A DNA stretch of 64,000 nt from Thiothrix unzii (GTDB taxonomy: Bacteria > Pseudomonadota > Gammaproteobacteria > Thiotrichales > Thiotrichaceae). The notes under the pieces are model-generated. The model worked only from the letters and a program-made list of their open reading frames with translations. It was not told where the DNA came from and searched no databases. This document shows positions 1-64,000 of this stretch, in pieces (position 1 is the first letter of the stretch; every line of letters begins with the position of its first letter). The position numbers and the translations under genes are program-made. Location of the stretch: assembly GCF_017901175.1 (NCBI RefSeq), contig NZ_CP072793.1:1612001-1676000 (forward strand), written 5' to 3'.

Positions 1-473
1 CTGGCAGCAGTAATGCTTTGCAACCAAAAATCAATCGGCGACACCTGTTTACCACGCGCAGTCGGCAAACTCGCCGCTGTAAATGCCCGCGCTCCCAAGC
101 CCCGCAATTCACTTTCACGCCGCTTTAACTTAGAGGCTTGTTCCAGATAACTGAACAGGACAGCGACGGAATGTTTACAACTGGTGGTCACTGGACAACT
201 GCACATACCGGTAATCCAATGCGGTCTTTTTTCGTTGTAACTCACTGTCGTGGCATACGGTGTACTGCTGTTACCCTGGACTTTCGCGTAAATCATCACA
301 TTGCCATTACCACTTTGTTCAGCACGGTAATGGGTAACGTGATTGGCTTCAAAATAGTCGATACCACGCTCCACCGTTGCGGTGTCAAATACCGTAAATA
401 ACACGGATTGCGGAATGTTATTATCCGCTAATAGGTCGATATATTTCGGCAACAGGTGCATGTATCCGTCCAT
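1..473 (-). CDS. SWIM zinc-finger protein, N-terminal part only (likely SNF2-type helicase)
   Basis: A reverse-strand reading frame starts at ATG 473 and runs off the left edge with about 157 codons visible. Residues around 90-100 read CSCPVTTSCKH, which is the CxCx(n)CxH zinc-binding pattern of a SWIM domain, preceded by a conserved block ending in HWITGMCSCP. In bacteria an N-terminal SWIM domain of this layout usually precedes an SNF2/DEAD-type helicase, so the missing part may be a helicase, but that part is not in the window. An internal ATG four codons later (461) is an alternative start. The gene is divergent from the unknown protein at 549, with a 75-bp gap. Confidence 0.75.
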   Translation of the reverse strand, partial: MDGYMHLLPKYIDLLADNNIPQSVLFTVFDTATVERGIDYFEANHVTHYRAEQSGNGNVMIYAKVQGNSSTPYATTVSYNEKRPHWITGMCSCPVTTSCKHSVAVLFSYLEQASKLKRRESELRGLGARAFTAASLPTARGKQVSPIDFWLQSITAA

Positions 474-548
474 GAAAAAGTCAAAATCGTGTTACTATGC
501 CCCGATACCGGCAGCAATGCCACATTAACACCCCAAAAGGATTTAGCC

Positions 549-1265
549 GTGATTACAGCAGAACAGCAAAAACAAGTCGATGGTGTGATGGAACTTCTGA
601 GTGCCCACATCGCCAACCCACCTTGGGAAGAATGGATGGTCGAAGTTTTTACCGGTTCCATCGACTACGCCGCCGAAATGTTAGAGCTTTCTGCTGATGA
701 AGTCTTGGATTATCTCGAAGAGCCGCCGTTGGGACAAATGGCACACGCTCACGTTTTCGAGCATTTCATCACCACCGAAACCAATGAAGACGACGAAAGC
801 GTGTTAAGCGAATTCATTCGTACCCGCGTCGAACAACAAACCGGTTCGTTTGCCTGCCAATACATTAATGCGCTCAATAAAGCGACATTAGGCTTGTGGG
901 AAGTGATGGGCTTTACCGCTGGTAAATCCGCCCAAGTGCGCCAACTAGGTACTACCGGGCCGGTATTAGAAGTGCCGTTAGAAGCAGACAGTATTCCTAA
1001 AAACATCTGCATTGCTTCGCGCCTACTGACCTTAGCCGACGGTAGCCACACCTTCAGCTTCGGCTTGTTACCTGTTGACCGCAATGAAGCTGACGATATT
1101 CTGGCTTACCTTGAACAAGTGCGCACCGAAATGCTGGAAACCGCCCAAAGCGAAGGCCACGCACACGATGCTGCTGACGTTGAAGCAGCGATTCGGGAAG
1201 AATTGACTGACCTCATGTTCCACGAAACTTTCGCCTCGTGGATTAGCCAAGGCTTTGAAGAATAA
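549..1265 (+). CDS. Conserved-looking acidic protein of unknown function, 238 aa
   Basis: I do not recognise this protein. It is acidic and mostly helical in appearance, has no signal peptide or membrane segment, and contains no motif I can name. A GTG start at 549 is preferred because AAAGG lies at 536-540 with normal spacing; the frame is open further upstream to ATG 456, but that extension would overlap the divergent SWIM gene. The C-terminal part is rich in Glu and Ala and ends in a conserved-looking block, FHETFASWISQGFEE. It is convergent with the response regulator gene that ends at 1312, with a hairpin between them. Confidence 0.7.
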   Translation: MITAEQQKQVDGVMELLSAHIANPPWEEWMVEVFTGSIDYAAEMLELSADEVLDYLEEPPLGQMAHAHVFEHFITTETNEDDESVLSEFIRTRVEQQTGSFACQYINALNKATLGLWEVMGFTAGKSAQVRQLGTTGPVLEVPLEADSIPKNICIASRLLTLADGSHTFSFGLLPVDRNEADDILAYLEQVRTEMLETAQSEGHAHDAADVEAAIREELTDLMFHETFASWISQGFEE

Positions 1266-1288
1266 AGAATGCCACCTCTCCTCTTGTT

Positions 1289-1311
1289 CCTTCACCCCTT
1301 GCGGGGGAAGG
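1289..1311. repeat. GC-rich hairpin between convergent genes, REP-like
   Basis: CCTTCACCCC at 1289-1298 pairs imperfectly with GGGGGAAGG at 1303-1311 around a TTGC loop. It sits in the 46-bp gap between two convergent genes, and the reverse-strand response regulator stops inside its right flank. There is no clear T-run. It resembles the C-rich/G-rich hairpins that recur as intergenic repeats in many proteobacteria, and it may act as a bidirectional terminator. I saw no second copy in this window. Confidence 0.35.
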
Positions 1312-1935
1312 TCAGGATGGGGGGTTAGCTAACGTCGCTTCGCGCACCATATTGAGTAAATCAATCAAGGAACTGGCGTGCATTTTGTCCATCATGTGAC
1401 TGCGATGAAACTCCACCGTCTTAATGCTCACACCCAGTTTTTCGGCAATTTCTTTGTTGGAATGGTTACGAATCACCAAATCCATCACCTCGGTTTCACG
1501 GTCGGTTAAATTCGCAATACGCGCCCGAATCGTGGTCAAACGCAGCCGTGCTTGCTGATTTTCCTTGTCCAAAGCCAATGCTTCATTCACATAATCCAAC
1601 AGCAATTGGTCTTCAAACGGCTTTTCGAGGAAGTACTTCGCCCCCGCCTGCATCGCCCGCACCGCCATTGGAATATCACCGTGACCAGTAATAAAAATGA
1701 TCGGCAAAGCGTATTGCTGCTTGGTTAAATGTTGCTGTAATTGCAGCCCGCTCATACCGGGCATCCGCACATCCAAAATCAGGCAACCGACCATATGCAT
1801 GGTGTAAAACTTCAAAAAAGCTTCGGCGGAATCAAACGTTGCTACCCGCAAGCGCATGGATTCTAACAACCAGCGTAACGAATCGCGCACCGCCGGATCA
1901 TCATCGACAATAAAAACAGTCGGCTCATAGGTCAT
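1312..1935 (-). CDS. FixJ/NarL-type two-component response regulator
   Basis: This 207-residue protein has an N-terminal receiver domain (about 5-120) with the acidic pocket DDD at 11-13 and the likely phosphoacceptor Asp55 in CLILDVRMPG. A LuxR-type helix-turn-helix follows at about 140-200, containing LTDRETEVMDLV and SNKEIAEKLGVSIKTVEFHR. The gene overlaps the upstream sensor kinase by 4 bp, so it is almost certainly the cognate DNA-binding partner. The combination resembles FixL/FixJ-type pairs. Target genes are unknown. Confidence 0.93.
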   Translation of the reverse strand: MTYEPTVFIVDDDPAVRDSLRWLLESMRLRVATFDSAEAFLKFYTMHMVGCLILDVRMPGMSGLQLQQHLTKQQYALPIIFITGHGDIPMAVRAMQAGAKYFLEKPFEDQLLLDYVNEALALDKENQQARLRLTTIRARIANLTDRETEVMDLVIRNHSNKEIAEKLGVSIKTVEFHRSHMMDKMHASSLIDLLNMVREATLANPPS

Positions 1936-4900
1936 GGATTTGCATCCCCCTCCAAAGGCAACATAAAGCTGAACGTTGCTCCACGGGTTAAATTATTGAC
2001 CGCTTCCAAACGTCCACCGTGGGCTTCAATAATGGAACTGCTGATCGCCAGCCCCATTCCCATACCATTTTTCTTGGTAGAGAAAAACGGGCGGAAAATA
2101 TTCTTTTCAAATCCCACTGGCAACCCCGTCCCCTGATCAACCACCGACAAGCGCAGGGCATGATCGTCGGCACGCGCGGTACGGATGCGTAATACAGCAG
2201 GTTTCGCGTCGTTCATCTCATCCATTGCGTCCAGCGCGTTTTGCACCATATTGATCAATACTTGCTCTATTTGAATTTTATTAATCAACACATTGGGCAG
2301 CTCACTCTCCAACTCAACGATTAATTTGGTTTCCTTAAACTGCTCGGTGGTTTCCAATAAGTGTAAGGTTTCGCGCACCACCTCGTTAATGTTACACGAC
2401 AAACGCTCATTATCTTGATCCTTGCGGGTAAAATCTTTCGCATAGCGCAAAATATCACCTGCACGCCGCACCTGCGTAGACACTAACTGCATGACTTCCT
2501 TCAATTCTTCCAAATTGCAGCCATCACTGTTCAAGCGTCGCTCACAACCACGAATGTAATTGGCAATAGCGGATAATGGCTGATTCAGTTCGTGCGCAAT
2601 CCCCGAAGCCATTTCCCCCAAGGTATTGAGGCGCATAATGTGAGCTAACTCTTGTTGGCGTTCCGCGAGCAATTCTTGTGCTAACTTGCGTTCGGTGTGA
2701 TCCACGATAATCGACATAATGCGCAATTCATCATCAGAAAAATGCACTAGCAATGAGTGAATTTCCAACCAGCGCGGATTACCTTTGCTGGTTCTAATGC
2801 GTAATTCACGCTTATTCACTTCGCCGACCTCACCAATCATCGCAAGGCAGTTGTCCACTTCCGGCAAATATTCGGGAAACACAAAATCCCGCAGGGAACG
2901 CCCCACCAACTCAGCACTGGAACTGACTTCCATAATCGACAAACCCGCTGGATTCACTTCCTGAATAATGCCATCGGTAGTGCAAATATTAATCCAGTTA
3001 GGTTGCATGTGGAAAATCGTGTGGAGTTTTGCGCGTTCAATTTCTAAACGTGCTTCCGCCCATTTACGCTCATCAACCTCTTGGGTCAGTTGTTCATTGG
3101 TACTTTTCAGTTGGTGGTTGGCGGTTTCTAATTCACTGCTTTTGACACTCAACTCTTGATTAACGGTGCGTAACTCTTCGTTAGTCGATTGCAACTCCTC
3201 GTTGGAGGTTTGCAGCTCTTCGGTGGAGGTATACAGCTCCTCGTTAGTCGACTGCGCCTCTTCGTAGGTCGATTGCAATTCCTCGTTGGAGGTTTCCAGC
3301 TCTTCAATTGTGGTTTGTAAACTTTCACGGGTTTCGCGTAATTCTTCTTCCAGCTCTTTTAAACGCACCGTATCAGTCATTTGCTCTACAACAGTATCAC
3401 TCAGAGGCACTTCAACGTCAGAAAACACCTCGAAAACGATCATGCTGACTTCATTTTCGGTAAGCTTTCCTGCCGGAAAATGGCTCACCCGCATTAATAC
3501 GCGCTTGTCTTCACCATTGATTTTCATGGGAATACGCCGACTGAGAATGGACTCATCAGTACGCCGCGCTTTATAGAGCATTCCGCGCATATCCTGACGC
3601 AATTCACTGCGAATTAACTCCAGAATCCCTAATGCGGCACGCCCTTCCATGAAGCTTAGAAACGGATCAACATGACCGCGCACATAAGCAATTTCCTGAC
3701 GGTCATCCAGCAAAATGCACACCGGCTGATAAATGTTTACCAATAATTTATCGACCATATCCTGAAGCTTCACGCGGTTACGCTCACGCGAGCCTTGCCC
3801 GTAAATTGCTGGTCGCTCACGTTGCTGGCGATGTTGTAATAAGTACGGCGAATGACCTTTCACGTCGCCACGACGGCGGTACATACGCGCCTTACGATCC
3901 ACTGTGGTAAACAGATTTTCCGCATTGCCAATCGCTTCAGATTTACCTAAAAACAAAATACCGCCGGTTTCGAGGGCGTAATGAAACGACTCCAGCACTT
4001 TGCGTTGCAAATTCTGGTTAAAGTAGATCAGCACATTGCGGCACGACACCAGATCAAGGTGCGAAAATGGCGGGTCACGCACCAAATCGTGGCGTGCAAA
4101 CAGCACCATATTACGGATGGTTTGATTAAGCTGATATGCACCGTCTTTTTGAATAAAATACTTATCCAATAAACGCGGTTCTATATCGACTACTGCCGCT
4201 TTAGGATAACGTGCTTGGCGGGCAATGGATAATACGCCATCGTATAAATCCGTACCAAAAATCTGAATCTTGTAACGGCTGGCACGATTCCCTAAATATT
4301 CCGATAACATAATCGCAATGGAATAAGCTTCTTCACCCGTGGCACACCCGGCTATCCAAATACGAATTTCACCTTCTATTTTACCTTTCTGGCTAATAAT
4401 ATCTTCCATCATGCGGTGTAAAACCTGATACGCATCGGTATCACGGAAAAATGCAGTGACTGAAATTAAAATATCATTATGTAATTCATATAATTCTTCG
4501 GGTTTATCACGCAAGAAACTGCAATATTCATCAAGACGCTTACATTTATGTAAAGTCATGCGCCGTTCAATACGCCGTAATAAGGTGTTGCGTTTATAAT
4601 CGCGGAAATCTGTGCCGGTTTGATCCAATAACATCCGCAAGATTTCCTGAATCTCATCTTCGCTAGGTTCAGTCTTTTGCGAAAAAGGAAACGAGGAACC
4701 CGGTTGATTGAGTAAGTCATGGATTTGTTGAGCAATTTCTTCGGGTGGCAATACCAAATCCACATGCCCGGTATTGATTGCAGCGTGCGGCATACTGTCA
4801 AAACGCGCGGTTGATTCTAATTGCGCAATGGTAATACCGCCTTCGGCTTTAATCGCACGAATCCCGTGCGCCCCATCCATTCCCGTGCCGGATAAGATAA

Positions 4901-5303
4901 TACCAATAGAACGTTCACCGTGATTTTCTGCGAGCGATGCCAATAAACGGTCAACAGAAGGTTTCGGGCCAATACCCGTGGCTTTTTCCAAATGAATGCG
5001 TTGGCGTGTATAAAAAGCATCCATTCCCGGCGGAATAATGTAGAGTTGACCCGCTTGCAAGGCTTGATCGTGTTGTAATTCATTCACTTGCAACTGGGTT
5101 TCGCGCGACAAAATCGGCACAAGCATACTGCTGTGTTTCGGATCAAGGTGCTGCGCAAGGATATAAACCACACGCTCATCAATCGGTAATTTCGGTACTA
5201 ATAGCCTTAAAGCCTCAAGCCCACCGGCTGACGCACCGATACCCACAATAATTAAGCTGTCATCACTGCCATCATCATGAGTAGCATTGGAATTACCGGT
5301 CAT
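1932..5303 (-). CDS. CheB-CheR-PAS-histidine kinase fusion protein
   Basis: This 1123-residue multidomain signalling protein has, in order: a CheB methylesterase domain (about 15-200) with the catalytic triad Ser25 (GIGASAGG), His52 and Asp143 (GTGMDG) but no receiver domain; a CheR methyltransferase domain (about 215-480) with the SAM motif IAGCATGEEAYS; a long coiled coil (about 645-735) made of repeated EELQTSNEELQST-type heptads; a PAS domain (about 760-870); and a histidine kinase with phosphoacceptor His near 904 (GIAHELNQPLSA), an N-box (NMVQNALDAM) and G-boxes near the C-terminus. There is no signal peptide or membrane segment, so it is cytosolic. Such CheB-CheR-kinase fusions are known, but their methylation substrates are mostly undefined. 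It overlaps the FixJ-type regulator by 4 bp. Confidence 0.93.
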   Translation of the reverse strand: MTGNSNATHDDGSDDSLIIVGIGASAGGLEALRLLVPKLPIDERVVYILAQHLDPKHSSMLVPILSRETQLQVNELQHDQALQAGQLYIIPPGMDAFYTRQRIHLEKATGIGPKPSVDRLLASLAENHGERSIGIILSGTGMDGAHGIRAIKAEGGITIAQLESTARFDSMPHAAINTGHVDLVLPPEEIAQQIHDLLNQPGSSFPFSQKTEPSEDEIQEILRMLLDQTGTDFRDYKRNTLLRRIERRMTLHKCKRLDEYCSFLRDKPEELYELHNDILISVTAFFRDTDAYQVLHRMMEDIISQKGKIEGEIRIWIAGCATGEEAYSIAIMLSEYLGNRASRYKIQIFGTDLYDGVLSIARQARYPKAAVVDIEPRLLDKYFIQKDGAYQLNQTIRNMVLFARHDLVRDPPFSHLDLVSCRNVLIYFNQNLQRKVLESFHYALETGGILFLGKSEAIGNAENLFTTVDRKARMYRRRGDVKGHSPYLLQHRQQRERPAIYGQGSRERNRVKLQDMVDKLLVNIYQPVCILLDDRQEIAYVRGHVDPFLSFMEGRAALGILELIRSELRQDMRGMLYKARRTDESILSRRIPMKINGEDKRVLMRVSHFPAGKLTENEVSMIVFEVFSDVEVPLSDTVVEQMTDTVRLKELEEELRETRESLQTTIEELETSNEELQSTYEEAQSTNEELYTSTEELQTSNEELQSTNEELRTVNQELSVKSSELETANHQLKSTNEQLTQEVDERKWAEARLEIERAKLHTIFHMQPNWINICTTDGIIQEVNPAGLSIMEVSSSAELVGRSLRDFVFPEYLPEVDNCLAMIGEVGEVNKRELRIRTSKGNPRWLEIHSLLVHFSDDELRIMSIIVDHTERKLAQELLAERQQELAHIMRLNTLGEMASGIAHELNQPLSAIANYIRGCERRLNSDGCNLEELKEVMQLVSTQVRRAGDILRYAKDFTRKDQDNERLSCNINEVVRETLHLLETTEQFKETKLIVELESELPNVLINKIQIEQVLINMVQNALDAMDEMNDAKPAVLRIRTARADDHALRLSVVDQGTGLPVGFEKNIFRPFFSTKKNGMGMGLAISSSIIEAHGGRLEAVNNLTRGATFSFMLPLEGDANP

Positions 5304-5385
5304 TGCTTCGCTCCCGCGCGTCAGTATTTTGGTATTAACAGCTTGAAATCAGCCGACCACCAGAAGTCTAACGGAAAAGCGAACC

Positions 5386-5417
5386 AAAAAAAAAGGGTCG
5401 ATTTAAACAATCGACCC
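5386..5417 (-). terminator. Rho-independent terminator, leftward
   Basis: GGGTCGATT at 5395-5403 pairs perfectly with AATCGACCC at 5409-5417 around a 5-base loop. It is followed on the reverse strand by nine T residues (5386-5394). It would end leftward transcripts from plsC or from the candidate RNA described at 5386-5553. Confidence 0.85.
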
Positions 5418-5553
5418 TACCTAGCGTAGGCTTCTTCTGATTTTTGGCTTAGATTCATTATTCTCTAATTTTCCACGTAACGTCGTCACAACGTTGCTGT
5501 ACTTGCGTTCCTCCTAGCTCTGCGTCGATGCGCGTCATCCAGCGCAAGTACAG
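5386..5553 (-). ncRNA. Candidate structured small RNA, about 165 nt
   Basis: The 351-bp gap between the sensor kinase and plsC contains no plausible gene but is highly structured on the reverse strand. It holds an 11-bp perfect stem (CGCAAGTACAG at 5543-5553 with CTGTACTTGCG at 5497-5507), then a smaller stem (AACGT 5479-5483 with ACGTT 5491-5495), then a perfect terminator. A -10-like TACAAT (complement at 5559-5564) would start transcription at about 5552, which is the first base of the long stem. Between the arms of the long stem lies AGGAGGA, with GGA also at two other places, as in Csr/Rsm-type RNAs. I cannot assign it to a family, and it could instead be a structured 3' UTR of plsC. Confidence 0.5.
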
Positions 5554-5558
5554 AACGA

Positions 5559-5564
5559 ATTGTA
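5559..5564 (-). promoter_or_regulatory. -10 element of the candidate small RNA
   Basis: On the reverse strand TACAAT matches the sigma70 -10 consensus at five of six positions and sits 5-7 bases before the 11-bp stem of the candidate RNA. No good -35 hexamer is visible at 16-18 bp spacing (TTCGCT is the best), so the promoter call is weak. Confidence 0.35.
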
Positions 5565-5654
5565 AGGGTATTCGACAATAAAGCGAATAGTAAACGCCCA
5601 AGGTATCATAAAGCTCGTTTACGGGTTTCCCCTAGATCAATCCCTTGAATCCCA

Positions 5655-6410
5655 TCAAACCTTTGAGGATTTTTCTATACGCTGCCGAATATTCGTCTCA
5701 CATAATGTGGCTAATCCTTTACGGTCAAGCCCCGTTATTATTAATGGAGGTAAAAAATGGATTTCAGCCGCACATTCCGACTCACCCAACACACCCCATA
5801 AATTATCCCATAATGCCTGATCATCCACGTAGGGTATTAATGGCTGAGTTAATCCGTTTACACTAGGATAGCGTAATACAATCGGCTGCACCGGAATATC
5901 CAAGTTAATTGCTGGGGCAAATAAACGTGCATGAAATGGCAACACATCATTACCCGTGGTTGTCGTACCTTCGGGAAACAGCAGTACCGTCGCGCCCCCT
6001 TGTAGTGCATCGGTCATGGTCGCCGTTGCTGCCGCTGCCGCGCCTGCTTTACCGCGTGTAATAAACAATGTACCGGCCTTCACTGCCAACCAACCCACCA
6101 CCGGCCAGTGGCGCACTTCCTGTTTCGACAAGAATCGTACTGGCAGCACCCCACCCAATAGCGGAATATCCAGCCAGGTAATGTGATTTGCCACCAGCAA
6201 GGCTCCTGCGCTTGCCGGTGTACCACTAACCTTCACGCGCACGCCCATAATGCGGGTTAAACGCCGCAACCAAGCCTGCACCAAACCCTGATAAAAAGGT
6301 TGGGTCACACTCATCCGCAACACCCCGGCAAAAATCGCGGTCAACAACACCCCCCACAACACATGCCCCAAGAACAACAGCAACCGCGTAACCCGACGTA
6401 ACGTTTTCAT
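5655..6410 (-). CDS. plsC: 1-acyl-sn-glycerol-3-phosphate acyltransferase
   Basis: This enzyme acylates lysophosphatidic acid to phosphatidic acid at the inner membrane. Starting at ATG 6410, which has a GGAG ribosome-binding site directly upstream, the protein has 251 residues: an N-terminal hydrophobic segment (about 10-32), the catalytic NHxxxxD motif (Asn75-His76 to Asp81) and the FPEGT substrate motif near 142. The frame stays open upstream to 6455, but that extension has no ribosome-binding site. It is divergent from pstS, and the shared 178-bp intergenic region carries a Pho box, so phosphate control of plsC is possible. Confidence 0.93.
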   Translation of the reverse strand: MKTLRRVTRLLLFLGHVLWGVLLTAIFAGVLRMSVTQPFYQGLVQAWLRRLTRIMGVRVKVSGTPASAGALLVANHITWLDIPLLGGVLPVRFLSKQEVRHWPVVGWLAVKAGTLFITRGKAGAAAAATATMTDALQGGATVLLFPEGTTTTGNDVLPFHARLFAPAINLDIPVQPIVLRYPSVNGLTQPLIPYVDDQALWDNLWGVLGESECAAEIHFLPPLIITGLDRKGLATLCETNIRQRIEKSSKV

Positions 6411-6489
6411 AATGATCTCCTTGATACCAGCCGAAGAGCCTATTGGCTTCTGCACCAGAACGAAAGGCCGCGCGGAAAATTTTTTTCAT

Positions 6490-6507
6490 TTGTCACAAAG
6501 CTGTCAT
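6490..6507 (+). promoter_or_regulatory. Pho box upstream of pstS
   Basis: TTGTCAC (6490-6496), AAAG, CTGTCAT (6501-6507) form two 7-bp direct repeats with 11-bp periodicity. The second repeat is the exact Pho consensus. The site lies 82 bp before the pstS start and matches the position where PhoB normally replaces a -35 element. It lies in the divergent plsC-pstS region. Confidence 0.85.
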
Positions 6508-6588
6508 ATTGGATGATTAGAGTACGCAGCAGTTCAATACGGACGTGATTGAAACATCATCTGATCTAAAAACTTTGGAGACTTTCAA

Positions 6589-7632
6589 ATGAAGAAACTT
6601 GCTCTGGCAATTGCTGCTGCTCTGGCACTGTCTGCTACCGCCGCACAAGCGCGTGACAACATCGAAATCGTGGGTTCTTCCACTGTTTATCCTTTCACCA
6701 CCGCAGTAGCTGAAACATTTGCTAAGAAAACTGGCAATCCAGCACCAAAGGTTGAATCCACCGGTACTGGCGGCGGTATGAAATTGTTCTGCGCCGGTGC
6801 TGGCGTTGAAACGCCAGACTTGACCAATGCTTCACGCCGCATGAAAAAAGGCGAATTTGAAGACTGCAAAAAGAACGGCGTTGATGCTATCACTGAAATC
6901 AAAATGGGCTACGATGGCTTGACTCTCGCACAATCCAAAAGCGGTGATGAGTTCAAAAACTTCACCCTGAAAGATTTATACATGGGTTTGGCGAAAGACG
7001 TGCCTAACGAAAAAGGCGAATTAGTCCCTAACACTGCCAAAACTTGGAAAGAAGTTAACGCTGAACTGCCAGACGTTAAAATCGAAGTCATCGGGCCGCC
7101 ACCTACTTCTGGTACACGCGACTCTTTCAATGAACTGGGTATGGAAGGCGGTTGTAAGAAAATCGACTCCATGAAAGCACTCAAGGAAAAAGACGAGAAA
7201 GCTTTCAAAGCAGCTTGCCAAACTATCCGTGAAGACGGTGCGTATGTTGAAGCCGGTGAAAACGACAACCTGATCGTACAGAAACTGGAAGCCAACCCTA
7301 AAGCTCTGGGCGCGTTCGGTTTCAGCTTCCTTGAGCAAAATGAAGACAAACTGCGCGGTTTAGCTATCGGCGGCGTTGCGCCTTCACCAGAAGCAGTTAT
7401 TGATGGCAGCTACCCAATGTCACGTTCCATGTACGTTTACGTGAAAAACAGCCACGTTGACCAAGTAAAAGGCATCAAAGAATTTATTGCTGAATACGTC
7501 AGTGAAGCGGCTATGGGTGCTGATGGTTACTTGGCTGACAAAGGCTTAGTACCTGTTGACGCTAAAGAACTGCCAGAAATTGCTAAAAATGCAACAGCCC
7601 TGACTGCAATGACCGCAGATGGCTTGAAATAA
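6589..7632 (+). CDS. pstS: Phosphate ABC transporter periplasmic binding protein
   Basis: This 347-residue protein begins with a Sec signal peptide (KKLALAIAAALALSATAAQA, cleavage near residue 21). The mature start IEIVGSSTVYPFTTAVAE and the later GTGGGMKLFC, PPPTSGTRDSF and GAFGFSF blocks are typical of the PstS phosphate-binding cleft. It captures phosphate in the periplasm for a PstCAB permease, but no pstC, pstA or pstB is in the window. A terminator follows at once, so pstS is monocistronic here. The Pho box upstream predicts induction in phosphate limitation. Confidence 0.95.
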   Translation: MKKLALAIAAALALSATAAQARDNIEIVGSSTVYPFTTAVAETFAKKTGNPAPKVESTGTGGGMKLFCAGAGVETPDLTNASRRMKKGEFEDCKKNGVDAITEIKMGYDGLTLAQSKSGDEFKNFTLKDLYMGLAKDVPNEKGELVPNTAKTWKEVNAELPDVKIEVIGPPPTSGTRDSFNELGMEGGCKKIDSMKALKEKDEKAFKAACQTIREDGAYVEAGENDNLIVQKLEANPKALGAFGFSFLEQNEDKLRGLAIGGVAPSPEAVIDGSYPMSRSMYVYVKNSHVDQVKGIKEFIAEYVSEAAMGADGYLADKGLVPVDAKELPEIAKNATALTAMTADGLK

Positions 7633-7679
7633 TAACAAACACTTCTCCAGTTAATAAATTTTAACGAAAGGAGTTTTAA

Positions 7680-7703
7680 GGGAGCGCGTGTCGCTCCCTT
7701 TTT
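7680..7703 (+). terminator. Rho-independent terminator after pstS
   Basis: GGGAGCG (7680-7686), a 5-base loop and CGCTCCC (7692-7698) form a perfect stem, followed by TTTTT. It lies 48 bp beyond the pstS stop. Confidence 0.9.
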
Positions 7704-7741
7704 ATTGGGCGATGCACAAAAAAATCAACAAATTCAGCACA

Positions 7742-7759
7742 TTGTCACAGAATTGACAC
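7742..7759 (+). promoter_or_regulatory. Pho box upstream of phoB
   Basis: TTGTCAC (7742-7748), AGAA, TTGACAC (7753-7759) form two 7-bp direct repeats with 11-bp periodicity, about 50 bp before the phoB start. This predicts autoregulation of phoB. Confidence 0.75.
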
Positions 7760-7809
7760 ACAACCACGCTTAAATGCAACGTATAAAATGGAATTCATAC
7801 AGGTTTAAC

Positions 7810-8502
7810 ATGCACAATATTCTGATTGTCGAAGACGAACAGCCCATCCGTACAATGGTGAATTTCGCGCTGAGCCGCGCCGGTTTTGAACTCAGCGAGG
7901 CTGCCGATGCGGAACAAGCTTACGCAGAAATTGACCGTAAACGCCCTGAATTAATCCTGATGGATTGGATGCTCCCCGGCATGAACGGCTTGGAATTGGT
8001 ACGACGCTTACAACGCGATGCCAACACCCAAGACATTCCGGTGATTATGCTCACGGCACGCACCGAAGAAGCCGATAAAATCAACGGTTTCAATGCGGGG
8101 ATTGACGACTACATCAGCAAACCCTTTTCCCCGGCGGAATTGCTGGCGCGGATTCAGGCCGTATTGCGGCGCACCCAAACCTCCAATGCGCCCACCAATC
8201 AGCCGTTGGAATACGAACATTTGTTTCTTGACCCGCTCAGTCATCGGGTGACGGCTAAATCCACCGAACTGGAATTTGGCCCCACAGAATTTCGGTTGCT
8301 GAAATTTTTTATGCAGCACCCGGATCGGGTTTACAGTCGTGAGCAATTGCTCAATAACGCTTGGGGACGCAATGTGTATGTCGAAGAGCGCACTGTGGAT
8401 GTGCATATTTTGCGCTTACGCAAGGCATTAGCTCCGCACGGGATTGAGCATTACATCCAAACGGTGCGTGGTGCGGGTTATCGGTTTTCACCTAGCGTCT
8501 AA
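7810..8502 (+). CDS. phoB: Phosphate regulon response regulator PhoB
   Basis: This OmpR/PhoB-family regulator has 230 residues when started at ATG 7810 (MHNILIVEDE). An upstream in-frame ATG at 7774 would add 12 residues not seen in PhoB. The receiver domain has Asp9-Glu10, phosphoacceptor Asp52 (MDWMLPGMNG) and Lys in ISKPFSP. The C-terminal winged helix (about 130-228) includes FGPTEFRLLKFFM and RTVDVHILRLRKAL. It is flanked by pstS and a Pho box, which supports PhoB rather than another OmpR-type regulator. Unusually, no phoR kinase gene follows; the next gene is a glycosyltransferase. Confidence 0.9.
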   Translation: MHNILIVEDEQPIRTMVNFALSRAGFELSEAADAEQAYAEIDRKRPELILMDWMLPGMNGLELVRRLQRDANTQDIPVIMLTARTEEADKINGFNAGIDDYISKPFSPAELLARIQAVLRRTQTSNAPTNQPLEYEHLFLDPLSHRVTAKSTELEFGPTEFRLLKFFMQHPDRVYSREQLLNNAWGRNVYVEERTVDVHILRLRKALAPHGIEHYIQTVRGAGYRFSPSV

Positions 8503-8508
8503 ACATAA

Positions 8509-8526
8509 CCTTCACAAAAACGTCAC
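8509..8526 (+). promoter_or_regulatory. Weak Pho-box-like repeat before the glycosyltransferase
   Basis: CCTTCAC (8509-8515), AAAA, ACGTCAC (8520-8526) repeat with the 11-bp period of Pho boxes, but each matches the consensus at only about four of seven positions. A -10-like TACACT lies at 8566-8571, too far downstream for a standard two-repeat box, so I rate this low. Confidence 0.3.
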
Positions 8527-8585
8527 GGTGTTGCAGCACAAACCTTGGAAAATCAGGGGCATCGCTACACTGGAATGTTTATTTT

Positions 8586-9764
8586 GTGTCAAACCGCCGC
8601 TTACAACTTGTTGCCGCTAACACCCGCTTAAGTGTGGTCACTGAAACATGGCCACCGGAAATTAACGGCGTAGCGCATACCATTAATCGCTTGGTGCAAG
8701 GGTTACGTGCTTACGGCGGTTATCACATTCAATTGGTGCGCCCGCGTCAAACCGCGTTGGAACAAGCGCAACACGACAACGATTTCCAGGAATACCTCGT
8801 CAATGGATTGACACTCCCCTTTTACAAGGAAGTCCGCTTGGGCTTCCCGCAATACCACGCCCTCAAACGCTTGTGGAAAAAGCAACGCCCTGACATTGTG
8901 CAAATCGTCACCGAAGGCCCGTTGGGGTATTCCGCGATGAAAGCTGCTAAAAAACTCGGTATTCCTGTGATTAGCGATTTCCACACCAATTTTGACCAAT
9001 ACAGCCGCTATTACCGTTTGAGTGGTTTTTTTAATGTGGCAAAACGCTATTTACGCCACATGCACAATCAAACGCTGGTGACACTGGTTCCCACCCGCGA
9101 ATTACAACAACAACTGAGCGCGTGCGGTTACACCAAACTGGGCATTTTAGAACGCGGGATTGATACCAGCCAATTTAACCCGCAACGCCGCAGTGAAACA
9201 TTACGCACCCAATTAGGCATCCGCCCTGAGCAGTTACTCGTCACGCTGGTGTCACGCATGGCGCAAGAGAAAAACCTCGATTTGGCATTTAGCGCGTTTC
9301 GGGCGATTCAAGCGCAAGTACCTGACGCACAATTCTTATTGGTCGGCGATGGCCCCGAACGCAAACGCCTGCAAGCCGCGCACCCTGATTGCATCTTCGC
9401 AGGAATGCAAACCGGCGTGGCCTTGGCGGAACATTACGCCAGCGGCGATTTGTTTTTATACCCCAGCACCAGCGAAACCTTTGGCAATGTCATTTTGGAA
9501 GCAATGGCAAGCGGTTTACCCGTGGTCACATTCGATTACGCCGCCGCGCATGAATACCTGCACTACGGCAGCAATGGCATGAATGTCCCTTTCGATGATA
9601 ACGCCGCCTTTATACAAGCCGCTGTGACTCTAGCGGGCGACCCGACCTTGCGCCAAACCCAAGGTGAAGCGGCGTATCAAGCCGCACAACAGTTAAGTTG
9701 GGGCAATGTTGTCGAGCGTTTACACCACACTTTGCAAACTATTTTGCACGAGGCCAAACCATGA
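8586..9764 (+). CDS. GT4-family glycosyltransferase (predicted glycolipid synthesis)
   Basis: This 392-residue protein starts at GTG 8586. The N-terminal Rossmann half begins TRLSVVTETWPPEINGVAHTINRL, and the C-terminal half carries the GT4 nucleotide-sugar motif SETFGNVILEAMASGLPVV with its two glutamates. The start resembles the MgtA/SqdX type of enzymes that transfer sugars to diacylglycerol or a related lipid. It overlaps a PAP2 phosphatase gene by 4 bp and follows phoB, which fits a role in replacing phospholipids with glycolipids during phosphate limitation. The lipid role and the sugar are inferred. Confidence 0.85.
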   Translation: MSNRRLQLVAANTRLSVVTETWPPEINGVAHTINRLVQGLRAYGGYHIQLVRPRQTALEQAQHDNDFQEYLVNGLTLPFYKEVRLGFPQYHALKRLWKKQRPDIVQIVTEGPLGYSAMKAAKKLGIPVISDFHTNFDQYSRYYRLSGFFNVAKRYLRHMHNQTLVTLVPTRELQQQLSACGYTKLGILERGIDTSQFNPQRRSETLRTQLGIRPEQLLVTLVSRMAQEKNLDLAFSAFRAIQAQVPDAQFLLVGDGPERKRLQAAHPDCIFAGMQTGVALAEHYASGDLFLYPSTSETFGNVILEAMASGLPVVTFDYAAAHEYLHYGSNGMNVPFDDNAAFIQAAVTLAGDPTLRQTQGEAAYQAAQQLSWGNVVERLHHTLQTILHEAKP

Positions 9765-10291
9765 AGCTGTTACATAACCTCAATGACCGCGAAATCCCGT
9801 TATGCCTGCTGTTTAACCGGATCAATCACCTCAAACCGATCAGCTTATTTTTTGCCGCCGTCAGCCGTTTGGGTAACGGGGTGTTTTGGTATGTGTTAAT
9901 GCTGATGTTGCCAGTGATTTACGGCTGGCAGGCGGTAACAGTATCGTTGCACATGGCTTTGGTCGGATTGCTGGGTGTACTGATTTATCGCTGGCTGAAA
10001 ACCTCAACCGAGCGGGTGCGCCCTTATTGCTACAGCGACACTATCTTTCAAAATGTCGCAGCCTTGGACCAGTTTAGTTTTCCGTCTGGGCATACCTTGC
10101 ACGCAGTCAGTTTTAGCTGGGTATTGCTAAGTTACTACCCGGAATGGTTGGTATTGGTTGCGCCCTTTGCGGCACTCGTGGCGTTGTCGCGGGTCATTTT
10201 AGGGCTGCACTACCCTAGCGATGTGCTGATGGGCGCGTTTTTGGGCGCGGGTTTAGCACAAGGAAGCCTGTGTGTATTGTCTTGCCTGTGA
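9761..10291 (+). CDS. PAP2-family membrane phosphatase
   Basis: With ATG 9761, overlapping the glycosyltransferase stop as ATGA, the protein has 176 residues and several membrane segments. It carries the three PAP2 signature motifs: KTSTERVRP near residue 80, PSGH near 107 and SRVILGLHYPSDV near 145-157. Family members dephosphorylate phosphatidic acid or undecaprenyl diphosphate. Translational coupling to a lipid-type glycosyltransferase suggests phosphatidic acid to diacylglycerol, supplying the acceptor for the partner enzyme. This substrate is an inference. Confidence 0.88.
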   Translation: MKLLHNLNDREIPLCLLFNRINHLKPISLFFAAVSRLGNGVFWYVLMLMLPVIYGWQAVTVSLHMALVGLLGVLIYRWLKTSTERVRPYCYSDTIFQNVAALDQFSFPSGHTLHAVSFSWVLLSYYPEWLVLVAPFAALVALSRVILGLHYPSDVLMGAFLGAGLAQGSLCVLSCL

Positions 10292-10306
10292 AAAGGAGTG
10301 ATCGCT

Positions 10307-10954
10307 ATGACCTTGCAACCCGTTACTTTGACTGGTCATTTAGTACACCTTGAACCCTTAAGTGACCACCATATCCCCGACTTACTGGAAGCCGCCCGCG
10401 ATGAACGCATCTGGCAATACATGTTTTACGGCAATCTCGCCGAACCCGAACACATGGAAAACTTTATTGCTAATGCGATTCGCCAACGTGATTTGGGCAG
10501 CGATTTACCGTTTGCGGTCATCCATCGCGCTTCTGGAAAAGCCATTGGCAGCACCCGTTTCCGAGATATTTGCTTAAAACACATGAAACTGGAAATTGGT
10601 GGAACCTGGTACGCCACCGAATACCAGCGCAGCGGAGTTAATCTGGAGTGCAAATATTTACTGATGCGCCATGCGTTTGAAACCTTCGGGATTTTGCGGG
10701 TGCAATTTAAAACGGATATTCGCAATGCGCGTTCACGCCAATCGCTGGAAAAATTAGGGGCTACGCAAGAAGGTGTATTGCGCCGCAGCGCGATTATGCC
10801 GGATGGTTTAATTCGTGATACCGCGATTTACAGTATTTTAGATACCGAATGGGGCATGGTGCGCCAAGGCTTGGAACACCGTTTATGCCGCCATAATGTG
10901 CGCGGTATTGCTGTGCCACAGACAGCAGCAATACCCACGCACATGCTGAATTAA
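10307..10954 (+). CDS. GNAT-family N-acetyltransferase, RimJ/RimL type
   Basis: Starting at ATG 10307, which has AAAAGGAG eight bases upstream, the 215-residue protein shows the RimL-like pattern: [16 protein letters not shown] at the start, [34 protein letters not shown] and [18 protein letters not shown]. These proteins use acetyl-CoA to acetylate N-termini or small molecules. The substrate is unknown. The last 30 residues look like a non-conserved extension. The gene ends in a 4-bp convergent overlap with the helicase gene. Confidence 0.85.
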
Positions 10955-12306
10955 GCTACAGCTTGCGGCTTATTAGGACGACGGCGTGGTTTATTCGCGC
11001 CATTGGCATTGTTGCCATTACCATTGCTGCGTTTTACCGCAGGCAAACCAGCCGCTTTACGTGCATCGTTTTTCTGCCCATTGGTGCGGCGATTCGCAGG
11101 GCGGTGTTGCGGTGAACGTGGCTTATCAGCTTCCGCATCAGCCTTAACTTCTTCTGGAGTACGCGGACGTACCGGTGCATTGCTGAAAACTGGCAATGGC
11201 TCACGCGGTAATTGCTGTTTAATCAGCTTCTCAATACCTTTGAGGAAACCGTATTCTTCCGGCTCAACCAAGGAAATCGCTTCGCCCGTTGCTCCGGCAC
11301 GCCCGGTACGCCCAATGCGATGCACGTAATCTTCCGAAACATTCGGTAACTCGAAATTTACCACGTGTGGCAATTGCTCAATATCCAAACCACGCGCCGC
11401 AATGTCAGTCGCCACCAACACCCGAATATTGCTTTGCTTGAAATCGGCTAAGGCTTTGGTACGCGCCCCTTGGCTTTTATTACCGTGAATCGCCGCAGCG
11501 GTGACACCATCACGTTCCAGCTTTTCTGCCAAACGGTTCGCGCCGTGTTTAGTACGGGTGAAAACCAGCACTTGTTCCCATTGGTTTTCGCGCACTAAAT
11601 GGCTTAACAATGCAGTTTTTTGCGTTTTATCCACCATATACACCGACTGTTTCACTGATGGCGCAGCGGCATTGCGCGGGCTAACTGAAATTTGCAGCGG
11701 GTTATTTAACACGCCCTTGGTTAATGCCACGATGTCATCAGAAAATGTCGCGGAAAACAGTAAAGTCTGACGGCGTTTCGGCAATACTGCCAACACTTTA
11801 CGGATGTCGCGGATAAAGCCCATGTCCAACATGCGATCCGCTTCATCCAATACGAGGATTTCCACTTGAGCAAATTTCACGGCATTTTGTTCGTACAAAT
11901 CCAGTAACCGCCCCGGTGTTGCCACCAGCACGTCAACACCGCGCCGTAACGCCATCATTTGCGGGTTAATGCTTACCCCGCCAAACACCACAGTAGAACT
12001 CAACGACAAATACTTGCCGTATTCGCGCACGCTTTCACCCACTTGCGCCGCCAATTCACGGGTTGGGGTTAACACCAACGCCCGGATGTGATTGGCACTG
12101 GGGCGATTGCCAGTCGATAAACGGTGCAATAATGGCAGGGTAAATCCTGCTGTTTTGCCTGTACCGGTTTGTGCCGCCGCCATAAGATCGCGCCCGGAAA
12201 GCACCGCAGGAATCCCTTGTGCTTGAATAGGAGTCGGGGTGTCATACCCCTGTTCGCCGATGGCACGCAACAGCGGCTCGGACAAGCCGAGTTCAGAAAA
12301 TAGCAT
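10951..12306 (-). CDS. rhlE: DEAD-box RNA helicase, RhlE type
   Basis: This 451-residue protein contains the Q-motif start [26 protein letters not shown], Walker [22 protein letters not shown] ([14 protein letters not shown]), SAT (LFSATFS), [10 protein letters not shown] and [10 protein letters not shown]. The basic C-terminal tail (about 385-451), rich in Arg, Pro and Asn, is typical of RhlE-like helicases that act in ribosome assembly or RNA decay. It is the last gene of a leftward run. Confidence 0.93.
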
Positions 12307-12313
12307 TGTTTAA

Positions 12314-12799
12314 TTAACCTCGTTCCTCAGCCGACCATTGGCTGTAGGGGTATTGAGTGAGCCGGACGTTGTAATAGCGTTCCAAATGGGAAACGTCATT
12401 GCCAGCCCAAGGTGGCATAATGATTACTTCATCCGATGAATCGAGTTCAACTTCCGCCACAATTAATCCGGCGTTGTCACCGTGGAATTCGTCTATTTCC
12501 CACAGTTTTCCGCCAAACTCGACAAAATGGCGGGTTTTTTCAATCAGCGGGCGTTCGCACAACTGATCCAACAATTCCATAGCATCGGGCAATGGAAGGG
12601 TGTATTCGTATTCGGCACGTTGCACACCCAAGGTCATACCTTTGATGTTCAACGTTGCCATTTCATCAGCAATCCGCACCCGCACCGAAGCGCGTTTGGT
12701 ATTGCTGAGATAGCCTTGCCGGAAAGTTTCAGAGCGGCTGATTAAAGCCCGCCATGCATCCGACACCAGCAAAAATTTGCGTTCAATTTCAATAGCCAT
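12314..12799 (-). CDS. CYTH-domain protein (triphosphate tunnel enzyme)
   Basis: The 161-residue protein starts with [11 protein letters not shown], the ExExK signature of CYTH proteins, and later has VRVRIADEMATLNIKG, RAEYEYTLP and WEIDEFHGDNAGLIVAEVEL, which supply the alternating charged tunnel residues. Relatives are short inorganic triphosphatases; class IV adenylate cyclase is a less likely alternative. The start overlaps the fabH stop by 1 bp, so it is co-transcribed with the fatty-acid genes. Confidence 0.9.
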   Translation of the reverse strand: MAIEIERKFLLVSDAWRALISRSETFRQGYLSNTKRASVRVRIADEMATLNIKGMTLGVQRAEYEYTLPLPDAMELLDQLCERPLIEKTRHFVEFGGKLWEIDEFHGDNAGLIVAEVELDSSDEVIIMPPWAGNDVSHLERYYNVRLTQYPYSQWSAEERG

Positions 12800-13767
12800 C
12801 AGAACTTAACTAAGGCAGAACCCCAAGTAAAGCCACCGCCGAACGCTTCCAATAAAATCACATCGCCACGTTTGATACGCCCATCGCGCACTGCCGTATC
12901 CAATGCCAACGGCACTGAAGCTGCCGAGGTATTACCGTGTTTATCAACCGTAACCACCACATTATCCATCGACATATCGAGCTTTTTCGCAGTCGCCTGA
13001 ATAATACGGATATTGGCTTGGTGCGGCACTAACCAGTTCACATCAGCTTTAGTCATGCCATTGGCTTCGAGCGTTTCATCAACAATACGCCCTAAGGTAT
13101 TGACTGCTACCCGAAAAACTTCGTTACCGCGCATTTGCAACAACGCACCTTCAGCACGCAGCATTTCCAAATTGCGTGAAATACCTGCATTAACACTTAA
13201 TAAATGCTCGTAAGCACCATCGGCATGGATGTGAGTGGATAAAATACCCGCTTCATCGCTGGCTTCCAGCACTACTGCACCCGCACCGTCACCAAATAAA
13301 ATGCAGGTGCCGCGATCTGTCCAATCCAAAATTTTGGACATGGCTTCAGAACCGACTACCAACGCACATTTGCTGGTACCGCTGCGTACAAATTTATCTG
13401 CCACGCTTAAGGCAAACACAAAACCGGAACACGCGGCTTGTACGTCAAAGGCCGCCCCGCCGTTGCGAATCCCCAAATTATTTTGGAGCAAACACGCGGT
13501 GCTAGGAAATACCAAATCCGGGGTAGATGTGCCCACGATAATCAAATCAACGTCTTCGGGCTTTTTACCTGCCATTTCCAAGGCACGACGTGCGGCGTGT
13601 TCCGCCATGTCGGAGGCACTTTCCATCTCAACAACGTGACGTTCACGAATCCCGGTACGTTCAAAAATCCACTCGTCGGTGGTATCAACCATTTCTTCAA
13701 GGTCTTTATTGGTCAATACTTTTTCCGGCAAATAACTACCCGTGCCGGTAATGCGTGAATAGATCAT
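12799..13767 (-). CDS. fabH: 3-oxoacyl-ACP synthase III
   Basis: This enzyme condenses acetyl-CoA with malonyl-ACP to start fatty acid synthesis. The 322-residue protein has the catalytic Cys113 in AACSGF, the histidine in [10 protein letters not shown] and the asparagine in HGNTSAAS, with a usual length for FabH. Its start overlaps the plsX stop by 4 bp in the conserved order yceD-rpmF-plsX-fabH. Confidence 0.97.
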
Positions 13768-14792
13768 GCTTTGATCCTCTGTGCGTGCAAATGTTCGAGT
13801 TGTTTATGAATGCGTTGCGGTACTTGCTTGATAATTTCAGTGCGAGCCATACCGATAGCGTTGGCGTAAGCAATGCTATCCGCGCCGCCGTGACTTTTTA
13901 CCACAATGCCTTGTAAGCCTAAGAAGCTTGCGCCATTGTAACGCCTTGGGTCAAATTTACGCCGAAACGATTTCAGCACCGGCAATGCAACTAAAGCCGC
14001 GAAACGTCGGAATAGGTTCGCAGTAAACTCTTGCTTGAGGTGCGAAGATACCATTTTCGCCAAACCTTCGCTGGTTTTCAGGGCGACATTACCCACAAAA
14101 CCGTCGCAAACCACTACGTCCACATCGCCGAGATAAATGTCATCACCTTCGACATAACCGATGTAATTCAATGGGCTACCTTGCAATAAGGCGTTGGCAG
14201 CTTTGACTTGCTCATTACCTTTGATCGCTTCTTGCCCAATATTGAGCAAACCGACTCTGGGGTTTGGATTATCGTCAATGGCTTTGGTGAGTTCCGACCC
14301 CATGAGGGCGAATTGATACAGGTGTTCTGCTTCAGAATCGACATTTGCGCCCAAATCCAGCATATGCGTGTGGCCTTTGATCGAAGGCAAAATGGTGCAA
14401 ATGGCGGGGCGGTCAATACCGGGCAGGGTTTTGAGAACGAAACGGGCGGTAGCCATTAACGCACCAGTATTGCCAGCACTGACGGCAGCATCGGCTTCAT
14501 TGGCTTTGACTAAATTAATAGCGACCCGCATGGAGGAATCTTTTTTATTTTTCAGAGCAACAGCGGGAGCTTCATCCATCTGTACGACTTGTGAAGCATG
14601 ATGAATACGCAACCGATTTCCAGCGACTGCTAGGTGTTGCGCCAATAGTGATTGAATCTGCGTTTCATCACCGACCAGAATCAAAGCAATATCATCGTAC
14701 TGTTTCAGGGCTTCCAGTGCGGCTGGAACCACCACCGACAACCCATGATCGCCTCCCATCGCATCCAACGCGATGCGATATTGTTCAGCCAT
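13764..14792 (-). CDS. plsX: Phosphate acyltransferase PlsX
   Basis: PlsX makes acyl-phosphate from acyl-ACP for the PlsY route to lysophosphatidic acid. The 342-residue protein starts [12 protein letters not shown] and contains [18 protein letters not shown] and [14 protein letters not shown], all typical of the family. The ribosome-binding site AGGAGAGG abuts the T-run of a terminator hairpin located between rpmF and plsX, so expression is probably partly uncoupled from rpmF. Confidence 0.97.
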
Positions 14793-14808
14793 GCTATCCC
14801 CTCTCCTG

Positions 14809-14836
14809 AAAAAAAATCGCGGGTCAAGCCCGCGAT
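14809..14836 (-). terminator. Terminator-like hairpin between rpmF and plsX
   Basis: ATCGCGGG (14816-14823) pairs perfectly with CCCGCGAT (14829-14836) around TCAAG. On the reverse strand it is followed by eight T residues (14809-14816). It lies inside an otherwise continuous leftward operon, 17 bp before plsX, so it should reduce readthrough from the ribosomal protein gene into the lipid genes. Confidence 0.85.
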
Positions 14837-14877
14837 TCTATACGATTTCTTGGTGAAAGCGTGCAAAGCGTTGCCAC

Positions 14878-15072
14878 TTATTCTGCTTCGTCCGCATCAA
14901 CCGCTGATTTAATGATCTGACGACCACGGTAGAAACCGTCTTTAGTCATGTGATGACGCAGGTGAGTTTCACCTGAAGTTGCATCAATAGACAAGGTAGG
15001 GTTCTTCAGTGCATCGTGTGAGCGACGCATACCGCGTTTTGAACGAGTCATTCGAGCTTGACCGACTGCCAT
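14878..15072 (-). CDS. rpmF: 50S ribosomal protein L32
   Basis: This 64-residue basic protein contains [14 protein letters not shown] near the N-terminus, [17 protein letters not shown] near the C-terminus and an acidic tail, which is the L32 pattern. The zinc-binding cysteines present in some L32 proteins are absent, as is common in proteobacteria. It lies between yceD and plsX in the conserved order. Confidence 0.97.
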
Positions 15073-15075
15073 CGT

Positions 15076-15621
15076 TTACTCCGTTTTTTTCCAATCTTTT
15101 AAAACTGCAAAAGGATTCTTTTTGGTAATTACCGCCGAGTCCTCTTGCCCACTTTCTGTTAACACCACGTCTGATGGCAAGGCTTCTATCAACTTGCGCA
15201 CCGGCTCGCACTGCTCATGCTTCGCCGCTAACGGTAAAGCCAGAAGAATTTCATCTTCAACGAAATCCTGTATAAACAGCCGTTCATCCTCAACCAACCA
15301 AGCTTCTAAGCCTTCTTGTTCGGGGCGTTCATCCGACTCAAACGTCGTCAGAGCTACTTCAACCGGCACATCAAGCGGGATAGTCACTGGCTGCATACAG
15401 CGTTGGCATTCCAACACCACATTACCGCGAATATGCCCTTTGATCATCGGACGACCACCGATACTGCGGGTGAAGTCCAATGTTACCGCTACATCCTGCG
15501 TTCCTGCCAACACAACCTCGACCAAACGTGGCAATTGTTGCAACGGCATAACACCAGCCAAGCATCTTCCTTGCTCGACTAATTTAAAAGGATTAACGTC
15601 TACGGGTAGTCTGTTCAACAT
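15076..15621 (-). CDS. yceD: YceD family protein (DUF177), 23S rRNA accumulation factor
   Basis: This 181-residue protein carries the DUF177 core: GHIRGNVVLECQRCMQPVTIPLDVPVEVAL in the middle, then an acidic region with DEILLALPLAAKHEQCEP near residue 130. Members sit immediately upstream of rpmF in most bacteria and have been linked to 23S rRNA processing. The gene is 3 bp from rpmF and divergent from the Maf gene, the same arrangement as in Escherichia coli. Confidence 0.93.
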   Translation of the reverse strand: MLNRLPVDVNPFKLVEQGRCLAGVMPLQQLPRLVEVVLAGTQDVAVTLDFTRSIGGRPMIKGHIRGNVVLECQRCMQPVTIPLDVPVEVALTTFESDERPEQEGLEAWLVEDERLFIQDFVEDEILLALPLAAKHEQCEPVRKLIEALPSDVVLTESGQEDSAVITKKNPFAVLKDWKKTE

Positions 15622-15748
15622 AAGCGCGGGATTATATGAATCCGGGCTATGATATGTAAAGAAATTTCTGGGCTTTTTACTTGGGTAAAGTGCATATCTT
15701 GCGTATCATCTGCCGCTTTACTACCACATAAGCCACAACACCGCCCTT

Positions 15749-16336
15749 ATGATGACTCGTACCTTAATTCTTGGCTCCACTTCACCTTACCGTCGCGAGT
15801 TGATGGATCGCCTCAAAATCCCCTTCACCACCGCTGCCCCCGACATTGACGAAACCCGTCTTGAAGGCGAAAGCGCACGCGACATGGTGCTGCGTTTATC
15901 GCTGGCGAAAGCCCGTAAAGTTGCCGAACAATACCCTGATGCATTGATTATCGGCTCAGACCAATGTGCGGTATTACACGATGCAGTGATTGGCAAACCC
16001 GGTAATCACGATAATGCGGTCAAGCAATTGCAAAATGCTTCTGGGCAAACCGTAGCTTTTTTAACGGGATTATGTTTATTCGACAGTAACAGCGGTCATT
16101 ACCAGTTAGATGTTGTGCCGTTTAGTGTGGATTTCCGTGAATTAACTGATGCGCAAATTAACCACTATCTCCACAAAGACCAGCCCTATAACTGCGCTGG
16201 TAGCTTCCGCTCAGAAAGCTTGGGGATTACGCTGTTCAAGCGCATGTACGGCGACGACCCCACTGCATTAATGGGGCTGCCGCTGATTCGCCTGAGTCAG
16301 ATGTTGCAACAGGCGGGAATCGACTTACTTGAATAA
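15749..16336 (+). CDS. yceF: Maf family nucleotide pyrophosphatase, YceF type
   Basis: This 195-residue protein begins LILGSTSPYRRELMDRL and contains TAAPDIDETRLEGE, IIGSDQCAVL and CAGSFRSESLGITLF, the Maf pattern. YceF-type Maf enzymes hydrolyse modified or methylated nucleoside triphosphates such as 7-methyl-GTP. The position opposite yceD-rpmF supports the YceF subgroup. A second Maf paralogue of the YhdE type lies at 46755. The start may be either of two adjacent ATG codons. Confidence 0.93.
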   Translation: MMTRTLILGSTSPYRRELMDRLKIPFTTAAPDIDETRLEGESARDMVLRLSLAKARKVAEQYPDALIIGSDQCAVLHDAVIGKPGNHDNAVKQLQNASGQTVAFLTGLCLFDSNSGHYQLDVVPFSVDFRELTDAQINHYLHKDQPYNCAGSFRSESLGITLFKRMYGDDPTALMGLPLIRLSQMLQQAGIDLLE

Positions 16337-16358
16337 GTGCATAGCAAATACCCAACAC

Positions 16359-17021
16359 TCACTGGCACTTTCTTTGAGGTGAAACCCACCCCTTTTCTAG
16401 GCTGCTCAGCATGTATTCGATCATGGACTTGAATTCATTGATGGAAAGACTATTACTGCCACCGTGGGCGTACATATGATTTTTGCCATCAATCACGCTT
16501 CTAGCCAGTGCATCCATACTCTTATCCTTGCTGCCCGCCCATGATTCAAGGCTACCCAGCTTGGGTGCGCCCAGATCACCATAATCATGGCATTTGAAGC
16601 AAGTCTGTTCATACAGCTTGCGCCCGTGTAACAGTTGCAAGTGACGCTCTTTGTCTGCTGCACTGGCGGTATTGGCCTGCTTCTGGCTGTCCGCATCCGT
16701 CACCGTATCCATCATATAACGGATCATGCTGCGCAGTTCCCACTCAGACCAAACCGGACTAATACCTTTTGGATACATGTGACCGGGGCCATCAATCACC
16801 GCTTTGAACAGGGTTTCCTCACCTAAAGGTAACAGTTTATCCCAGTCAACCTTTTCCGCAGGGCGCGGGGCGTTGCTCAAACCTCGGTCATGGCACATGA
16901 AACAATAGGTCTCGTACAAGCGTTTCCCTGCGGCGGGATCAAGTGGCTTGTCTTCAGCCGACACATTCCAAGCGGAAAGACAAAGGACAGAAAACAAAGT
17001 AGAAATAATTAGCTTCTTCAT
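16359..17021 (-). CDS. Dihaem cytochrome c (tandem class I domains)
   Basis: The 220-residue protein has a signal peptide (about 1-22) and two haem-binding CxxCH motifs, CFMCH near residue 40 and CFKCH near 141. Each sits in a cytochrome c5-like domain with a possible distal Met in a HMYPKG or HMYAHGG region. It is therefore a periplasmic electron carrier with two similar domains, probably from an internal duplication. It has no close operon partners, so the donor and acceptor are unknown. Confidence 0.9.
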   Translation of the reverse strand: MKKLIISTLFSVLCLSAWNVSAEDKPLDPAAGKRLYETYCFMCHDRGLSNAPRPAEKVDWDKLLPLGEETLFKAVIDGPGHMYPKGISPVWSEWELRSMIRYMMDTVTDADSQKQANTASAADKERHLQLLHGRKLYEQTCFKCHDYGDLGAPKLGSLESWAGSKDKSMDALARSVIDGKNHMYAHGGSNSLSINEFKSMIEYMLSSLEKGWVSPQRKCQ

Positions 17022-17127
17022 ACCGCGACTCCTTGCAGTTTATGAATTTCAGACCAAACCTTCTACTCTCAGCCTAGCACATTCCCACAAGAAAAGTAGG
17101 AATTATCCATCCAATCGAAATCCGCCG

Positions 17128-17442
17128 TTAAACCACTTCTTCCGCAATCAGGAACTCTGGCGCGTCGACGAATTGCATGAACTCGCTCATCACTGCCTGC
17201 ACGGTGCTGCTGCCCATGTCTTCACCCAAGAAGCCATCCATGTCAGCAATATCGAAAAACTCCACGTAATCAACCGTCGGGGCAGCGTCACTTAATAGGT
17301 TGCGCACGGTGCGGTAATTGACGAAACGCGCTACCCGCGTCAAGCCACGCATGGTTGGGTAGTCGGTGGTGCGCGTCCAGTTTTCATACTGTTCACGGGT
17401 AACACCGGCTTTCAGCTTATATTTGATAATGATTTGTGCCAT
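17128..17442 (-). CDS. RedY/HapK-like small dimeric alpha-beta barrel protein
   Basis: This 104-residue protein (AQIIIKYKLKAGVTREQYENW at the start, then VDYVEFFDIADMDGFLG) resembles the REDY-like HapK family of ferredoxin-fold proteins named after pigment biosynthesis clusters. There is no pigment cluster nearby, so the function here is unknown. The gene stands alone between cytochrome and aroE genes. Confidence 0.65.
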   Translation of the reverse strand: MAQIIIKYKLKAGVTREQYENWTRTTDYPTMRGLTRVARFVNYRTVRNLLSDAAPTVDYVEFFDIADMDGFLGEDMGSSTVQAVMSEFMQFVDAPEFLIAEEVV

Positions 17443-17548
17443 AGGATTTTCCCTGCCTCGCGTTGTTTTGAATGGTTAGTGCAACAAAGCTTCAAGTGTA
17501 GCCCAGTCACGCTACAATTCAATGACCGCTAATCGCGTACTTTTACTG

Positions 17549-18373
17549 TTATGCGGCTAATTCAGCTCGTAATTGTGCCAATACGGGTGCGGTATCCGGA
17601 CGCACGCCACGCCAGATGAAAAACGCTTCTGCGGCTTGTTCAACCAACATGCCCAAACCGTCCAAAGCTAAGAGCGCACCTTGTGCCTTGCCCCACTCCA
17701 CGAATGCGGTGGGTTTTGCGGCATACATCATATCGTAAGTGCTGCCGCCTACCGCCAGACAACCATCCGGTAAGGGCGGTAAATCACCCTGCAAACTCGC
17801 CGCCGTACCGTTAATAATGAGATCAAATTGCCCATTAATTGCCTCAAAACCACCGCCGGAAACCTTGCCCAAGGTAGCAAAATCCGCTGCCAATTCCGTG
17901 GCTTTACTGGCAGTACGATTGGCGATAAACAAACTGGCTGGCTGAGTTTCCAGCAACGGCTGTAACACGCCGCGCACCGCGCCCCCCGCACCTAGTAACA
18001 AAATACGTTTACCTTGCAATACAAGCCCATGATTTTGCTGTAAATCACGCACGATACCAATGCCGTCGGTATTCGCACCGAACATGCTGCCATCTTCCCG
18101 AAACACCAGCGTATTGACCGCTTGCGCCCGTGCCGCATAATCACTGAGTTCGTCCGCCAGTTCCCACGCTTCTTGCTTGAAAGGCACGGTGACATTGCAA
18201 CCCTTGCCTTCGCTAATCAAAAACATCATCACGTCTTGCGCAAACTCTTCCGGTTCTGACAATAACGCGCTGTATTCCAAAGCAATGCCGGTTTGCGCGG
18301 CAAACAATGCATGAATGCGTGGCGATTTACTGTGGGCGATAGGATTGCCAAAGACGGCGTAGCGGTCGGTCAT
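17549..18373 (-). CDS. aroE: Shikimate dehydrogenase (NADP+)
   Basis: The enzyme reduces 3-dehydroshikimate in the shikimate pathway. Started at ATG 18373 ([21 protein letters not shown]) the protein has 274 residues, with the shikimate-binding SKS motif, NVTVPFK with the catalytic Lys, NTDGIG and the NADP motif [10 protein letters not shown]. The open frame continues upstream to 18433, but that part is not AroE-like. Confidence 0.97.
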
Positions 18374-18469
18374 GTTCACTCTCACTTTTATCGGTTGGGC
18401 GGCAATATAGCACAGCCAAAGGCGTATACTCATGCGCTCTTTTATGATTCGGAAAACCCAGTAAATCTT

Positions 18470-19024
18470 ATGAAAATGCTTGCGCTGATCCTCATTCCAC
18501 TCATGCTACTAAGTGCTTGCCAAAAAGACTTAACCGCTCAACAACGTAAATTGCAGGAGAAACTGCCCAGTGATGCCGAACTCACCGCCGCAGGTACATT
18601 AATTGCGCAAGGGCAAGTCGTCCACATTGCTGACGGCGACAGTTTAACCGTGCTTGCCAGCAATAAAGAGTCGTTTAAGATTCGGCTGCAAGGCATTGAT
18701 GCACCAGAGCGCGGGCAAGCTTTTGGTAAATATTGCAAAGAGCAACTGGGGCAATTAACCAACGGCAAAACGGTGCAAGTGGAAGCCTATAAACATGATA
18801 AATACGGGCGTATTATTGCCAAAATTAGCGTCGATGACAGTGATGTGGCGTTAACCCTATTGCGTCAAGGGTGCGGCTGGCACTATGTCGCTTATGCCAA
18901 AGAACAAAGCCCTCGTGACAGTAAAGCCTATGCCAAAGCTGAAAAACAAGCACGCGCCGCGCAAAAAGGCTTATGGCAAGATGCACATCCGGTAGCACCG
19001 TGGGATTACCGCCGCCAAAAATAG
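18470..19024 (+). CDS. Thermonuclease-family lipoprotein
   Basis: Starting at ATG 18470, the 184-residue protein has a lipoprotein signal peptide with lipobox LLSAC near residue 15. A staphylococcal-nuclease fold follows: [33 protein letters not shown] and [12 protein letters not shown]. The Asp, Arg and Glu residues of the SNase active site are present (DGD, R in [11 protein letters not shown] in KYGR). It is likely anchored at the periplasmic face of a membrane and degrades nucleic acids. Confidence 0.9.
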
Positions 19025-19104
19025 CCGTTTATCATTTCGTTAACAGCAAAAAGCGGGCGTAACGCCTATGCTTAACACCAAGACTTGCTTGCGGAGCGCA
19101 CTTC

Positions 19105-21189
19105 ATGGACGACAATCAGACACTTCCTTTAATCTTAGCCGGGCCAATTTTACGGCGGGTAACAGCAGATTCCGTTACCGTGTGGTTAGCCACAAGCCGA
19201 CGGCTTGATGTCACTTTGCGGATTTATGATCTGGCAGGTGAACAGGTGGGTTCATCGGTAATGCCTGATTCGATGACGCAGCAACGTGATACTTGGGTGG
19301 GTTCATTACAAAGCCACGCCAATTTAGGCACACAGCTACACGTCACCCTGATCGAAGCGCGACCGGATCGAACTGGCGACCCGTTTCCACAGGATGTGTT
19401 GTTACGTTATAACTTATTCGATGCTCAGGAAAACCCCTTACCTGAGATTACGGATGTGTGCTTAGACGGGGAACCGTTACCGGGGTTTTACATTCCACAA
19501 CACCTGCAAATGTTTGCGTATGGCTCGTGCCGCAAACCACACGGCCCTTCGTTTGATGATCAGGAAAAAACCCAACACCAAGATTCACTGGCATTGTTAG
19601 CCGGTCATTTAAGTGACAATGTACAAAATTTAGCGAATCGCCCCTCGCATTTATTTTTGGTCGGCGACCAGATTTATGCTGATGAAGTCCCTGAAATCGT
19701 CATGGATAGCCTCAAAAAAATCGCGGTAACGTTGGTGGGTCATGATATTCCTCTGCCGTGCGGCGCAATATTAAGCAACATTGACAGCACACAACGCACC
19801 GCGTTGAAAGCCGAATGCGGGTTGACCTCCAATTGCCCCGATATGCACTTAATGGGCTTTGGCGAATTCGCGGCTATGTATTTGTTAGTCATGGGTAATC
19901 GCATTGGCTTTAGCCTTCCTGAAAAAACCGTGACTAGTCCCGCGCTGGACAGTTTGCGGGATTTCCTTGCCAGCCAAGCGCAAGTGCGCAAAACCTTGGC
20001 CAATATTCCCACCTACATGATGTTTGATGACCACGACGTAACCGATGACTGGAATATCAATCGCAGTTGGTACAATCAGGTACATTCCAGTGTTTCCGGC
20101 AGTCGCATAGTGTCTAACGCACTGGCGGCATTTTGGGCATTTCAAAGTTGGGGCAATGAACCGGCGCAATTTAATCAGGAGTTTATCGACACGTTACAGA
20201 ATCACCTGATTGTTCCTGAGAATAGTGAATACGCCAAACACTACGATTTCACGCTGCGTAAATTCCATCAGTGGAGTTTTGTGCTGCCAACCACACCACC
20301 GATTTTTGTGCTGGATTGCCGCACCCAGCGCGACTTTGGCTCGTTCAATTCCCCGCCGAAATTGTTGGATCATTACGCACTGGACTCGCTCCACGAAACA
20401 TGGTTCAAGCTGCCCGCCGAACAAAAACAAGACACGGTAACGCCAATATTTATTACCGGCACGCCAGTTTTTGGATTTTCGGTAATTGAAGGGGTGCAAC
20501 AACTCGCCTATCGCGTAGGCTTTTTGCTGGGCATTGCCAATGGCAAACTCGCCCCCAGCCGCCTTGATATTGAAAGCTGGATCGCCAATCGCCAAGGCTT
20601 TTCAATGTTTTTAAATGCCATTTTGTATCGGATGGGCTACAAAAAAGCCACGTTCATTGCCGGTGATGTGCATTACTCCTTTGCCAACCACGCGACTTAC
20701 ACCAGCCAAATCGCCCCTGATGACGTGCAAACGCTCGAATGCCTGCAATTAACCAGCAGTGCCTTGCGCAACACACCTGAAGCGGGGCGTGCCTTAGAAA
20801 CTTTCCTCGCCAATGACATTACCAAAGTACGGCGCGGACACAGCAAACCCGAAACCTTGGCTTGGTGGTATCGCTTATTTTTCTGGCGTTTTCTGAAAAA
20901 AGACATATGGAAACTTGAAGTCGTCGGCATTCCCGGTAAAGCGGTACAACCGCGCCCGACAATCGAACCAAAAACTTGGTGGGAACCTTTAGCCGCTAAG
21001 ACTTTACAAAAGCTATGGCACTGGCTCGAACAAAAAGACGGCAAGTCACGCACCGACCCCAATACCTACTGGATTACCTGCCGCCCGAATGTCGGCTTGG
21101 TGTATCTGGAACAAGGTCATGTGGTTAAACAGGTGTTGTTATCCGGCGATGACCGTGAAGGAAACTTGACATATACCGTGACAAAATAA
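19105..21189 (+). CDS. PhoD-like metallophosphatase
   Basis: This 694-residue protein has an N-terminal beta-sandwich region (about 1-125) and a PhoD-type metallophosphoesterase domain with YGSCRKPHG, LVGDQIYADEVP, MFDDHDVTDDWN and FIAGDVHYSFANHATY, which supply the metal ligands. Family members are phosphodiesterases or alkaline phosphatases. Classic PhoD is Tat-exported, but this start (MDDNQTLPLILAGPILRRV) shows no twin-arginine signal, so the protein may act in the cytosol. No Pho box is visible upstream. The C-terminal 150 residues are poorly conserved to my eye. Confidence 0.85.
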   Translation: MDDNQTLPLILAGPILRRVTADSVTVWLATSRRLDVTLRIYDLAGEQVGSSVMPDSMTQQRDTWVGSLQSHANLGTQLHVTLIEARPDRTGDPFPQDVLLRYNLFDAQENPLPEITDVCLDGEPLPGFYIPQHLQMFAYGSCRKPHGPSFDDQEKTQHQDSLALLAGHLSDNVQNLANRPSHLFLVGDQIYADEVPEIVMDSLKKIAVTLVGHDIPLPCGAILSNIDSTQRTALKAECGLTSNCPDMHLMGFGEFAAMYLLVMGNRIGFSLPEKTVTSPALDSLRDFLASQAQVRKTLANIPTYMMFDDHDVTDDWNINRSWYNQVHSSVSGSRIVSNALAAFWAFQSWGNEPAQFNQEFIDTLQNHLIVPENSEYAKHYDFTLRKFHQWSFVLPTTPPIFVLDCRTQRDFGSFNSPPKLLDHYALDSLHETWFKLPAEQKQDTVTPIFITGTPVFGFSVIEGVQQLAYRVGFLLGIANGKLAPSRLDIESWIANRQGFSMFLNAILYRMGYKKATFIAGDVHYSFANHATYTSQIAPDDVQTLECLQLTSSALRNTPEAGRALETFLANDITKVRRGHSKPETLAWWYRLFFWRFLKKDIWKLEVVGIPGKAVQPRPTIEPKTWWEPLAAKTLQKLWHWLEQKDGKSRTDPNTYWITCRPNVGLVYLEQGHVVKQVLLSGDDREGNLTYTVTK

Positions 21190-21355
21190 TCACGATAATT
21201 ACACAAGACTTATAAGGAATTACCCTAACCAGTAGTAAATTATTCCTAAATTTGACAAAACCCTACAAAAAATTCGTTTTTTAGTCATTTGCTGCATCCA
21301 TCACGCATACTTGACCGTACAGGTAAGGTATAAGTTTTAATAAGGAACGCGGGAA

Positions 21356-22702
21356 ATGTACAGGAAGAAGATTGCAGTCATTGGGTCTGGCATTACAGGG
21401 TTAGCTTCCGCGTGGCTACTCCATAAACAATACGATGTCACCCTGTTTGAAAAGAACGCCTACATCGGCGGGCATACCCACACCATCGACGTACCCGAAG
21501 CAGACTGCCAAGTGCCCGTCGATACCGGCTTTATCGTCTACAACGACCGCAACTACCCCAACCTCATTGGGCTATTCGCACAACTCGGCATTCCCACCCG
21601 CGACACCGATATGTCGTTCGGATTCTCGCTGAACCAAGGCGAATTGGAATATTCCGGCTCTAGCCTCAATACCCTGTTTGCACAACGCAAAAACCTGTTC
21701 CGCCTGAGCCACTGGCGTTTGCTCAAAGAAATCATGCGCTTCAACAAAGTGGCGCACCGCTTGCTCGAAAACCCCGTTGCCGTCCCCGACATGAGTTTGG
21801 GTGAAATGCTCGACGCGCATCAGTTTTCCCGCGATATGCGCGAACATTACCTGTTGCCAATGGGTGCGGCGATTTGGTCATGCCCCGTTGACACCATGCT
21901 CGCATTTCCCGCGCTCAGCTTCCTCCGCTTCTTCGCCAACCACGGTTTGATCGACATTCAAAACCGTCCCCAATGGCGCACCGTTTGCGGCGGAAGTTCT
22001 GTTTACGTGCGCAAACTTCTCGCCGAAATGGGCGACAAAATCACCATTCAATCCGGCGCAATACGTGTCGAACGCAGCACCACGCAAGCCAGCGTCTTCA
22101 CCGATAGCACCCAACACGACTTTGATGCGGTGATTTTTGCCTGCCACGCCGATGAAGCATTGGCTTTACTGGCACAACCCAGCGCGGAAGAACAACGCAT
22201 CCTCGGTTGCTTCCGCTACGAAAAAAACCAGACCTATTTGCACACCGATACGAATCTCATGCCCGTTAATCGCAAAGTGTGGTCGTCGTGGAATTACCTC
22301 GCCACCAGCCAGCCAGAATACGCCAACGCTCGCCAACAAATGACCGCGACCTATTGGATGAATAACCTGCAAGGGCTGGACACCAGCACCGATTATTTCG
22401 TCACCCTCAACCCGTATCAGTTGCCGCGTGACGAGCACATCATTACCGAAATGACTTACGAACACCCGATCTTCGACCAAGCTGCCGTCGCCGCCCAACC
22501 ACAACTTGCCAGCCTGCAAGGGCAACAGCAGTCATGGTTCTGTGGCAGTTACCACCGCTACGGCTTCCACGAAGATGCCATCGCTTCGGCGGTGAGGGTT
22601 TGTCAGGATTTCGGCGTTACCCCGGTTTGGGTCAAAGCACAGGAAACGACGACTCCTCAGCCTGTGCTTCCGTTGTCGATAGCTGGGGCGGTCACACCAT
22701 GA
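21356..22702 (+). CDS. FAD-dependent amine-oxidase-like oxidoreductase
   Basis: This 448-residue flavoprotein starts with the dinucleotide-binding motif KKIAVIGSGITGLASAWLL and continues with an FEKNAYIGGHTHT motif. It belongs to the NAD(P)-binding oxidoreductase group always found beside DUF1365 and CFA-type methyltransferase genes. It overlaps the DUF1365 gene by 4 bp. In related clusters these enzymes are linked to modification of unsaturated fatty acyl chains, so a desaturase or oxidase role on membrane lipids is plausible but inferred. The preceding 166 bp are AT-rich and contain a TTGACA at 21252-21257, without a convincing -10. Confidence 0.85.
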   Translation: MYRKKIAVIGSGITGLASAWLLHKQYDVTLFEKNAYIGGHTHTIDVPEADCQVPVDTGFIVYNDRNYPNLIGLFAQLGIPTRDTDMSFGFSLNQGELEYSGSSLNTLFAQRKNLFRLSHWRLLKEIMRFNKVAHRLLENPVAVPDMSLGEMLDAHQFSRDMREHYLLPMGAAIWSCPVDTMLAFPALSFLRFFANHGLIDIQNRPQWRTVCGGSSVYVRKLLAEMGDKITIQSGAIRVERSTTQASVFTDSTQHDFDAVIFACHADEALALLAQPSAEEQRILGCFRYEKNQTYLHTDTNLMPVNRKVWSSWNYLATSQPEYANARQQMTATYWMNNLQGLDTSTDYFVTLNPYQLPRDEHIITEMTYEHPIFDQAAVAAQPQLASLQGQQQSWFCGSYHRYGFHEDAIASAVRVCQDFGVTPVWVKAQETTTPQPVLPLSIAGAVTP

Positions 22703-23463
22703 AAACGCTTGCACCTGCGGCTGCTGTCTTTCCCTCAACAGTCATGCACAGTCGGCGTTTTCCGGTGACTTACCGTTTCAGCTATCGCGTTTTTAGTTTG
22801 TTAGTGGACATCGACCGGCTGGATGAAGTCGGACGTACCCCACTGTTTTCCATCAACCGTTTCAACCTGTTCAGCCTTTACCAGCGTGACCACGGCGCAC
22901 GCGATGGTAGTGCATGGCGCGGATGGGCGGAAACCTTGTTGCGCGAGAATGGCATTGACGCTGCTATTGGCAACATCCAGTTACTGTGTTTCCCGCGTAT
23001 CTTGGGTTATGGCTTTAACCCGTTAAGTATGTGGTTCTGCCATGACACGGCGGGCAACTTGCTGGCAGCCATTTGCGAAGTGCGTAATACCTTTGGTGAA
23101 CACCACCATTATTTGCTGCCGGTAGCCGCTAATGCCGCTATCGTCACCGGTAGCAAGCAGAAAGTGTTTCATGTGTCGCCCTTCATGGGGATGGATGCGC
23201 GGTATGAATTTTTCATCCATCCGCCAACTGAGACGGTAAAGATTCTAATCCACGAATACGAAGGCGATGAACTGGCACTGATTGCCAGCCAACAAGGGCA
23301 ACGCCAGCCGTTTACTACTGCTGTTTTGCTGCGGCAATTTGCACTCATCCCCTTCATGACTCTGAAAGTCATGCTCTTGATTCACTGGCAAGCCCTGAAA
23401 ATCTGGCTAAAAGGCGGCAAGTTTTATCGCAAGCCTGCGCCCCCAACGGAGACCGTAACCTAA
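22699..23463 (+). CDS. DUF1365 protein of the lipid-modification cluster
   Basis: With ATG 22699 (ATGA overlap with the previous stop) the protein has 254 residues and begins MKTLAPAAAVFPSTVMHSRRFPV. Conserved-looking blocks include RFPVTYRFSYRVFSLLVDID, LCFPRILGYGFNPLSMWFC and FHVSPFMGMDARYEF, which define DUF1365. Its biochemical role is not established, but it co-occurs with the FAD oxidoreductase and CFA-like methyltransferase. It overlaps the next gene by 1 bp. Confidence 0.88.
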   Translation: MKTLAPAAAVFPSTVMHSRRFPVTYRFSYRVFSLLVDIDRLDEVGRTPLFSINRFNLFSLYQRDHGARDGSAWRGWAETLLRENGIDAAIGNIQLLCFPRILGYGFNPLSMWFCHDTAGNLLAAICEVRNTFGEHHHYLLPVAANAAIVTGSKQKVFHVSPFMGMDARYEFFIHPPTETVKILIHEYEGDELALIASQQGQRQPFTTAVLLRQFALIPFMTLKVMLLIHWQALKIWLKGGKFYRKPAPPTETVT

Positions 23464-24680
23464 TGCCCTTAGAAACCACCCTGAACCCGCCATTAGTACC
23501 CCGTTTTGATCACCTGCCCACCCTGAAACGCTGGTTATTAGCAACCTTTGCCCGCATTCAATACGGGCGGCTCAGCATTCATTTGGATGGCGAATATTAC
23601 GTGTTGGGGCATTCCGACGAATTGCACGCCAGCATTCACATTCACCGCCCCTTGCGCCTCGCGCTGAAATGTTTGACAAAAGGCGATTTGGGATTCGGTG
23701 AAGCCTATATTGCGGGCGATTGGTCAAGCGATCATCCGGCGGATTTGCTGACCCTGTTACTGCGCAATTGGGAACAATTCGGCAACACCTTGGATAGCCG
23801 CAAGCTGCTACGCAAACCTGCCAACTGGTTTCACCAACTGCGCCGCAACAGCGTCCGCAATAGCCGCAAGAACATTGCCCACCATTACGACATGGGCAAC
23901 GATTTCTACCGCGAATGGCTAGACAGCACCATGACGTATTCGTCAGCGTTGTACACCACCCCAGAATTAACCTTGGAACAGGCGCAACGTGCCAAATATC
24001 AGCGGATTCTGGATGAATTGCAGGTGCAAGCGGGGCAAACCGTGCTGGAAATCGGTTGCGGTTGGGGCGGTTTCGCGGAAATGGCAGCCGAACAGGGCTG
24101 CAAAGTACATGGCATTACCCTTTCCAGCGAACAATTGGCTTGGGCGCAACAACGTTTGGAACGCTTCGGCGAACAAACCGTGCTGGAATTGCGCGATTAC
24201 CGCCACCTGGAAGGCACTTACGACCACATTGTCTCGATTGAAATGTTTGAGGCGGTGGGCGAACAGTATTGGGAAACCTATTTCCAAACGCTGCAACGCC
24301 ACCTCAAACCGGGCGGACGTGCCGTGCTGCAAATCATCACCATTGGCGATGACTGGTTTGAAACCTACCGTTCGCGGGCGGATTACATCCAACGCTATAT
24401 CTTTCCCGGTGGCATGTTGCCGAACCCTGCCAACCTCGAAAAGCTGGTGGCGGGTAGTCACCTCAAGCAGATTAATCAGGTTGGTTTCGGCAAAGATTAT
24501 GCGCGGACACTGCGCGAATGGGATGAACGTTTCATCGCCGCCTTGCCAACGCTGCGCCCGCTGGGGTATGACCAACGCTTTGAACGTTTGTGGCGTTATT
24601 ACCTCGCGTATTGCGAAGCGGGTTTCAATGAGGAACGCATCGACGTGATTCAGGTAACGCTGGAGAAACCCTTGTCATGA
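23463..24680 (+). CDS. Cyclopropane-fatty-acyl-phospholipid synthase family methyltransferase
   Basis: This 405-residue SAM-dependent enzyme has an N-terminal lipid-binding domain (about 1-130) and a methyltransferase domain with HHYDMGNDFYREWLDSTMTYSSA and the SAM motif VLEIGCGWGGFAEMAA near residue 195. Family members add a methylene or methyl group to the double bond of membrane acyl chains. The neighbourhood (DUF1365, FAD oxidoreductase) suggests it may be the methyltransferase of a specialised pathway, for instance furan or methylated fatty acids, rather than a housekeeping Cfa. Confidence 0.9.
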   Translation: MPLETTLNPPLVPRFDHLPTLKRWLLATFARIQYGRLSIHLDGEYYVLGHSDELHASIHIHRPLRLALKCLTKGDLGFGEAYIAGDWSSDHPADLLTLLLRNWEQFGNTLDSRKLLRKPANWFHQLRRNSVRNSRKNIAHHYDMGNDFYREWLDSTMTYSSALYTTPELTLEQAQRAKYQRILDELQVQAGQTVLEIGCGWGGFAEMAAEQGCKVHGITLSSEQLAWAQQRLERFGEQTVLELRDYRHLEGTYDHIVSIEMFEAVGEQYWETYFQTLQRHLKPGGRAVLQIITIGDDWFETYRSRADYIQRYIFPGGMLPNPANLEKLVAGSHLKQINQVGFGKDYARTLREWDERFIAALPTLRPLGYDQRFERLWRYYLAYCEAGFNEERIDVIQVTLEKPLS

Positions 24681-26041
24681 AAGCCGCCCATTATCGCCAG
24701 TTGCTGTTTTACGGCTTACCGGGGCTGCCGTTGGCGATGTTGGGCTTACCCTTGTATGTGTATTTGCCGTCGTTTTATGCGCAAGAGTGGCATCTGTCAC
24801 TGACGGTGATTGGCATTGCACTACTGGCGGCTCGCGGCTTTGATGTGATTACTGACCCGCTGATTGGTTGGGCAAACGACAAAATCAACAGCCGTATCGG
24901 GCGGCGCAAATTGTTCATCTTATTGGGGATGCCGTTATTGCTGGTGGGGCTGGATTATTTGCTGCGCCCCGTCGGTAATGTCGATGGACTTTACCTGTTC
25001 ACCTGGTCAATGGTCACGTATTTGGGTTGGACATTGATCAGCATCCCCTGGCAAGCGTGGGGGTCGGAAATGACCCACGATTACCACGGCAAAAGTGCCT
25101 TATCCGCCAGTCGTGAGGTGTTTGCCATCCTCGGTACAGTGGTGGTGATTAGCTTGCCGTTTTTGATCGGCGCAATGGATAACATTGCACTCACGCTCGA
25201 TACCCTTGCCAAGTTGTTGTGGGTGTTATTGCCCTTGAGTCTTTTTCCCGCGTTGCTGTGGTTGGTGGAACGCCGCCAAGTGCGTCGGTTCGCGCCGTTG
25301 CGCAAGGTGGGCAGCATTCTCTCCGCACATCCCGCGATACGCCAGTTGCTGCCCGCTTATTTTGTTAACAGTTTAGCCAATGCCCTGCCCGCTACCTCGT
25401 TCATTTTGTTTGTGACCCATGTATTGCAAGCCCCTGAACAGGTCGGCATGGTGCTAATGGTGTACTTCCTCAGCGGTATTGTTGGTCTCCCGCTGTGGTT
25501 GTGGCTCGCTCGGCGCATCGACAAAAGTCGGGCATGGGTATTGGCTCTTGTGTTATCGGTGGCGGCATTTGTGTGGGTTCCGTTTTTGGGCGCAGGCGAT
25601 GTGTACGGGTTTCTCGCGGTTTGTGTGATCAGTGGTTTGGCGTTGGGGGCTGATATGGCGTTGCCTGCGTCAATGCAAGCCGATATTGCTCAGCAAATGG
25701 AACATCAGGGCAATCCGCAGACCGGCTTGCTGTTTGGTTTGTGGGGGTTGCTGACGAAATTGGCACTCGCTTTGGCGGTGGGGATTGCGTTTCCGTTGTT
25801 GGATTGGGCGGGCTTTGCGCAAGAGGCAGCCCTGCAAACCGATACAACTTTATTAACGATGGCTTTATTGTACGCCGGACTGCCTGTATTGCTGAAAAGC
25901 TGGGTGATTTGGCGCATGTGGCGATTTCCCTTCAGTGAAGTCGATTTTCGGGATTATTGGGAGATGAGTTATGCGAATGCGCTCTATTCTGTTCACCCTT
26001 CTGCTATTCATGATAAGCGGGTGCAGCAACATGAAGATTGA
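24677..26041 (+). CDS. MFS transporter, GPH/MelB type
   Basis: This 454-residue membrane protein has about 12 hydrophobic segments and the MelB-type motif ARGFDVITDPLIGWANDKINSRIGRRK. It overlaps the methyltransferase gene by 4 bp and the following lipoprotein gene by 71 bp. Transporters of this type are regular members of the CFA/DUF1365 cluster, where the substrate is unknown; a lipid precursor or lipid flipping is conceivable but unsupported. Confidence 0.87.
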   Translation: MKAAHYRQLLFYGLPGLPLAMLGLPLYVYLPSFYAQEWHLSLTVIGIALLAARGFDVITDPLIGWANDKINSRIGRRKLFILLGMPLLLVGLDYLLRPVGNVDGLYLFTWSMVTYLGWTLISIPWQAWGSEMTHDYHGKSALSASREVFAILGTVVVISLPFLIGAMDNIALTLDTLAKLLWVLLPLSLFPALLWLVERRQVRRFAPLRKVGSILSAHPAIRQLLPAYFVNSLANALPATSFILFVTHVLQAPEQVGMVLMVYFLSGIVGLPLWLWLARRIDKSRAWVLALVLSVAAFVWVPFLGAGDVYGFLAVCVISGLALGADMALPASMQADIAQQMEHQGNPQTGLLFGLWGLLTKLALALAVGIAFPLLDWAGFAQEAALQTDTTLLTMALLYAGLPVLLKSWVIWRMWRFPFSEVDFRDYWEMSYANALYSVHPSAIHDKRVQQHED

Positions 26042-26501
26042 AGATTACGCCGCGTTTGAACCAAAACTGGATCTATTTGCCTATTTTCAGGGCAATACCC
26101 GTGGTTGGGGCGTGTTTCAGGATCGCAGCGGCGCGTTGAAACGCCAGTTCGTGGTCGACATCAAAGGCGAGGTCAACAAGGATGGTGAGTTGGTGATGAC
26201 CGAAGATTTCGTGTGGAATGACGGCGAAATCTCCCAACGCATCTGGTACATCCGCAAACAAGACGCACACCGTTACAGCGGGCGAGCGGCGGATGTGGTC
26301 GGCGAAGCGCAAGGCGTGGCTTACGGCAATGCGCTCAATTGGCAATACGATTTGAATCTGCCGGTGGATGGCAAAGTCTGGCAGGTGCATTTCGATGATT
26401 GGATGTATTTGCAACCGGATGGCGTATTGCTGAACCGCGCAAAGATGAGCAAGTTTGGTTTCACCTTGGGTGAAGTGACGATTGCGTTCCAAAAAAAGTA
26501 A
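25971..26501 (+). CDS. DUF3833 family lipoprotein
   Basis: The 176-residue protein begins MRMRSILFTLLLFMISGCSN, a lipoprotein signal with Cys at residue 18. DUF3833 blocks such as YFQGNTRGWGVFQDRSG, VWNDGEISQRIWYI and WMYLQPDGVLLNRAKMSKFGF follow. These proteins accompany CFA/DUF1365 clusters and may bind a lipid product at the outer face of a membrane. The long 71-bp overlap with the transporter gene looks real, since both frames are fully conserved-looking. Confidence 0.88.
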   Translation: MRMRSILFTLLLFMISGCSNMKIEDYAAFEPKLDLFAYFQGNTRGWGVFQDRSGALKRQFVVDIKGEVNKDGELVMTEDFVWNDGEISQRIWYIRKQDAHRYSGRAADVVGEAQGVAYGNALNWQYDLNLPVDGKVWQVHFDDWMYLQPDGVLLNRAKMSKFGFTLGEVTIAFQKK

Positions 26502-26549
26502 GGGGTAGCGAGATATTATAGTGTACTAGCCGTTTTTCCCGACTCCATC

Positions 26550-26555
26550 TACAAT
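26550..26555 (+). promoter_or_regulatory. -10-like element before the LOV gene
   Basis: TACAAT lies 39 bp before the ATG of the LOV photoreceptor gene, in the 92-bp gap after the DUF3833 gene. No clear -35 is present at the right distance, which would fit an activated or alternative-sigma promoter. It is possible that the gene is simply the last one of the upstream operon. Confidence 0.3.
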
Positions 26556-26593
26556 ACAGATTCTTAACATGACATTGTTCAGGATCATTCTTC

Positions 26594-27040
26594 ATGGCCG
26601 ACACACTTGCGACAAGCATACGCCCGGATCTGTTACAGGCATTGATGGATCATGCCGAACACTGTATTACCATTGCTGAACGTGAAGGCAATGACACTAT
26701 CCTGTTGTATGTTAATCGCGCCTTTGAGGAGATGACGGGCTACACATCCGACGAGTGCTTGTACAAAGATTGCCGCTTTTTGCAAAATGCTGACAACGAT
26801 CAACCTGAGCTTGCTAGCATTCGTGCTGCCATTGAAAGCAATCAGCCTATAAGAGCCGTGTTACGCAATTATCGTAAAGATGGGTCGCTGTTTTGGAATG
26901 ATCTGACTATTAGCCCCTATTTTGACCACGAGGAAGGCATCATGTATTACATTGGCGTACAAAAAGATGTCTCTCAAACCATTGCTTTACAAGAAGAATT
27001 GTCACAATTAAAAAAACGTCTGGCAGAATTGGAGGGCTGA
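26594..27040 (+). CDS. Short LOV-domain blue-light photoreceptor
   Basis: This 148-residue protein is almost entirely one LOV domain. The photoactive cysteine is Cys60 in KDCRFLQNA (the usual motif is GxNCRFLQ; here Gly is Tyr and Asn is Asp). FMN-coordinating residues expected in the fold are present: Gln64, Asn92 in NYRKDG, Asn102 in FWNDLTISP and Gln123 in YIGVQKDVS. The C-terminus (about 128-147) is a charged heptad-like helix, as in short LOV proteins that signal through dimer rearrangement. It has no output domain and lies at the junction of the two halves of the lipid-modification cluster. Confidence 0.9.
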   Translation: MADTLATSIRPDLLQALMDHAEHCITIAEREGNDTILLYVNRAFEEMTGYTSDECLYKDCRFLQNADNDQPELASIRAAIESNQPIRAVLRNYRKDGSLFWNDLTISPYFDHEEGIMYYIGVQKDVSQTIALQEELSQLKKRLAELEG

Positions 27041-27056
27041 TAAGCGAAGGGAATAT

Positions 27057-27473
27057 TTACGCTGCCAACCTCCCCCGCAACCAGCGCATCAACCAACCCA
27101 GCACGGGCAACTTACTGTAAATATGCTCTGCTGGATCCCAATAATCCACATGCTCGACCGCCAAACCTGCCGCATTAAACCGCACCACGCTCGTACCGGG
27201 GATTTCCCACGCCTCCCCTTTCAAAGTCTGAAAATGGTAATCCCAACGAATAAACAACACATCTCCCGCCAGCGCGTGATCCACAATCATAAAGCGCGAA
27301 TGCTGGGTAGTCGCAAACATGTGCGCAAAAACTCGCGTAATCGCCACCAACCCGCGCACATCATTAAACGGGTCTTTGAACCGCGCATCCGCCGCAAAAA
27401 TCCCCGCCAAACGCTCCAAGCCATCCGCCTGCAACGTCGTAAATGTCTGCAAATAACGTTCCACATGCTCCAT
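27057..27473 (-). CDS. NTF2/SnoaL-like protein
   Basis: This 138-residue protein starts MEHVERYLQTFTTLQADGLERL and contains FAADARFKDPFNDVRG and VEHVDYWDPAEHIY, typical of the nuclear-transport-factor-2 fold. Such proteins bind or isomerise small hydrophobic ligands. Its ATG overlaps the stop of the SDR gene, so the two are coupled. Members with this ending are regular partners of the SDR and CFA genes in similar clusters. It is convergent with the LOV gene, with a 16-bp gap. Confidence 0.85.
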   Translation of the reverse strand: MEHVERYLQTFTTLQADGLERLAGIFAADARFKDPFNDVRGLVAITRVFAHMFATTQHSRFMIVDHALAGDVLFIRWDYHFQTLKGEAWEIPGTSVVRFNAAGLAVEHVDYWDPAEHIYSKLPVLGWLMRWLRGRLAA

Positions 27474-28219
27474 TACGCCGCCCCCTTCGTCAGTTTGAAA
27501 TACAACCAATACGGCAAGATACGCAACAGTTTCATCAAATACGCAAAGCGTTTGGGAAAGGCAATCTCGAAATTCTGGCGCGGCAAATCACGCATAATCG
27601 CTTGCGCCGCATCTTCCGCTTCCATCAAAAACGGCATTTTGAAATCGTTTTTATCAGTCAGTGGCGAACGCACAAAACCGGGGTTAACCACCCGCAACAA
27701 CACGCCTCGCGCCTTCAATTCCAGATGCAACGATTCCGCCAAGCTAATCACCGCCGCTTTGCTGGCACTGTAGGGCGCGGATTTTGGCAAACCGCGATAA
27801 CCCGCAATACTCGCCGTCAGCAAGATTTGCCCACGCCCCCGCGCCAACATCAACGGTAAGATCGCATCCAACCCGTTAACCATGCCCAGATAATTCACTT
27901 CGCACAGCTTACGGAATAACGCCGGATCAAAAGCATCCAACGGCATCGGGGTGTAATCACCCGCATTCAGCACGCACAACTCAATATCACCGAGTTCACG
28001 GGTAATCGCCGCCGCAGCTTCATGCAAACTTTGCGCATCGGTCACATCCAGCGGGTAAGGCGTTAACGAGGGGTTACGTGCCTGCATCGCTTGCAACGGC
28101 TCAATGCGTCGCGCACTAATCGCGACTTTCCAACCCGCCGCAGCTAACGCAAACGCGAGGGCTTGCCCAATGCCGGAACTTGCACCGACCAACCAAGCGA
28201 CGGAAGGTTGAGTGTTCAT
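27473..28219 (-). CDS. Short-chain dehydrogenase/reductase
   Basis: This 248-residue SDR enzyme has the cofactor motif VGASSGIGQALAFAL, LNAGDY, the catalytic Ser in LLTASIAGYRGLP and the YxxxK motif YSASKAA. It starts at ATG 28219, overlapping the DUF3429 stop. The C-terminal extension with ILPYWLYFKL is hydrophobic and may touch the membrane. It likely reduces or oxidises a lipid intermediate; the substrate is unknown. Confidence 0.88.
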   Translation of the reverse strand: MNTQPSVAWLVGASSGIGQALAFALAAAGWKVAISARRIEPLQAMQARNPSLTPYPLDVTDAQSLHEAAAAITRELGDIELCVLNAGDYTPMPLDAFDPALFRKLCEVNYLGMVNGLDAILPLMLARGRGQILLTASIAGYRGLPKSAPYSASKAAVISLAESLHLELKARGVLLRVVNPGFVRSPLTDKNDFKMPFLMEAEDAAQAIMRDLPRQNFEIAFPKRFAYLMKLLRILPYWLYFKLTKGAA

Positions 28220-28680
28220 CCTGCCACTATCCCCGATGCAATTAACGAACACGTCACCGCTATCGTCAGATTTCGGCGCATTTTGCGGTAATCGTCAGGC
28301 AATAATCGAAACAATAAGCGAGTATCAGCCACATAAACCAACGTCACCAAACCAGCTAGTGCGAATAACGCCCCCTGAATCGGCAACAACAACGCAAACC
28401 ACGCCAACACACCCGGAACAACGCTAAACAACAGCAAATGGGTGCGTTCGCGCTGCTCTAATTTATCGAGCATTCCCAGTGTCACGCCCCAATGCACCGC
28501 CCCCAGAAAACTCAGAATAATCGCCGCATACGCCGCCAACCACCAATCCAAGCGCACATTTTCCAGCCCGGGCAAACTGGTTTCGTACATCAACGCTGCA
28601 CTTAACGCCAGAAACGGCAACAAACCGCCGTAACCTAACGACCACATCAATTCGGGTAACGGGCGTGTCGTGGGCTGCAT
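28216..28680 (-). CDS. DUF3429 membrane protein
   Basis: With ATG 28680, which has AGGAGAA just upstream, the 154-residue protein has about five hydrophobic segments and the conserved-looking block LSFLGAVHWGVTLG. This is typical of DUF3429, which is found in several clusters with SDR and lipid genes. It is the first gene of a leftward operon with the SDR and NTF2-like genes. The 167 bp between it and the CRISPR array hold no other gene that I can support. Confidence 0.85.
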   Translation of the reverse strand: MQPTTRPLPELMWSLGYGGLLPFLALSAALMYETSLPGLENVRLDWWLAAYAAIILSFLGAVHWGVTLGMLDKLEQRERTHLLLFSVVPGVLAWFALLLPIQGALFALAGLVTLVYVADTRLLFRLLPDDYRKMRRNLTIAVTCSLIASGIVAG

Positions 28681-28847
28681 AAGGTTCTCCTGCTTTCGTT
28701 GAAACATACAACGCCACAGTGTAACGCTTATCGAGCCATTGCAGAAAAACCGGATGCGCACGGTGATTATTTGAAAGAATCAATCATTGCATCGCCGTGG
28801 TAGCACTGGGACTTGATCGCCGAGTGTGACAAACCGTTTAGCCTACT

Positions 28848-29655
28848 TTTATAAACTGCCAGTGCGGCAGTGAACGTCAGTGATATGCAATGGTGGGTTT
28901 ACGCGCTTTTCTAAGCTGCCAGTGCGGCAGTGAACGCGCAACAGGTGATTAGAGAGGTCGATGTGTTTTTCTAAGCTGCCAGTGCGGCAGTGAACAGAAT
29001 GGCATCGTCGATAAGGAGTTTACGCGGTTTCTAAGCTGCCAGTGCGGCAGTGAACGGTTGTGCTATGATTTGAGTAATCAAACACATTTTCTAAGCTGCC
29101 AGTGCGGCAGTGAACTCCACGGCATAACCTGCTGCGGCTAACGCGATTTTCTAAGCTGCCAGTGCGGCAGTGAACTATACACCACTACTAAATACTTGCC
29201 CTTGCGTTTTCTAAGCTGCCAGTGCGGCAGTGAACCACCATCACCACATCGGCAATCGTCGCCATGCTTTCTAAGCTGCCAGTGCGGCAGTGAACAGGCG
29301 TGTATTTCTTCACTGCTTTCCTGATACTTTCTAAGCTGCCAGTGCGGCAGTGAACAGTGTGTAGTCGTTGCCGATGGTGGAATTGGATTTCTAAGCTGCC
29401 AGTGCGGCAGTGAACGTTTGCGGGGGTGTGCTGATTTGGCGCACGGTTTTCTAAGCTGCCAGTGCGGCAGTGAACGCTTTGATATTGCACCAGTGGCAAC
29501 TTTGCTATTTCTAAGCTGCCAGTGCGGCAGTGAACGATTCGTCGTTACCTTGCCGTCCTTGGGTTTATTTCTAAGCTGCCAGTGCGGCAGTGAACTCCAT
29601 CAGCGTCATGGCCTGATTTGTCGCAACTTTCTAAGCTGCCAGTGCGGCAGTGAAC
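28848..29655 (-). CRISPR. Type I-F CRISPR array, 14 repeats and 13 spacers, leaderless
   Basis: A 28-bp repeat recurs every 60 bp from 28848 to 29655, giving 14 repeats and 13 different 32-bp spacers. Read on the reverse strand the repeat begins GTTCACTGCC and ends AGCTTAGAAA, with a CTGCC/GGCAG hairpin, which is the I-F Cas6f substrate. The leftmost repeat (28848-28875) carries two substitutions (A for C and A for G on the + strand, in the TTTCTAAG end), which marks it as the old, leader-distal end. The right, leader-proximal end abuts the coding sequence of a truncated csy2 with no leader between. I recognised no spacer target. Confidence 0.98.
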
Positions 29656-30108
29656 GGTAAATTTACCTACCGCACTACACAGTGGCTTTTCATCGCCACC
29701 CGCCAATTTGCACCGCGCCAGCAACAACGGTTCAAACTGCGCCAGCAAGCGTTCCAACGGTCGTCCATCCGGTAAATTATCGACTTCCAGTACCAACGAA
29801 ACCGTCAAATGACACCGCCCCTCCTCCACAAATGACGGGCGATTGCCATCCTTATCCAGCGGATTCGCGGTCAAACGTAACGTGCGACTGTAATTTTCCT
29901 GATGGTCTTGCATCGTGAACGCATGACTCGCGATCCCCACACCCCGAATCAGCAATTCATCAGGGTCAGCCGTCGGGTTCAAGTGGCGTTGCAGCGCATG
30001 AGCCAAACCCATAAACGCCGTGACCGCCGGAAAACCAAAGGTAAACGGGCTGGCAATCGCATTCGCGTTCTGCACCCGCAGATGTTTGAGTAACACATAC
30101 TGACTCAC
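29656..30108 (-). pseudogene. csy2: Truncated csy2 (cas5f), fused in frame to the CRISPR array
   Basis: The first 151 codons encode the N-terminal half of Csy2 (MSQYVLLKHLRVQNANAIASP at the start, then GFPAVTAFMGLAHAL and GVGIASHAF). Intact Csy2 proteins have about 300-330 residues. Codon 151 ends exactly where the first CRISPR repeat begins, and the frame continues through that repeat as VHCRTGSLE and on through a second repeat until a stop at 29545. A perfect palindrome, GGTAAATTTACC (29656-29667), lies directly at the junction. csy3 and cas6f, which normally follow, are absent. Its start overlaps the csy1 stop by 4 bp. Confidence 0.9.
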
Positions 30109-31328
30109 AGCAAAAACTCCTCATGCTCACGCGCATACCCCAGCATTTCTGCCTGAAACGCCTTGACTTCGATTTCACCCAAACTCACGGCATCGCCCTG
30201 TTTTTTGCGGAAACGCTTATAGCTGGTGACGACCCACTCGCTCATGCTGCGTGTAATGGTTTCCTGCCATTGCTCTGGCGCGGGGTTACTCTCACGGTAG
30301 GCCGCATCCAACCAAAAGCGTTGCGCCGCTGGTAAACGAAAACCTTCCGCCCCCGACCAACCCGCTGGCTGCTGTTGCAACAACACTGCCCGCCCCATGA
30401 CCCAATCAAACAATTGCTCAATACGCCGCTGCCGGTATTGGCGAATCTCGACGTTGTTGTAATCGGTCAGCAATAACTTGTGCAGGGCGGTGATGATCTC
30501 GCTCCAGTCCGCATCCCAACGTAACCATTGGAAAAAATCCGCTTTCGGCAAATGCAGGTAATGCTGCTGCAATTCCGGCGGAAAACACTGCATCAACCAC
30601 GCCTCTCCGCCGTTATTGCTATTCAGCTTGCTGATGTTTTGCGGCTTCGTCCCACCGAAATGCAGGGTCAGCAACCCCGTCATATCGGCAAAACCCTGTT
30701 CGTGGAATAGCTCCTTACGCCGCGCTTCCCGTGCTGCTTTGGTCGCCTCGGAAAACTTCATCTGGCGCAAACGTTCGCGGTGTTCCGTCATCAAACCGGA
30801 CGGGTACAATACCGACAGCAAGTGATAACCCTCTGCCACCGGAAAATACACCTGCTTCACATTGGTATGCGTTTTCGCGCCCCCATCCACCGCTTTGATT
30901 TGCAAAAACGCTGTGCGCCACGCAGCAAACGTTTCCTCACCCACCGCTAACAAGGCTTTCAGAACAGCACTGTTGGCTTCAAAGTGTTCCAAGACGCTAC
31001 GCCCATCGTCCAACACAACAGAAAGGAAAGCGTACACATCCAACGCTGCCGCATTGCCCACCACATCCTGCCCCGACTTCGCATTGCCGGAACGCACATA
31101 ACCATCAGCAGCATATTCACCCGCAAACAACACGGGCGTAATTCGTGCATCGGGGTGGCTAAACTTGCCGGGGTGCGAAACCAGACTGAGCTGTGCGGCA
31201 CGATTTGCAGCACTTGCACCCCACACCGCTATCTGAAACTCCTGCTCAATTTCCGCGACGGGTTTCTTCGCCTCTTTCAGCGGCTTCTGCTTACGCTTTT
31301 CCAAAAAATCGACAATCGGGTTTATCAT
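30105..31328 (-). CDS. csy1: Type I-F Cascade large subunit Csy1 (Cas8f)
   Basis: This 407-residue protein begins MINPIVDFLEKRKQKPLKEA and has blocks such as AANRAAQLSLVSHPGKFSHPDA and LHFGGTKPQNISKLNSNNGG, typical of Csy1, which recognises the protospacer-adjacent motif and the crRNA 5' end with Csy2. It overlaps cas3 upstream and csy2 downstream by 4 bp each. It looks intact, but without full Csy2, Csy3 and Cas6f in the locus it cannot form a Csy complex unless these are supplied from elsewhere. Confidence 0.95.
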   Translation of the reverse strand: MINPIVDFLEKRKQKPLKEAKKPVAEIEQEFQIAVWGASAANRAAQLSLVSHPGKFSHPDARITPVLFAGEYAADGYVRSGNAKSGQDVVGNAAALDVYAFLSVVLDDGRSVLEHFEANSAVLKALLAVGEETFAAWRTAFLQIKAVDGGAKTHTNVKQVYFPVAEGYHLLSVLYPSGLMTEHRERLRQMKFSEATKAAREARRKELFHEQGFADMTGLLTLHFGGTKPQNISKLNSNNGGEAWLMQCFPPELQQHYLHLPKADFFQWLRWDADWSEIITALHKLLLTDYNNVEIRQYRQRRIEQLFDWVMGRAVLLQQQPAGWSGAEGFRLPAAQRFWLDAAYRESNPAPEQWQETITRSMSEWVVTSYKRFRKKQGDAVSLGEIEVKAFQAEMLGYAREHEEFLL

Positions 31329-34300
31329 GCACCTTTTCTCCGTCGTTCAAATCCAAGCTCTGGGATAAACACAAAATGCTGTTCACCCTCCTTGTCCGGC
31401 AGGCGAATCTCGCCCAAGAATTCGCAAGTACGGCGCGTGCTATAGCCCAAGGTGCGCCGCTGTTCTTCAATCAAATCGGGGTAATCCAGTGTCAACCACA
31501 ACCGCTCCCGTAATTCAGGTTCAAGCGTTTCAATATGCAGGTTATGCGCTTGCTTACCCTGCACGCCCTCTTCAAGCGGCTGGCGTAATACTAACTCCCC
31601 CTCTTCGATATGCAGCTTATAGGCTTCATCCTGCTCAGAATCGCGGAAGCGCGTCACTTGTTGCGCCAAACTGGTGAGGTAAAACGCCCCCTGCGTCCAA
31701 CCCTGTACGGTTTTAGGCGTGAAATCCGCTTTGGTCATAATGTCTTGCAACACCTGATGTTCCAAGTCTGACAAGCTTGTCGTGGGCTGCAATGTATCCG
31801 CACATTGAATACGCGGCGCAGCATCGACCCGTTCCGCCAAGGCTTGCGTATCCAGCAAATCAGTCAAACGGTGCGTCGCCAGCGGATAACGGGAACTCTC
31901 ATAACCCGGTTGCTGGAACACTACTTTTTGTTGCCCCACAAAGCCCTTCAGGTTGTATTCCATCAGCAGCAGATTCGCCCCCTCCAAACCGCTCACCACC
32001 CGATGCCGCATTACCCGCCCCGCCATCTGGATAATCGAACGCAACGACGACGGCTCAATCACCGCCCAATCCAGATCGTGATCACGCCCGACTTCCTCAA
32101 CCGGCGTTGCCACCAAGATGAAAATCAGGTTGGGTTTGGTGCAATGCTGCAAGTGCTGCTTGATCAGCAAATTATCCTGCGGTTGGCGGTTTTGCTTGCG
32201 GTTGAGGACGCTATCCAGATGCTTTTCCTGCTCAGAACGCAGCAATAACACCTGACGACTGTGATACGGCATCACCCGAATTTCTACATCTTCCGGCAAT
32301 TCACAACCCAACAAATAGCGGCTCAAGTTGATACACGGGTCAACATTCGCCACCCGCACCACACCGACAGACAAGCGTTTACCCGTCGCCTGATCTTCAA
32401 CTCCATATTGCCGATGCAGGCTAATCGCACTGTTCAACACCTGCTGAAACCAATGCTGCTGCAAATCTTCGGTTTGAATACCTTCGCGTGACAAAGGCAA
32501 CACACGGGCTTTGCGCCTGACTTGCGTTTCCCGCGCCAAGGCTTTCAAACGCTTGCCGACAAAGGCTTGATGTGCTGACCGAAAGCTCTCTTCATCCGTC
32601 ACCAGTTGCACGTTATTGCCGAACTCATCCAGCCAGAAAGCCGTCACACCCGCTTTGCGCTGGCGACTCGCGGCAAACAACTTCCAACCCTGCTGATACG
32701 CATGAAACAAGCCTTCGGCAATCGCAGGCGGAATCGTCGCCGAGGAAATCATTACCTTACGCCCCAACATCCCGCTCAGGTGCACCAAACGTGCAATCGC
32801 AGGCAAATCCTGCTGATCAAAATCATCCACCTCATCAATCACCAAATCCGCCGACATCAGCCGCAAAGTCGGCAAAATATGCTTCCCGCCATTCACGCCT
32901 TCGGTGGCTGGCATCAAATGGTCGATGGTCGATACCACTACAGGTGCGTACAACAGACTTTTGCTTTTGGTATCACGCAACACCGTACTCAAACGCTCAT
33001 CCGGCACGGCACTTTCGTACACAATTTCCATGCCTTCGCTCAGGGAACGCGCCGATGCTGAACCAGACGTTTCCACCTCATCCTCGCCCCCCGCGTGTTG
33101 CCCATCTTGACGTTGTTCATGCAGAAAGCGCACCGCCGCCGAACCGATCAATACCGCCAATTCGGTATTATCCAACTTGAGCTTGTCGCGGTATTCATCC
33201 CCCGTTTGCAAGGTCAGGGTACGCAACCCCAACGCAAGGTTGTAACGCAGGCTGTTATCGTCGTGCAGTGCTGCCATAACTTTGGCATTAGCGAAGGTTT
33301 TACCGCAGCCGGTACTCGCCATATTGACGGCAAAGAAACCGTTTTCCGCCAGCGCGTGTGCTTTGCGCCATGTTGCTAAGGCTTGTACCGCTTTGTTCTG
33401 CCAAGCAAAGGCGGGTGGTGACGGTTTACGCAGTGCTCGTACATCCCGCGCTCGCGGCAATTCTTTTTCAAATGCTGGCAGCAAATGACCAATTTTCAGC
33501 GCGGCATCAGCAACCTTGACCAGATGTTCATCGAGTTGCTGTTTGAGTGGGCGGTTGCCCTCTTTATCCTTACCCGTATTGGCATAGAGCTGCATATCAC
33601 TGCGCCACTGCGGGTCTTTTTCCTGCGAGGAATAATGATGATCGCCCAACATCAACGCCAGCCGCGCCAAGGTCAGCAACAAGCGTTCCACCGCTTCCGC
33701 CTCATCCAACAAACTCAGTACAGCTTGCGCTTTACCCGCCCAACGCGCTGCTTCTTTACACCAAGGGTCAGACAGCAGCGGCAAACCATTCGCAAACTTC
33801 CAATCCTTTTTCTCAGCAAACACCCAAGCAAAGTCTTTGATGTAACCCATCTCGCGGGAAATACACTCCAGCAACGCTTGCCGTTTGACTGGCTTGTTCC
33901 CATTGGAAAACGGAATAGCTTCGGACTTGTCCCACTGAAAACGCGGCAACTTGTGGTGCGTCACAATCAGCCAAGCCACCCACGTTGCCAGCCGTGACTG
34001 AGCGAAACCTGTTTCAAATGGATAATCCGCATCGGCTTTACTGGGTAGCGCATCCGCCAGCAGCTTTTTCATAAAAGCCTGCCGCGCTTTAGCATTCATG
34101 GCTTTGAGTGCCAGCGTATCTGCCAACCATTCCTGATCCGTTTTGCCGCTCACCAAGGCTTTGAACAACAGCAACGAAATCCATTCATGCCGGATAGGGT
34201 CACGCTTATTTTTATTGTTCGGGTTTGCCAGCATCCCCTGAAAATGATCCCACGACTTACCAAAATCATGGAACAACGCGGCAAGCGCAATCAGCACTTT

Positions 34301-34636
34301 CAGCAAAGGCAGGAAACGCCAGTCGTCTTCCCAATCTTCCTTGTGCAAATCCCGCTGGGTACGGTTGACCGGCACATTACCAAATTCATCAAACTGACGA
34401 CGGTTGCCCACAATCCACACCAATTCAGTGCGGCTCGTGCCACGCATCCGATGACACGACACCGCCGTGGTTTTGCGGGCAGTTTTAGCGAGGCGCGAAC
34501 GTACCGCGTTCAAACCTTCCTGTGTAATCACCGTCTGCCAAGTGCGTTCCCCAATCCGGTTAGCGTAGGCATCCAGCACTTGGCGGGTAATATCGAGGGA
34601 CTTTTTCTGGCATTGCGACACAAAGGTTACGATCAT
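31325..34636 (-). CDS. cas3: Type I-F Cas2-Cas3 fusion nuclease-helicase
   Basis: The 1103-residue protein has an N-terminal Cas2-like region (about 1-95), an HD nuclease domain with LFHDFGKSWDHF (His123-Asp124), a helicase Walker A motif STGCGKT near 442, the DExD motif VIDEVDDFD near 602 and a later VATPVEEVGRD / QMAGRVMRH helicase C part. The length matches I-F Cas2-3. It overlaps cas1 and csy1 by 4 bp. It should both degrade targets and take part with Cas1 in spacer acquisition. No internal damage is visible. Confidence 0.96.
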   Translation of the reverse strand: MIVTFVSQCQKKSLDITRQVLDAYANRIGERTWQTVITQEGLNAVRSRLAKTARKTTAVSCHRMRGTSRTELVWIVGNRRQFDEFGNVPVNRTQRDLHKEDWEDDWRFLPLLKVLIALAALFHDFGKSWDHFQGMLANPNNKNKRDPIRHEWISLLLFKALVSGKTDQEWLADTLALKAMNAKARQAFMKKLLADALPSKADADYPFETGFAQSRLATWVAWLIVTHHKLPRFQWDKSEAIPFSNGNKPVKRQALLECISREMGYIKDFAWVFAEKKDWKFANGLPLLSDPWCKEAARWAGKAQAVLSLLDEAEAVERLLLTLARLALMLGDHHYSSQEKDPQWRSDMQLYANTGKDKEGNRPLKQQLDEHLVKVADAALKIGHLLPAFEKELPRARDVRALRKPSPPAFAWQNKAVQALATWRKAHALAENGFFAVNMASTGCGKTFANAKVMAALHDDNSLRYNLALGLRTLTLQTGDEYRDKLKLDNTELAVLIGSAAVRFLHEQRQDGQHAGGEDEVETSGSASARSLSEGMEIVYESAVPDERLSTVLRDTKSKSLLYAPVVVSTIDHLMPATEGVNGGKHILPTLRLMSADLVIDEVDDFDQQDLPAIARLVHLSGMLGRKVMISSATIPPAIAEGLFHAYQQGWKLFAASRQRKAGVTAFWLDEFGNNVQLVTDEESFRSAHQAFVGKRLKALARETQVRRKARVLPLSREGIQTEDLQQHWFQQVLNSAISLHRQYGVEDQATGKRLSVGVVRVANVDPCINLSRYLLGCELPEDVEIRVMPYHSRQVLLLRSEQEKHLDSVLNRKQNRQPQDNLLIKQHLQHCTKPNLIFILVATPVEEVGRDHDLDWAVIEPSSLRSIIQMAGRVMRHRVVSGLEGANLLLMEYNLKGFVGQQKVVFQQPGYESSRYPLATHRLTDLLDTQALAERVDAAPRIQCADTLQPTTSLSDLEHQVLQDIMTKADFTPKTVQGWTQGAFYLTSLAQQVTRFRDSEQDEAYKLHIEEGELVLRQPLEEGVQGKQAHNLHIETLEPELRERLWLTLDYPDLIEEQRRTLGYSTRRTCEFLGEIRLPDKEGEQHFVFIPELGFERRRKGA

Positions 34637-35595
34637 GACAAAGACTCGCCGAGTTGTGCCGCCTCTTTCACCACATCAAACATAAAGTCCAACGCCTCAT
34701 GTTGGGTGAAACCTTGCAAACACATCTGGCGGAACTCCTGTTCTTTCGCCCCCTGTTCGGCGGCAATAAACGCCAGCGGCAACACAATCGCATCCTTGAT
34801 CAAGTCCGCCACATCGAATACCAATGCACCCCGCCGCGTCTTGCCGTGCATCACCGCAAAGCCATGCGGAATGCCCAACACCCACAAGCAGGTTGCCGCC
34901 AAGCCATAGGCCAAATAGTTACCGTGATTGAGGAACTGGTTTGCCAAGTCCAGTTCTTCCGGCTCATGAGAACGTACAAACTCGGCGGTATTAGTGCGGT
35001 TAGCAGCAAACTTGTAGAGTGCTTTGGTTAAACGCGCTTCCGACTGCAATAACTGCGTCACATCTGGGCTGTTGCCAATATCCTGCTGACAACGTTTCAG
35101 GGATTTTTCCAGCTCAAAATCATTCAAGGAAAAATCGTAACGGCGTAACTCTTTGTCTTTGCTCCAAACATGATCTAGGAAAGCGAGGCGTTTAGTTTGC
35201 AAAAAGCGGGCAATATTTAAACGCTTTTGCGCATCAAACCAAAAAGACATCCAGCTTTGCAGGTATTCGGTCGGGCGGTATTCGCTTTGTGGGGAAAGCC
35301 ATTCAATTTCAGTGGCGGCTAACAATGGCGTGCCACCGCCCCCGCTAAAGCCCAGCATGACACCCGCCCCGCATAACATTCTGACAGCGGCTTGCGTGAG
35401 TGACGTTCCCGTACCCAGCAAAACCACCGTGGTGTTGGCGATGGGGATGTTCCAATACTGATTTTCATCGTCAGTAGGTGTCAGGAAAACAACCCGACCA
35501 CCTTTGACCATGACACGGCAGTGTTCGAGGTAATAGATGTTTGCCCGCTTCGAATGCAGGATTTCTTTTTGCCCGGAATAAGTTTGGTTGCTCAT
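34633..35595 (-). CDS. cas1: Type I-F Cas1 integrase
   Basis: This 320-residue protein begins MSNQTYSGQKEILHSKRANIYYLEHCRVMV and contains GAGVMLGFSGGGGTP, AKxxN-like NRTNTAEFVRS and the HGFAVMHGKTRRGALVFDVADL block with the catalytic His and Asp of Cas1. It is the first gene of the leftward cas operon and looks intact. The 175 bp upstream, up to the tRNA gene, must hold the operon promoter and contain the tRNA terminator. Confidence 0.96.
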   Translation of the reverse strand: MSNQTYSGQKEILHSKRANIYYLEHCRVMVKGGRVVFLTPTDDENQYWNIPIANTTVVLLGTGTSLTQAAVRMLCGAGVMLGFSGGGGTPLLAATEIEWLSPQSEYRPTEYLQSWMSFWFDAQKRLNIARFLQTKRLAFLDHVWSKDKELRRYDFSLNDFELEKSLKRCQQDIGNSPDVTQLLQSEARLTKALYKFAANRTNTAEFVRSHEPEELDLANQFLNHGNYLAYGLAATCLWVLGIPHGFAVMHGKTRRGALVFDVADLIKDAIVLPLAFIAAEQGAKEQEFRQMCLQGFTQHEALDFMFDVVKEAAQLGESLS

Positions 35596-35710
35596 GATGG
35601 CTCCCGATGAGGATTTATAGGCTTATAGCATATAAATTATCAAGGCCACTAGCGGGATAGAAACAACTGCGAATACGTTTGCCCATTACTGATCAGAATG
35701 GCTCAGGCAT

Positions 35711-35736
35711 AAAAAAACCCGCTGTAATGCGGGTTT
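35711..35736 (-). terminator. Terminator after tRNA-Ser
   Basis: AAACCCGC (35715-35722) pairs with GCGGGTTT (35729-35736) around a 6-base loop, followed on the reverse strand by a run of T residues (35711-35717). It lies 35 bp beyond the 3' end of the tRNA. Confidence 0.88.
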
Positions 35737-35770
35737 CAGGATGTTTTAGAACGTCACCGTTCAATAATAT

Positions 35771-35858
35771 GGCGGAGAGCGAGGGATTCGAACCCCCGGA
35801 GGTTTAACCCTCAACGGTTTTCAAGACCGCCGCCTTCGACCACTCGACCAGCTCTCCG
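35771..35858 (-). tRNA. tRNA-Ser (anticodon UGA)
   Basis: The reverse strand gives an 88-nt tRNA with acceptor arms GGAGAGC and GCTCTCC, an encoded CCA end (35771-35773), the anticodon loop CTTGAAA with anticodon TGA, a long variable arm typical of serine tRNAs (around GAGGGTTAAACCTC) and the T-loop GGTTCGAATCC. It lies between cas1 and purM. Confidence 0.97.
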
Positions 35859-35993
35859 AAGGCTGCGAATAATACGCAATGTGCGAACCAATTTCCAGCT
35901 TTTTTTCACGCATCGGAAACGCGCAGTGTCTGTCAGCCGACCAGTGGCTATGATAGAATCGCCGCTTTGCTGTACCGAAAGAGACAGGTCTTA

Positions 35994-37037
35994 ATGGATT
36001 CAACTAAACCTTCGCTGACTTACCGTGATGCTGGCGTAGATATTGACGCAGGCAACAGTTTGGTCGAACGCATCAAACCCTTGGCACAACGCACCAAACG
36101 CCCCGAAATGCTGGGCGGCATTGGTGGTTTTGGTGCTTTGATGTCGATCCCTTCACATTACAAAAACCCAGTGTTGGTTTCTGGCACAGACGGTGTTGGC
36201 ACAAAACTGAAACTCGCGATTGATACCGGCATTTTCGACACTATCGGAATAGATTTGGTAGCGATGTGCGTGAATGACATTGTGGTCAGTGGTGCTGAAC
36301 CGTTGTTTTTCCTTGATTATTACGCGACAGGTAAACTGGACGTGGATGCCGCAGAACAAGTTGTCAGTGGTATCGCTGAAGGCTGTTTGCAAGCCGGTGC
36401 GGCCTTGGCTGGCGGCGAAACCGCTGAAATGCCGGGGATGTACCGCGAAGGCGATTTTGACCTAGCAGGCTTCTGCGTGGGCGTGGTCGAGCGTGACAAA
36501 ATCCTTGATCATTCTTTGGTTCACCGCAATGACGTATTGATCGGTCTTGGTTCAAGCGGCCCGCATTCTAACGGCTACTCATTGATCCGTAAGATTTTGG
36601 AAGTGAGCGGCGACGCGCTGGATACACCGTTCGGCGAAAGCACCTTAGGGCGTACTTTGCTGGAACCCACCCGCATTTACGTTAAATTGTTGCTCACTTT
36701 ACTGCGCCAATACGATATTCACGCGCTGGCACACATTACCGGCGGTGGTTTGACAGAAAATTTACCGCGCGTATTACCTGCCCGCAGCATGGCTAAAATC
36801 AGCCTCAGCAGTTGGCAGCGTCCTGCGATTTTCGATTGGTTGCAAAGCAAAGGCGGGGTTTCTGAAGAAGAAATGCTGCGCACCTTTAACTGCGGCATTG
36901 GCATGATTTTAGCCGTTCCCGCAGAACAGGCTGAAGACATTATGACCGCTTGCCGTTTGGACAACGTGCCTGCATGGCAAATTGGTCACATGGCAGCCTC
37001 TGAAACTGAGAATCCGTTTGTCCAGTATGTCGATTGA
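35994..37037 (+). CDS. purM: Phosphoribosylformylglycinamidine cyclo-ligase
   Basis: This enzyme closes the imidazole ring to form AIR in purine synthesis. Started at ATG 35994 it has 347 residues and shows [39 protein letters not shown] and [15 protein letters not shown]. The upstream in-frame start at 35967 lacks similarity. A -10-like TAGAAT lies at about 35954. It overlaps purN by 11 bp. Confidence 0.97.
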
Positions 37038-37692
37038 AAATGATGCAGCACTACCAAGTTTGGTGGTGCTGATTTCCGGCAGCGGTAGCAATCTGCAATC
37101 GCTGATGGATGCGATTAGCGCGGGCAGAATGACAGCACGTATTGCGGCGGTGATTAGCAATAAAGCTGATGCCTACGGTTTACAGCGTGCCACGCAGGCT
37201 GGTATCCCTACGCAGATTATTGATCACACCCAATTTGCCGGACGTGAAGCTTTCGATCAAGCATTGCAACAGTGTATTGATCAGTTTAAGCCGGATCTGG
37301 TTATTTTGGCGGGCTTTATGCGCATCCTTACCGCCGATTTCGTGCGTCATTACAGCGGTAAAATGCTCAATATCCACCCTTCCCTGTTACCGTTATACAA
37401 AGGCATCAATACCCATCAACGGGTGTTGGACGACAAAGCGCGTGAACACGGTGTCAGCGTGCATTTTGTCACCCCGGAACTCGACGGCGGCCCGGTCATC
37501 ATGCAGGCAAAAGTGCCGGTGTTACCCAGCGATACCGCGCAAAGTCTGGCACAACGGGTACAAGAGCAGGAACATCACATTTACCCGCGTGTGGCAAAGT
37601 GGTTTGTGGAAGGCAGGTTGAAACTGGAAGGCAATCAGGTAATGCTGGACGGGAACGCTTTGCAGCGTCCCGTTCAACACATGAGCGGCTAG
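37027..37692 (+). CDS. purN: Phosphoribosylglycinamide formyltransferase
   Basis: PurN transfers a formyl group from 10-formyl-THF to GAR. Started at ATG 37027 the 221-residue protein has [21 protein letters not shown], the catalytic motif [14 protein letters not shown] and [17 protein letters not shown] with the catalytic His and Asp. It is coupled to purM by overlap, as in many gammaproteobacteria. Confidence 0.97.
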
Positions 37693-38004
37693 TTAACCGA
37701 AATGGCAAACGTAATGCAGGTTTTCTAGGGTTTCAATGTCAAAGGCTGAATCACCTGCGACATTGAACGATTCCCCGCCTGCGTATTCCTGCCATGCATC
37801 GCTGCCAGCCATACGTACCCGGCAACGACCTTGCAGCAGTTCCATGATTTCCGGCGCACCGGTATTGAATGTCAGCGTTGAAGGCAAAATTACCCCCACG
37901 CTTTTGCGCGTACCATCCGCCAACACCACCGTGTGACTGACGCACTTACCATCAAAATACACATTTGCGGTTTTCACCACACTGACATTATCAAACTGAC
38001 TCAT
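37693..38004 (-). CDS. ppnP: Pyrimidine/purine nucleoside phosphorylase
   Basis: This 103-residue cupin protein (DUF1255/YaiE family) starts [21 protein letters not shown] and carries [14 protein letters not shown] and [14 protein letters not shown]. PpnP cleaves a broad range of nucleosides with phosphate. It is convergent with purN with no gap, an apt place for a nucleoside salvage enzyme but probably not an operon link. Confidence 0.95.
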
Positions 38005-38035
38005 AAACTTCCTTTCACGTTAATCGGGGGGTAAA

Positions 38036-39379
38036 TCATTGCCCCGCAATTGTCATTTTATCAATCAAAATCGAACCGGTACGAATACTACCACGCTCAT
38101 CCACATCATCCCCAATGGCAACAATGCCTTTGAACATGTCTTTGAGGTTGCCCGCAATGGTCACTTCTTCTACCGGATGCACAATCATGCCATTTTCAAC
38201 CCAATAGCCCACCGCGCCGCGTGAATAATCACCGGTAATACCGTTAACACCGCTGCCAATTAACTCTGTTACCATCAAGCCTGTGCCCATTTGTTGCAAC
38301 AGGTCAATGAACGTAACGCCGGTATCGGCTAACAGCAAATTACTCGTGCCGCTGGCATTGCCGGTGCTCGTCATGCCCAATTTACGCGCACTGTAACTGC
38401 CAAGGAAATAGCCTTGAATAATGCCATCTTTGACAATATCGCGCTGTTGTGTAGCAACACCTTCCGCATCGTAGGAACGGCTGGCTAATGCTTGCGGAAT
38501 TAAGGGGTCTTCACGCAATTGCACAAAATCAGGGAATACTTGCTGCCCGATCGAATCCAGCAAGAAACTGGCTTTACGGTACTGCGAACCGCCGCTGATC
38601 GCACCAGCTAAATTCCCAATCAGGCCACGAGCCAATTGCGGCACAAATAATACCGGGGCTTCACGGGTAGACAACGAGCGTGCATGTAATCGCCGCACCG
38701 CACGTTGCGCGGCTTCCGCACCAACCGTATCAGCACTTTCCAAATGTCCGGGTACACGCGAAACGCTGTACCAATAATCGCGCTGCATTGAGTCACCGTC
38801 TTGCGCCACCACCGCACAACTCAGGGAGTGGCGGGTTGCGTGACTGATTCCCATAAAATGATGGCTGTTGGCGTAAAGGCTCAACCCTGCGTAACTATCA
38901 ACACCCGCCCCTTCGCTATTGGTAATGCGTTTATCGTGTTCACGCGCTACCGCTTCTGCCTGCAATGCAGTTTCAATCGCCAACGGCGCGTCTAATTCCC
39001 ACGGGTGGTACAAATCCAGCTTCGGGAACGCGCTCGCCATCTGTTCCGGTTCTGCCAAGCCGTTGAAATCGTCTTCAGAAGTGTAACGCGCAATCCGGCA
39101 CGCCGCTTCCAAGGTATCTTCCAATGCTTGCGGGGAAAAGTCAGCAGTGGAGGCAAAGCCTTTGCGATGCCCGAAATACACGGTGAGGTTAATGCCCTGA
39201 TCACGGTGGTATTGCAGTTTATCCACCTGCCCCATACGCACTTCCACGGATAAACCCGTGCCTTTATCAATCTCCAGTTCCGCTGCGGTAGCACCTTTGG
39301 CTTTAGCGGCATTCAATACACGCTCTGCCATTGCCTGAAATTCAGTCGCAACATCGAAACGGTTTTCCAATTCAATCAT
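38036..39379 (-). CDS. pmbA: TldE/PmbA subunit of the TldD/TldE metalloprotease
   Basis: This 447-residue protein is the partner of TldD in the heterodimeric protease that matures modified peptides and degrades CcdA. It shows GTGLSVEVRMGQVDKLQYHRDQG, NSEGAGVDSYAG and GYWVENGMIVHPVEEVTIAGNL but lacks the HExxxH metal motif, as expected for TldE. It is 12 bp from tldD. Confidence 0.96.
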   Translation of the reverse strand: MIELENRFDVATEFQAMAERVLNAAKAKGATAAELEIDKGTGLSVEVRMGQVDKLQYHRDQGINLTVYFGHRKGFASTADFSPQALEDTLEAACRIARYTSEDDFNGLAEPEQMASAFPKLDLYHPWELDAPLAIETALQAEAVAREHDKRITNSEGAGVDSYAGLSLYANSHHFMGISHATRHSLSCAVVAQDGDSMQRDYWYSVSRVPGHLESADTVGAEAAQRAVRRLHARSLSTREAPVLFVPQLARGLIGNLAGAISGGSQYRKASFLLDSIGQQVFPDFVQLREDPLIPQALASRSYDAEGVATQQRDIVKDGIIQGYFLGSYSARKLGMTSTGNASGTSNLLLADTGVTFIDLLQQMGTGLMVTELIGSGVNGITGDYSRGAVGYWVENGMIVHPVEEVTIAGNLKDMFKGIVAIGDDVDERGSIRTGSILIDKMTIAGQ

Positions 39380-39391
39380 GGTTGTTATCCT

Positions 39392-40840
39392 TTATGCTGC
39401 CGCTGTGCCGCCAACGGTAATTCCGTCGATGCGCAATGTGGGCTGCCCCACGCCTACCGGAACGCTTTGCCCGTCTTTACCGCACACCCCAACCCCTGTA
39501 TCCAATTGCAGGTCGTTACCTACCATGCTTACGCGGGTTAATACGTCTGGGCCGTTACCAATCAAAGTGGCATTTTTGAGCGGTTTACCCAACTTGCCAT
39601 TTTCAATTTGATAGGCTTCGGATGCTGAAAACACGAACTTACCAGAAGTAATGTCTACCTGCCCGCCAGAGAAGTTAACCGCATAAATACCTTTTTCCAC
39701 CGAAGCAATAATCTCCGCCGGATCGTATTCACCGGGACGCATGTAAGTATTGGTCATGCGCGGCATTGGCAGGTTGGAATAAGACTGTCGCCGCCCGTTG
39801 CCGGTGGATTGCGTCCCCATTAGGGCGGCATTTTGGCGGTCGTATAAATAACCTTTGAGAATACCGTCTTCAATCAAGGTGGTGCATTGGGTTTGCGTAC
39901 CTTCATCGTCCACGCTTAGGGAACCACGGCGTTGATCCAGCGTCCCGTCGTCAACCACGGTAATACCTTTCGCTGCGACTTGCTCACCGATACGCCCTGC
40001 AAAAGCCGAGGTTCCTTTGCGGTTAAAGTCACCTTCCAAACCGTGACCAATCGCTTCGTGTAACAATACACCCGGCCAACCGTTACCCAATACCACTGTC
40101 ATGCTACCGGCAGGCGCGGCTTCGGCATCCAAATTAATCAATGCCTTGCGTACCGCATCTTCGGCGTATTCCTGCGCTTTGTTGCCGTTGGTGAAAAAAT
40201 CGAGGTTAAAACGACCGCCACCGCCGGAACTGGCACTTTCAGTTTGCCCCTTGCGCTCCACAATCACTGAGACATTGGCGCGTACCAACGGGCGAATATC
40301 CGCCGTCATGCGTCCGGTTTCGTCAATAATGAGGATGATTTCATGCGCTGCGACGATACTCGCCATCACTTGCTGCACGTAGGGGCTAGTTGCACGTGCA
40401 ATGCTGTCGATTTCCCGCAAGAATGCAATCTTATCGCTTTCTGACAGGGAAGCCAGCGGGTCATCCTGTGCATACAATGCCCGTGATGGTGTGGCGACAC
40501 GCCATGTATTGACCGTGCCAGACTGCCCTGCACTGCTGATCGCCCGCGCTGCTTTGGCTGATTCCAATAAGGCGGGGAAGCTGATTTCGCCGCTGTAGGC
40601 AAAGCCGGTTTGCTCACCACACACCGAGCGCACCCCGACACCTTGTTCAATGCTATAACTGCCGCTTTTAATAATGCCTTCCTCCAAACCCCACGATTCG
40701 TAGCGGGCGGACTGGAAATACAAATCGGCAAGCGTGGTGTCTTTCGTCAGTAATTGACCAAAGACTTGCGCCAACTGCGCCTCATCCAAGCCATTGCTGG
40801 CAAAGAAGGCTTCACGGGCTAAATCAATCGCTGGTTTCAT
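39392..40840 (-). CDS. tldD: TldD metalloprotease subunit
   Basis: This 482-residue protein contains the zinc motif HEAIGH in LLHEAIGHGLEGDFNRKGTS, followed by GTQTQCTTLIEDG and MPRMTNTYMRPG, typical of the catalytic TldD subunit. It acts in the cytosol with PmbA. The start overlaps the nitrilase stop by 4 bp, in the conserved order yhdP-nit-tldD-pmbA. Confidence 0.97.
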   Translation of the reverse strand: MKPAIDLAREAFFASNGLDEAQLAQVFGQLLTKDTTLADLYFQSARYESWGLEEGIIKSGSYSIEQGVGVRSVCGEQTGFAYSGEISFPALLESAKAARAISSAGQSGTVNTWRVATPSRALYAQDDPLASLSESDKIAFLREIDSIARATSPYVQQVMASIVAAHEIILIIDETGRMTADIRPLVRANVSVIVERKGQTESASSGGGGRFNLDFFTNGNKAQEYAEDAVRKALINLDAEAAPAGSMTVVLGNGWPGVLLHEAIGHGLEGDFNRKGTSAFAGRIGEQVAAKGITVVDDGTLDQRRGSLSVDDEGTQTQCTTLIEDGILKGYLYDRQNAALMGTQSTGNGRRQSYSNLPMPRMTNTYMRPGEYDPAEIIASVEKGIYAVNFSGGQVDITSGKFVFSASEAYQIENGKLGKPLKNATLIGNGPDVLTRVSMVGNDLQLDTGVGVCGKDGQSVPVGVGQPTLRIDGITVGGTAAA

Positions 40841-41673
40841 GGTGTTCCTGATTCAATGTTTTTGGGCGGGCAGCGGTGGGAAAGCACCGGGAAGGTTTTG
40901 CGAGTTTGTTCCAAAGCCTCAAGATCAATGTCAATCATGACAATGCCTGCTTCTTTATCCAGAACATCACGCACCCGCCCCCAGTAATCCACCATCATGC
41001 TGTGACCGTAAGTCGTGCGTCCGTTGACATGATAGCCACCTTGTCCCGGAGCCACCACGTAACATAAATTTTCAATCGCACGGGCGCGTAACAGCACTTC
41101 CCAATGCGCTTTGCCGGTCACGTCAGTAAAAGCAGACGGAATCACAAAAATTTGCGCACCCTGCTCTGATAAATGCCGGAATAATTCGGGGAAGCGTAAA
41201 TCGTAACAAACCGCCATCCCCACTTTACCGAAAGGCGTGTCGACCACCACAGGCTTATTACCCGGCATGGTGGTGTCGCTTTCGGTATACACCTCTTGAT
41301 TTTCACTGAGCATGACATCGAACAGGTGAATTTTATTGTAACGCGCTACCACTTCGCCTTTAGCATTGTACATTAGGGAAGCCGCGTAAACCCGCGCCTC
41401 ATCCTCAGAACGCAACGGCAAGGTTCCGCCGACGAGCCATACGCCGTATTTTTTCGCTTGCTGGCTGAGAAATGCCTGAATCGGCCCGTTACCAAAGACT
41501 TCGGCAACCTTTACCCGCTCGGCTTCCGTTACACCCATGATCGCAAACGTTTCTGGCAATACCACCATTTTCGCGCCACGATCCGCAGCTTCTTTAATCA
41601 GCCGTCCAGCTTCCATCAGATTGGCTTGAACCTGTGGGCCAGCCGCCATTTGTACTGCTGCAATTAATGTCAT
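40837..41673 (-). CDS. Nitrilase-family amidohydrolase (Nit1-like, probable deaminated glutathione amidase)
   Basis: The 278-residue protein has the Glu-Lys-Cys triad of the nitrilase superfamily: Glu in VVLPETFAIMG, Lys in RYNKIHLFDV and Cys in GMAVCYDLRFPELFR. The length and the motifs fit the Nit1/Nit2 branch that repairs deaminated glutathione. Its place between yhdP and tldD is conserved in pseudomonads and relatives. Confidence 0.92.
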   Translation of the reverse strand: MTLIAAVQMAAGPQVQANLMEAGRLIKEAADRGAKMVVLPETFAIMGVTEAERVKVAEVFGNGPIQAFLSQQAKKYGVWLVGGTLPLRSEDEARVYAASLMYNAKGEVVARYNKIHLFDVMLSENQEVYTESDTTMPGNKPVVVDTPFGKVGMAVCYDLRFPELFRHLSEQGAQIFVIPSAFTDVTGKAHWEVLLRARAIENLCYVVAPGQGGYHVNGRTTYGHSMMVDYWGRVRDVLDKEAGIVMIDIDLEALEQTRKTFPVLSHRCPPKNIESGTP

Positions 41674-41717
41674 GCCGTTCTCCTAGGAATGTTTTTGTGC
41701 AGGGTGTCATTGTCGGT

Positions 41718-44700
41718 TCAATGCGCGAAAACATCAACATCTGCCTTTGTGTCTAATGATTTTACCTCATTCACGGCGGGCTTATCCCATGATCCTGTCA
41801 CCTCATAACGGAAACCACCGGAGCTTTGTAGGCGCGTCGCAGCATCTTTTTGCGTCACCGAATTAAACAGCAACATTAATGCCCCACCACCAATGCCGCC
41901 AACCGCCACCCCAACTACCGGCAAGGCCGAACGCAAGTTAGGAATCACCGTCACCTGTTGCTGATGAGTGCGGGCAATCAAATCTGAACTGCCCTGAATC
42001 CCAGCCACCATTGCGGCGGCTTTAATCACCGTATCCTCGGTACTCAATAACCCACGATCCAACCGAAAATGCCCGCTGATTTCATCAAAGGCAATACCTT
42101 TAGCCGTCATATCGTTAAAATCCAAGGCTAACCGACTCGGCAGGCGTTGCACATCCAATAAGCCCAGCAGCCGCCCGACGCCCGGTTCCACATCCACCAA
42201 CGAACCTTTCCCCAGGGTAACCTGCCCGTCACCTTGCAACTGATTTAGCGCGAAACCAAACGGCGAACCCGCCCAAGACAGTTTAGCATTAGCTTGCAAA
42301 GCCCCACCTTGCAACCCTGCTGGTTGCCCGTCACTGGCAAGTAACTGTCCCGGATCGGGCACACTCAAACGGGTTTGTAAGGTGGTGCGCGAGTCTCCGG
42401 CGGCATCCGTCACCCAAGTGCCGTGTTCACCTTTCAAAGTCAGGCTTGGATTACGTAATTCCAGATGATGAATCGCCAGTGCGTCCTGCTGAGGCTGCAT
42501 CACTAATTTCAGGTGTTGAATCGGAAAATCACCGTGACGGCATTCACTACAAGTCACTTGTAACGCCGGAAAATCTTTGGCTGACAACCCTTTAGCCGTG
42601 GATTTGGTAGGAGGCAGTGCCGTTTCTAACGCGGCAAAATCCAATTGTTGCAAGTCCAAAACCACCTGCCCTGCGGCAAGCTGCTGCAATGGCAAATGCA
42701 CACTCGCCTGAAGTTTGTCAGCAGTTAATTTAGCCTGTACGGTTTGCGCACCACTGAGCGTCAATTGCGCCGCACCCAACGATTGTTTGCCTAGATGCAA
42801 CTCACCAATCGTCAGATCTGCCTGCAATGGCATTGCGGCAAGTGTGCTCTGCTGCTTATTTCCCAAACCACCGAAGCCTGTTAATGTCAGCAAATCCAGC
42901 TCAGGCAAGGCTCCGATAAGCGCAACGCCCTGCGATGGCAGCGCACCCGGTTTTGCCCCCACCCCAATGGCTACGGCGGGATATGCTTTGCTCGCTTGTG
43001 GCAAACGTGCCTGCACATTCAGCGCGTCACTCATTGCTACCTGCGCTTGCCATGCCAAGCGCGTATCAAACGGTATTTCCAAATCCACCGCGACATCGCG
43101 TGCCGCTTCCGCTGTTTTCCCCAATGGCGCGGGTAATTGCACCGCAACGCCGCGTAGCTGGCTAGTAGCATGAACCTTCAAGCTGGCTTGACGCTTACCG
43201 GATGAAAAATCAAAAGCGGGTAATTCCAAGCGAGTGCTTATCGGTGTTTTACCCTTTAAATACCCTGCTAACTGTTGCAAACCTGCGGGTAAAAATGCTG
43301 CTGGCTCATTGGTTTGCTGCAAATCAACCGTAATCATACCCTTGGTTTTGTGGGTAGCCGCTTTCATCTGCACCGGTTGACGTAAATATTCCCCACTCAC
43401 CGCATCCGCACTCACCCCGTATTGATCAAAACGCACTTCACCCTTGAGCTTGCTAAATGCCTGATGATAATTGGGAATGCTAAAACTGTTATTTTGCAAA
43501 CTAACTTTGCCGTCTACCGCCACACCTTTGCGCTGGAATACATCGCCATCCAGCGGCACATCCAGTTTCAAATGCAGGCGCGAATCACCGGCAAATTTGG
43601 CAACTTGCATAAAGTCCCGCAGACCCTTGCCAATCGGTGCGCTTTGCAAGTAATCCATATGCCCGTACAAATCCCCTTGGGTTTTTAAATCCAATAACAA
43701 ATGGGTTTCATGCAACATATCGGGAATATCAACCGTACCGCCGGTAACGTCCAAATCCATAATACGGGCACGTTTGACTTTTGCAGCCATACCTTCATTA
43801 TGGAAACGCAATTCGCCTTGCACCTCTTTGGCAACAGGCCATTCAGGTAAATAGGCTAATACGCCATTTTCAATATCAAAGCGAATATCGAAAATACCTG
43901 GTTTACCCTGAAATGGGAAATCGGCTGGATTACCGCGCAACACAAATTCACCTTTTGGCACATAACCTGAAACAATCGCAGTTTTTAACCATTCTTCAGT
44001 GCTATCAATTACCAGAGCGGGAATATAATCACGCACATTATCCACGACACGCTGGGTAGCAAACGTCATATTCAGGTCAATATCGGGTGGTTTATTTAAA
44101 GGCATGGCTAATGTACCTGCACCTTTCAACCGAACATCAGGATTTTTTGCATCAAGATTTGTTAATTCCCAATACCAGCCTGAATCCCGCACCTGCCATT
44201 GTAATTGCGCCTGTAATGCATCCAATGCCAACGGACGCTCAAACCACGTGGCATACACCAACTCGCTGTCTTTTACCTCAATATTTACTTTGCCGCCTTG
44301 ATTATTAGCATGAAAATTGGCGGTAATATTTTTTAATGCCGGAATGTTTTTGGCCCCGCGTAAATTCAACTGCGTCACTTCGCCTTCGCCGCGCACCTGC
44401 AATGGCTTACCCACTTGCGATTGAATATTCACATCCAATAACAAACCACCCGCATCAACGCCATAAGCCTGTAATTGCGGCGAAGGCAGTGCGGCAAGGT
44501 TAAAAATACGGGTACGGGCGTGTATTTCGGCATTCCATTGTGGCTCGCCATCGGTTGCCGGAGCTTGGGTAAGCACCGCATCAATCCCTAGCTTTTCACC
44601 GATTTCTGAAGGAAATGCCGCCTCTGCCTGCAAGGTAATCGCATTGGGTAAGATTTCCCCGGTGAATTGTAAATCATCCAAGGCCAACGTGCGGTGATTG

Positions 44701-45227
44701 GTGACATCCATCCAATGCACAAACCCGCCATTAATCGAAATGCGTAATGCTGACTGACGCTCCACATTCAATGCGGTATTTTTCTGCCCCGGCAAAGGAA
44801 AACTCAAGCCCTGCACATCCGGCAACGCATCACCTTGCTGACGCAAAATAAATTCCACACCACGTAATTCAATATCCGCTGGTTGCAAACGTAAGGTGCG
44901 TAAACTTTCACGCCAATCAAGGCTTAAAGCTAATTGTTCAATGTGAATCGGCGCGTAACCAGAGTCTTCGGTTAAATGCAGATTACTTAAAATCCAGCGC
45001 GGGGTTTCGCTGTCACGGTCAACCCGAATTTCGCCGATGCTAACGCTATTCCCCACAAACCCGGATAATTCTTTTTCCAAGACACCTTTGTAATCGGCTA
45101 ACAACGGCATCCAAAAATTTGCCAACCCTACTAAGGCCACCGCAAAAATAGCCGCGTGGAAAAACCACGTCAGCAGCAAATACGTCAAGCGTAAAACAAA
45201 ACCGCTTTGTTTATTAGAGGAGAACAA
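41718..45227 (-). CDS. yhdP: YhdP, AsmA-like phospholipid transport protein
   Basis: This 1169-residue protein has one N-terminal membrane segment (about 12-38), a DUF3971 region and a C-terminal AsmA-2 domain. The long beta-rich periplasmic body forms a groove thought to carry phospholipids between inner and outer membrane, redundantly with TamB and YdbH. The start overlaps the rng stop by 14 bp, matching the gammaproteobacterial order yhdE-rng-yhdP. Confidence 0.94.
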   Translation of the reverse strand: MFSSNKQSGFVLRLTYLLLTWFFHAAIFAVALVGLANFWMPLLADYKGVLEKELSGFVGNSVSIGEIRVDRDSETPRWILSNLHLTEDSGYAPIHIEQLALSLDWRESLRTLRLQPADIELRGVEFILRQQGDALPDVQGLSFPLPGQKNTALNVERQSALRISINGGFVHWMDVTNHRTLALDDLQFTGEILPNAITLQAEAAFPSEIGEKLGIDAVLTQAPATDGEPQWNAEIHARTRIFNLAALPSPQLQAYGVDAGGLLLDVNIQSQVGKPLQVRGEGEVTQLNLRGAKNIPALKNITANFHANNQGGKVNIEVKDSELVYATWFERPLALDALQAQLQWQVRDSGWYWELTNLDAKNPDVRLKGAGTLAMPLNKPPDIDLNMTFATQRVVDNVRDYIPALVIDSTEEWLKTAIVSGYVPKGEFVLRGNPADFPFQGKPGIFDIRFDIENGVLAYLPEWPVAKEVQGELRFHNEGMAAKVKRARIMDLDVTGGTVDIPDMLHETHLLLDLKTQGDLYGHMDYLQSAPIGKGLRDFMQVAKFAGDSRLHLKLDVPLDGDVFQRKGVAVDGKVSLQNNSFSIPNYHQAFSKLKGEVRFDQYGVSADAVSGEYLRQPVQMKAATHKTKGMITVDLQQTNEPAAFLPAGLQQLAGYLKGKTPISTRLELPAFDFSSGKRQASLKVHATSQLRGVAVQLPAPLGKTAEAARDVAVDLEIPFDTRLAWQAQVAMSDALNVQARLPQASKAYPAVAIGVGAKPGALPSQGVALIGALPELDLLTLTGFGGLGNKQQSTLAAMPLQADLTIGELHLGKQSLGAAQLTLSGAQTVQAKLTADKLQASVHLPLQQLAAGQVVLDLQQLDFAALETALPPTKSTAKGLSAKDFPALQVTCSECRHGDFPIQHLKLVMQPQQDALAIHHLELRNPSLTLKGEHGTWVTDAAGDSRTTLQTRLSVPDPGQLLASDGQPAGLQGGALQANAKLSWAGSPFGFALNQLQGDGQVTLGKGSLVDVEPGVGRLLGLLDVQRLPSRLALDFNDMTAKGIAFDEISGHFRLDRGLLSTEDTVIKAAAMVAGIQGSSDLIARTHQQQVTVIPNLRSALPVVGVAVGGIGGGALMLLFNSVTQKDAATRLQSSGGFRYEVTGSWDKPAVNEVKSLDTKADVDVFAH

Positions 45228-46692
45228 CGTCGAAATGCTCTTGAATATACAAAGCTTCGACTTGCAGGCGAATGGGAATGCCTACAAACTGTTGTAATTC
45301 AGCCAGACTATCGGACTCCTCATCCAGTAATAAATCCACGACTTCCTGAGAAGCCAGCACCAATAACTCCCGCGCATCGAATTGGCGTACTGCGCGTAAA
45401 ATTTCCCGAAAAATCTCGTAACACACCGTTTCAGCAGTTTTCACAAAACCATTACCACCACACGTAGGACAAGCCTGACACAAAACGTGTTCCAAACTCT
45501 CACGGGTACGTTTGCGCGTCATTTCCACCAAACCCAACGGCGAAACATCACAAACGTAAGTTTTGGCATAATCACGTTCTAGGGATTTCTCCAACAGCTT
45601 TAATACTTGCTGGCGATGATCGTGTTGCAGCATATCAATAAAGTCGATAATGATAATGCCGCCTAAATTGCGTAAGCGTAATTGCCGCGCAATGGTTTGT
45701 GCTGCCTCTAAATTGGTGCGGAAAATCGTTTCTTCGAGATTACGGCTCCCCACAAAACCACCGGTATTCACGTCAATGGTAGTCATTGCTTCGGTTTGGT
45801 CAATAATCAAATAGCCACCGGATTTCAGCGGCACTTTACGCTGTAAGGCTTTTTGAATTTCCTCTTCCACCCCGTGTAAATCGAAAATCGGGCGTTCACC
45901 GGGGTAATGCTCAATCACACCCGCCAAATCAGGAATGTATTTCTGGCTAAACTCAATCACTTTACTGGCAGTTTCACGCGAATCAATTAATACCCTGCTG
46001 ATTTTTTCCCCCACCATATCGCGCAATACCCGTAATACCAAGGGTAAATCCGAATAAACCAAGGTCGGTGCAGGCGATTCGGCAGCGGTACTGGCAATGC
46101 TTTTCCACAATTTGAGCAAAAAAGACATATCGCGGCGCAATTCATCTTCGCTGATACCTTCCGCTGCGGTGCGAATAATATAGCCGTGATCATCACCAAA
46201 TTCGGTACGTAATTGTTCAATTAATAAACGCAAACGTTCGCGCTCTTCACCGGCTTCAATTTTACCCGAAACCCCGATATTACTATTGTCCGGCATTAAC
46301 ACCAAAAAACGCGAAGGCAAGGTAACGTGCGTCGTAAGCCGTGCGCCTTTAGTACCTAACGGATCTTTGATGACTTGCACCAGCAATTTTTTGCCTTCGT
46401 ACAATAATTCACTGATTTGCAGGGTCGGACGCGGGATAGTATGCCCGTTAAATTCTTCCAAAGAGGGGTGTGTTAAATCAGAAGCGTGTAAAAAAGCGGA
46501 TTTTTCTAAACCAATATCAATAAACGCGGCTTCCATACCCGGTAGCACGCGACTCACTTTACCCTTGTAAATATTACCAACAATGCCTTTACGGGAAGTG
46601 CGCTCAATCAGCACCTCCTGTAAACAACCGTTTTCGAGTAACGCAACCCGCGATTCTTGCGGGGTCACATTAATTAATAATTCTGCGCTCAT
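45214..46692 (-). CDS. rng: Ribonuclease G
   Basis: RNase G trims the 5' end of 16S rRNA and degrades mRNA. The 492-residue protein has an S1 domain (about 38-120), the catalytic acidic residues in TIDVNTGGFVG and IIIDFIDM, and a zinc-link motif CPTCGGNGFV near 405. It lacks the long C-terminal scaffold of RNase E. It lies between maf and yhdP as in Escherichia coli. Confidence 0.97.
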   Translation of the reverse strand: MSAELLINVTPQESRVALLENGCLQEVLIERTSRKGIVGNIYKGKVSRVLPGMEAAFIDIGLEKSAFLHASDLTHPSLEEFNGHTIPRPTLQISELLYEGKKLLVQVIKDPLGTKGARLTTHVTLPSRFLVLMPDNSNIGVSGKIEAGEERERLRLLIEQLRTEFGDDHGYIIRTAAEGISEDELRRDMSFLLKLWKSIASTAAESPAPTLVYSDLPLVLRVLRDMVGEKISRVLIDSRETASKVIEFSQKYIPDLAGVIEHYPGERPIFDLHGVEEEIQKALQRKVPLKSGGYLIIDQTEAMTTIDVNTGGFVGSRNLEETIFRTNLEAAQTIARQLRLRNLGGIIIIDFIDMLQHDHRQQVLKLLEKSLERDYAKTYVCDVSPLGLVEMTRKRTRESLEHVLCQACPTCGGNGFVKTAETVCYEIFREILRAVRQFDARELLVLASQEVVDLLLDEESDSLAELQQFVGIPIRLQVEALYIQEHFDVVLL

Positions 46693-46754
46693 GCCATCCG
46701 CCTTTGGTCAGTGTCTCAGCCGTAGCAGTACGCATCGCCTGCGCTACGGATGAC

Positions 46755-47348
46755 TTACATCGTTTTTATGCCAGCGGCTGCCAGCAATTGTGCCGTCTCA
46801 AACAAGGGCAAACCCATTACGCCGGAATACGAACCTTCTAAGCGTTCGACAAACACCGCTCCACGCCCCTGAATGGCGTAAGCACCCGCTTTGTCACATG
46901 GCTCCCCAGTTCGCCAGTATGCCAGAATTTCTGCATCAGAGACTGAACGGAACTTAACCGCATTGCGATTGAGCACCACCGATGTCCCCGTCGCTGTGAC
47001 TAAAGCGACCGCAGTAAAAATGGTGTGCCAACGCCCGGACATACGCCGTAATAACGCTTGCGCATCAGCAAAGTCTCGCGGTTTAAGCAATAACTCACCG
47101 TCTAGCAACCCCAAGGTATCCGCCCCCAACACCGGCAAAGGCAATCCGTCGGGCGTTGCCGCTAAACGTTGCCACACGGCTTGAGCTTTTTGCTGCGCTA
47201 ACCGTAATACTAAGGCTTCGGGCGTTTCATCTGCTAATGGTGATTCGTCCACATCCGCTGTCTCCACCCGACAAGGCACGCCGATTTGGGTTAACAACTC
47301 GTAACGCCGAGGTGAGGCCGATGCTAAAATTAACAACGGAGCTGTCAT
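46755..47348 (-). CDS. Maf-type dTTP/UTP pyrophosphatase, YhdE type
   Basis: Started at ATG 47348 (MTAPLLILASASPRRYELL) the protein has 197 residues and the Maf motifs ASASPRR, ADVDESPLADETPEALVLRLA, LGADT and DKAGAYAIQGRGAVFVERLEGSYSGVMGLP. The YhdE branch hydrolyses dTTP and UTP and modified pyrimidine nucleotides. The upstream extension to 47393 overlaps rlmH and is not Maf-like. It is followed by rng, as in Escherichia coli. Confidence 0.95.
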   Translation of the reverse strand: MTAPLLILASASPRRYELLTQIGVPCRVETADVDESPLADETPEALVLRLAQQKAQAVWQRLAATPDGLPLPVLGADTLGLLDGELLLKPRDFADAQALLRRMSGRWHTIFTAVALVTATGTSVVLNRNAVKFRSVSDAEILAYWRTGEPCDKAGAYAIQGRGAVFVERLEGSYSGVMGLPLFETAQLLAAAGIKTM

Positions 47349-47350
47349 AC

Positions 47351-47824
47351 TTAGTCGCCCCGATGGTAAGGATGGTTCGTCAAAATGCTCCAAGCGCGGA
47401 ATAATTGCTCAGCAACCACAATCCGCACCAAGGGATGCGGGAAGGTTAATGGTGATAGTGACCAGCTTTGTTCAGCACGTTGCAAGCACGCCGGAGATAA
47501 ACCTTCAGGGCCACCCACCAATAACGCAACATCACGCCCGGACATCATCCAAGCGTCCAACTGTTGCGAGAGTTGTTCCGTCGACCAAGCTTTACCACGT
47601 ACATCCAGCGTTACCACCAAACTGCCATCGGGAATGGCAGCCAGCAATTTTTCACCTTCGGTTTGACGAATGCGTTGCAAATCGCTGTTTTTGGTGCGCT
47701 TTTCCGCTGAAATTTCACGAATCTGCAACTGACATTGCGGGGGCATCCGGTTCGCGTATTCTTGCGTTCCGGTGTTGACCCACGCAGGCATTTTAGTGCC
47801 GACTGCCAATAGGTGAATCCGCAC
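47351..47824 (-). CDS. rlmH: 23S rRNA pseudouridine1915-N3 methyltransferase
   Basis: This 157-residue SPOUT methyltransferase begins [19 protein letters not shown] and contains [31 protein letters not shown] and the C-terminal knot [15 protein letters not shown]. It methylates pseudouridine 1915 in helix 69 of the 70S ribosome. It lies directly after rsfS, the conserved order. Confidence 0.97.
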
Positions 47825-48187
47825 TTACTCGGTCTCTGTTCCGGCGCGGCTTTGTGGAATGCCTTGACCCATTTCCCATAATTTTTCGAGATTATAAAAG
47901 TCGCGGGTAGTGGCTAACATGACGTGTAAAATAATGTCGTTAAGGTCAACCAGCACCCATTCCGCATCTTGTTCACCCTCGATACCTAATGGCGGCATAC
48001 CGGCTTCTTTAGCTGCCTGCGCAACCGTTTCAGCAAGAGATTTTACGTGACGGATAGAGTTGCCGGTGGCAATAATCATCATCTCAGTGATAGGAGAACG
48101 ACCGCGCACGTCAACGACTTTGATGTCCTGCGCTTTCATATCTTCTAACTTTTCAACGACTAAGGCTTTAAATTGTTCAAGTTCCAT
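47825..48187 (-). CDS. rsfS: Ribosome silencing factor RsfS
   Basis: Started at ATG 48187, which overlaps the nadD stop, the 120-residue protein reads [20 protein letters not shown] then [21 protein letters not shown] and [22 protein letters not shown], the RsfS family pattern. It binds L14 and blocks subunit joining when nutrients are limited. The open frame upstream of 48187 overlaps nadD and is not part of the gene. Confidence 0.96.
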
Positions 48188-48810
48188 TAAATTCTGCAAT
48201 ACAATTGATGTGTGTGAATATAGTCGAGAACGCTGTCCGGTAACAAGTAGCGTGGGTTGTGACCCAGCCGTAAGGTATCGCGTAATCGGGTAGCGGAAAT
48301 GTCCAATGCGGTAACGGCAAAAGGATAAATCCGACCTGCGGGCGTGCTGCACAGCTCATTCGGGTCAGTACTCAAACGGGATTCGTACCAGCCAGCGGGG
48401 GGCAGACTATAACCCGGACGCTGCACCACGACTAGATGTGTCTGCGCTAAAATTTCATTCCAGCGATGCCAATCCTGAAATTTCAAGAACGCATCGAAGC
48501 CTAGTGTAAACAATAATGGCATTTCCTGCCCGATTTCCTGGCGTAAACTCGCCAGTGTATCAAAGCTGTACGAATACCCTTCACGACGCAACTCACGGTC
48601 ATCCGCTTGCAAACAGGGTTCGTGAGCAATCGCCAATTGCAACATGGCTAAACGCTGTTGCGGGCTGGCAACGGGCTGCTGGCGATGCGGCGGAACATTA
48701 CCCGGAATTAACCGCAGGGTGCTTAACCCAAAATGCTCCACCACTTCGAGTGCGGTGCGCAAATGCCCATAATGCACCGGGTCAAACGTACCACCCAATA
48801 CACCGATCAT
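48187..48810 (-). CDS. nadD: Nicotinate-nucleotide adenylyltransferase
   Basis: NadD makes deamido-NAD from nicotinate mononucleotide and ATP. Started at ATG 48810 ([20 protein letters not shown]) it has 207 residues, with the HxGH-type nucleotidyl transferase motif and DISATRLR near the C-terminus. The frame extends upstream to 48852 without similarity. Confidence 0.96.
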
Positions 48811-48891
48811 AGCGACACCCGCGCCAGAAGATTCGCCCGTTTCGCAGAGCATGTTACAATCGCGCCTTGTGTCACTAAGGAAACAAGACGG

Positions 48892-49050
48892 ATGAAAAAC
48901 ACCAACTTTTGGATTGGTAACGGTTTACTCGCACTGGCATTAATCATTTTGGTCTTCATGGGAACGCTGTCACAAATGTTTGGCATTGGCGCGGTCGTGG
49001 TATGGATGATAGTTGCCGCCGCAGGTACGTATTTCATTATGAAAAGCTAA
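48892..49050 (+). CDS. Small membrane protein, 52 aa, unknown function
   Basis: ATG 48892 opens a 52-codon frame (MKNTNFWIGNGLLALALIIL at the start) with two hydrophobic segments and a C-terminal MKS. A purine-rich AAGGAAACAAGACGG stretch precedes it, with the best core AAGGA somewhat far from the ATG. It is divergent from nadD and has no partner gene. I do not recognise it. Confidence 0.6.
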   Translation: MKNTNFWIGNGLLALALIILVFMGTLSQMFGIGAVVVWMIVAAAGTYFIMKS

Positions 49051-49066
49051 CCACTGCAAACATCCG

Positions 49067-50245
49067 TTAAACGCATAAATGCTGCACCAAGCGCACCCAA
49101 TAATTTGCCCCCAAGGGTAAAATTGCGTCGTTAAAATCGTAATACGGATTGTGCAACGGGCGGCTTTCCTGTGCATCGCCGTTACCGATCCAGATGTACG
49201 CGCCTGGGCGTTGTTGCAGCATATAGGCAAAATCTTCCGCGCCCATGCTCGGTGGCGGGTTCCATGTCACTTGCGCCTCACCCACCAATTCCATCGCAAC
49301 TTGATAGCAATGTTGCGCATTCGCAGGGGTATTAATCGTCGCAGGATAACCCGGTGTAAAACTCAGCGTCGCCTGCGCACCAAATGCCTCAGCCGTATGT
49401 GTCACCAAGGTTTGCAAGCGTTGTTTCATTAAGCTGCGAGCAGTTTCCGCTAGGGAACGAATCGTACCTTGCAGCAACACAGTTTCGGGAATGACATTGT
49501 AAGCACTGCCGCCGACCATGCGCGTAATGCTTACTACACCGGTGTCTACCGGCCGTAAATTACGCGCCACAATGCTTTGCACCGCCGTAATCAAATGCCC
49601 CGCGACTACCACCGGATCAACCACGGTATCGGGCATCGCCGCATGACCACCCTTGCCGGTAATTTCAATATCAAATGAATCGGTTGCTGCCATCACCGCT
49701 CCCGGATGCACCGCAAACTGCCCCGCCGGAATCCCCGGCCAATTATGCATTCCATAAACTTCCTGAATCGGGAAGCGGGTAAACAAACCATCTTCCACCA
49801 TGCGGTTCGCGCCTGCACCGCCTTCTTCCGCCGGTTGGAAAATGAAATACACCGTACCCGCGAACTCAGGATTTTGCGCCAAATAATGTGACGCACCCAA
49901 TAGCATGGTGGTATGCCCGTCATGTCCGCAGCCGTGCATTTTGCCGTGATGACAGGACGCATGAGCAAAGGTATTGGATTCGTGCATGGGCAACGCATCC
50001 ATATCCGCGCGTAATCCAATGTGCTTATCACCGGGATATTTCCCAGGCAACACTGCCACTAAACCGGTTCCACCTAGGCCAGAATGCACCGTCAAACCCC
50101 AATCCTGCAACTTTTGCTCAACGACAGCACAGGTACGAAACTCTTCGTAAGCGGTTTCAGGGTGTTTATGCAGATCACGTCGCCATTGCTGCATTTGCTG
50201 ATGCAACGTCGTCTGCGCAACAATCGGGTTAAGTCTGGCGGTCAT
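49067..50245 (-). CDS. M20 family amidohydrolase (hippurate hydrolase-like)
   Basis: This 392-residue metallopeptidase has the M20D pattern: RRDLHKHPETAYEE, GLRADMDALPMHE, CHHGKMHGCGHDGHTTMLLGA, FQPAEEGGAGANRM and MGAEDFAYMLQQRPGAYIWIG, supplying Cys, His, Glu and His metal ligands. Relatives remove acyl groups from N-acyl amino acids such as hippurate or indole-acetyl conjugates. The substrate here is unknown. Confidence 0.92.
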   Translation of the reverse strand: MTARLNPIVAQTTLHQQMQQWRRDLHKHPETAYEEFRTCAVVEQKLQDWGLTVHSGLGGTGLVAVLPGKYPGDKHIGLRADMDALPMHESNTFAHASCHHGKMHGCGHDGHTTMLLGASHYLAQNPEFAGTVYFIFQPAEEGGAGANRMVEDGLFTRFPIQEVYGMHNWPGIPAGQFAVHPGAVMAATDSFDIEITGKGGHAAMPDTVVDPVVVAGHLITAVQSIVARNLRPVDTGVVSITRMVGGSAYNVIPETVLLQGTIRSLAETARSLMKQRLQTLVTHTAEAFGAQATLSFTPGYPATINTPANAQHCYQVAMELVGEAQVTWNPPPSMGAEDFAYMLQQRPGAYIWIGNGDAQESRPLHNPYYDFNDAILPLGANYWVRLVQHLCV

Positions 50246-50316
50246 ACCTTACCTCACAAAAAACAGGCGACACCAAGGCCGCCCATTATTAAAGCATTGG
50301 AAATAGCATTGCCTGT

Positions 50317-51570
50317 TTACATATGGGCAATGACATTATCACCAAATTCGGAACAACTGATTTCTTCCGCGCCATCAATCAAACGCGCGAAGTCAAATGT
50401 CACACGCTTAGATGAAATCGCACCTGCCGTACCTTTATTGATCAAATCAGCCGCTTCCAGCCAGCCCAAATGACGCAGCATCATTTCTGCTGACAGCACT
50501 AAGGAGCTAGGATTTACCTGATCCAAACCCGCGAATTTTGGCGCAGTGCCGTGGGTTGCTTCAAACATCGCGGTGGTATCTGACAAGTTTGCGCCCGGTG
50601 CAATGCCGATACCGCCCACTTGAGCCGCTAACGCATCAGAAACGAAGTCACCGTTGAGGTTCAAGGTTGCCACCACGGAATAATCTTCAGGGTGCAGTAA
50701 AATTTGTTGCAGGAAGTTATCAGCAATCACGTCTTTGATAATGATTTCTTTACCATTTAACGGATTTTTCATGGAACACCAAGGGCCACCTTGAATTTCC
50801 ACTGCACCGAATTCTTCTTTCGCCAGCTCGTAACCCCAATTTTTGAATGCACCCTCGGTAAACTTCATGATGTTACCTTTGTGTACCAAAGTCACGGAAT
50901 CATGATCGTTGTCGATCGCGTATTGCATCGCTTTGCGCACCAAACGCTTAGTGCCATCGCGGGACACAGGTTTGATACCAATGCCGGAGGTTTCAGGGAA
51001 ACGGATTTTAGTGACACCCATTTCCTTCATCAAAAATTCAATGACTTTTTTCGCTTCGGGGGTTTCGGCTGCCCACTCGATACCCGCGTAAATGTCTTCG
51101 GAGTTTTCACGGAAAATCACCATATTGGTTTTTTCCGGGTGCTTCACTGGGCTAGGTACGCCGTCATAATAACGGATCGGGCGCAAGCACAGGTAAAGGT
51201 CAAGGTCTTGACGTAATTTGACGTTGAGGGAACGGATACCGCCGCCCACTGGCGTAGTTAATGGCCCTTTGATGGAAACCACGAAATCATTGACCGCCCG
51301 TACCGTTTCATCCGGCAACCAAACGTCTTCGCCGTAAATTTGCGTGGCTTTTTCGCCCGCATAGACTTCCATCCAAGAAATTTTGCGCTCACCGCCGTAA
51401 GCTTTTTGCACAGCAGCGTCGACAACTTTGAGCATAACCGGGCTAATATCAACCCCAATACCATCACCTTCGATGTACGGAATAATCGGATTATTCGGCA
51501 CATTTAACGAATAGTCAGCATTGGTTGTGATTTTTTCGCCTTGCGCGGGAACTTTTACATGTTGGTACAT
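50317..51570 (-). CDS. icd: Isocitrate dehydrogenase (NADP+)
   Basis: This TCA-cycle enzyme has 417 residues when started at ATG 51570, which follows GGAGAGAGAG. It contains [15 protein letters not shown], the phosphorylation-loop region [40 protein letters not shown] and [13 protein letters not shown]. The sequence matches the Escherichia coli type NADP enzyme. It stands alone. Confidence 0.97.
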
Positions 51571-51672
51571 GAACTCTCTCTCCATTTAGGTATTTGTTTC
51601 TCTCAAAGCGTTGCGACTGATTATAAGGGGGCAACCCCTCAATAACCAGATTTGTCTGGCTATCGGTGGGGA

Positions 51673-52020
51673 TCAACCCAATTTCAATCCAGCAAAAAAA
51701 CCGACTGTCGCACTCACGCCCTTACTGCTGATCGACGATAGCCGCTCGACCAAAAAGCCACCGGATGATTTAGCCGCATCCACCGCTGAATTCGCCGCAT
51801 TTTGCAAGCTGGCATCCGACACATTCGTAAAGCCGTAATATTCACCTACGAACATCAGCACCAAAGCCGCGCCCCCGATAAACAGAGCCAACCGTAACAT
51901 CTTTTTGGCGAAATAACCCACCGCCAGCCCAATCACAAAAGGCGCACCAACATTGCCCAACAAAAAGCTGGACGACAAAATATCCATTGACTGCATCGAG
52001 TCGACTGAATGCTCATTCAT
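51673..52020 (-). CDS. FUN14-domain small membrane protein
   Basis: This 115-residue protein has the FUN14 pattern: LGNVGAPFVIGLAVGYFAKKMLRLALFIGGAALVLMFVGEYYGF, then an amphipathic helix and a glycine-rich C-terminus ATVGFFAGLKLG. The bacterial members are of unknown function. A second start at Met9 or Met12 is possible. Confidence 0.8.
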   Translation of the reverse strand: MNEHSVDSMQSMDILSSSFLLGNVGAPFVIGLAVGYFAKKMLRLALFIGGAALVLMFVGEYYGFTNVSDASLQNAANSAVDAAKSSGGFLVERLSSISSKGVSATVGFFAGLKLG

Positions 52021-52181
52021 CGCATTTTTCCAAACATGGTTTATAAAATTTTCTTAAACGCACCGGCATGTTCCGCATTGCGTCCACAGTATAGATCAAT
52101 ATTTACACAAAACTATTTCAGCATTGTCTAAAACTTGAAATATAATTCATAGTATCGTTCATTTTCTGTTCATTCTTTTGC

Positions 52182-52300
52182 TACAATCAGCACCGCTGAT
52201 AGACCCAAAGAAAAACTTGTGTTTGCTTACAAGCAAAATTGATGCCACGCGAATGCTCACCGGGTGTGCATAATTTGGCATGTTATTTGCTTACAAAGCA
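52182..52300 (+). promoter_or_regulatory. Promoter and inverted repeats in the 455-bp leader of the FtsK-like operon
   Basis: The 455 bp from 52021 to 52475 hold no gene I can support and are AT-rich between about 52080 and 52200. TACAAT (52182-52187) is a -10-like element. It overlaps a perfect inverted repeat ATCAGC-ACC-GCTGAT (52186-52200). Two related palindromic sites follow, TTTGCTTACAAGCAAA (52222-52237) and TTTGCTTACAAAGCA (52286-52300), 64 bp apart. These look like operator sites for a regulator. A strong ribosome-binding site AGGAGAGGA (52462-52470) precedes the first gene. Confidence 0.5.
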
Positions 52301-52475
52301 ACCACTACGAGTCAATCACAGGATGGGGCGTAATGTGAGAGTGTCAGTTTCCCTACCCTCCATCGTTATTGTTTTTACCAAAGGCGCGAGGTTAACCCTA
52401 CCATGATGCAGCGAACAACTGCCCGTATAGCTATTGCATATAATTTCTTCACCCTCGTCACAGGAGAGGAATGAT

Positions 52476-53012
52476 ATGGCAATTTCCAACGTTATCGAAC
52501 AAAAACGTACCCGCATTGCCACCATACTGAGCACGAAACCCCTGTTAATGGGCATGAGTGCTGTCGATATTGGCTGGTTTTTCCATTTATTAGCGGCTAT
52601 GTGGATGGGGTATTACGCTTTTCATGGGGAAAATCCTTTAGCTTTCACTGGATTACACGCACCTGCTTATAAAATTGGGGTGGTGGCTATTGCCGAAGGT
52701 GCACGCGCCATCTTGAGCATGGCAAACGTTTGGGAAGAAGAAATTAACTGGCTCGCCTCCACCGTTCTGGTCATGGTTTTGCTCACTATGGGTGGCGCAG
52801 ACATCGAACGTATAGCTGATGGCGCACCTTCGATTCAATACAACGCTAACATTGCCCAAGTCGCCAACAAACATTACGACATGAGCCAATGCAATTTTTA
52901 CAGCCCGATTTTAGGCAGAGCCTTGAATCAACAAGAAAAAAATGAGTGTATCCAAATTAATAAAGCGGGGAGTTTGGATAGCAAATGGGCTAAAAATTGC
53001 GGGTGCAGTTGA
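52476..53012 (+). CDS. Membrane protein of unknown function, first gene of the FtsK-like operon
   Basis: I do not recognise this 178-residue protein. ATG 52476 is chosen because AGGAGAGGA ends six bases upstream. It has two clear hydrophobic segments (about 30-50 and 92-110) and perhaps a weaker one between them. The C-terminal 60 residues are polar, with four cysteines (in SQCNFY, NECIQ and NCGCS) that suggest disulfides in the periplasm. The stop overlaps the next start as TGATG. Confidence 0.75.
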   Translation: MAISNVIEQKRTRIATILSTKPLLMGMSAVDIGWFFHLLAAMWMGYYAFHGENPLAFTGLHAPAYKIGVVAIAEGARAILSMANVWEEEINWLASTVLVMVLLTMGGADIERIADGAPSIQYNANIAQVANKHYDMSQCNFYSPILGRALNQQEKNECIQINKAGSLDSKWAKNCGCS

Positions 53013-53371
53013 TGAGGCAAGAATTGACTGACGGGCAGCGGGTACTGATGGGGGAGCTGCTGCCCGTCCAAAACTACGCTCCACCGCAAGACCCGGTGCA
53101 AGTGCATGTGCATGTTGGCAGTGGTGGCGGCAACGCCACCTCCAGCTTGTCTTGGCTTGGAATGTTGGGTGCGGCAACGATTGGCGTTATTGCCTATTCC
53201 CTCTACCAAGGCCAGCCTGTTTCTGCCACGGTTGAACGCATTGAAACCTCCCTTGCAGCAGCGGCAACCCCGCAGTGGTGGGATGATTTGAAAAACAAAT
53301 GGGAGGGCAAAACACCACCTCCCACTAAACCCGAAAGTGTGGTTGCGGAGAGTAAGCCCAGTGTCCCTTGA
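53012..53371 (+). CDS. Small single-span membrane protein of the FtsK-like operon
   Basis: This 119-residue protein of unknown function begins MRQELTDGQRVLMGELLPVQ. It has a His/Val/Gly-rich stretch (VQVHVHVGSGGGN), one hydrophobic segment (about 47-68) and a Pro-rich tail TPPPTKPESVV. The tail resembles an envelope linker. It overlaps its neighbours at both ends, so its product is likely made together with the FtsK-like protein. Confidence 0.72.
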   Translation: MRQELTDGQRVLMGELLPVQNYAPPQDPVQVHVHVGSGGGNATSSLSWLGMLGAATIGVIAYSLYQGQPVSATVERIETSLAAAATPQWWDDLKNKWEGKTPPPTKPESVVAESKPSVP

Positions 53372-54836
53372 GTTATTGAAGACGTTAAAGACCCCATCAC
53401 AACGGCAATCCGTGATGGAGAATGTCCTAAATTGGTGCAATAAGCACAAAATAGGGGTACTCCCGGAAGCATGGCGCACCGCCAAACCCAATAATAAAGA
53501 CTTGATCGACATGGCAAAACCTACCTTGGTTGGTTTGCCTGCCTTAATGATCCTGTATTTGATTTGGGAAATACCGGGTTTTGCTGCCGGAATGGCGATT
53601 ATCGTCGGTTTTGCCATTTTAGATGCCACCCGCCCATTACGTGGCGGGCATTGGCTAGGCCGACCAGAAGCTTCCAAAAAAGCCGAGGTGCAACGCCGCT
53701 TTTTAATCGAAAAAGGCATGGATCCCGAAAAGTGGTGGGGTAAAAAGCTTCAGGATGCGTTAAATGCGCACAATATCAAAGCCAACGTGGTGGTGTTGGA
53801 CACCTCCGGCGCGACGCTGGATATGTACGAACTGGAAGTACAACAAGGCTATGATGTCGCCGGAATTACCGCATTAGGTGAAAACTTTTCCCGCGCATTG
53901 AAATTACCTAAGGGTACGCACATCAGTGTCGATGCCAATATCGGTAACGGACGCGCCGCCTTATACATCCCCAAGGAAAAATACCGCCCGGTACGCACCT
54001 TAAGCATGTTGGAAGCTGCGCAAACGTCAGGCTATGCCTTACCCGGTTTAGTGGGTGAAGATTTAATCGGTAATCCGATGATTGTCGACATTACCCATGC
54101 GCCGCACTTACTGGTTGGCGGTGAAGTCGGCATGGAACGTGCGGGGCAAATGCTCAATATCATCCTGAGCACCAGTTACAGCCTGCCCCCGGAACGCTTG
54201 CGCATTACCCTGATTGACCCCAAGTTACTGGAATTAGCCGTCTGCAACAGTTTGCCGCAAGTGACTGAGCCGGTGATCACCGACATGCACAAGGCTCACA
54301 AGTGCCTGTTACAGATTCGTAAAATGATGCTGGTGCGTTGCCAGCAATTTTTGGAAGCTGGGGTCAATAATATTGCGGCGTATAATCGTCGCTTTCCTGA
54401 GGCTCCCATGCCTTACCAGTTAGTCGCCTTCAGCGAATTAACCATTGGCTTAAAATGCAGTGCGCCAGTATCGGCTGATGATGACCGTGAAGTGGGTGAC
54501 AGCATTAAAAGTCTGTTATTGGAATTGATTGGCGCGGCTCCCACGCAAGAAGCGGGTATTCACTTTTTGTTTGGGATTCAATGTTATGACCCCAAAACTT
54601 GCGGTGAAACCTTGCGTCAGGGCATTCCCTCCAGTATTGGAATGCGGGTGCGGGCGCATGAATTCAGCGAATTACTGATTGGACAAAAAGGTTGTGAAAG
54701 CTTGTGCGAACAAGGTGAATGTTACGTCTTCATGTCGGGGGATGCCTCCCCAAAACGCGCGTTATCAGCCGCTCTCATCGGCGAAGATATGGAACACGCA
54801 GTAGATTTGATTCGGGAAAAATGGTCGACTGAATGA
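53361..54836 (+). CDS. FtsK/SpoIIIE-like protein with destroyed Walker motifs (pseudo-ATPase)
   Basis: The 491-residue protein (GTG 53361, GGAG at 53347-53350; ATG 53415 is an alternative) has two hydrophobic segments (about 55-88), then an FtsK alpha-like domain (about 140-210) and a beta/motor domain. The match to FtsK is clear: GEDLIGNPMIVDI, APHLLVGG, LRITLIDPKLLEL, VITDMHKAH, GVNNIAAYNRR, AGIHFLFGIQ, IPSSIGMRV and GCESLCEQGECYVF. The Walker A motif, GTTGSGKS in FtsK, reads GEVGMERA, so both the Lys and the Ser are gone. The Walker B segment VVLVDEFAD reads LVAFSELTI. The DNA-reading gamma domain is absent. The reading frame is intact, which argues for a maintained non-ATPase role. Confidence 0.85.
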   Translation: MSLELLKTLKTPSQRQSVMENVLNWCNKHKIGVLPEAWRTAKPNNKDLIDMAKPTLVGLPALMILYLIWEIPGFAAGMAIIVGFAILDATRPLRGGHWLGRPEASKKAEVQRRFLIEKGMDPEKWWGKKLQDALNAHNIKANVVVLDTSGATLDMYELEVQQGYDVAGITALGENFSRALKLPKGTHISVDANIGNGRAALYIPKEKYRPVRTLSMLEAAQTSGYALPGLVGEDLIGNPMIVDITHAPHLLVGGEVGMERAGQMLNIILSTSYSLPPERLRITLIDPKLLELAVCNSLPQVTEPVITDMHKAHKCLLQIRKMMLVRCQQFLEAGVNNIAAYNRRFPEAPMPYQLVAFSELTIGLKCSAPVSADDDREVGDSIKSLLLELIGAAPTQEAGIHFLFGIQCYDPKTCGETLRQGIPSSIGMRVRAHEFSELLIGQKGCESLCEQGECYVFMSGDASPKRALSAALIGEDMEHAVDLIREKWSTE

Positions 54837-55546
54837 ACGTTTTGCATTACCAAGTTGGCTCCCCACAAGCAGCGGGGTTTGTGTATCGGCATTGGCTGGC
54901 ATTTAGCATCGGTATTTTGTTGTGCTTAATGGCAACCGGCAAAGCCTTGCATCACGGTCATAACGCACCGCCCGGCACGCTGAAAAAGCTGATTTTAGAC
55001 GGCGAAGCCGGTAGCCGGGGCTACAACAGTTATAACCGTGGCTCAATGCGCTGTGCTAAAAGCAACAGTGCACCGCTCAATCTTACCAATATGAGCATCG
55101 GGCAAATTCAATATTATCAATCGTTGCCATCGTGTTCTTCACAAAAGCTGTTGGCAGTCGGGCATTATCAAATCGTGCCAGAAACGTTAGATATTGCGGT
55201 AAGAACCCTGAAACTCCCGCCATCAACTAGATTCACCCCTGCCGTACAAGATCGTATTTTTGCATTTTATCTGGCGAAAGAAAAACAGCCTGCGATTGAC
55301 CGCTGGGTACGTCAAGGTCAAGGTTTGTATTCCGCCAGTTACGCGATTGCGAAAGAATGGGCGATTTTCAAAGCACCCAACGGACGCGGGGTTTACGATG
55401 GCAACGGCAATAATAAAGCGCGAATCAGCTCAGTCAAAGTCACTCTGGCATTAAGAAAAGCACGGGAAGATTATTTGCATCTGATTCATAAAGGCTTGGA
55501 TGAAGACACCGCTTACGCCACGGCATTGGGAGTCAAGAAAGGGTAA
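54833..55546 (+). CDS. Membrane-anchored lysozyme-like protein
   Basis: This 237-residue protein has one N-terminal membrane segment (about 21-37) followed by a lysozyme-like domain: LILDGEAGSRGYNSYNRGS with the probable catalytic Glu57, LTNMSIGQIQYYQSL, AVGHYQIVPETLDIA and FTPAVQDRIFAFYLA. This layout matches phage-type and secretion-associated muramidases or transglycosylases. The ATG overlaps the stop of the FtsK-like gene. Its domain should face the periplasm and could open peptidoglycan locally for an envelope-spanning assembly. Confidence 0.78.
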   Translation: MNVLHYQVGSPQAAGFVYRHWLAFSIGILLCLMATGKALHHGHNAPPGTLKKLILDGEAGSRGYNSYNRGSMRCAKSNSAPLNLTNMSIGQIQYYQSLPSCSSQKLLAVGHYQIVPETLDIAVRTLKLPPSTRFTPAVQDRIFAFYLAKEKQPAIDRWVRQGQGLYSASYAIAKEWAIFKAPNGRGVYDGNGNNKARISSVKVTLALRKAREDYLHLIHKGLDEDTAYATALGVKKG

Positions 55547-55568
55547 AGGCAACCGTACCTTTACCCTT
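55539..55568. terminator. Hairpin between convergent genes, overlapping the lysozyme-like stop codon
   Basis: AAGGGTAAAGG (55539-55549) pairs perfectly over 11 bp with CCTTTACCCTT (55558-55568) around an 8-base loop. The stop codon of the lysozyme-like gene lies in the left arm, and the fumarase gene ends 11 bp beyond on the other strand. There is no strong T-run, so it may work as a weak bidirectional terminator or as an mRNA 3'-end stabiliser. Confidence 0.55.
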
Positions 55569-55578
55569 GGCTGCGCAT

Positions 55579-57093
55579 TTAGTGCTGCGTGTGATTCATG
55601 GCAATGATTTTCTGCCATTTTGCAGGGCCGGTGGTATGCACGGATTCGCCGTTGCTATCCACCGCGACCGTTACCGGCATATCCTTAACTTCAAACTCGT
55701 AAATCGCTTCCATACCCAATTCCGGGAAGGCCAACACTTTCGCGCCGGTAATCGCTTTGGACACCAAATAAGCCGCGCCGCCGACCGCCATTAAATACAC
55801 CGCACCGAATTCTTTAATCGCTTCAATCGCAACCGGGCCGCGTTCGGATTTACCAATCATGCCTAACAAACCGGTTTGCTGAAGAATTTGATGGGTAAAT
55901 TTATCCATGCGCGTGGAGGTGGTAGGCCCTGCTGGCCCGACTACTTCGTCACGTACCGGATCAACCGGCCCCACGTAATAAATAAAACGCCCGCGCAAAT
56001 CAACGGGTAAAGTTTCACCCTTATTAAGCATATCGACCATGCGTTTGTGTGCTGCATCGCGCCCGGTCAGCATTTTACCCGACAGCAACACCGTTTCACC
56101 GGGTTTCAATTGGCGTACCTGTTCGGGAGTAATGGTATCGAGGTTAACGCGCGTTGCCTGCGCCCCACCTTCCAAGGAAATTTGTGGCCAATGCGATAAG
56201 TCTGGCGGGGTTTGCAAGGCCGCACCGGAGCCATCCAACACAAAGTGCGTATGGCGCGTGGCTGCACAGTTAGGAATCATGCAAACCGGCAAAGACGCGG
56301 CATGGGTGGGGTAATCTTTGATTTTAACATCCAGCACCGTGGTCAAACCGCCCAGCCCTTGCGCTCCTAAGCCAAGATTATTGACCTTTTCAAATAATTC
56401 CAGACGCAGCTCTTCTACGCGATTTTGCGCCCCACGTGCCTGCAATTCCTGAATGTCGATATGTTCCATCAGGGCTTCTTTCGCCATTAGCGCGGCTTTT
56501 TCAGCCGTACCACCAATACCAATCCCCAGCATTCCCGGTGGACACCAACCCGCACCCATTTGCGGCACAGTTTTCAACACCCAATCCACAATGCTGTCGG
56601 AAGGGTTAAGCATTGCCATTTTAGATTTATTTTCTGAGCCACCGCCCTTGGCAGCCACATCAAATTCGACTTTATCACCGGGGACAATTTCGTAATGAAT
56701 CACCGCTGGGGTATTGTCCTTGGTATTTCTACGCGCACCTGCCGGGTCTGCTAAAATCGACGCACGCAATACGTTATCCGGTTGCAAATAAGCGCGACGC
56801 ACCCCTTCATTGATCATATCAGTGAGGCTCATATCGCCTTCCCACTGCACATTCATCCCGACTTTTACAAACACGGTAACAATGCCGGTGTCTTGGCAAA
56901 TCGGGCGATGACCTTCTGCGCACATCCGTGAATTCACTAAAATCTGCCCAATCGCATCTTTTGCGGCGGGGGACGCTTCACGCTGCCACGCCTGATGCAT
57001 CGCTTCAATAAAATCCACGGGATGATAATAAGAAATGAATTGCAACGCATCAGCGACACTGGCAATCACGTCGTCTTGTTTGATGAGACTCAT
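55579..57093 (-). CDS. Class I (iron-sulfur) fumarate hydratase
   Basis: This 504-residue enzyme of the oxygen-labile class I family interconverts fumarate and malate in the TCA cycle. Cysteines for the 4Fe-4S cluster are present in PICQDTG, WCPPGMLGIGIGGT and NCAATRHTHF. The family is that of Escherichia coli FumA/FumB. It stands alone, downstream of the FtsK-like operon in convergent orientation. Confidence 0.95.
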   Translation of the reverse strand: MSLIKQDDVIASVADALQFISYYHPVDFIEAMHQAWQREASPAAKDAIGQILVNSRMCAEGHRPICQDTGIVTVFVKVGMNVQWEGDMSLTDMINEGVRRAYLQPDNVLRASILADPAGARRNTKDNTPAVIHYEIVPGDKVEFDVAAKGGGSENKSKMAMLNPSDSIVDWVLKTVPQMGAGWCPPGMLGIGIGGTAEKAALMAKEALMEHIDIQELQARGAQNRVEELRLELFEKVNNLGLGAQGLGGLTTVLDVKIKDYPTHAASLPVCMIPNCAATRHTHFVLDGSGAALQTPPDLSHWPQISLEGGAQATRVNLDTITPEQVRQLKPGETVLLSGKMLTGRDAAHKRMVDMLNKGETLPVDLRGRFIYYVGPVDPVRDEVVGPAGPTTSTRMDKFTHQILQQTGLLGMIGKSERGPVAIEAIKEFGAVYLMAVGGAAYLVSKAITGAKVLAFPELGMEAIYEFEVKDMPVTVAVDSNGESVHTTGPAKWQKIIAMNHTQH

Positions 57094-57139
57094 ACGGTTC
57101 TACTCCTTTGGTGGGTTAGCTACTGCGTGCAGGCAAGTC

Positions 57140-57943
57140 TTATTGTTGTGGTGCACAAGCGTATGCGAAACGGGAGGCCGACAGCAAGTGTTGTGTGTAA
57201 GGATGTTGCGGGTTCGCGAAAATAGTGTCGACACATCCCTCCTCCACCACCTTTCCGGCTTGCATTACTGCGATACGCTCACACAAACCACCGGCTAACG
57301 GCAAATCGTGGGTAATCAATACAATCGCCATCTCACGTTGTCGCCGGATGGCTTGCAACAAGGCGATAATTTCCGACTGCACCGTAACATCCAACGCTGT
57401 GGTTGGCTCATCTGCAATCAGTAAATCCGGCTCGCACAGCAATGCCATCGCAATCATTACTCGCTGGCGCATTCCGCCGGATAATTCATGTGGGTAGCTG
57501 TCAAAACGCCGCGAAGCATCGTTAATCCGCACCTGTTCAAGCATGGCTATCGCTTTAGCACGGGCGGCAGGCGTTTTCAGGTGTTGGTGGGTAGTGAGAA
57601 CTTCGGTGAGTTGTTGCCCGATAGTTAACAGCGGATTCAACGAGGTCATCGGGTCTTGAAAAATCATCGCAATACGGCTGCCACGGTAGCGGTTTAACAG
57701 CGCGGCTGGCTGCCCCAATAATTGCGTACCGGCAAATTGCACACTGCCAGTAGCACGGGCATTGCGTGGTAATAAACCCATGACTGCGTGCAACAACTGG
57801 CTTTTACCCGCACCGGATTCGCCGACAACCGCAAGGGTTTCACCGGGCTGCGCTTGCAAACTCACCCCACGCACTGCTTCCACACAACCCCTGTCGGGTG
57901 AGTGGAAGCTAACGTGCAGGTCTTGAAGTGTTAATAAAGCCAC
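57140..57943 (-). CDS. OppD/DppD-type ABC transporter ATPase, orphan
   Basis: This 267-residue protein has Walker A GESGAGKSQ, Q-loop FQDPMTSLNP, signature LSGGMRQR, Walker B LLIADEPTTALD and H-loop ITHD, with the peptide-transporter C-terminal motif NPQHPYTQHLL. It belongs to the oligopeptide/dipeptide/nickel importer ATPases, yet no permease or binding-protein gene is adjacent, so its partners must lie elsewhere or outside the window. The C-terminal iron-sulfur cysteine motif seen in some OppD proteins is not evident. Confidence 0.9.
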   Translation of the reverse strand: MALLTLQDLHVSFHSPDRGCVEAVRGVSLQAQPGETLAVVGESGAGKSQLLHAVMGLLPRNARATGSVQFAGTQLLGQPAALLNRYRGSRIAMIFQDPMTSLNPLLTIGQQLTEVLTTHQHLKTPAARAKAIAMLEQVRINDASRRFDSYPHELSGGMRQRVMIAMALLCEPDLLIADEPTTALDVTVQSEIIALLQAIRRQREMAIVLITHDLPLAGGLCERIAVMQAGKVVEEGCVDTIFANPQHPYTQHLLSASRFAYACAPQQ

Positions 57944-57950
57944 TGCGGCA

Positions 57951-58991
57951 TTAAGAGGCCATCAAGGCAGCCATTTTTGCAGCATTCGGGCGTTCGATCA
58001 CACCTTTTTCCGTCACCAGTGCATCAACTAATGCAGCAGGTGTCACATCAAATGCCGGATTCCACGCCTGTGCTTGCATTGCGGCAATGCGTTGATTGCC
58101 AACATTCAGCACTTCATCTTGTGAACGCTCTTCAATCGGAATGTCGTTGCCGGTAAGGGTATTCATGTCAATGGTGCTGGTGGGTGCAACCACCATAAAG
58201 CGTACCCCGTGGTAACGCGCATTCACCGCAAGGCTGTAAGTGCCGATTTTGTTTGCCACATCACCGTTGGCAGCAATGCGGTCGGAACCAACAATGACCC
58301 AAGACACTTTGCCCTGACGCATTAAGCTCGCAGCAGCACCCTCGCACAATAAATGCGCGGGGATTTTATCTTTCACCAGTTCCCACGCGGTCAGGCGCGA
58401 ACCTTGCCACCAAGGGCGGGTTTCATCGGCGTAAACGTGTTCAATCTTGCCGTTGCTGTACGCGCTACGAATCACACCCAAAGCCGTGCCGTAACCGCCA
58501 GTAGCGAGTGAGCCGGTATTGCAGTGGGTTAAAACCCCGTGTGATGGCTGAATTAACGCGCTGCCTAATTCGCCCATACGGTAATTATCATCAATGTCAT
58601 CTTGATGAATACGTTGCGCCAGTTCCAGCAGTACCGGTTCCGGGTCGCCTTGAATGCCTTCCAAGGCAGCGCACATCCGACGCAATGCCCACATTAAATT
58701 GACAGCGGTAGGACGCGCATTCATCAGCACGTCTTTTTCAGCTTCTAAGCGATTACGCCAATCTTGCGGATACTGTTTATAACTTTTACGTGCCGCCATA
58801 ACGACCCCGTAAGCAGCCGCAATACCAATGGCTGGCGCACCGCGCACCACCATATTACGAATCGCATCGGCGGTTTCTTCCGCGCTATACAACTGCACGT
58901 ATTGCTCGTTATGCGGGAGCTTGCGCTGGTCAAGTAAGACCAGATGGTTGTCTTTCCATTCTACGGCACGGATCGAATCGTGTTGACTCAT
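57951..58991 (-). CDS. mtnA: S-methyl-5-thioribose-1-phosphate isomerase
   Basis: MtnA converts methylthioribose-1-phosphate to methylthioribulose-1-phosphate in methionine salvage. From ATG 58991 ([15 protein letters not shown]) it has 346 residues with [36 protein letters not shown] with the catalytic Cys, [16 protein letters not shown] with the Asp, and APTSTID. ATG 59006 (MPKIL) is an equally possible start; neither has a good ribosome-binding site. It is divergent from mtaD, its pathway neighbour. Confidence 0.95.
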
Positions 58992-59044
58992 GAGGATTTT
59001 CGGCATAAATAGGTTATTTAAAGTGGCAATGTTACAACACCCCA

Positions 59045-60361
59045 ATGGAAATTGAATTACTGGTTATCCCCGAATGGGTTATTACTGTCAATTCTCGCAA
59101 TCAGGTACTACACCACCACGCTGTGGCGGTTGATGATAGCAGAATTGTTGACATACTTCCCGTGTCTGAGGCAGAAAAACGCTACCGTCCGCGACAAACT
59201 GTCGTTTTAGCGCAACAAGCTTTGCTCCCCGGTTTGGTGAATGCACATACCCACGCAGCAATGGCTTTGCTTAAAGGATTGGCAGACGATTTACCGCTGA
59301 TGGAGTGGTTGCAAAACCACATTTGGCCTGCGGAAAGTCGCTGGGCGGATGCGCAATTTGTTTACGATGGCTCACGCTTAGCCATTGCGGAAATGATTCG
59401 CTCCGGCACGACCTGCTTTAACGACATGTATTTTTTCCCCGAACAAACTGCAAAAGCCGTGCAGGAAGCAGGGATTCGTGCCTGCATTGGTCTGATCGTG
59501 ATCGACTTTCCGACCGCGTGGGGCACAGGCCCTGAAGATTACCTGCAAAAAGGCTTGGCGTTGCATGATCAAGTGGCTGACGACCCGCTGTTGACTACCG
59601 CGTTTGCGCCGCACGCCCCTTACACAGTCTCAGATGACCCGCTCAAACAAGTCAGTCACTTAGCCTGTGAAATGGATATGCCTATCCACATGCATGTTCA
59701 CGAAACTGCGTTTGAAGTGCAACAAGCACTGGCGCAACACGATGCCGTACCGCTGGCACGACTGGATAATCTCGGCTTACTCGATAAGCATTTTCTTGCG
59801 GTACACATGACGCAACTTACCGATGAGGAAATAGCGTTACTGGCGGAAAAAGGCACGCACGTCATTCACTGCCCGGAATCCAACCTCAAGCTCGCCAGCG
59901 GTTTTTGCCCAGTCGCTAAACTGTTAGCCGCCGGAGTCAATGTCGCCCTCGGCACGGACGGCAACGCCAGCAACAACGACCTCGATATGCTCGGCGAAAT
60001 GCGCACCGCTGCCCTGATCGCCAAAGCCGTAGCGCACGATGCCAGTGTGGTGTCAGCAGCACAAGCCTTACGCATGGCAACCATCAATGGCGCAACCGCG
60101 CTAGGATTAGCCGACACCATTGGTTCGTTGGAAATCGGCAAAGCAGCGGATATGATCGCGGTCGATTTAAGCGCACTGGAAACCCAGCCGCTGTACGACC
60201 CGGTTTCCCAAATCGTTTATTGCGCCAACCGCAATCAGGTAACGCACACTTGGGTAGCAGGCAAAGCCCTCATGACCCAGCGTGAACTGACCACCCTTAA
60301 TATCACTGAACTACTCGCCACCGCGCAGGCATGGCAACAAAAAATCGGAGCAACCTCATGA
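59045..60361 (+). CDS. mtaD: 5-methylthioadenosine/S-adenosylhomocysteine deaminase
   Basis: The 438-residue amidohydrolase has metal ligands in [33 protein letters not shown] and [14 protein letters not shown]. In pseudomonads the same enzyme deaminates methylthioadenosine to methylthioinosine as the first step of a variant salvage route, and there too it lies beside mtnA and ubiG. It overlaps ubiG by 4 bp. Confidence 0.93.
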
Positions 60362-61071
60362 CCACTGCCGTTCCCAACGTTGACCCCAATGAAATCCGCA
60401 AGTTTGAAGAGCTGGCCTACCGCTGGTGGGACACTGAAAGCGAATTCAAACCCTTGCATGACATTAATCCATTGCGCCTGAACTACATCGACGATCGCGT
60501 TCATTTACAAGGAAAAAAAGTCATTGATGTAGGCTGCGGCGGCGGCATTTTGGCAGAAAGCATGGCGCGGCGCGGCGCAATCGTAACCGGCATTGATATG
60601 GGCGAAACCCCGTTAAGTGTGGCACAAATGCACGCACTGGAATCACAAGTCAGCGTCGATTACCGCCAGATCAGTGCTGAAAGCATCGCACTGGAAGCCG
60701 CCGGACAATTCGATGCCGTGACCTGCATGGAAATGCTGGAACACGTACCCGACCCCGCGTCCGTTATTGCCGCTTGCGCTACCTTGGTGAAACCCGGTGG
60801 CGATGTGTTTTTCTCCACCATTAACCGCAATCCCAAAGCCTTCGCCTTTGCGATTATCGGTGCAGAATACCTGATGAATATGCTTCCCAAAGGCACGCAC
60901 GAATACGCAAAATTCATCAAACCCTCAGAACTCGAAAAATGGGCACGTTCCGTCGGACTAGAACTGCGTAATATCAGCGGCATGTCCTACAATCCCCTGT
61001 TTCAGAGTTACCGTTTAGGTAATGACGTTGATGTTAACTATTTAATGCATTTCAAGAAGGAAACCATTTGA
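60358..61071 (+). CDS. ubiG: Ubiquinone biosynthesis O-methyltransferase
   Basis: UbiG carries out both O-methylations of ubiquinone synthesis. From ATG 60358 the 237-residue protein shows [30 protein letters not shown], the SAM motif [16 protein letters not shown] and [10 protein letters not shown]. Coupling to mtaD by a 4-bp overlap is known from pseudomonads. Confidence 0.97.
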
Positions 61072-61643
61072 TGAGAGTCAAACATGCAGTCCCCCTGCTG
61101 CTGTTGCCCCTGATGATCAGCGGATGCGCTGTTCAATACGACCCCGTGAACGTAACCCCTGCGGGTGATGTTCGCGCTGCTCGCATGACCCCGGATTTAC
61201 AAAACCAAATCCAAACCCTAGAAGCCGCTTTAATCGCCTTAGACCCGCGCAGCATCAATCCCCAAGAAGCCCGCGCGGTTGCTCACGATGCCTTCGTTTA
61301 CCCCATGTATTTGGCGAATGACTGGGGGTTAACCTGGCCACCGCTGCTCCACAATACCCTGCGCAACGCCAACCAACGCAAGGCCGGTCTGTGTGTCGAC
61401 TGGACACGCGCAATGCGGGCGCGGATGCGGGCTAAAAACTTGCAAACCTTTGATTTATATTGGGCGGTAGCTTACAAAGGCAATGCGTGGCGCGAACACA
61501 GCACACTGGTAGTCACGCCTAAAGGCCGCCCCATGAGCGAAGGGATTATTCTTGACCCTTGGCGCAACTCCGGCAAACTGTTCTGGAGCAAGCTCAAAGA
61601 AGATGAGCAATACCCTTGGAAATATTTTGAAGGCCCCGGTTAA
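61071..61643 (+). CDS. Lipoprotein with a transglutaminase-like Cys-His-Asp pattern
   Basis: The 190-residue protein starts at ATG 61071, overlapping the ubiG stop as TGATG. It has a lipoprotein signal ending LMISGCA (Cys near 19). The core has Cys in KAGLCVDWTRAM, His in WREHSTLVV and Asp in IILDPWRNS, spaced as in transglutaminase-like or papain-like peptidase folds. No family name comes to mind. The fold assignment is inferred from motif order only. Confidence 0.65.
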   Translation: MRVKHAVPLLLLPLMISGCAVQYDPVNVTPAGDVRAARMTPDLQNQIQTLEAALIALDPRSINPQEARAVAHDAFVYPMYLANDWGLTWPPLLHNTLRNANQRKAGLCVDWTRAMRARMRAKNLQTFDLYWAVAYKGNAWREHSTLVVTPKGRPMSEGIILDPWRNSGKLFWSKLKEDEQYPWKYFEGPG

Positions 61644-61646
61644 GCA

Positions 61647-62339
61647 TTACTGCTTATGGAACGTCAGCACCAGCACATCGCGCCAAGCCGGGTGTGTTGG
61701 GTCTGATGGGCTAATTTCGGTTACGCCGTGATACACCGCGTGATCGTTAACCAACACCAAATCCCCTGCCTGTTCCAATGTGCCTTCACCTAACGGGCGC
61801 ATCTCATTGTCGTAAATGTGACTCACCCCACCGCTGACGTTGTGCCGATCCATCATCATAATCAGGATGTATTCCGCGCCGTCTTTATGCACGCCTTCGG
61901 GTGTAGGCCGTCCCGCTTTATCCCCTTGCGCCACAATACGGAATTGATGTGCCTGAATCCGCCACAAATCCACCGGACTGCGCGAAAACTGTTGGGTTGA
62001 CCAACGGATAATTTCCGTCAAAACCGGATTTTTCAGCGTAGTCGGCAACCACGCCCGAAAATGCCGGTTAAAACCACCGTGGACGTGATTGTAATGGCTA
62101 CTTTGGTAATGTGGCTCATGAGGAAGTACTTCTAACTGGTTGTTCTTCCAATGAAACACCGAATAACGCCGGTAACGGTAATCACCACCGTCACGCAAAT
62201 ACGGGTCGCGCAACAAACCGTTCCAGCTTGCGCGGAATCGTTTGTACGCCTGCCCCATGCGCTGGGAAAGATGCGACTGCAACCGACTGGCTTCACCAAC
62301 CGCCAACAGATAACCGGGTTTGTGCAATAAGGTATTCAC
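61647..62339 (-). CDS. 2-oxoglutarate/Fe(II) dioxygenase-family protein (PF10014-like)
   Basis: This 230-residue protein contains the HxD iron motif in EGVHKDGAEYILIMMMDRHNVSGG, a distal His in DHAVYHGVTEI and an Arg in WRDVLVLTF, as in the 2OG-Fe-Oxy_2 family that includes amino-acid hydroxylases such as isoleucine dioxygenase. It is convergent with the lipoprotein gene with a 3-bp gap and leads no operon. The substrate is unknown. Confidence 0.82.
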   Translation of the reverse strand: MNTLLHKPGYLLAVGEASRLQSHLSQRMGQAYKRFRASWNGLLRDPYLRDGGDYRYRRYSVFHWKNNQLEVLPHEPHYQSSHYNHVHGGFNRHFRAWLPTTLKNPVLTEIIRWSTQQFSRSPVDLWRIQAHQFRIVAQGDKAGRPTPEGVHKDGAEYILIMMMDRHNVSGGVSHIYDNEMRPLGEGTLEQAGDLVLVNDHAVYHGVTEISPSDPTHPAWRDVLVLTFHKQ

Positions 62340-62403
62340 TTAGCTCACTTCATTTCATGCATTCATCATCATAGTGTAATTTACTGATAAACCGCTGAAT
62401 AGA

Positions 62404-63387
62404 TCACTTAGGCGTATTAGCGATAAGCGTCGCCCGCAACGGTGCGGGATAACCTTCCACAGTACGGCTGTGATCTGTCGGGTCGAGAAAATCTACCAGC
62501 GATTCCCCCTTACTCCACGCGGTACAACGCTGCTCTTCCACGCTGGTCTGGGTAATATCCACCACCCGGATATTCAAAAAACCTAAACGTTTCAACCACA
62601 ACTGCAACATTGCTACTGAGGGAATAAACCAAACGTTGCGCATTTTTGCATAGCGGTCGTGCGGCATCAGGGCGGTTTGTTCATCACCCGCTACCACCAG
62701 CGTTTCTAACACCAACTCCCCACCCGCACACAAAGCACGCCGTAATTCCTGCAAATGCCCCAACGGGTCACGACGGTGATATAACACCCCCATCGAAAAT
62801 GCGGTATCAAAACCTTTTTGGCGCAAATCCGGTAAATCTTCGCTTTTTAACGGCAACATCCACACCGGATGCGTCGCACCAGCATAATGCTTAATCAGTT
62901 CAAATTGCTTAAGAAACAATACAGTGGGGTCGATACCTACCACGGCTTGCGCACCGGCTGCGTACATCCGCCACAAGTGGTAGCCACTGCCACAACCCAC
63001 ATCCAACACCACCCGATCTTGCAACGGCGTAAGGTGCGGCGCGACGCGCTCCCATTTCCAATCGGAACGCCATTCGGTATCCACAGTAATCCCGAACAAC
63101 TCAAACGGGCCTTTACGCCAAGGAATCAATGCCTGTAACGCAGCCATTAACGCGGCGTGTGCGGCACTATCCGCATCGTGTGACACGCCAATACGCACCG
63201 CACTCCCACCAAAATCCATCACACTAGGTTGCAATGCGGGCAAACTATCAATCGCTGCCTGCCATTCGGGTTGCTTACCATGACTATTTTCCTGCGCAAA
63301 CTGCTCAAGTTGCGCCGGTAATGTCGTCAACCACCCCGCCAGCCGCGATGATTGCAAAAAAGCATACAAATCCGCGTAATCCATCAC
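62404..63387 (-). CDS. cmoB: tRNA U34 carboxymethyltransferase
   Basis: CmoB transfers a carboxymethyl group from carboxy-SAM to 5-hydroxyuridine 34 in tRNAs. The 327-residue protein has GITVDTEWRSDWKWERV, the SAM motif VLDVGCGSGYHLWRMYAAGA and FDTAFSMGVLYHRRDPLGHL, typical of CmoB. It overlaps cmoA by 4 bp. Confidence 0.97.
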   Translation of the reverse strand: MMDYADLYAFLQSSRLAGWLTTLPAQLEQFAQENSHGKQPEWQAAIDSLPALQPSVMDFGGSAVRIGVSHDADSAAHAALMAALQALIPWRKGPFELFGITVDTEWRSDWKWERVAPHLTPLQDRVVLDVGCGSGYHLWRMYAAGAQAVVGIDPTVLFLKQFELIKHYAGATHPVWMLPLKSEDLPDLRQKGFDTAFSMGVLYHRRDPLGHLQELRRALCAGGELVLETLVVAGDEQTALMPHDRYAKMRNVWFIPSVAMLQLWLKRLGFLNIRVVDITQTSVEEQRCTAWSKGESLVDFLDPTDHSRTVEGYPAPLRATLIANTPK

Positions 63388-64000
63388 GCTTTTACCGCCA
63401 ACAATGCTGCAAAATTAAATCCTTGGAACCACTGCACCACTTGCGCAAAACCCGCTGCGTGCAAACGTTCAATATGCTGCTCCAAAGTATCGGGAATCAA
63501 CACATGCTCCAACGCCGAGCGTTTTTGGCTGATCTCCAACTCGCTGTAACCGTTGGCACGTTTAAATTCCAAATGCAAATCAGTGAGTAACTCCTGTTCC
63601 TCAGTATCGGCAAAAGCTAATTTTTCCGACAATACCAACACCCCACCGGGGCGCAAACCCGCGTACACCTTCTGCAACATAGTCAAACGTTCCGCCGGTT
63701 TGAGGAATTGCAGGGTAAAATTCAGCACTACCACCGAGGCTTGTTCCAAGGCAACGGCTTGAATATCGTCACACACCACTTCAAACTGTGCAGTGCGCAA
63801 ATGCCGCTGGAGGATTTGCCCGCAACGGCTGGTCATCGCTGCGGAGTTATCGACGCATACAAAATGCACGTCAGTATCACGTACCTGTGAAGCCATCGAC
63901 AACGTAGCCGCACCCAACGAACACCCTAAATCGTAAATGCGCGACTGCGGCTGCGCATAGCGACGCGCAATAACCCCCAGCAAACCAATCACGGTTTCAT
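63384..64000 (-). CDS. cmoA: Carboxy-S-adenosylmethionine synthase, N-terminus cut off
   Basis: CmoA makes carboxy-SAM from SAM and prephenate for CmoB. About 205 residues of the usual roughly 245 are visible. They include IYDLGCSLGAATLSMA for SAM binding, VVLNFTLQFL and LSEKLAFADTEEQELL. The frame is open through the right edge (E-T-V-I-G-L-L-G), so the start lies outside the window. Confidence 0.95.
   Translation of the reverse strand, partial: ETVIGLLGVIARRYAQPQSRIYDLGCSLGAATLSMASQVRDTDVHFVCVDNSAAMTSRCGQILQRHLRTAQFEVVCDDIQAVALEQASVVVLNFTLQFLKPAERLTMLQKVYAGLRPGGVLVLSEKLAFADTEEQELLTDLHLEFKRANGYSELEISQKRSALEHVLIPDTLEQHIERLHAAGFAQVVQWFQGFNFAALLAVKA

Follow-up and report, generated by a model that had tools for sequence, protein, structure and literature searches.

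A four-gene Thiothrix operon around a motor-less FtsK-like protein: a candidate undescribed envelope machine

What might a bacterium build from an FtsK-like protein devoid of ATPase motifs when its gene lies among those of small membrane proteins and a lysozyme-like enzyme? This question is raised by a locus of the filamentous sulfur bacterium Thiothrix unzii in the window, that is, the whole 64,000-nucleotide stretch of DNA analysed. Reading of the open frames placed four envelope genes, overlapping and gap-free, on the + strand at 52476-55546. These genes and the flanking features are as follows:

52404..52474, + strand: possible leader ORF of 23 codons, downstream of the GGCGCGAGGTTWACCC stretch and ending beside the start of P1
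52476..53012, + strand: P1 (178 aa), membrane protein with three predicted helices and four conserved Cys in its C-terminal domain
53012..53371, + strand: P2 (119 aa), single-span protein whose C-terminal tail is rich in Pro
53361..54836, + strand: P3 (491 aa), FtsK alpha/beta-like protein that lacks a gamma domain and has lost the motor motifs; hydrophobic stretch(es) at the N terminus
54833..55546, + strand: P4 (237 aa), phage-type lysozyme-like domain behind a signal anchor; Glu58 of a GExG motif is the putative catalytic residue
55544..55570, no strand: inverted repeat GGGTAAAGG...CCTTTACCC, terminator-like, between the convergent P4 and fum, read by eye

P2 begins at an ATG that shares 1 nt with the P1 stop, and P3 and P4 overlap by 4 nt. 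P3 could start at ATG 53415 or at GTG 53361; the GTG extends the protein to 491 aa and makes its gene overlap P2 by 11 nt, and a GTG stands at the equivalent position in all four orthologues. With this start, the initial annotation's description of four genes that overlap or touch without gaps is borne out, and its proposal of a four-gene envelope operon is supported by the predicted membrane segments, the overlapping frames and the same gene order in relatives. The operon leader, 455 nt measured from the FUN14 start, has a GC content of 40% against 50% for the window. The GGCGCGAGGTTWACCC motif of its conserved stretch (52383-52398) recurs in three of four copies, as does a 23-codon ORF stopping 0-1 nt upstream of P1, which is missing from the copy in genome G322. 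The two relatives whose operon lies at the icd-fum site have terminator-like hairpins similar to the repeat behind P4. This repeat was absent from the output of our terminator scan; the promoter and terminator scan gave no excess over shuffles, and Rfam had no matches in 51500-56000.

The intact set, in the same order, was present in 4 of 16 Thiothrix genomes and in none of 47 other genomes of the family, and all four genes were together and ordered in each of the four genomes holding any of them at high identity. This co-occurrence is more than chance, and with three further genomes carrying all four genes it extends beyond the present one. At three loci the operon is flanked by icd(-FUN14) and fum, and at the fourth it adjoins murJ. 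The flanks read at the icd-fum site are housekeeping genes (ORFs by eye, partly BLAST), and the closest relative has an empty icd-fum site, in keeping with the earlier view of the set as an island between housekeeping genes. No integrase adjoins the operon at this site; in G322, radC and coaBC separate the operon from a phage-type integrase at a distance of ~3 kb. A search for target-site or terminal repeats at the island gave only short, chance-like repeats. Since the fum tree represents one gene and identity to genome G320 is mosaic, vertical loss and recombination look alike here. Across 63 family genomes, the P2 profile gave four strong and two weak matches (E 0.002 and 0.004). The wider class and phylum sets were drawn samples that do not include the other three operon genomes. 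There, a single-sequence search with P1 hit 1 of 274 class genomes and its profile 1 of 398 phylum genomes, each time the window's own; the P3 profile, with an E limit of 1e-45, hit 2 of 369 class genomes (the window's own and one with a 795-aa frame) and, in the phylum sample, 1 of 398, again the window's own. A P3 scan of genome contigs returned only two Thiothrix loci and missed the 56%-identical G322-type copy, so it detects close relatives only. All four reading frames are open in 4/4 copies. Of 24 gene-pair comparisons, dS was computable in 11, which gave dN/dS values of 0.036-0.188, and saturated in the other 13.

P3 matched the Pfam family FtsK_SpoIIIE at 2e-20 and, by profile, PDB 2ius at 2.1e-38 across the alpha/beta motor. 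From this motor similarity, P3 is, at the sequence level, a member by descent of the FtsK/SpoIIIE superfamily. We compared its residues by alignment to 27 host FtsKs, transferring the residue numbering by hand-counting the motif; the roles of the arginine finger and the DNA-gripping residues in P. aeruginosa FtsK follow an excerpt of PMC7321959. The Walker A motif GxxGxGK[ST], intact in 32/32 other FtsK-like rows of the alignment, is replaced by GGE[VI]GxERA in all four P3 copies, and the Walker B Asp-Glu has likewise become Ser-Glu. Every copy has Q at the arginine finger (R620), and C, R, H/Q and E at the DNA-gripping R632, K643, K657 and R661, so that three of these four residues are replaced. 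P3 has gained five invariant Cys, and in 4/4 a Cys stands in place of a DNA-gripping pore-loop arginine. Among 187 host-invariant FtsK columns, P3 keeps 47 and 114 are changed in all four copies, a divergence with which even the ring may be gone. The N-terminal hydropathy plot has two peaks in three of four copies and one in the UBA5583 copy. The tree sets the P3 copies apart as a separate clade (support 100), whose long branch, ~2.1 substitutions per site, keeps its place from being fixed; an origin within host FtsK or any one element ATPase was unsupported, and the clade is not nested in the latter group. Judged by these residues, P3 is motor-dead in all four copies, and the initial annotation's pseudo-FtsK, an FtsK_SpoIIIE match without ATPase motifs, holds. 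The loss of motor and DNA-gripping residues in 4/4 led us to reject an active DNA pump; a DNA translocation device, which the annotation had also suggested, is unlikely if meant as an active one, since P3 has lost its ATPase and most of its DNA-gripping residues.

P4 has one N-terminal span and no Pfam family; its relatives are phage endolysin and tape-measure proteins (PHROG 30077, 37890 and 90). The GE and AxGxYQ motifs common to these phage relatives are invariant in 10/10 aligned sequences, and the putative catalytic Glu is retained. The fold match to lambda lysozyme is weak (model mean pLDDT 58). By homology, P4 is a putative membrane-anchored wall-cutting enzyme with a phage-type muramidase or transglycosylase domain. 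The anchored lysozyme-like cutter proposed earlier thus stands as to its domain, its activity being putative, while a defence- or phage-derived module finds phage relatives for the P4 domain only and not for the rest of the operon. No holin or spanin was recognised next to P4; as candidates for these roles, P1 and P2 had no PHROG match at E up to 1, and small holins diverge fast.

P1 shows three hydropathy peaks, keeps Cys 139, 158, 175 and 177 in 4/4 copies and gave an AF2 model of low confidence (mean pLDDT 58.6); hydropathy and sequence reading give P2 a single span and a tail rich in Pro. Neither has clear relatives in Pfam, PHROGs, PDB profile, plasmid or phage searches, and PDB profile searches with P1, P2 and P4 returned nothing convincing. 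Pfam matches of P1 to YwiC (0.013) and DUF6130 (0.015) were weak, below cut-offs, and set aside. A known phage or plasmid module was also rejected, P1 and P2 being unmatched in 72,556 plasmid and 50,697 phage records (E up to 0.01). Profiles of P1, P3 and P4 found no confirmed relatives on viral contigs in a scan that depends on short exact peptide patterns.

The same family carries element-like loci, one of them (L113) in the window's own genome, in which a lysozyme-domain protein, an FtsK/HerA ATPase, a U258-like single-span protein and a 170-200 aa protein of two to three spans stand side by side in all seven loci read. Their ATPase motifs are intact in 8/8, and replication or integrase genes lie near some of them, with phage-type integrases in two of seven. 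Their lysozyme domain belongs to a family other than that of P4 (phrog_27932 tail lysozyme). A hydrophobic N-terminal stretch of the ATPase exceeded the cut in 4/7, and the N-terminal hairpin was dropped as a general feature. Comparison by hhalign detected no relationship of P1, P2 or P4 to proteins of these elements (probabilities 20%, 0.8% and 1.2%). The P1 value comes from a candidate match to A6 over 19 columns only, and hmmsearch with A6 reached P1 only at E 4.3. Exclusion of element-like loci by the operon was also dismissed: the element marker occurs in 2/4 operon genomes and 5/12 others (Fisher p = 1.0).

Taken together, the locus looks like an undescribed envelope machine. As a tentative reading, at somewhat below even chances, we propose a motor-less, FtsK-derived inner-membrane complex, chromosomally settled, that would open peptidoglycan locally. 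An FtsK-like ring made up of P3, or one that P3 enters, would serve as a cytoplasmic platform or gate, with no ATP-driven DNA pumping; P3 would be partnered in the membrane by P2 and by P1, whose Cys domain presumably faces the periplasm; and P4, from its inner-membrane anchor, would cleave peptidoglycan at the site of the complex, letting the complex or its cargo cross the wall. All four proteins may act as one complex, by analogy the envelope part of an FtsK-plus-wall-hydrolase DNA transfer module minus its motor. The genes being kept together, the low dN/dS, the identical motor loss, the P4 GE motif and the analogous element sets argue for this complex; the undetected homology of P1, P2 and P4 to element proteins, the non-nested position of P3 and the low-confidence P1 and P4 models weaken it.

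An unlikely alternative is remodelling of the septal or filament wall. The FtsK fold would then do no more than target P3 to the division site, by itself or together with host FtsK, and P3 would deliver P4 to the peptidoglycan of the septum, so that filaments break, gonidia are released or the septum is thinned. The pairing of an FtsK-type fold with an anchored wall hydrolase fits this, as do the G322 operon's position directly before murJ and the filamentous, gonidia-forming habit of the genus (in an excerpt of PMC3368414), whereas the restriction to 4/16 genus genomes and the 47/187 host-invariant columns kept by P3 speak against it.

Defence or exclusion, with a decoy FtsK that poisons or senses the FtsK/HerA motors of incoming elements and P4 as the killing or lysis arm, appears improbable. 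The scattered distribution of the operon, the empty site of the closest relative, the phage relatives of the P4 domain and the frequency of FtsK/HerA-type ATPases on element-like loci of the family would suit it, but no defence family emerged beyond generic FtsK-domain hits to SspH, the element marker is unrelated to the operon (2/4 against 5/12, p = 1.0), and the icd-fum neighbours are housekeeping genes. We consider quite improbable a domesticated relic of a conjugation-like integrative-element module, reduced to its scaffold and wall hydrolase, which would serve DNA release or uptake with a separate motor: the composition of the family's element loci is similar, with live ATPase motifs in 8/8 and phage-type integrases in two of seven, yet homology to their proteins is detected only in the shared FtsK fold, the one candidate P1/A6 match standing at 20% probability over 19 columns.

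A DNA-gripping pore-loop Arg changed to Cys in 4/4, together with the five invariant Cys, prompts a further reading that we rate distinctly improbable: in filamentous bacteria, an FtsK ring converted from DNA pump to passive, cysteine-lined collar under metal or redox control would act without ATP as a gate in the envelope or a junction between cells, and its own anchored muramidase would open the wall, perhaps at septa within the filament. Finally, a decaying remnant without function, to which motif loss and presence/absence variation could point, is hardly credible, being contradicted by open frames and low dN/dS and by the conservation of the replacement motif itself.

If the favoured motor-less envelope complex is right, a conserved operon with the FtsK body minus its motor, beside a wall hydrolase, would reveal uses of the FtsK scaffold besides DNA pumping, and its four genes are a small, clonable set for studying how an inner-membrane complex passes peptidoglycan. 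FtsK pseudo-ATPases with a degenerate, inactive Walker motif are hardly documented in the literature found; the excerpt of PMC12839542 concerns another ATPase, that of BREX.

How does the operon compare with known systems? The profile searches that the initial annotation had advised, made with all four proteins, recognised none: Pfam, NCBIfam, PHROGs and PADLOC gave nothing beyond generic FtsK-domain and endolysin hits, the PADLOC hits being confined to generic FtsK-domain matches of P3 to SspH, with none for P1, P2 and P4. P3 aligns with FtsK/SpoIIIE (PDB 2ius, 2iuu) over the alpha/beta motor, but has no Walker A, Walker B Asp, arginine finger or gamma domain and has a short hydrophobic N-terminus. 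P4 shares its domain and motifs with phage endolysins and tape-measure proteins; it differs from them in its N-terminal anchor and in its setting, a chromosomal operon that also encodes an FtsK-like protein and membrane proteins. Type VII secretion EssC/EccC proteins are FtsK-like, with degenerate ATPase domains. P3 matches EssC (1.3e-7) and EccC chains weakly, but is a single FtsK-like domain without the EssC architecture, scoring 29.6 bits against the EssC model, far below the cut-off of 778.4. Streptomyces TraB/Spd septal DNA transfer uses an active FtsK-like motor with small membrane proteins, and Gram-negative T4SS an active coupling protein with a VirB1-type hydrolase. The operon shares with the first an FtsK-like protein beside small membrane proteins, and with the second a translocase-type protein beside a wall hydrolase; among the neighbouring ORFs, read by eye and partly by BLAST, no homologue of TraB, Spd, VirB or a relaxase was recognised. 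The initial claim that no described system has such a composition is upheld by the databases and weakened by the analogous element sets. In these, the same kinds of parts adjoin one another, with a live ATPase, another lysozyme family and only the FtsK fold detectably shared, and they offer a natural live-motor comparison for the P3 operon.

The four genes P1-P4 lie in a compact operon in which successive frames overlap by 1, 11 and 4 nt (P1/P2, P2/P3 and P3/P4, respectively):

P1, 52476-53012: membrane protein with three hydropathy peaks
P2, 53012-53371: single-span membrane protein whose tail is Pro-rich
P3, 53361-54836, GTG start: hydrophobic N-terminus followed by an FtsK-like part
P4, 54833-55546: lysozyme-like protein with one N-terminal span

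A low-confidence model of P1 places helices at residues 29-49, 64-82 and 87-104. Because basic residues precede the first span, an N-in topology is suggested, with a periplasmic C-terminus that would carry the four invariant cysteines of P1. Two cysteines of P4 are kept in 4/4 copies, and the N-terminus of P3 has two hydrophobic peaks in three of the four copies and one in the remaining copy.

P3 matches the solved FtsK motor 2ius by profile (2.1e-38). We compared 37 FtsK-like rows from the loci, five of them P3 (four distinct copies, one with two starts) and 32 others. Walker A is intact in all 32 non-P3 rows and reads GGE[VI]GxERA in the P3 rows; in Walker B of P3 the Asp has become Ser and the Glu is kept. 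When aligned against 27 host FtsKs, P3 keeps 47 of the 187 host-invariant columns and has changed 114, in each case in 4/4 copies. The FtsK cryo-EM paper (PMC7321959) identifies R620 as the arginine finger and R632 and K643 (loop II) together with K657 and R661 (loop I) as DNA contacts. Transferring these numbers by counting along the motif, we find Gln, Cys, Arg, His (Gln in the copy of G322) and Glu, respectively, in P3. Since the motor residues and most of the DNA-contact residues are thus replaced, ATP hydrolysis and DNA pumping of the FtsK kind would not be expected of P3, a pseudo-FtsK. Five cysteines (327, 408, 414, 445 and 454) are invariant in P3, at columns with no Cys in host FtsKs and one Cys in one element ATPase, and P3 forms a separate, long and well-supported branch in the tree. 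Our leading, still tentative reading is that the four proteins would form an inner-membrane complex, in which a motor-less FtsK-like platform is joined to its own wall hydrolase. It is rather unlikely that they instead act as a septal remodelling factor.

Among 63 family genomes, 16 of them from the genus Thiothrix (an order-level search gave the same 63), P1 and operon-type P4 are each present in four. P2 has strong profile matches in four genomes plus two further weak ones, and P3 occurs at >=55% identity in four, all other FtsK-like matches being <=35% identical. The carriers are the same four genus genomes (the window's own, here G000; G322; UBA5583, here G326; and STA_22, here G331), in which the four genes are adjacent and in identical order. 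In class and phylum samples, P1 or a close P3 was found only in the window's own genome, bar one FtsK-length match. A 312-aa protein of STA_22 (L049, G331:C30, 4265-5203) shares 46% identity with P4 across residues 43-236; it lies close to a phage terminase gene and is likely a prophage endolysin.

All 16 gene copies have open frames. By NG86, dN/dS was 0.036-0.188 in 11/24 pairwise comparisons and undefined in the other 13, where dS was saturated; the least saturated pair, UBA5583-STA_22, gave 0.091, 0.128, 0.088 and 0.071 for P1 to P4. Purifying selection keeps the operon, although these figures are rough. The upstream gaps measure 455, 534, 503 and 705 nt (31-45% GC). Three of the four, all but that of G322, hold a conserved block and then a 23-codon ORF ending 0-1 nt before P1, whose coding status is uncertain because the peptide is poorly conserved.

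The operon lies between icd and fum in 3/4 genomes, two of which have FUN14 with icd; in G322 it is flanked by coaBC and murJ (Pfam DFP, MurJ). In G320, the closest relative by fum (99% protein identity), FUN14 adjoins fum, and 32 nt separate the aligned flanks, versus 3561 nt in the window. In G330, icd sits directly next to fum and both FUN14 and the operon are missing; the ten other operon-less genomes have different genes beside fum. Over 35705-64000, in 500-base steps, identity to G320 ranges from 0.77 to 0.99, being 0.78-0.89 immediately left of the island (50000-52000) and about 0.95-0.99 right of it (56000-61000). This mosaic fits gain or loss of the island through homologous recombination; no mobile-element ends were seen at the island. 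A defence or exclusion device is an improbable reading of the four proteins. Separately, the fum frame of the single-contig genome G334 (C1:2637082-2638572) contains three TGA codons, by error or decay.

Other FtsK-like loci were also recorded. L046 (G331:C35), L047 (C41), L048 (C37) and L051 (G326:C34) encode FtsK-like ATPases of 614-629 aa with Walker A intact; in three of the four, genes for 550-579 aa and 189-198 aa proteins precede the ATPase in a three-gene cassette, and in L048 the ATPase comes first, near the contig start. L089 (G334:C1:701000-719000, 4382-14003) and L088 (G320) are a Dnd/Pbe-like locus with DndC (4e-121), PbeC/DndD (1585 bits) and a 495-aa SspH-like FtsK.

Weaker FtsK relatives of P3 led to L090 (G324), where an M23 peptidase (6.8e-29), a tail-lysozyme-domain protein (1.6e-14; relatives in 12/63 family genomes, including the window's own), a single-span U258 protein and an ATPase stand side by side; this ATPase is FtsK-like and its Walker A is intact. 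A locus of this type in G328 (L091, C1:2759000-2776000) is interrupted by transposase-like ORFs, assigned by eye. In each of seven more element-like loci (L113-L119), an ATPase, either FtsK-like or DndH/HerA-like, is grouped with a U258-like protein, a lysozyme-domain protein and a protein of 170-200 aa with two to three spans, the last lying inside a longer frame in L117; gene order differs in L118, and phage-type integrases occur in 2/7. One lies in the window's own genome:

L113, G000:C2:1283000-1301000, 5639-10162: element-like locus

Its ATPase matches the HerA part of DndH (1.8e-169), and the protein with the lysozyme domain carries a CHAP domain besides. Operon and element marker showed no mutual exclusion (2/4 operon genomes versus 5/12 others). 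A domesticated transfer relic is an improbable reading of P1-P4. Homology tests against the element proteins failed: compared with the small multi-span proteins, P1 gave a 19-column match at 20% probability, and the probabilities for P2 and P4 were 0.8% and 1.2%. Searched with the A6 profile of the element multi-span proteins, P1 scores no better than E 4.3, although its C-terminal part aligns in a sensible register, and P1 is perhaps remotely akin to them. Because these tests failed, P1-P4 and the element loci are best regarded as an analogy of composition rather than a demonstrated family: their make-up is similar, but the element ATPases, when aligned, have an intact Walker A in 8/8.
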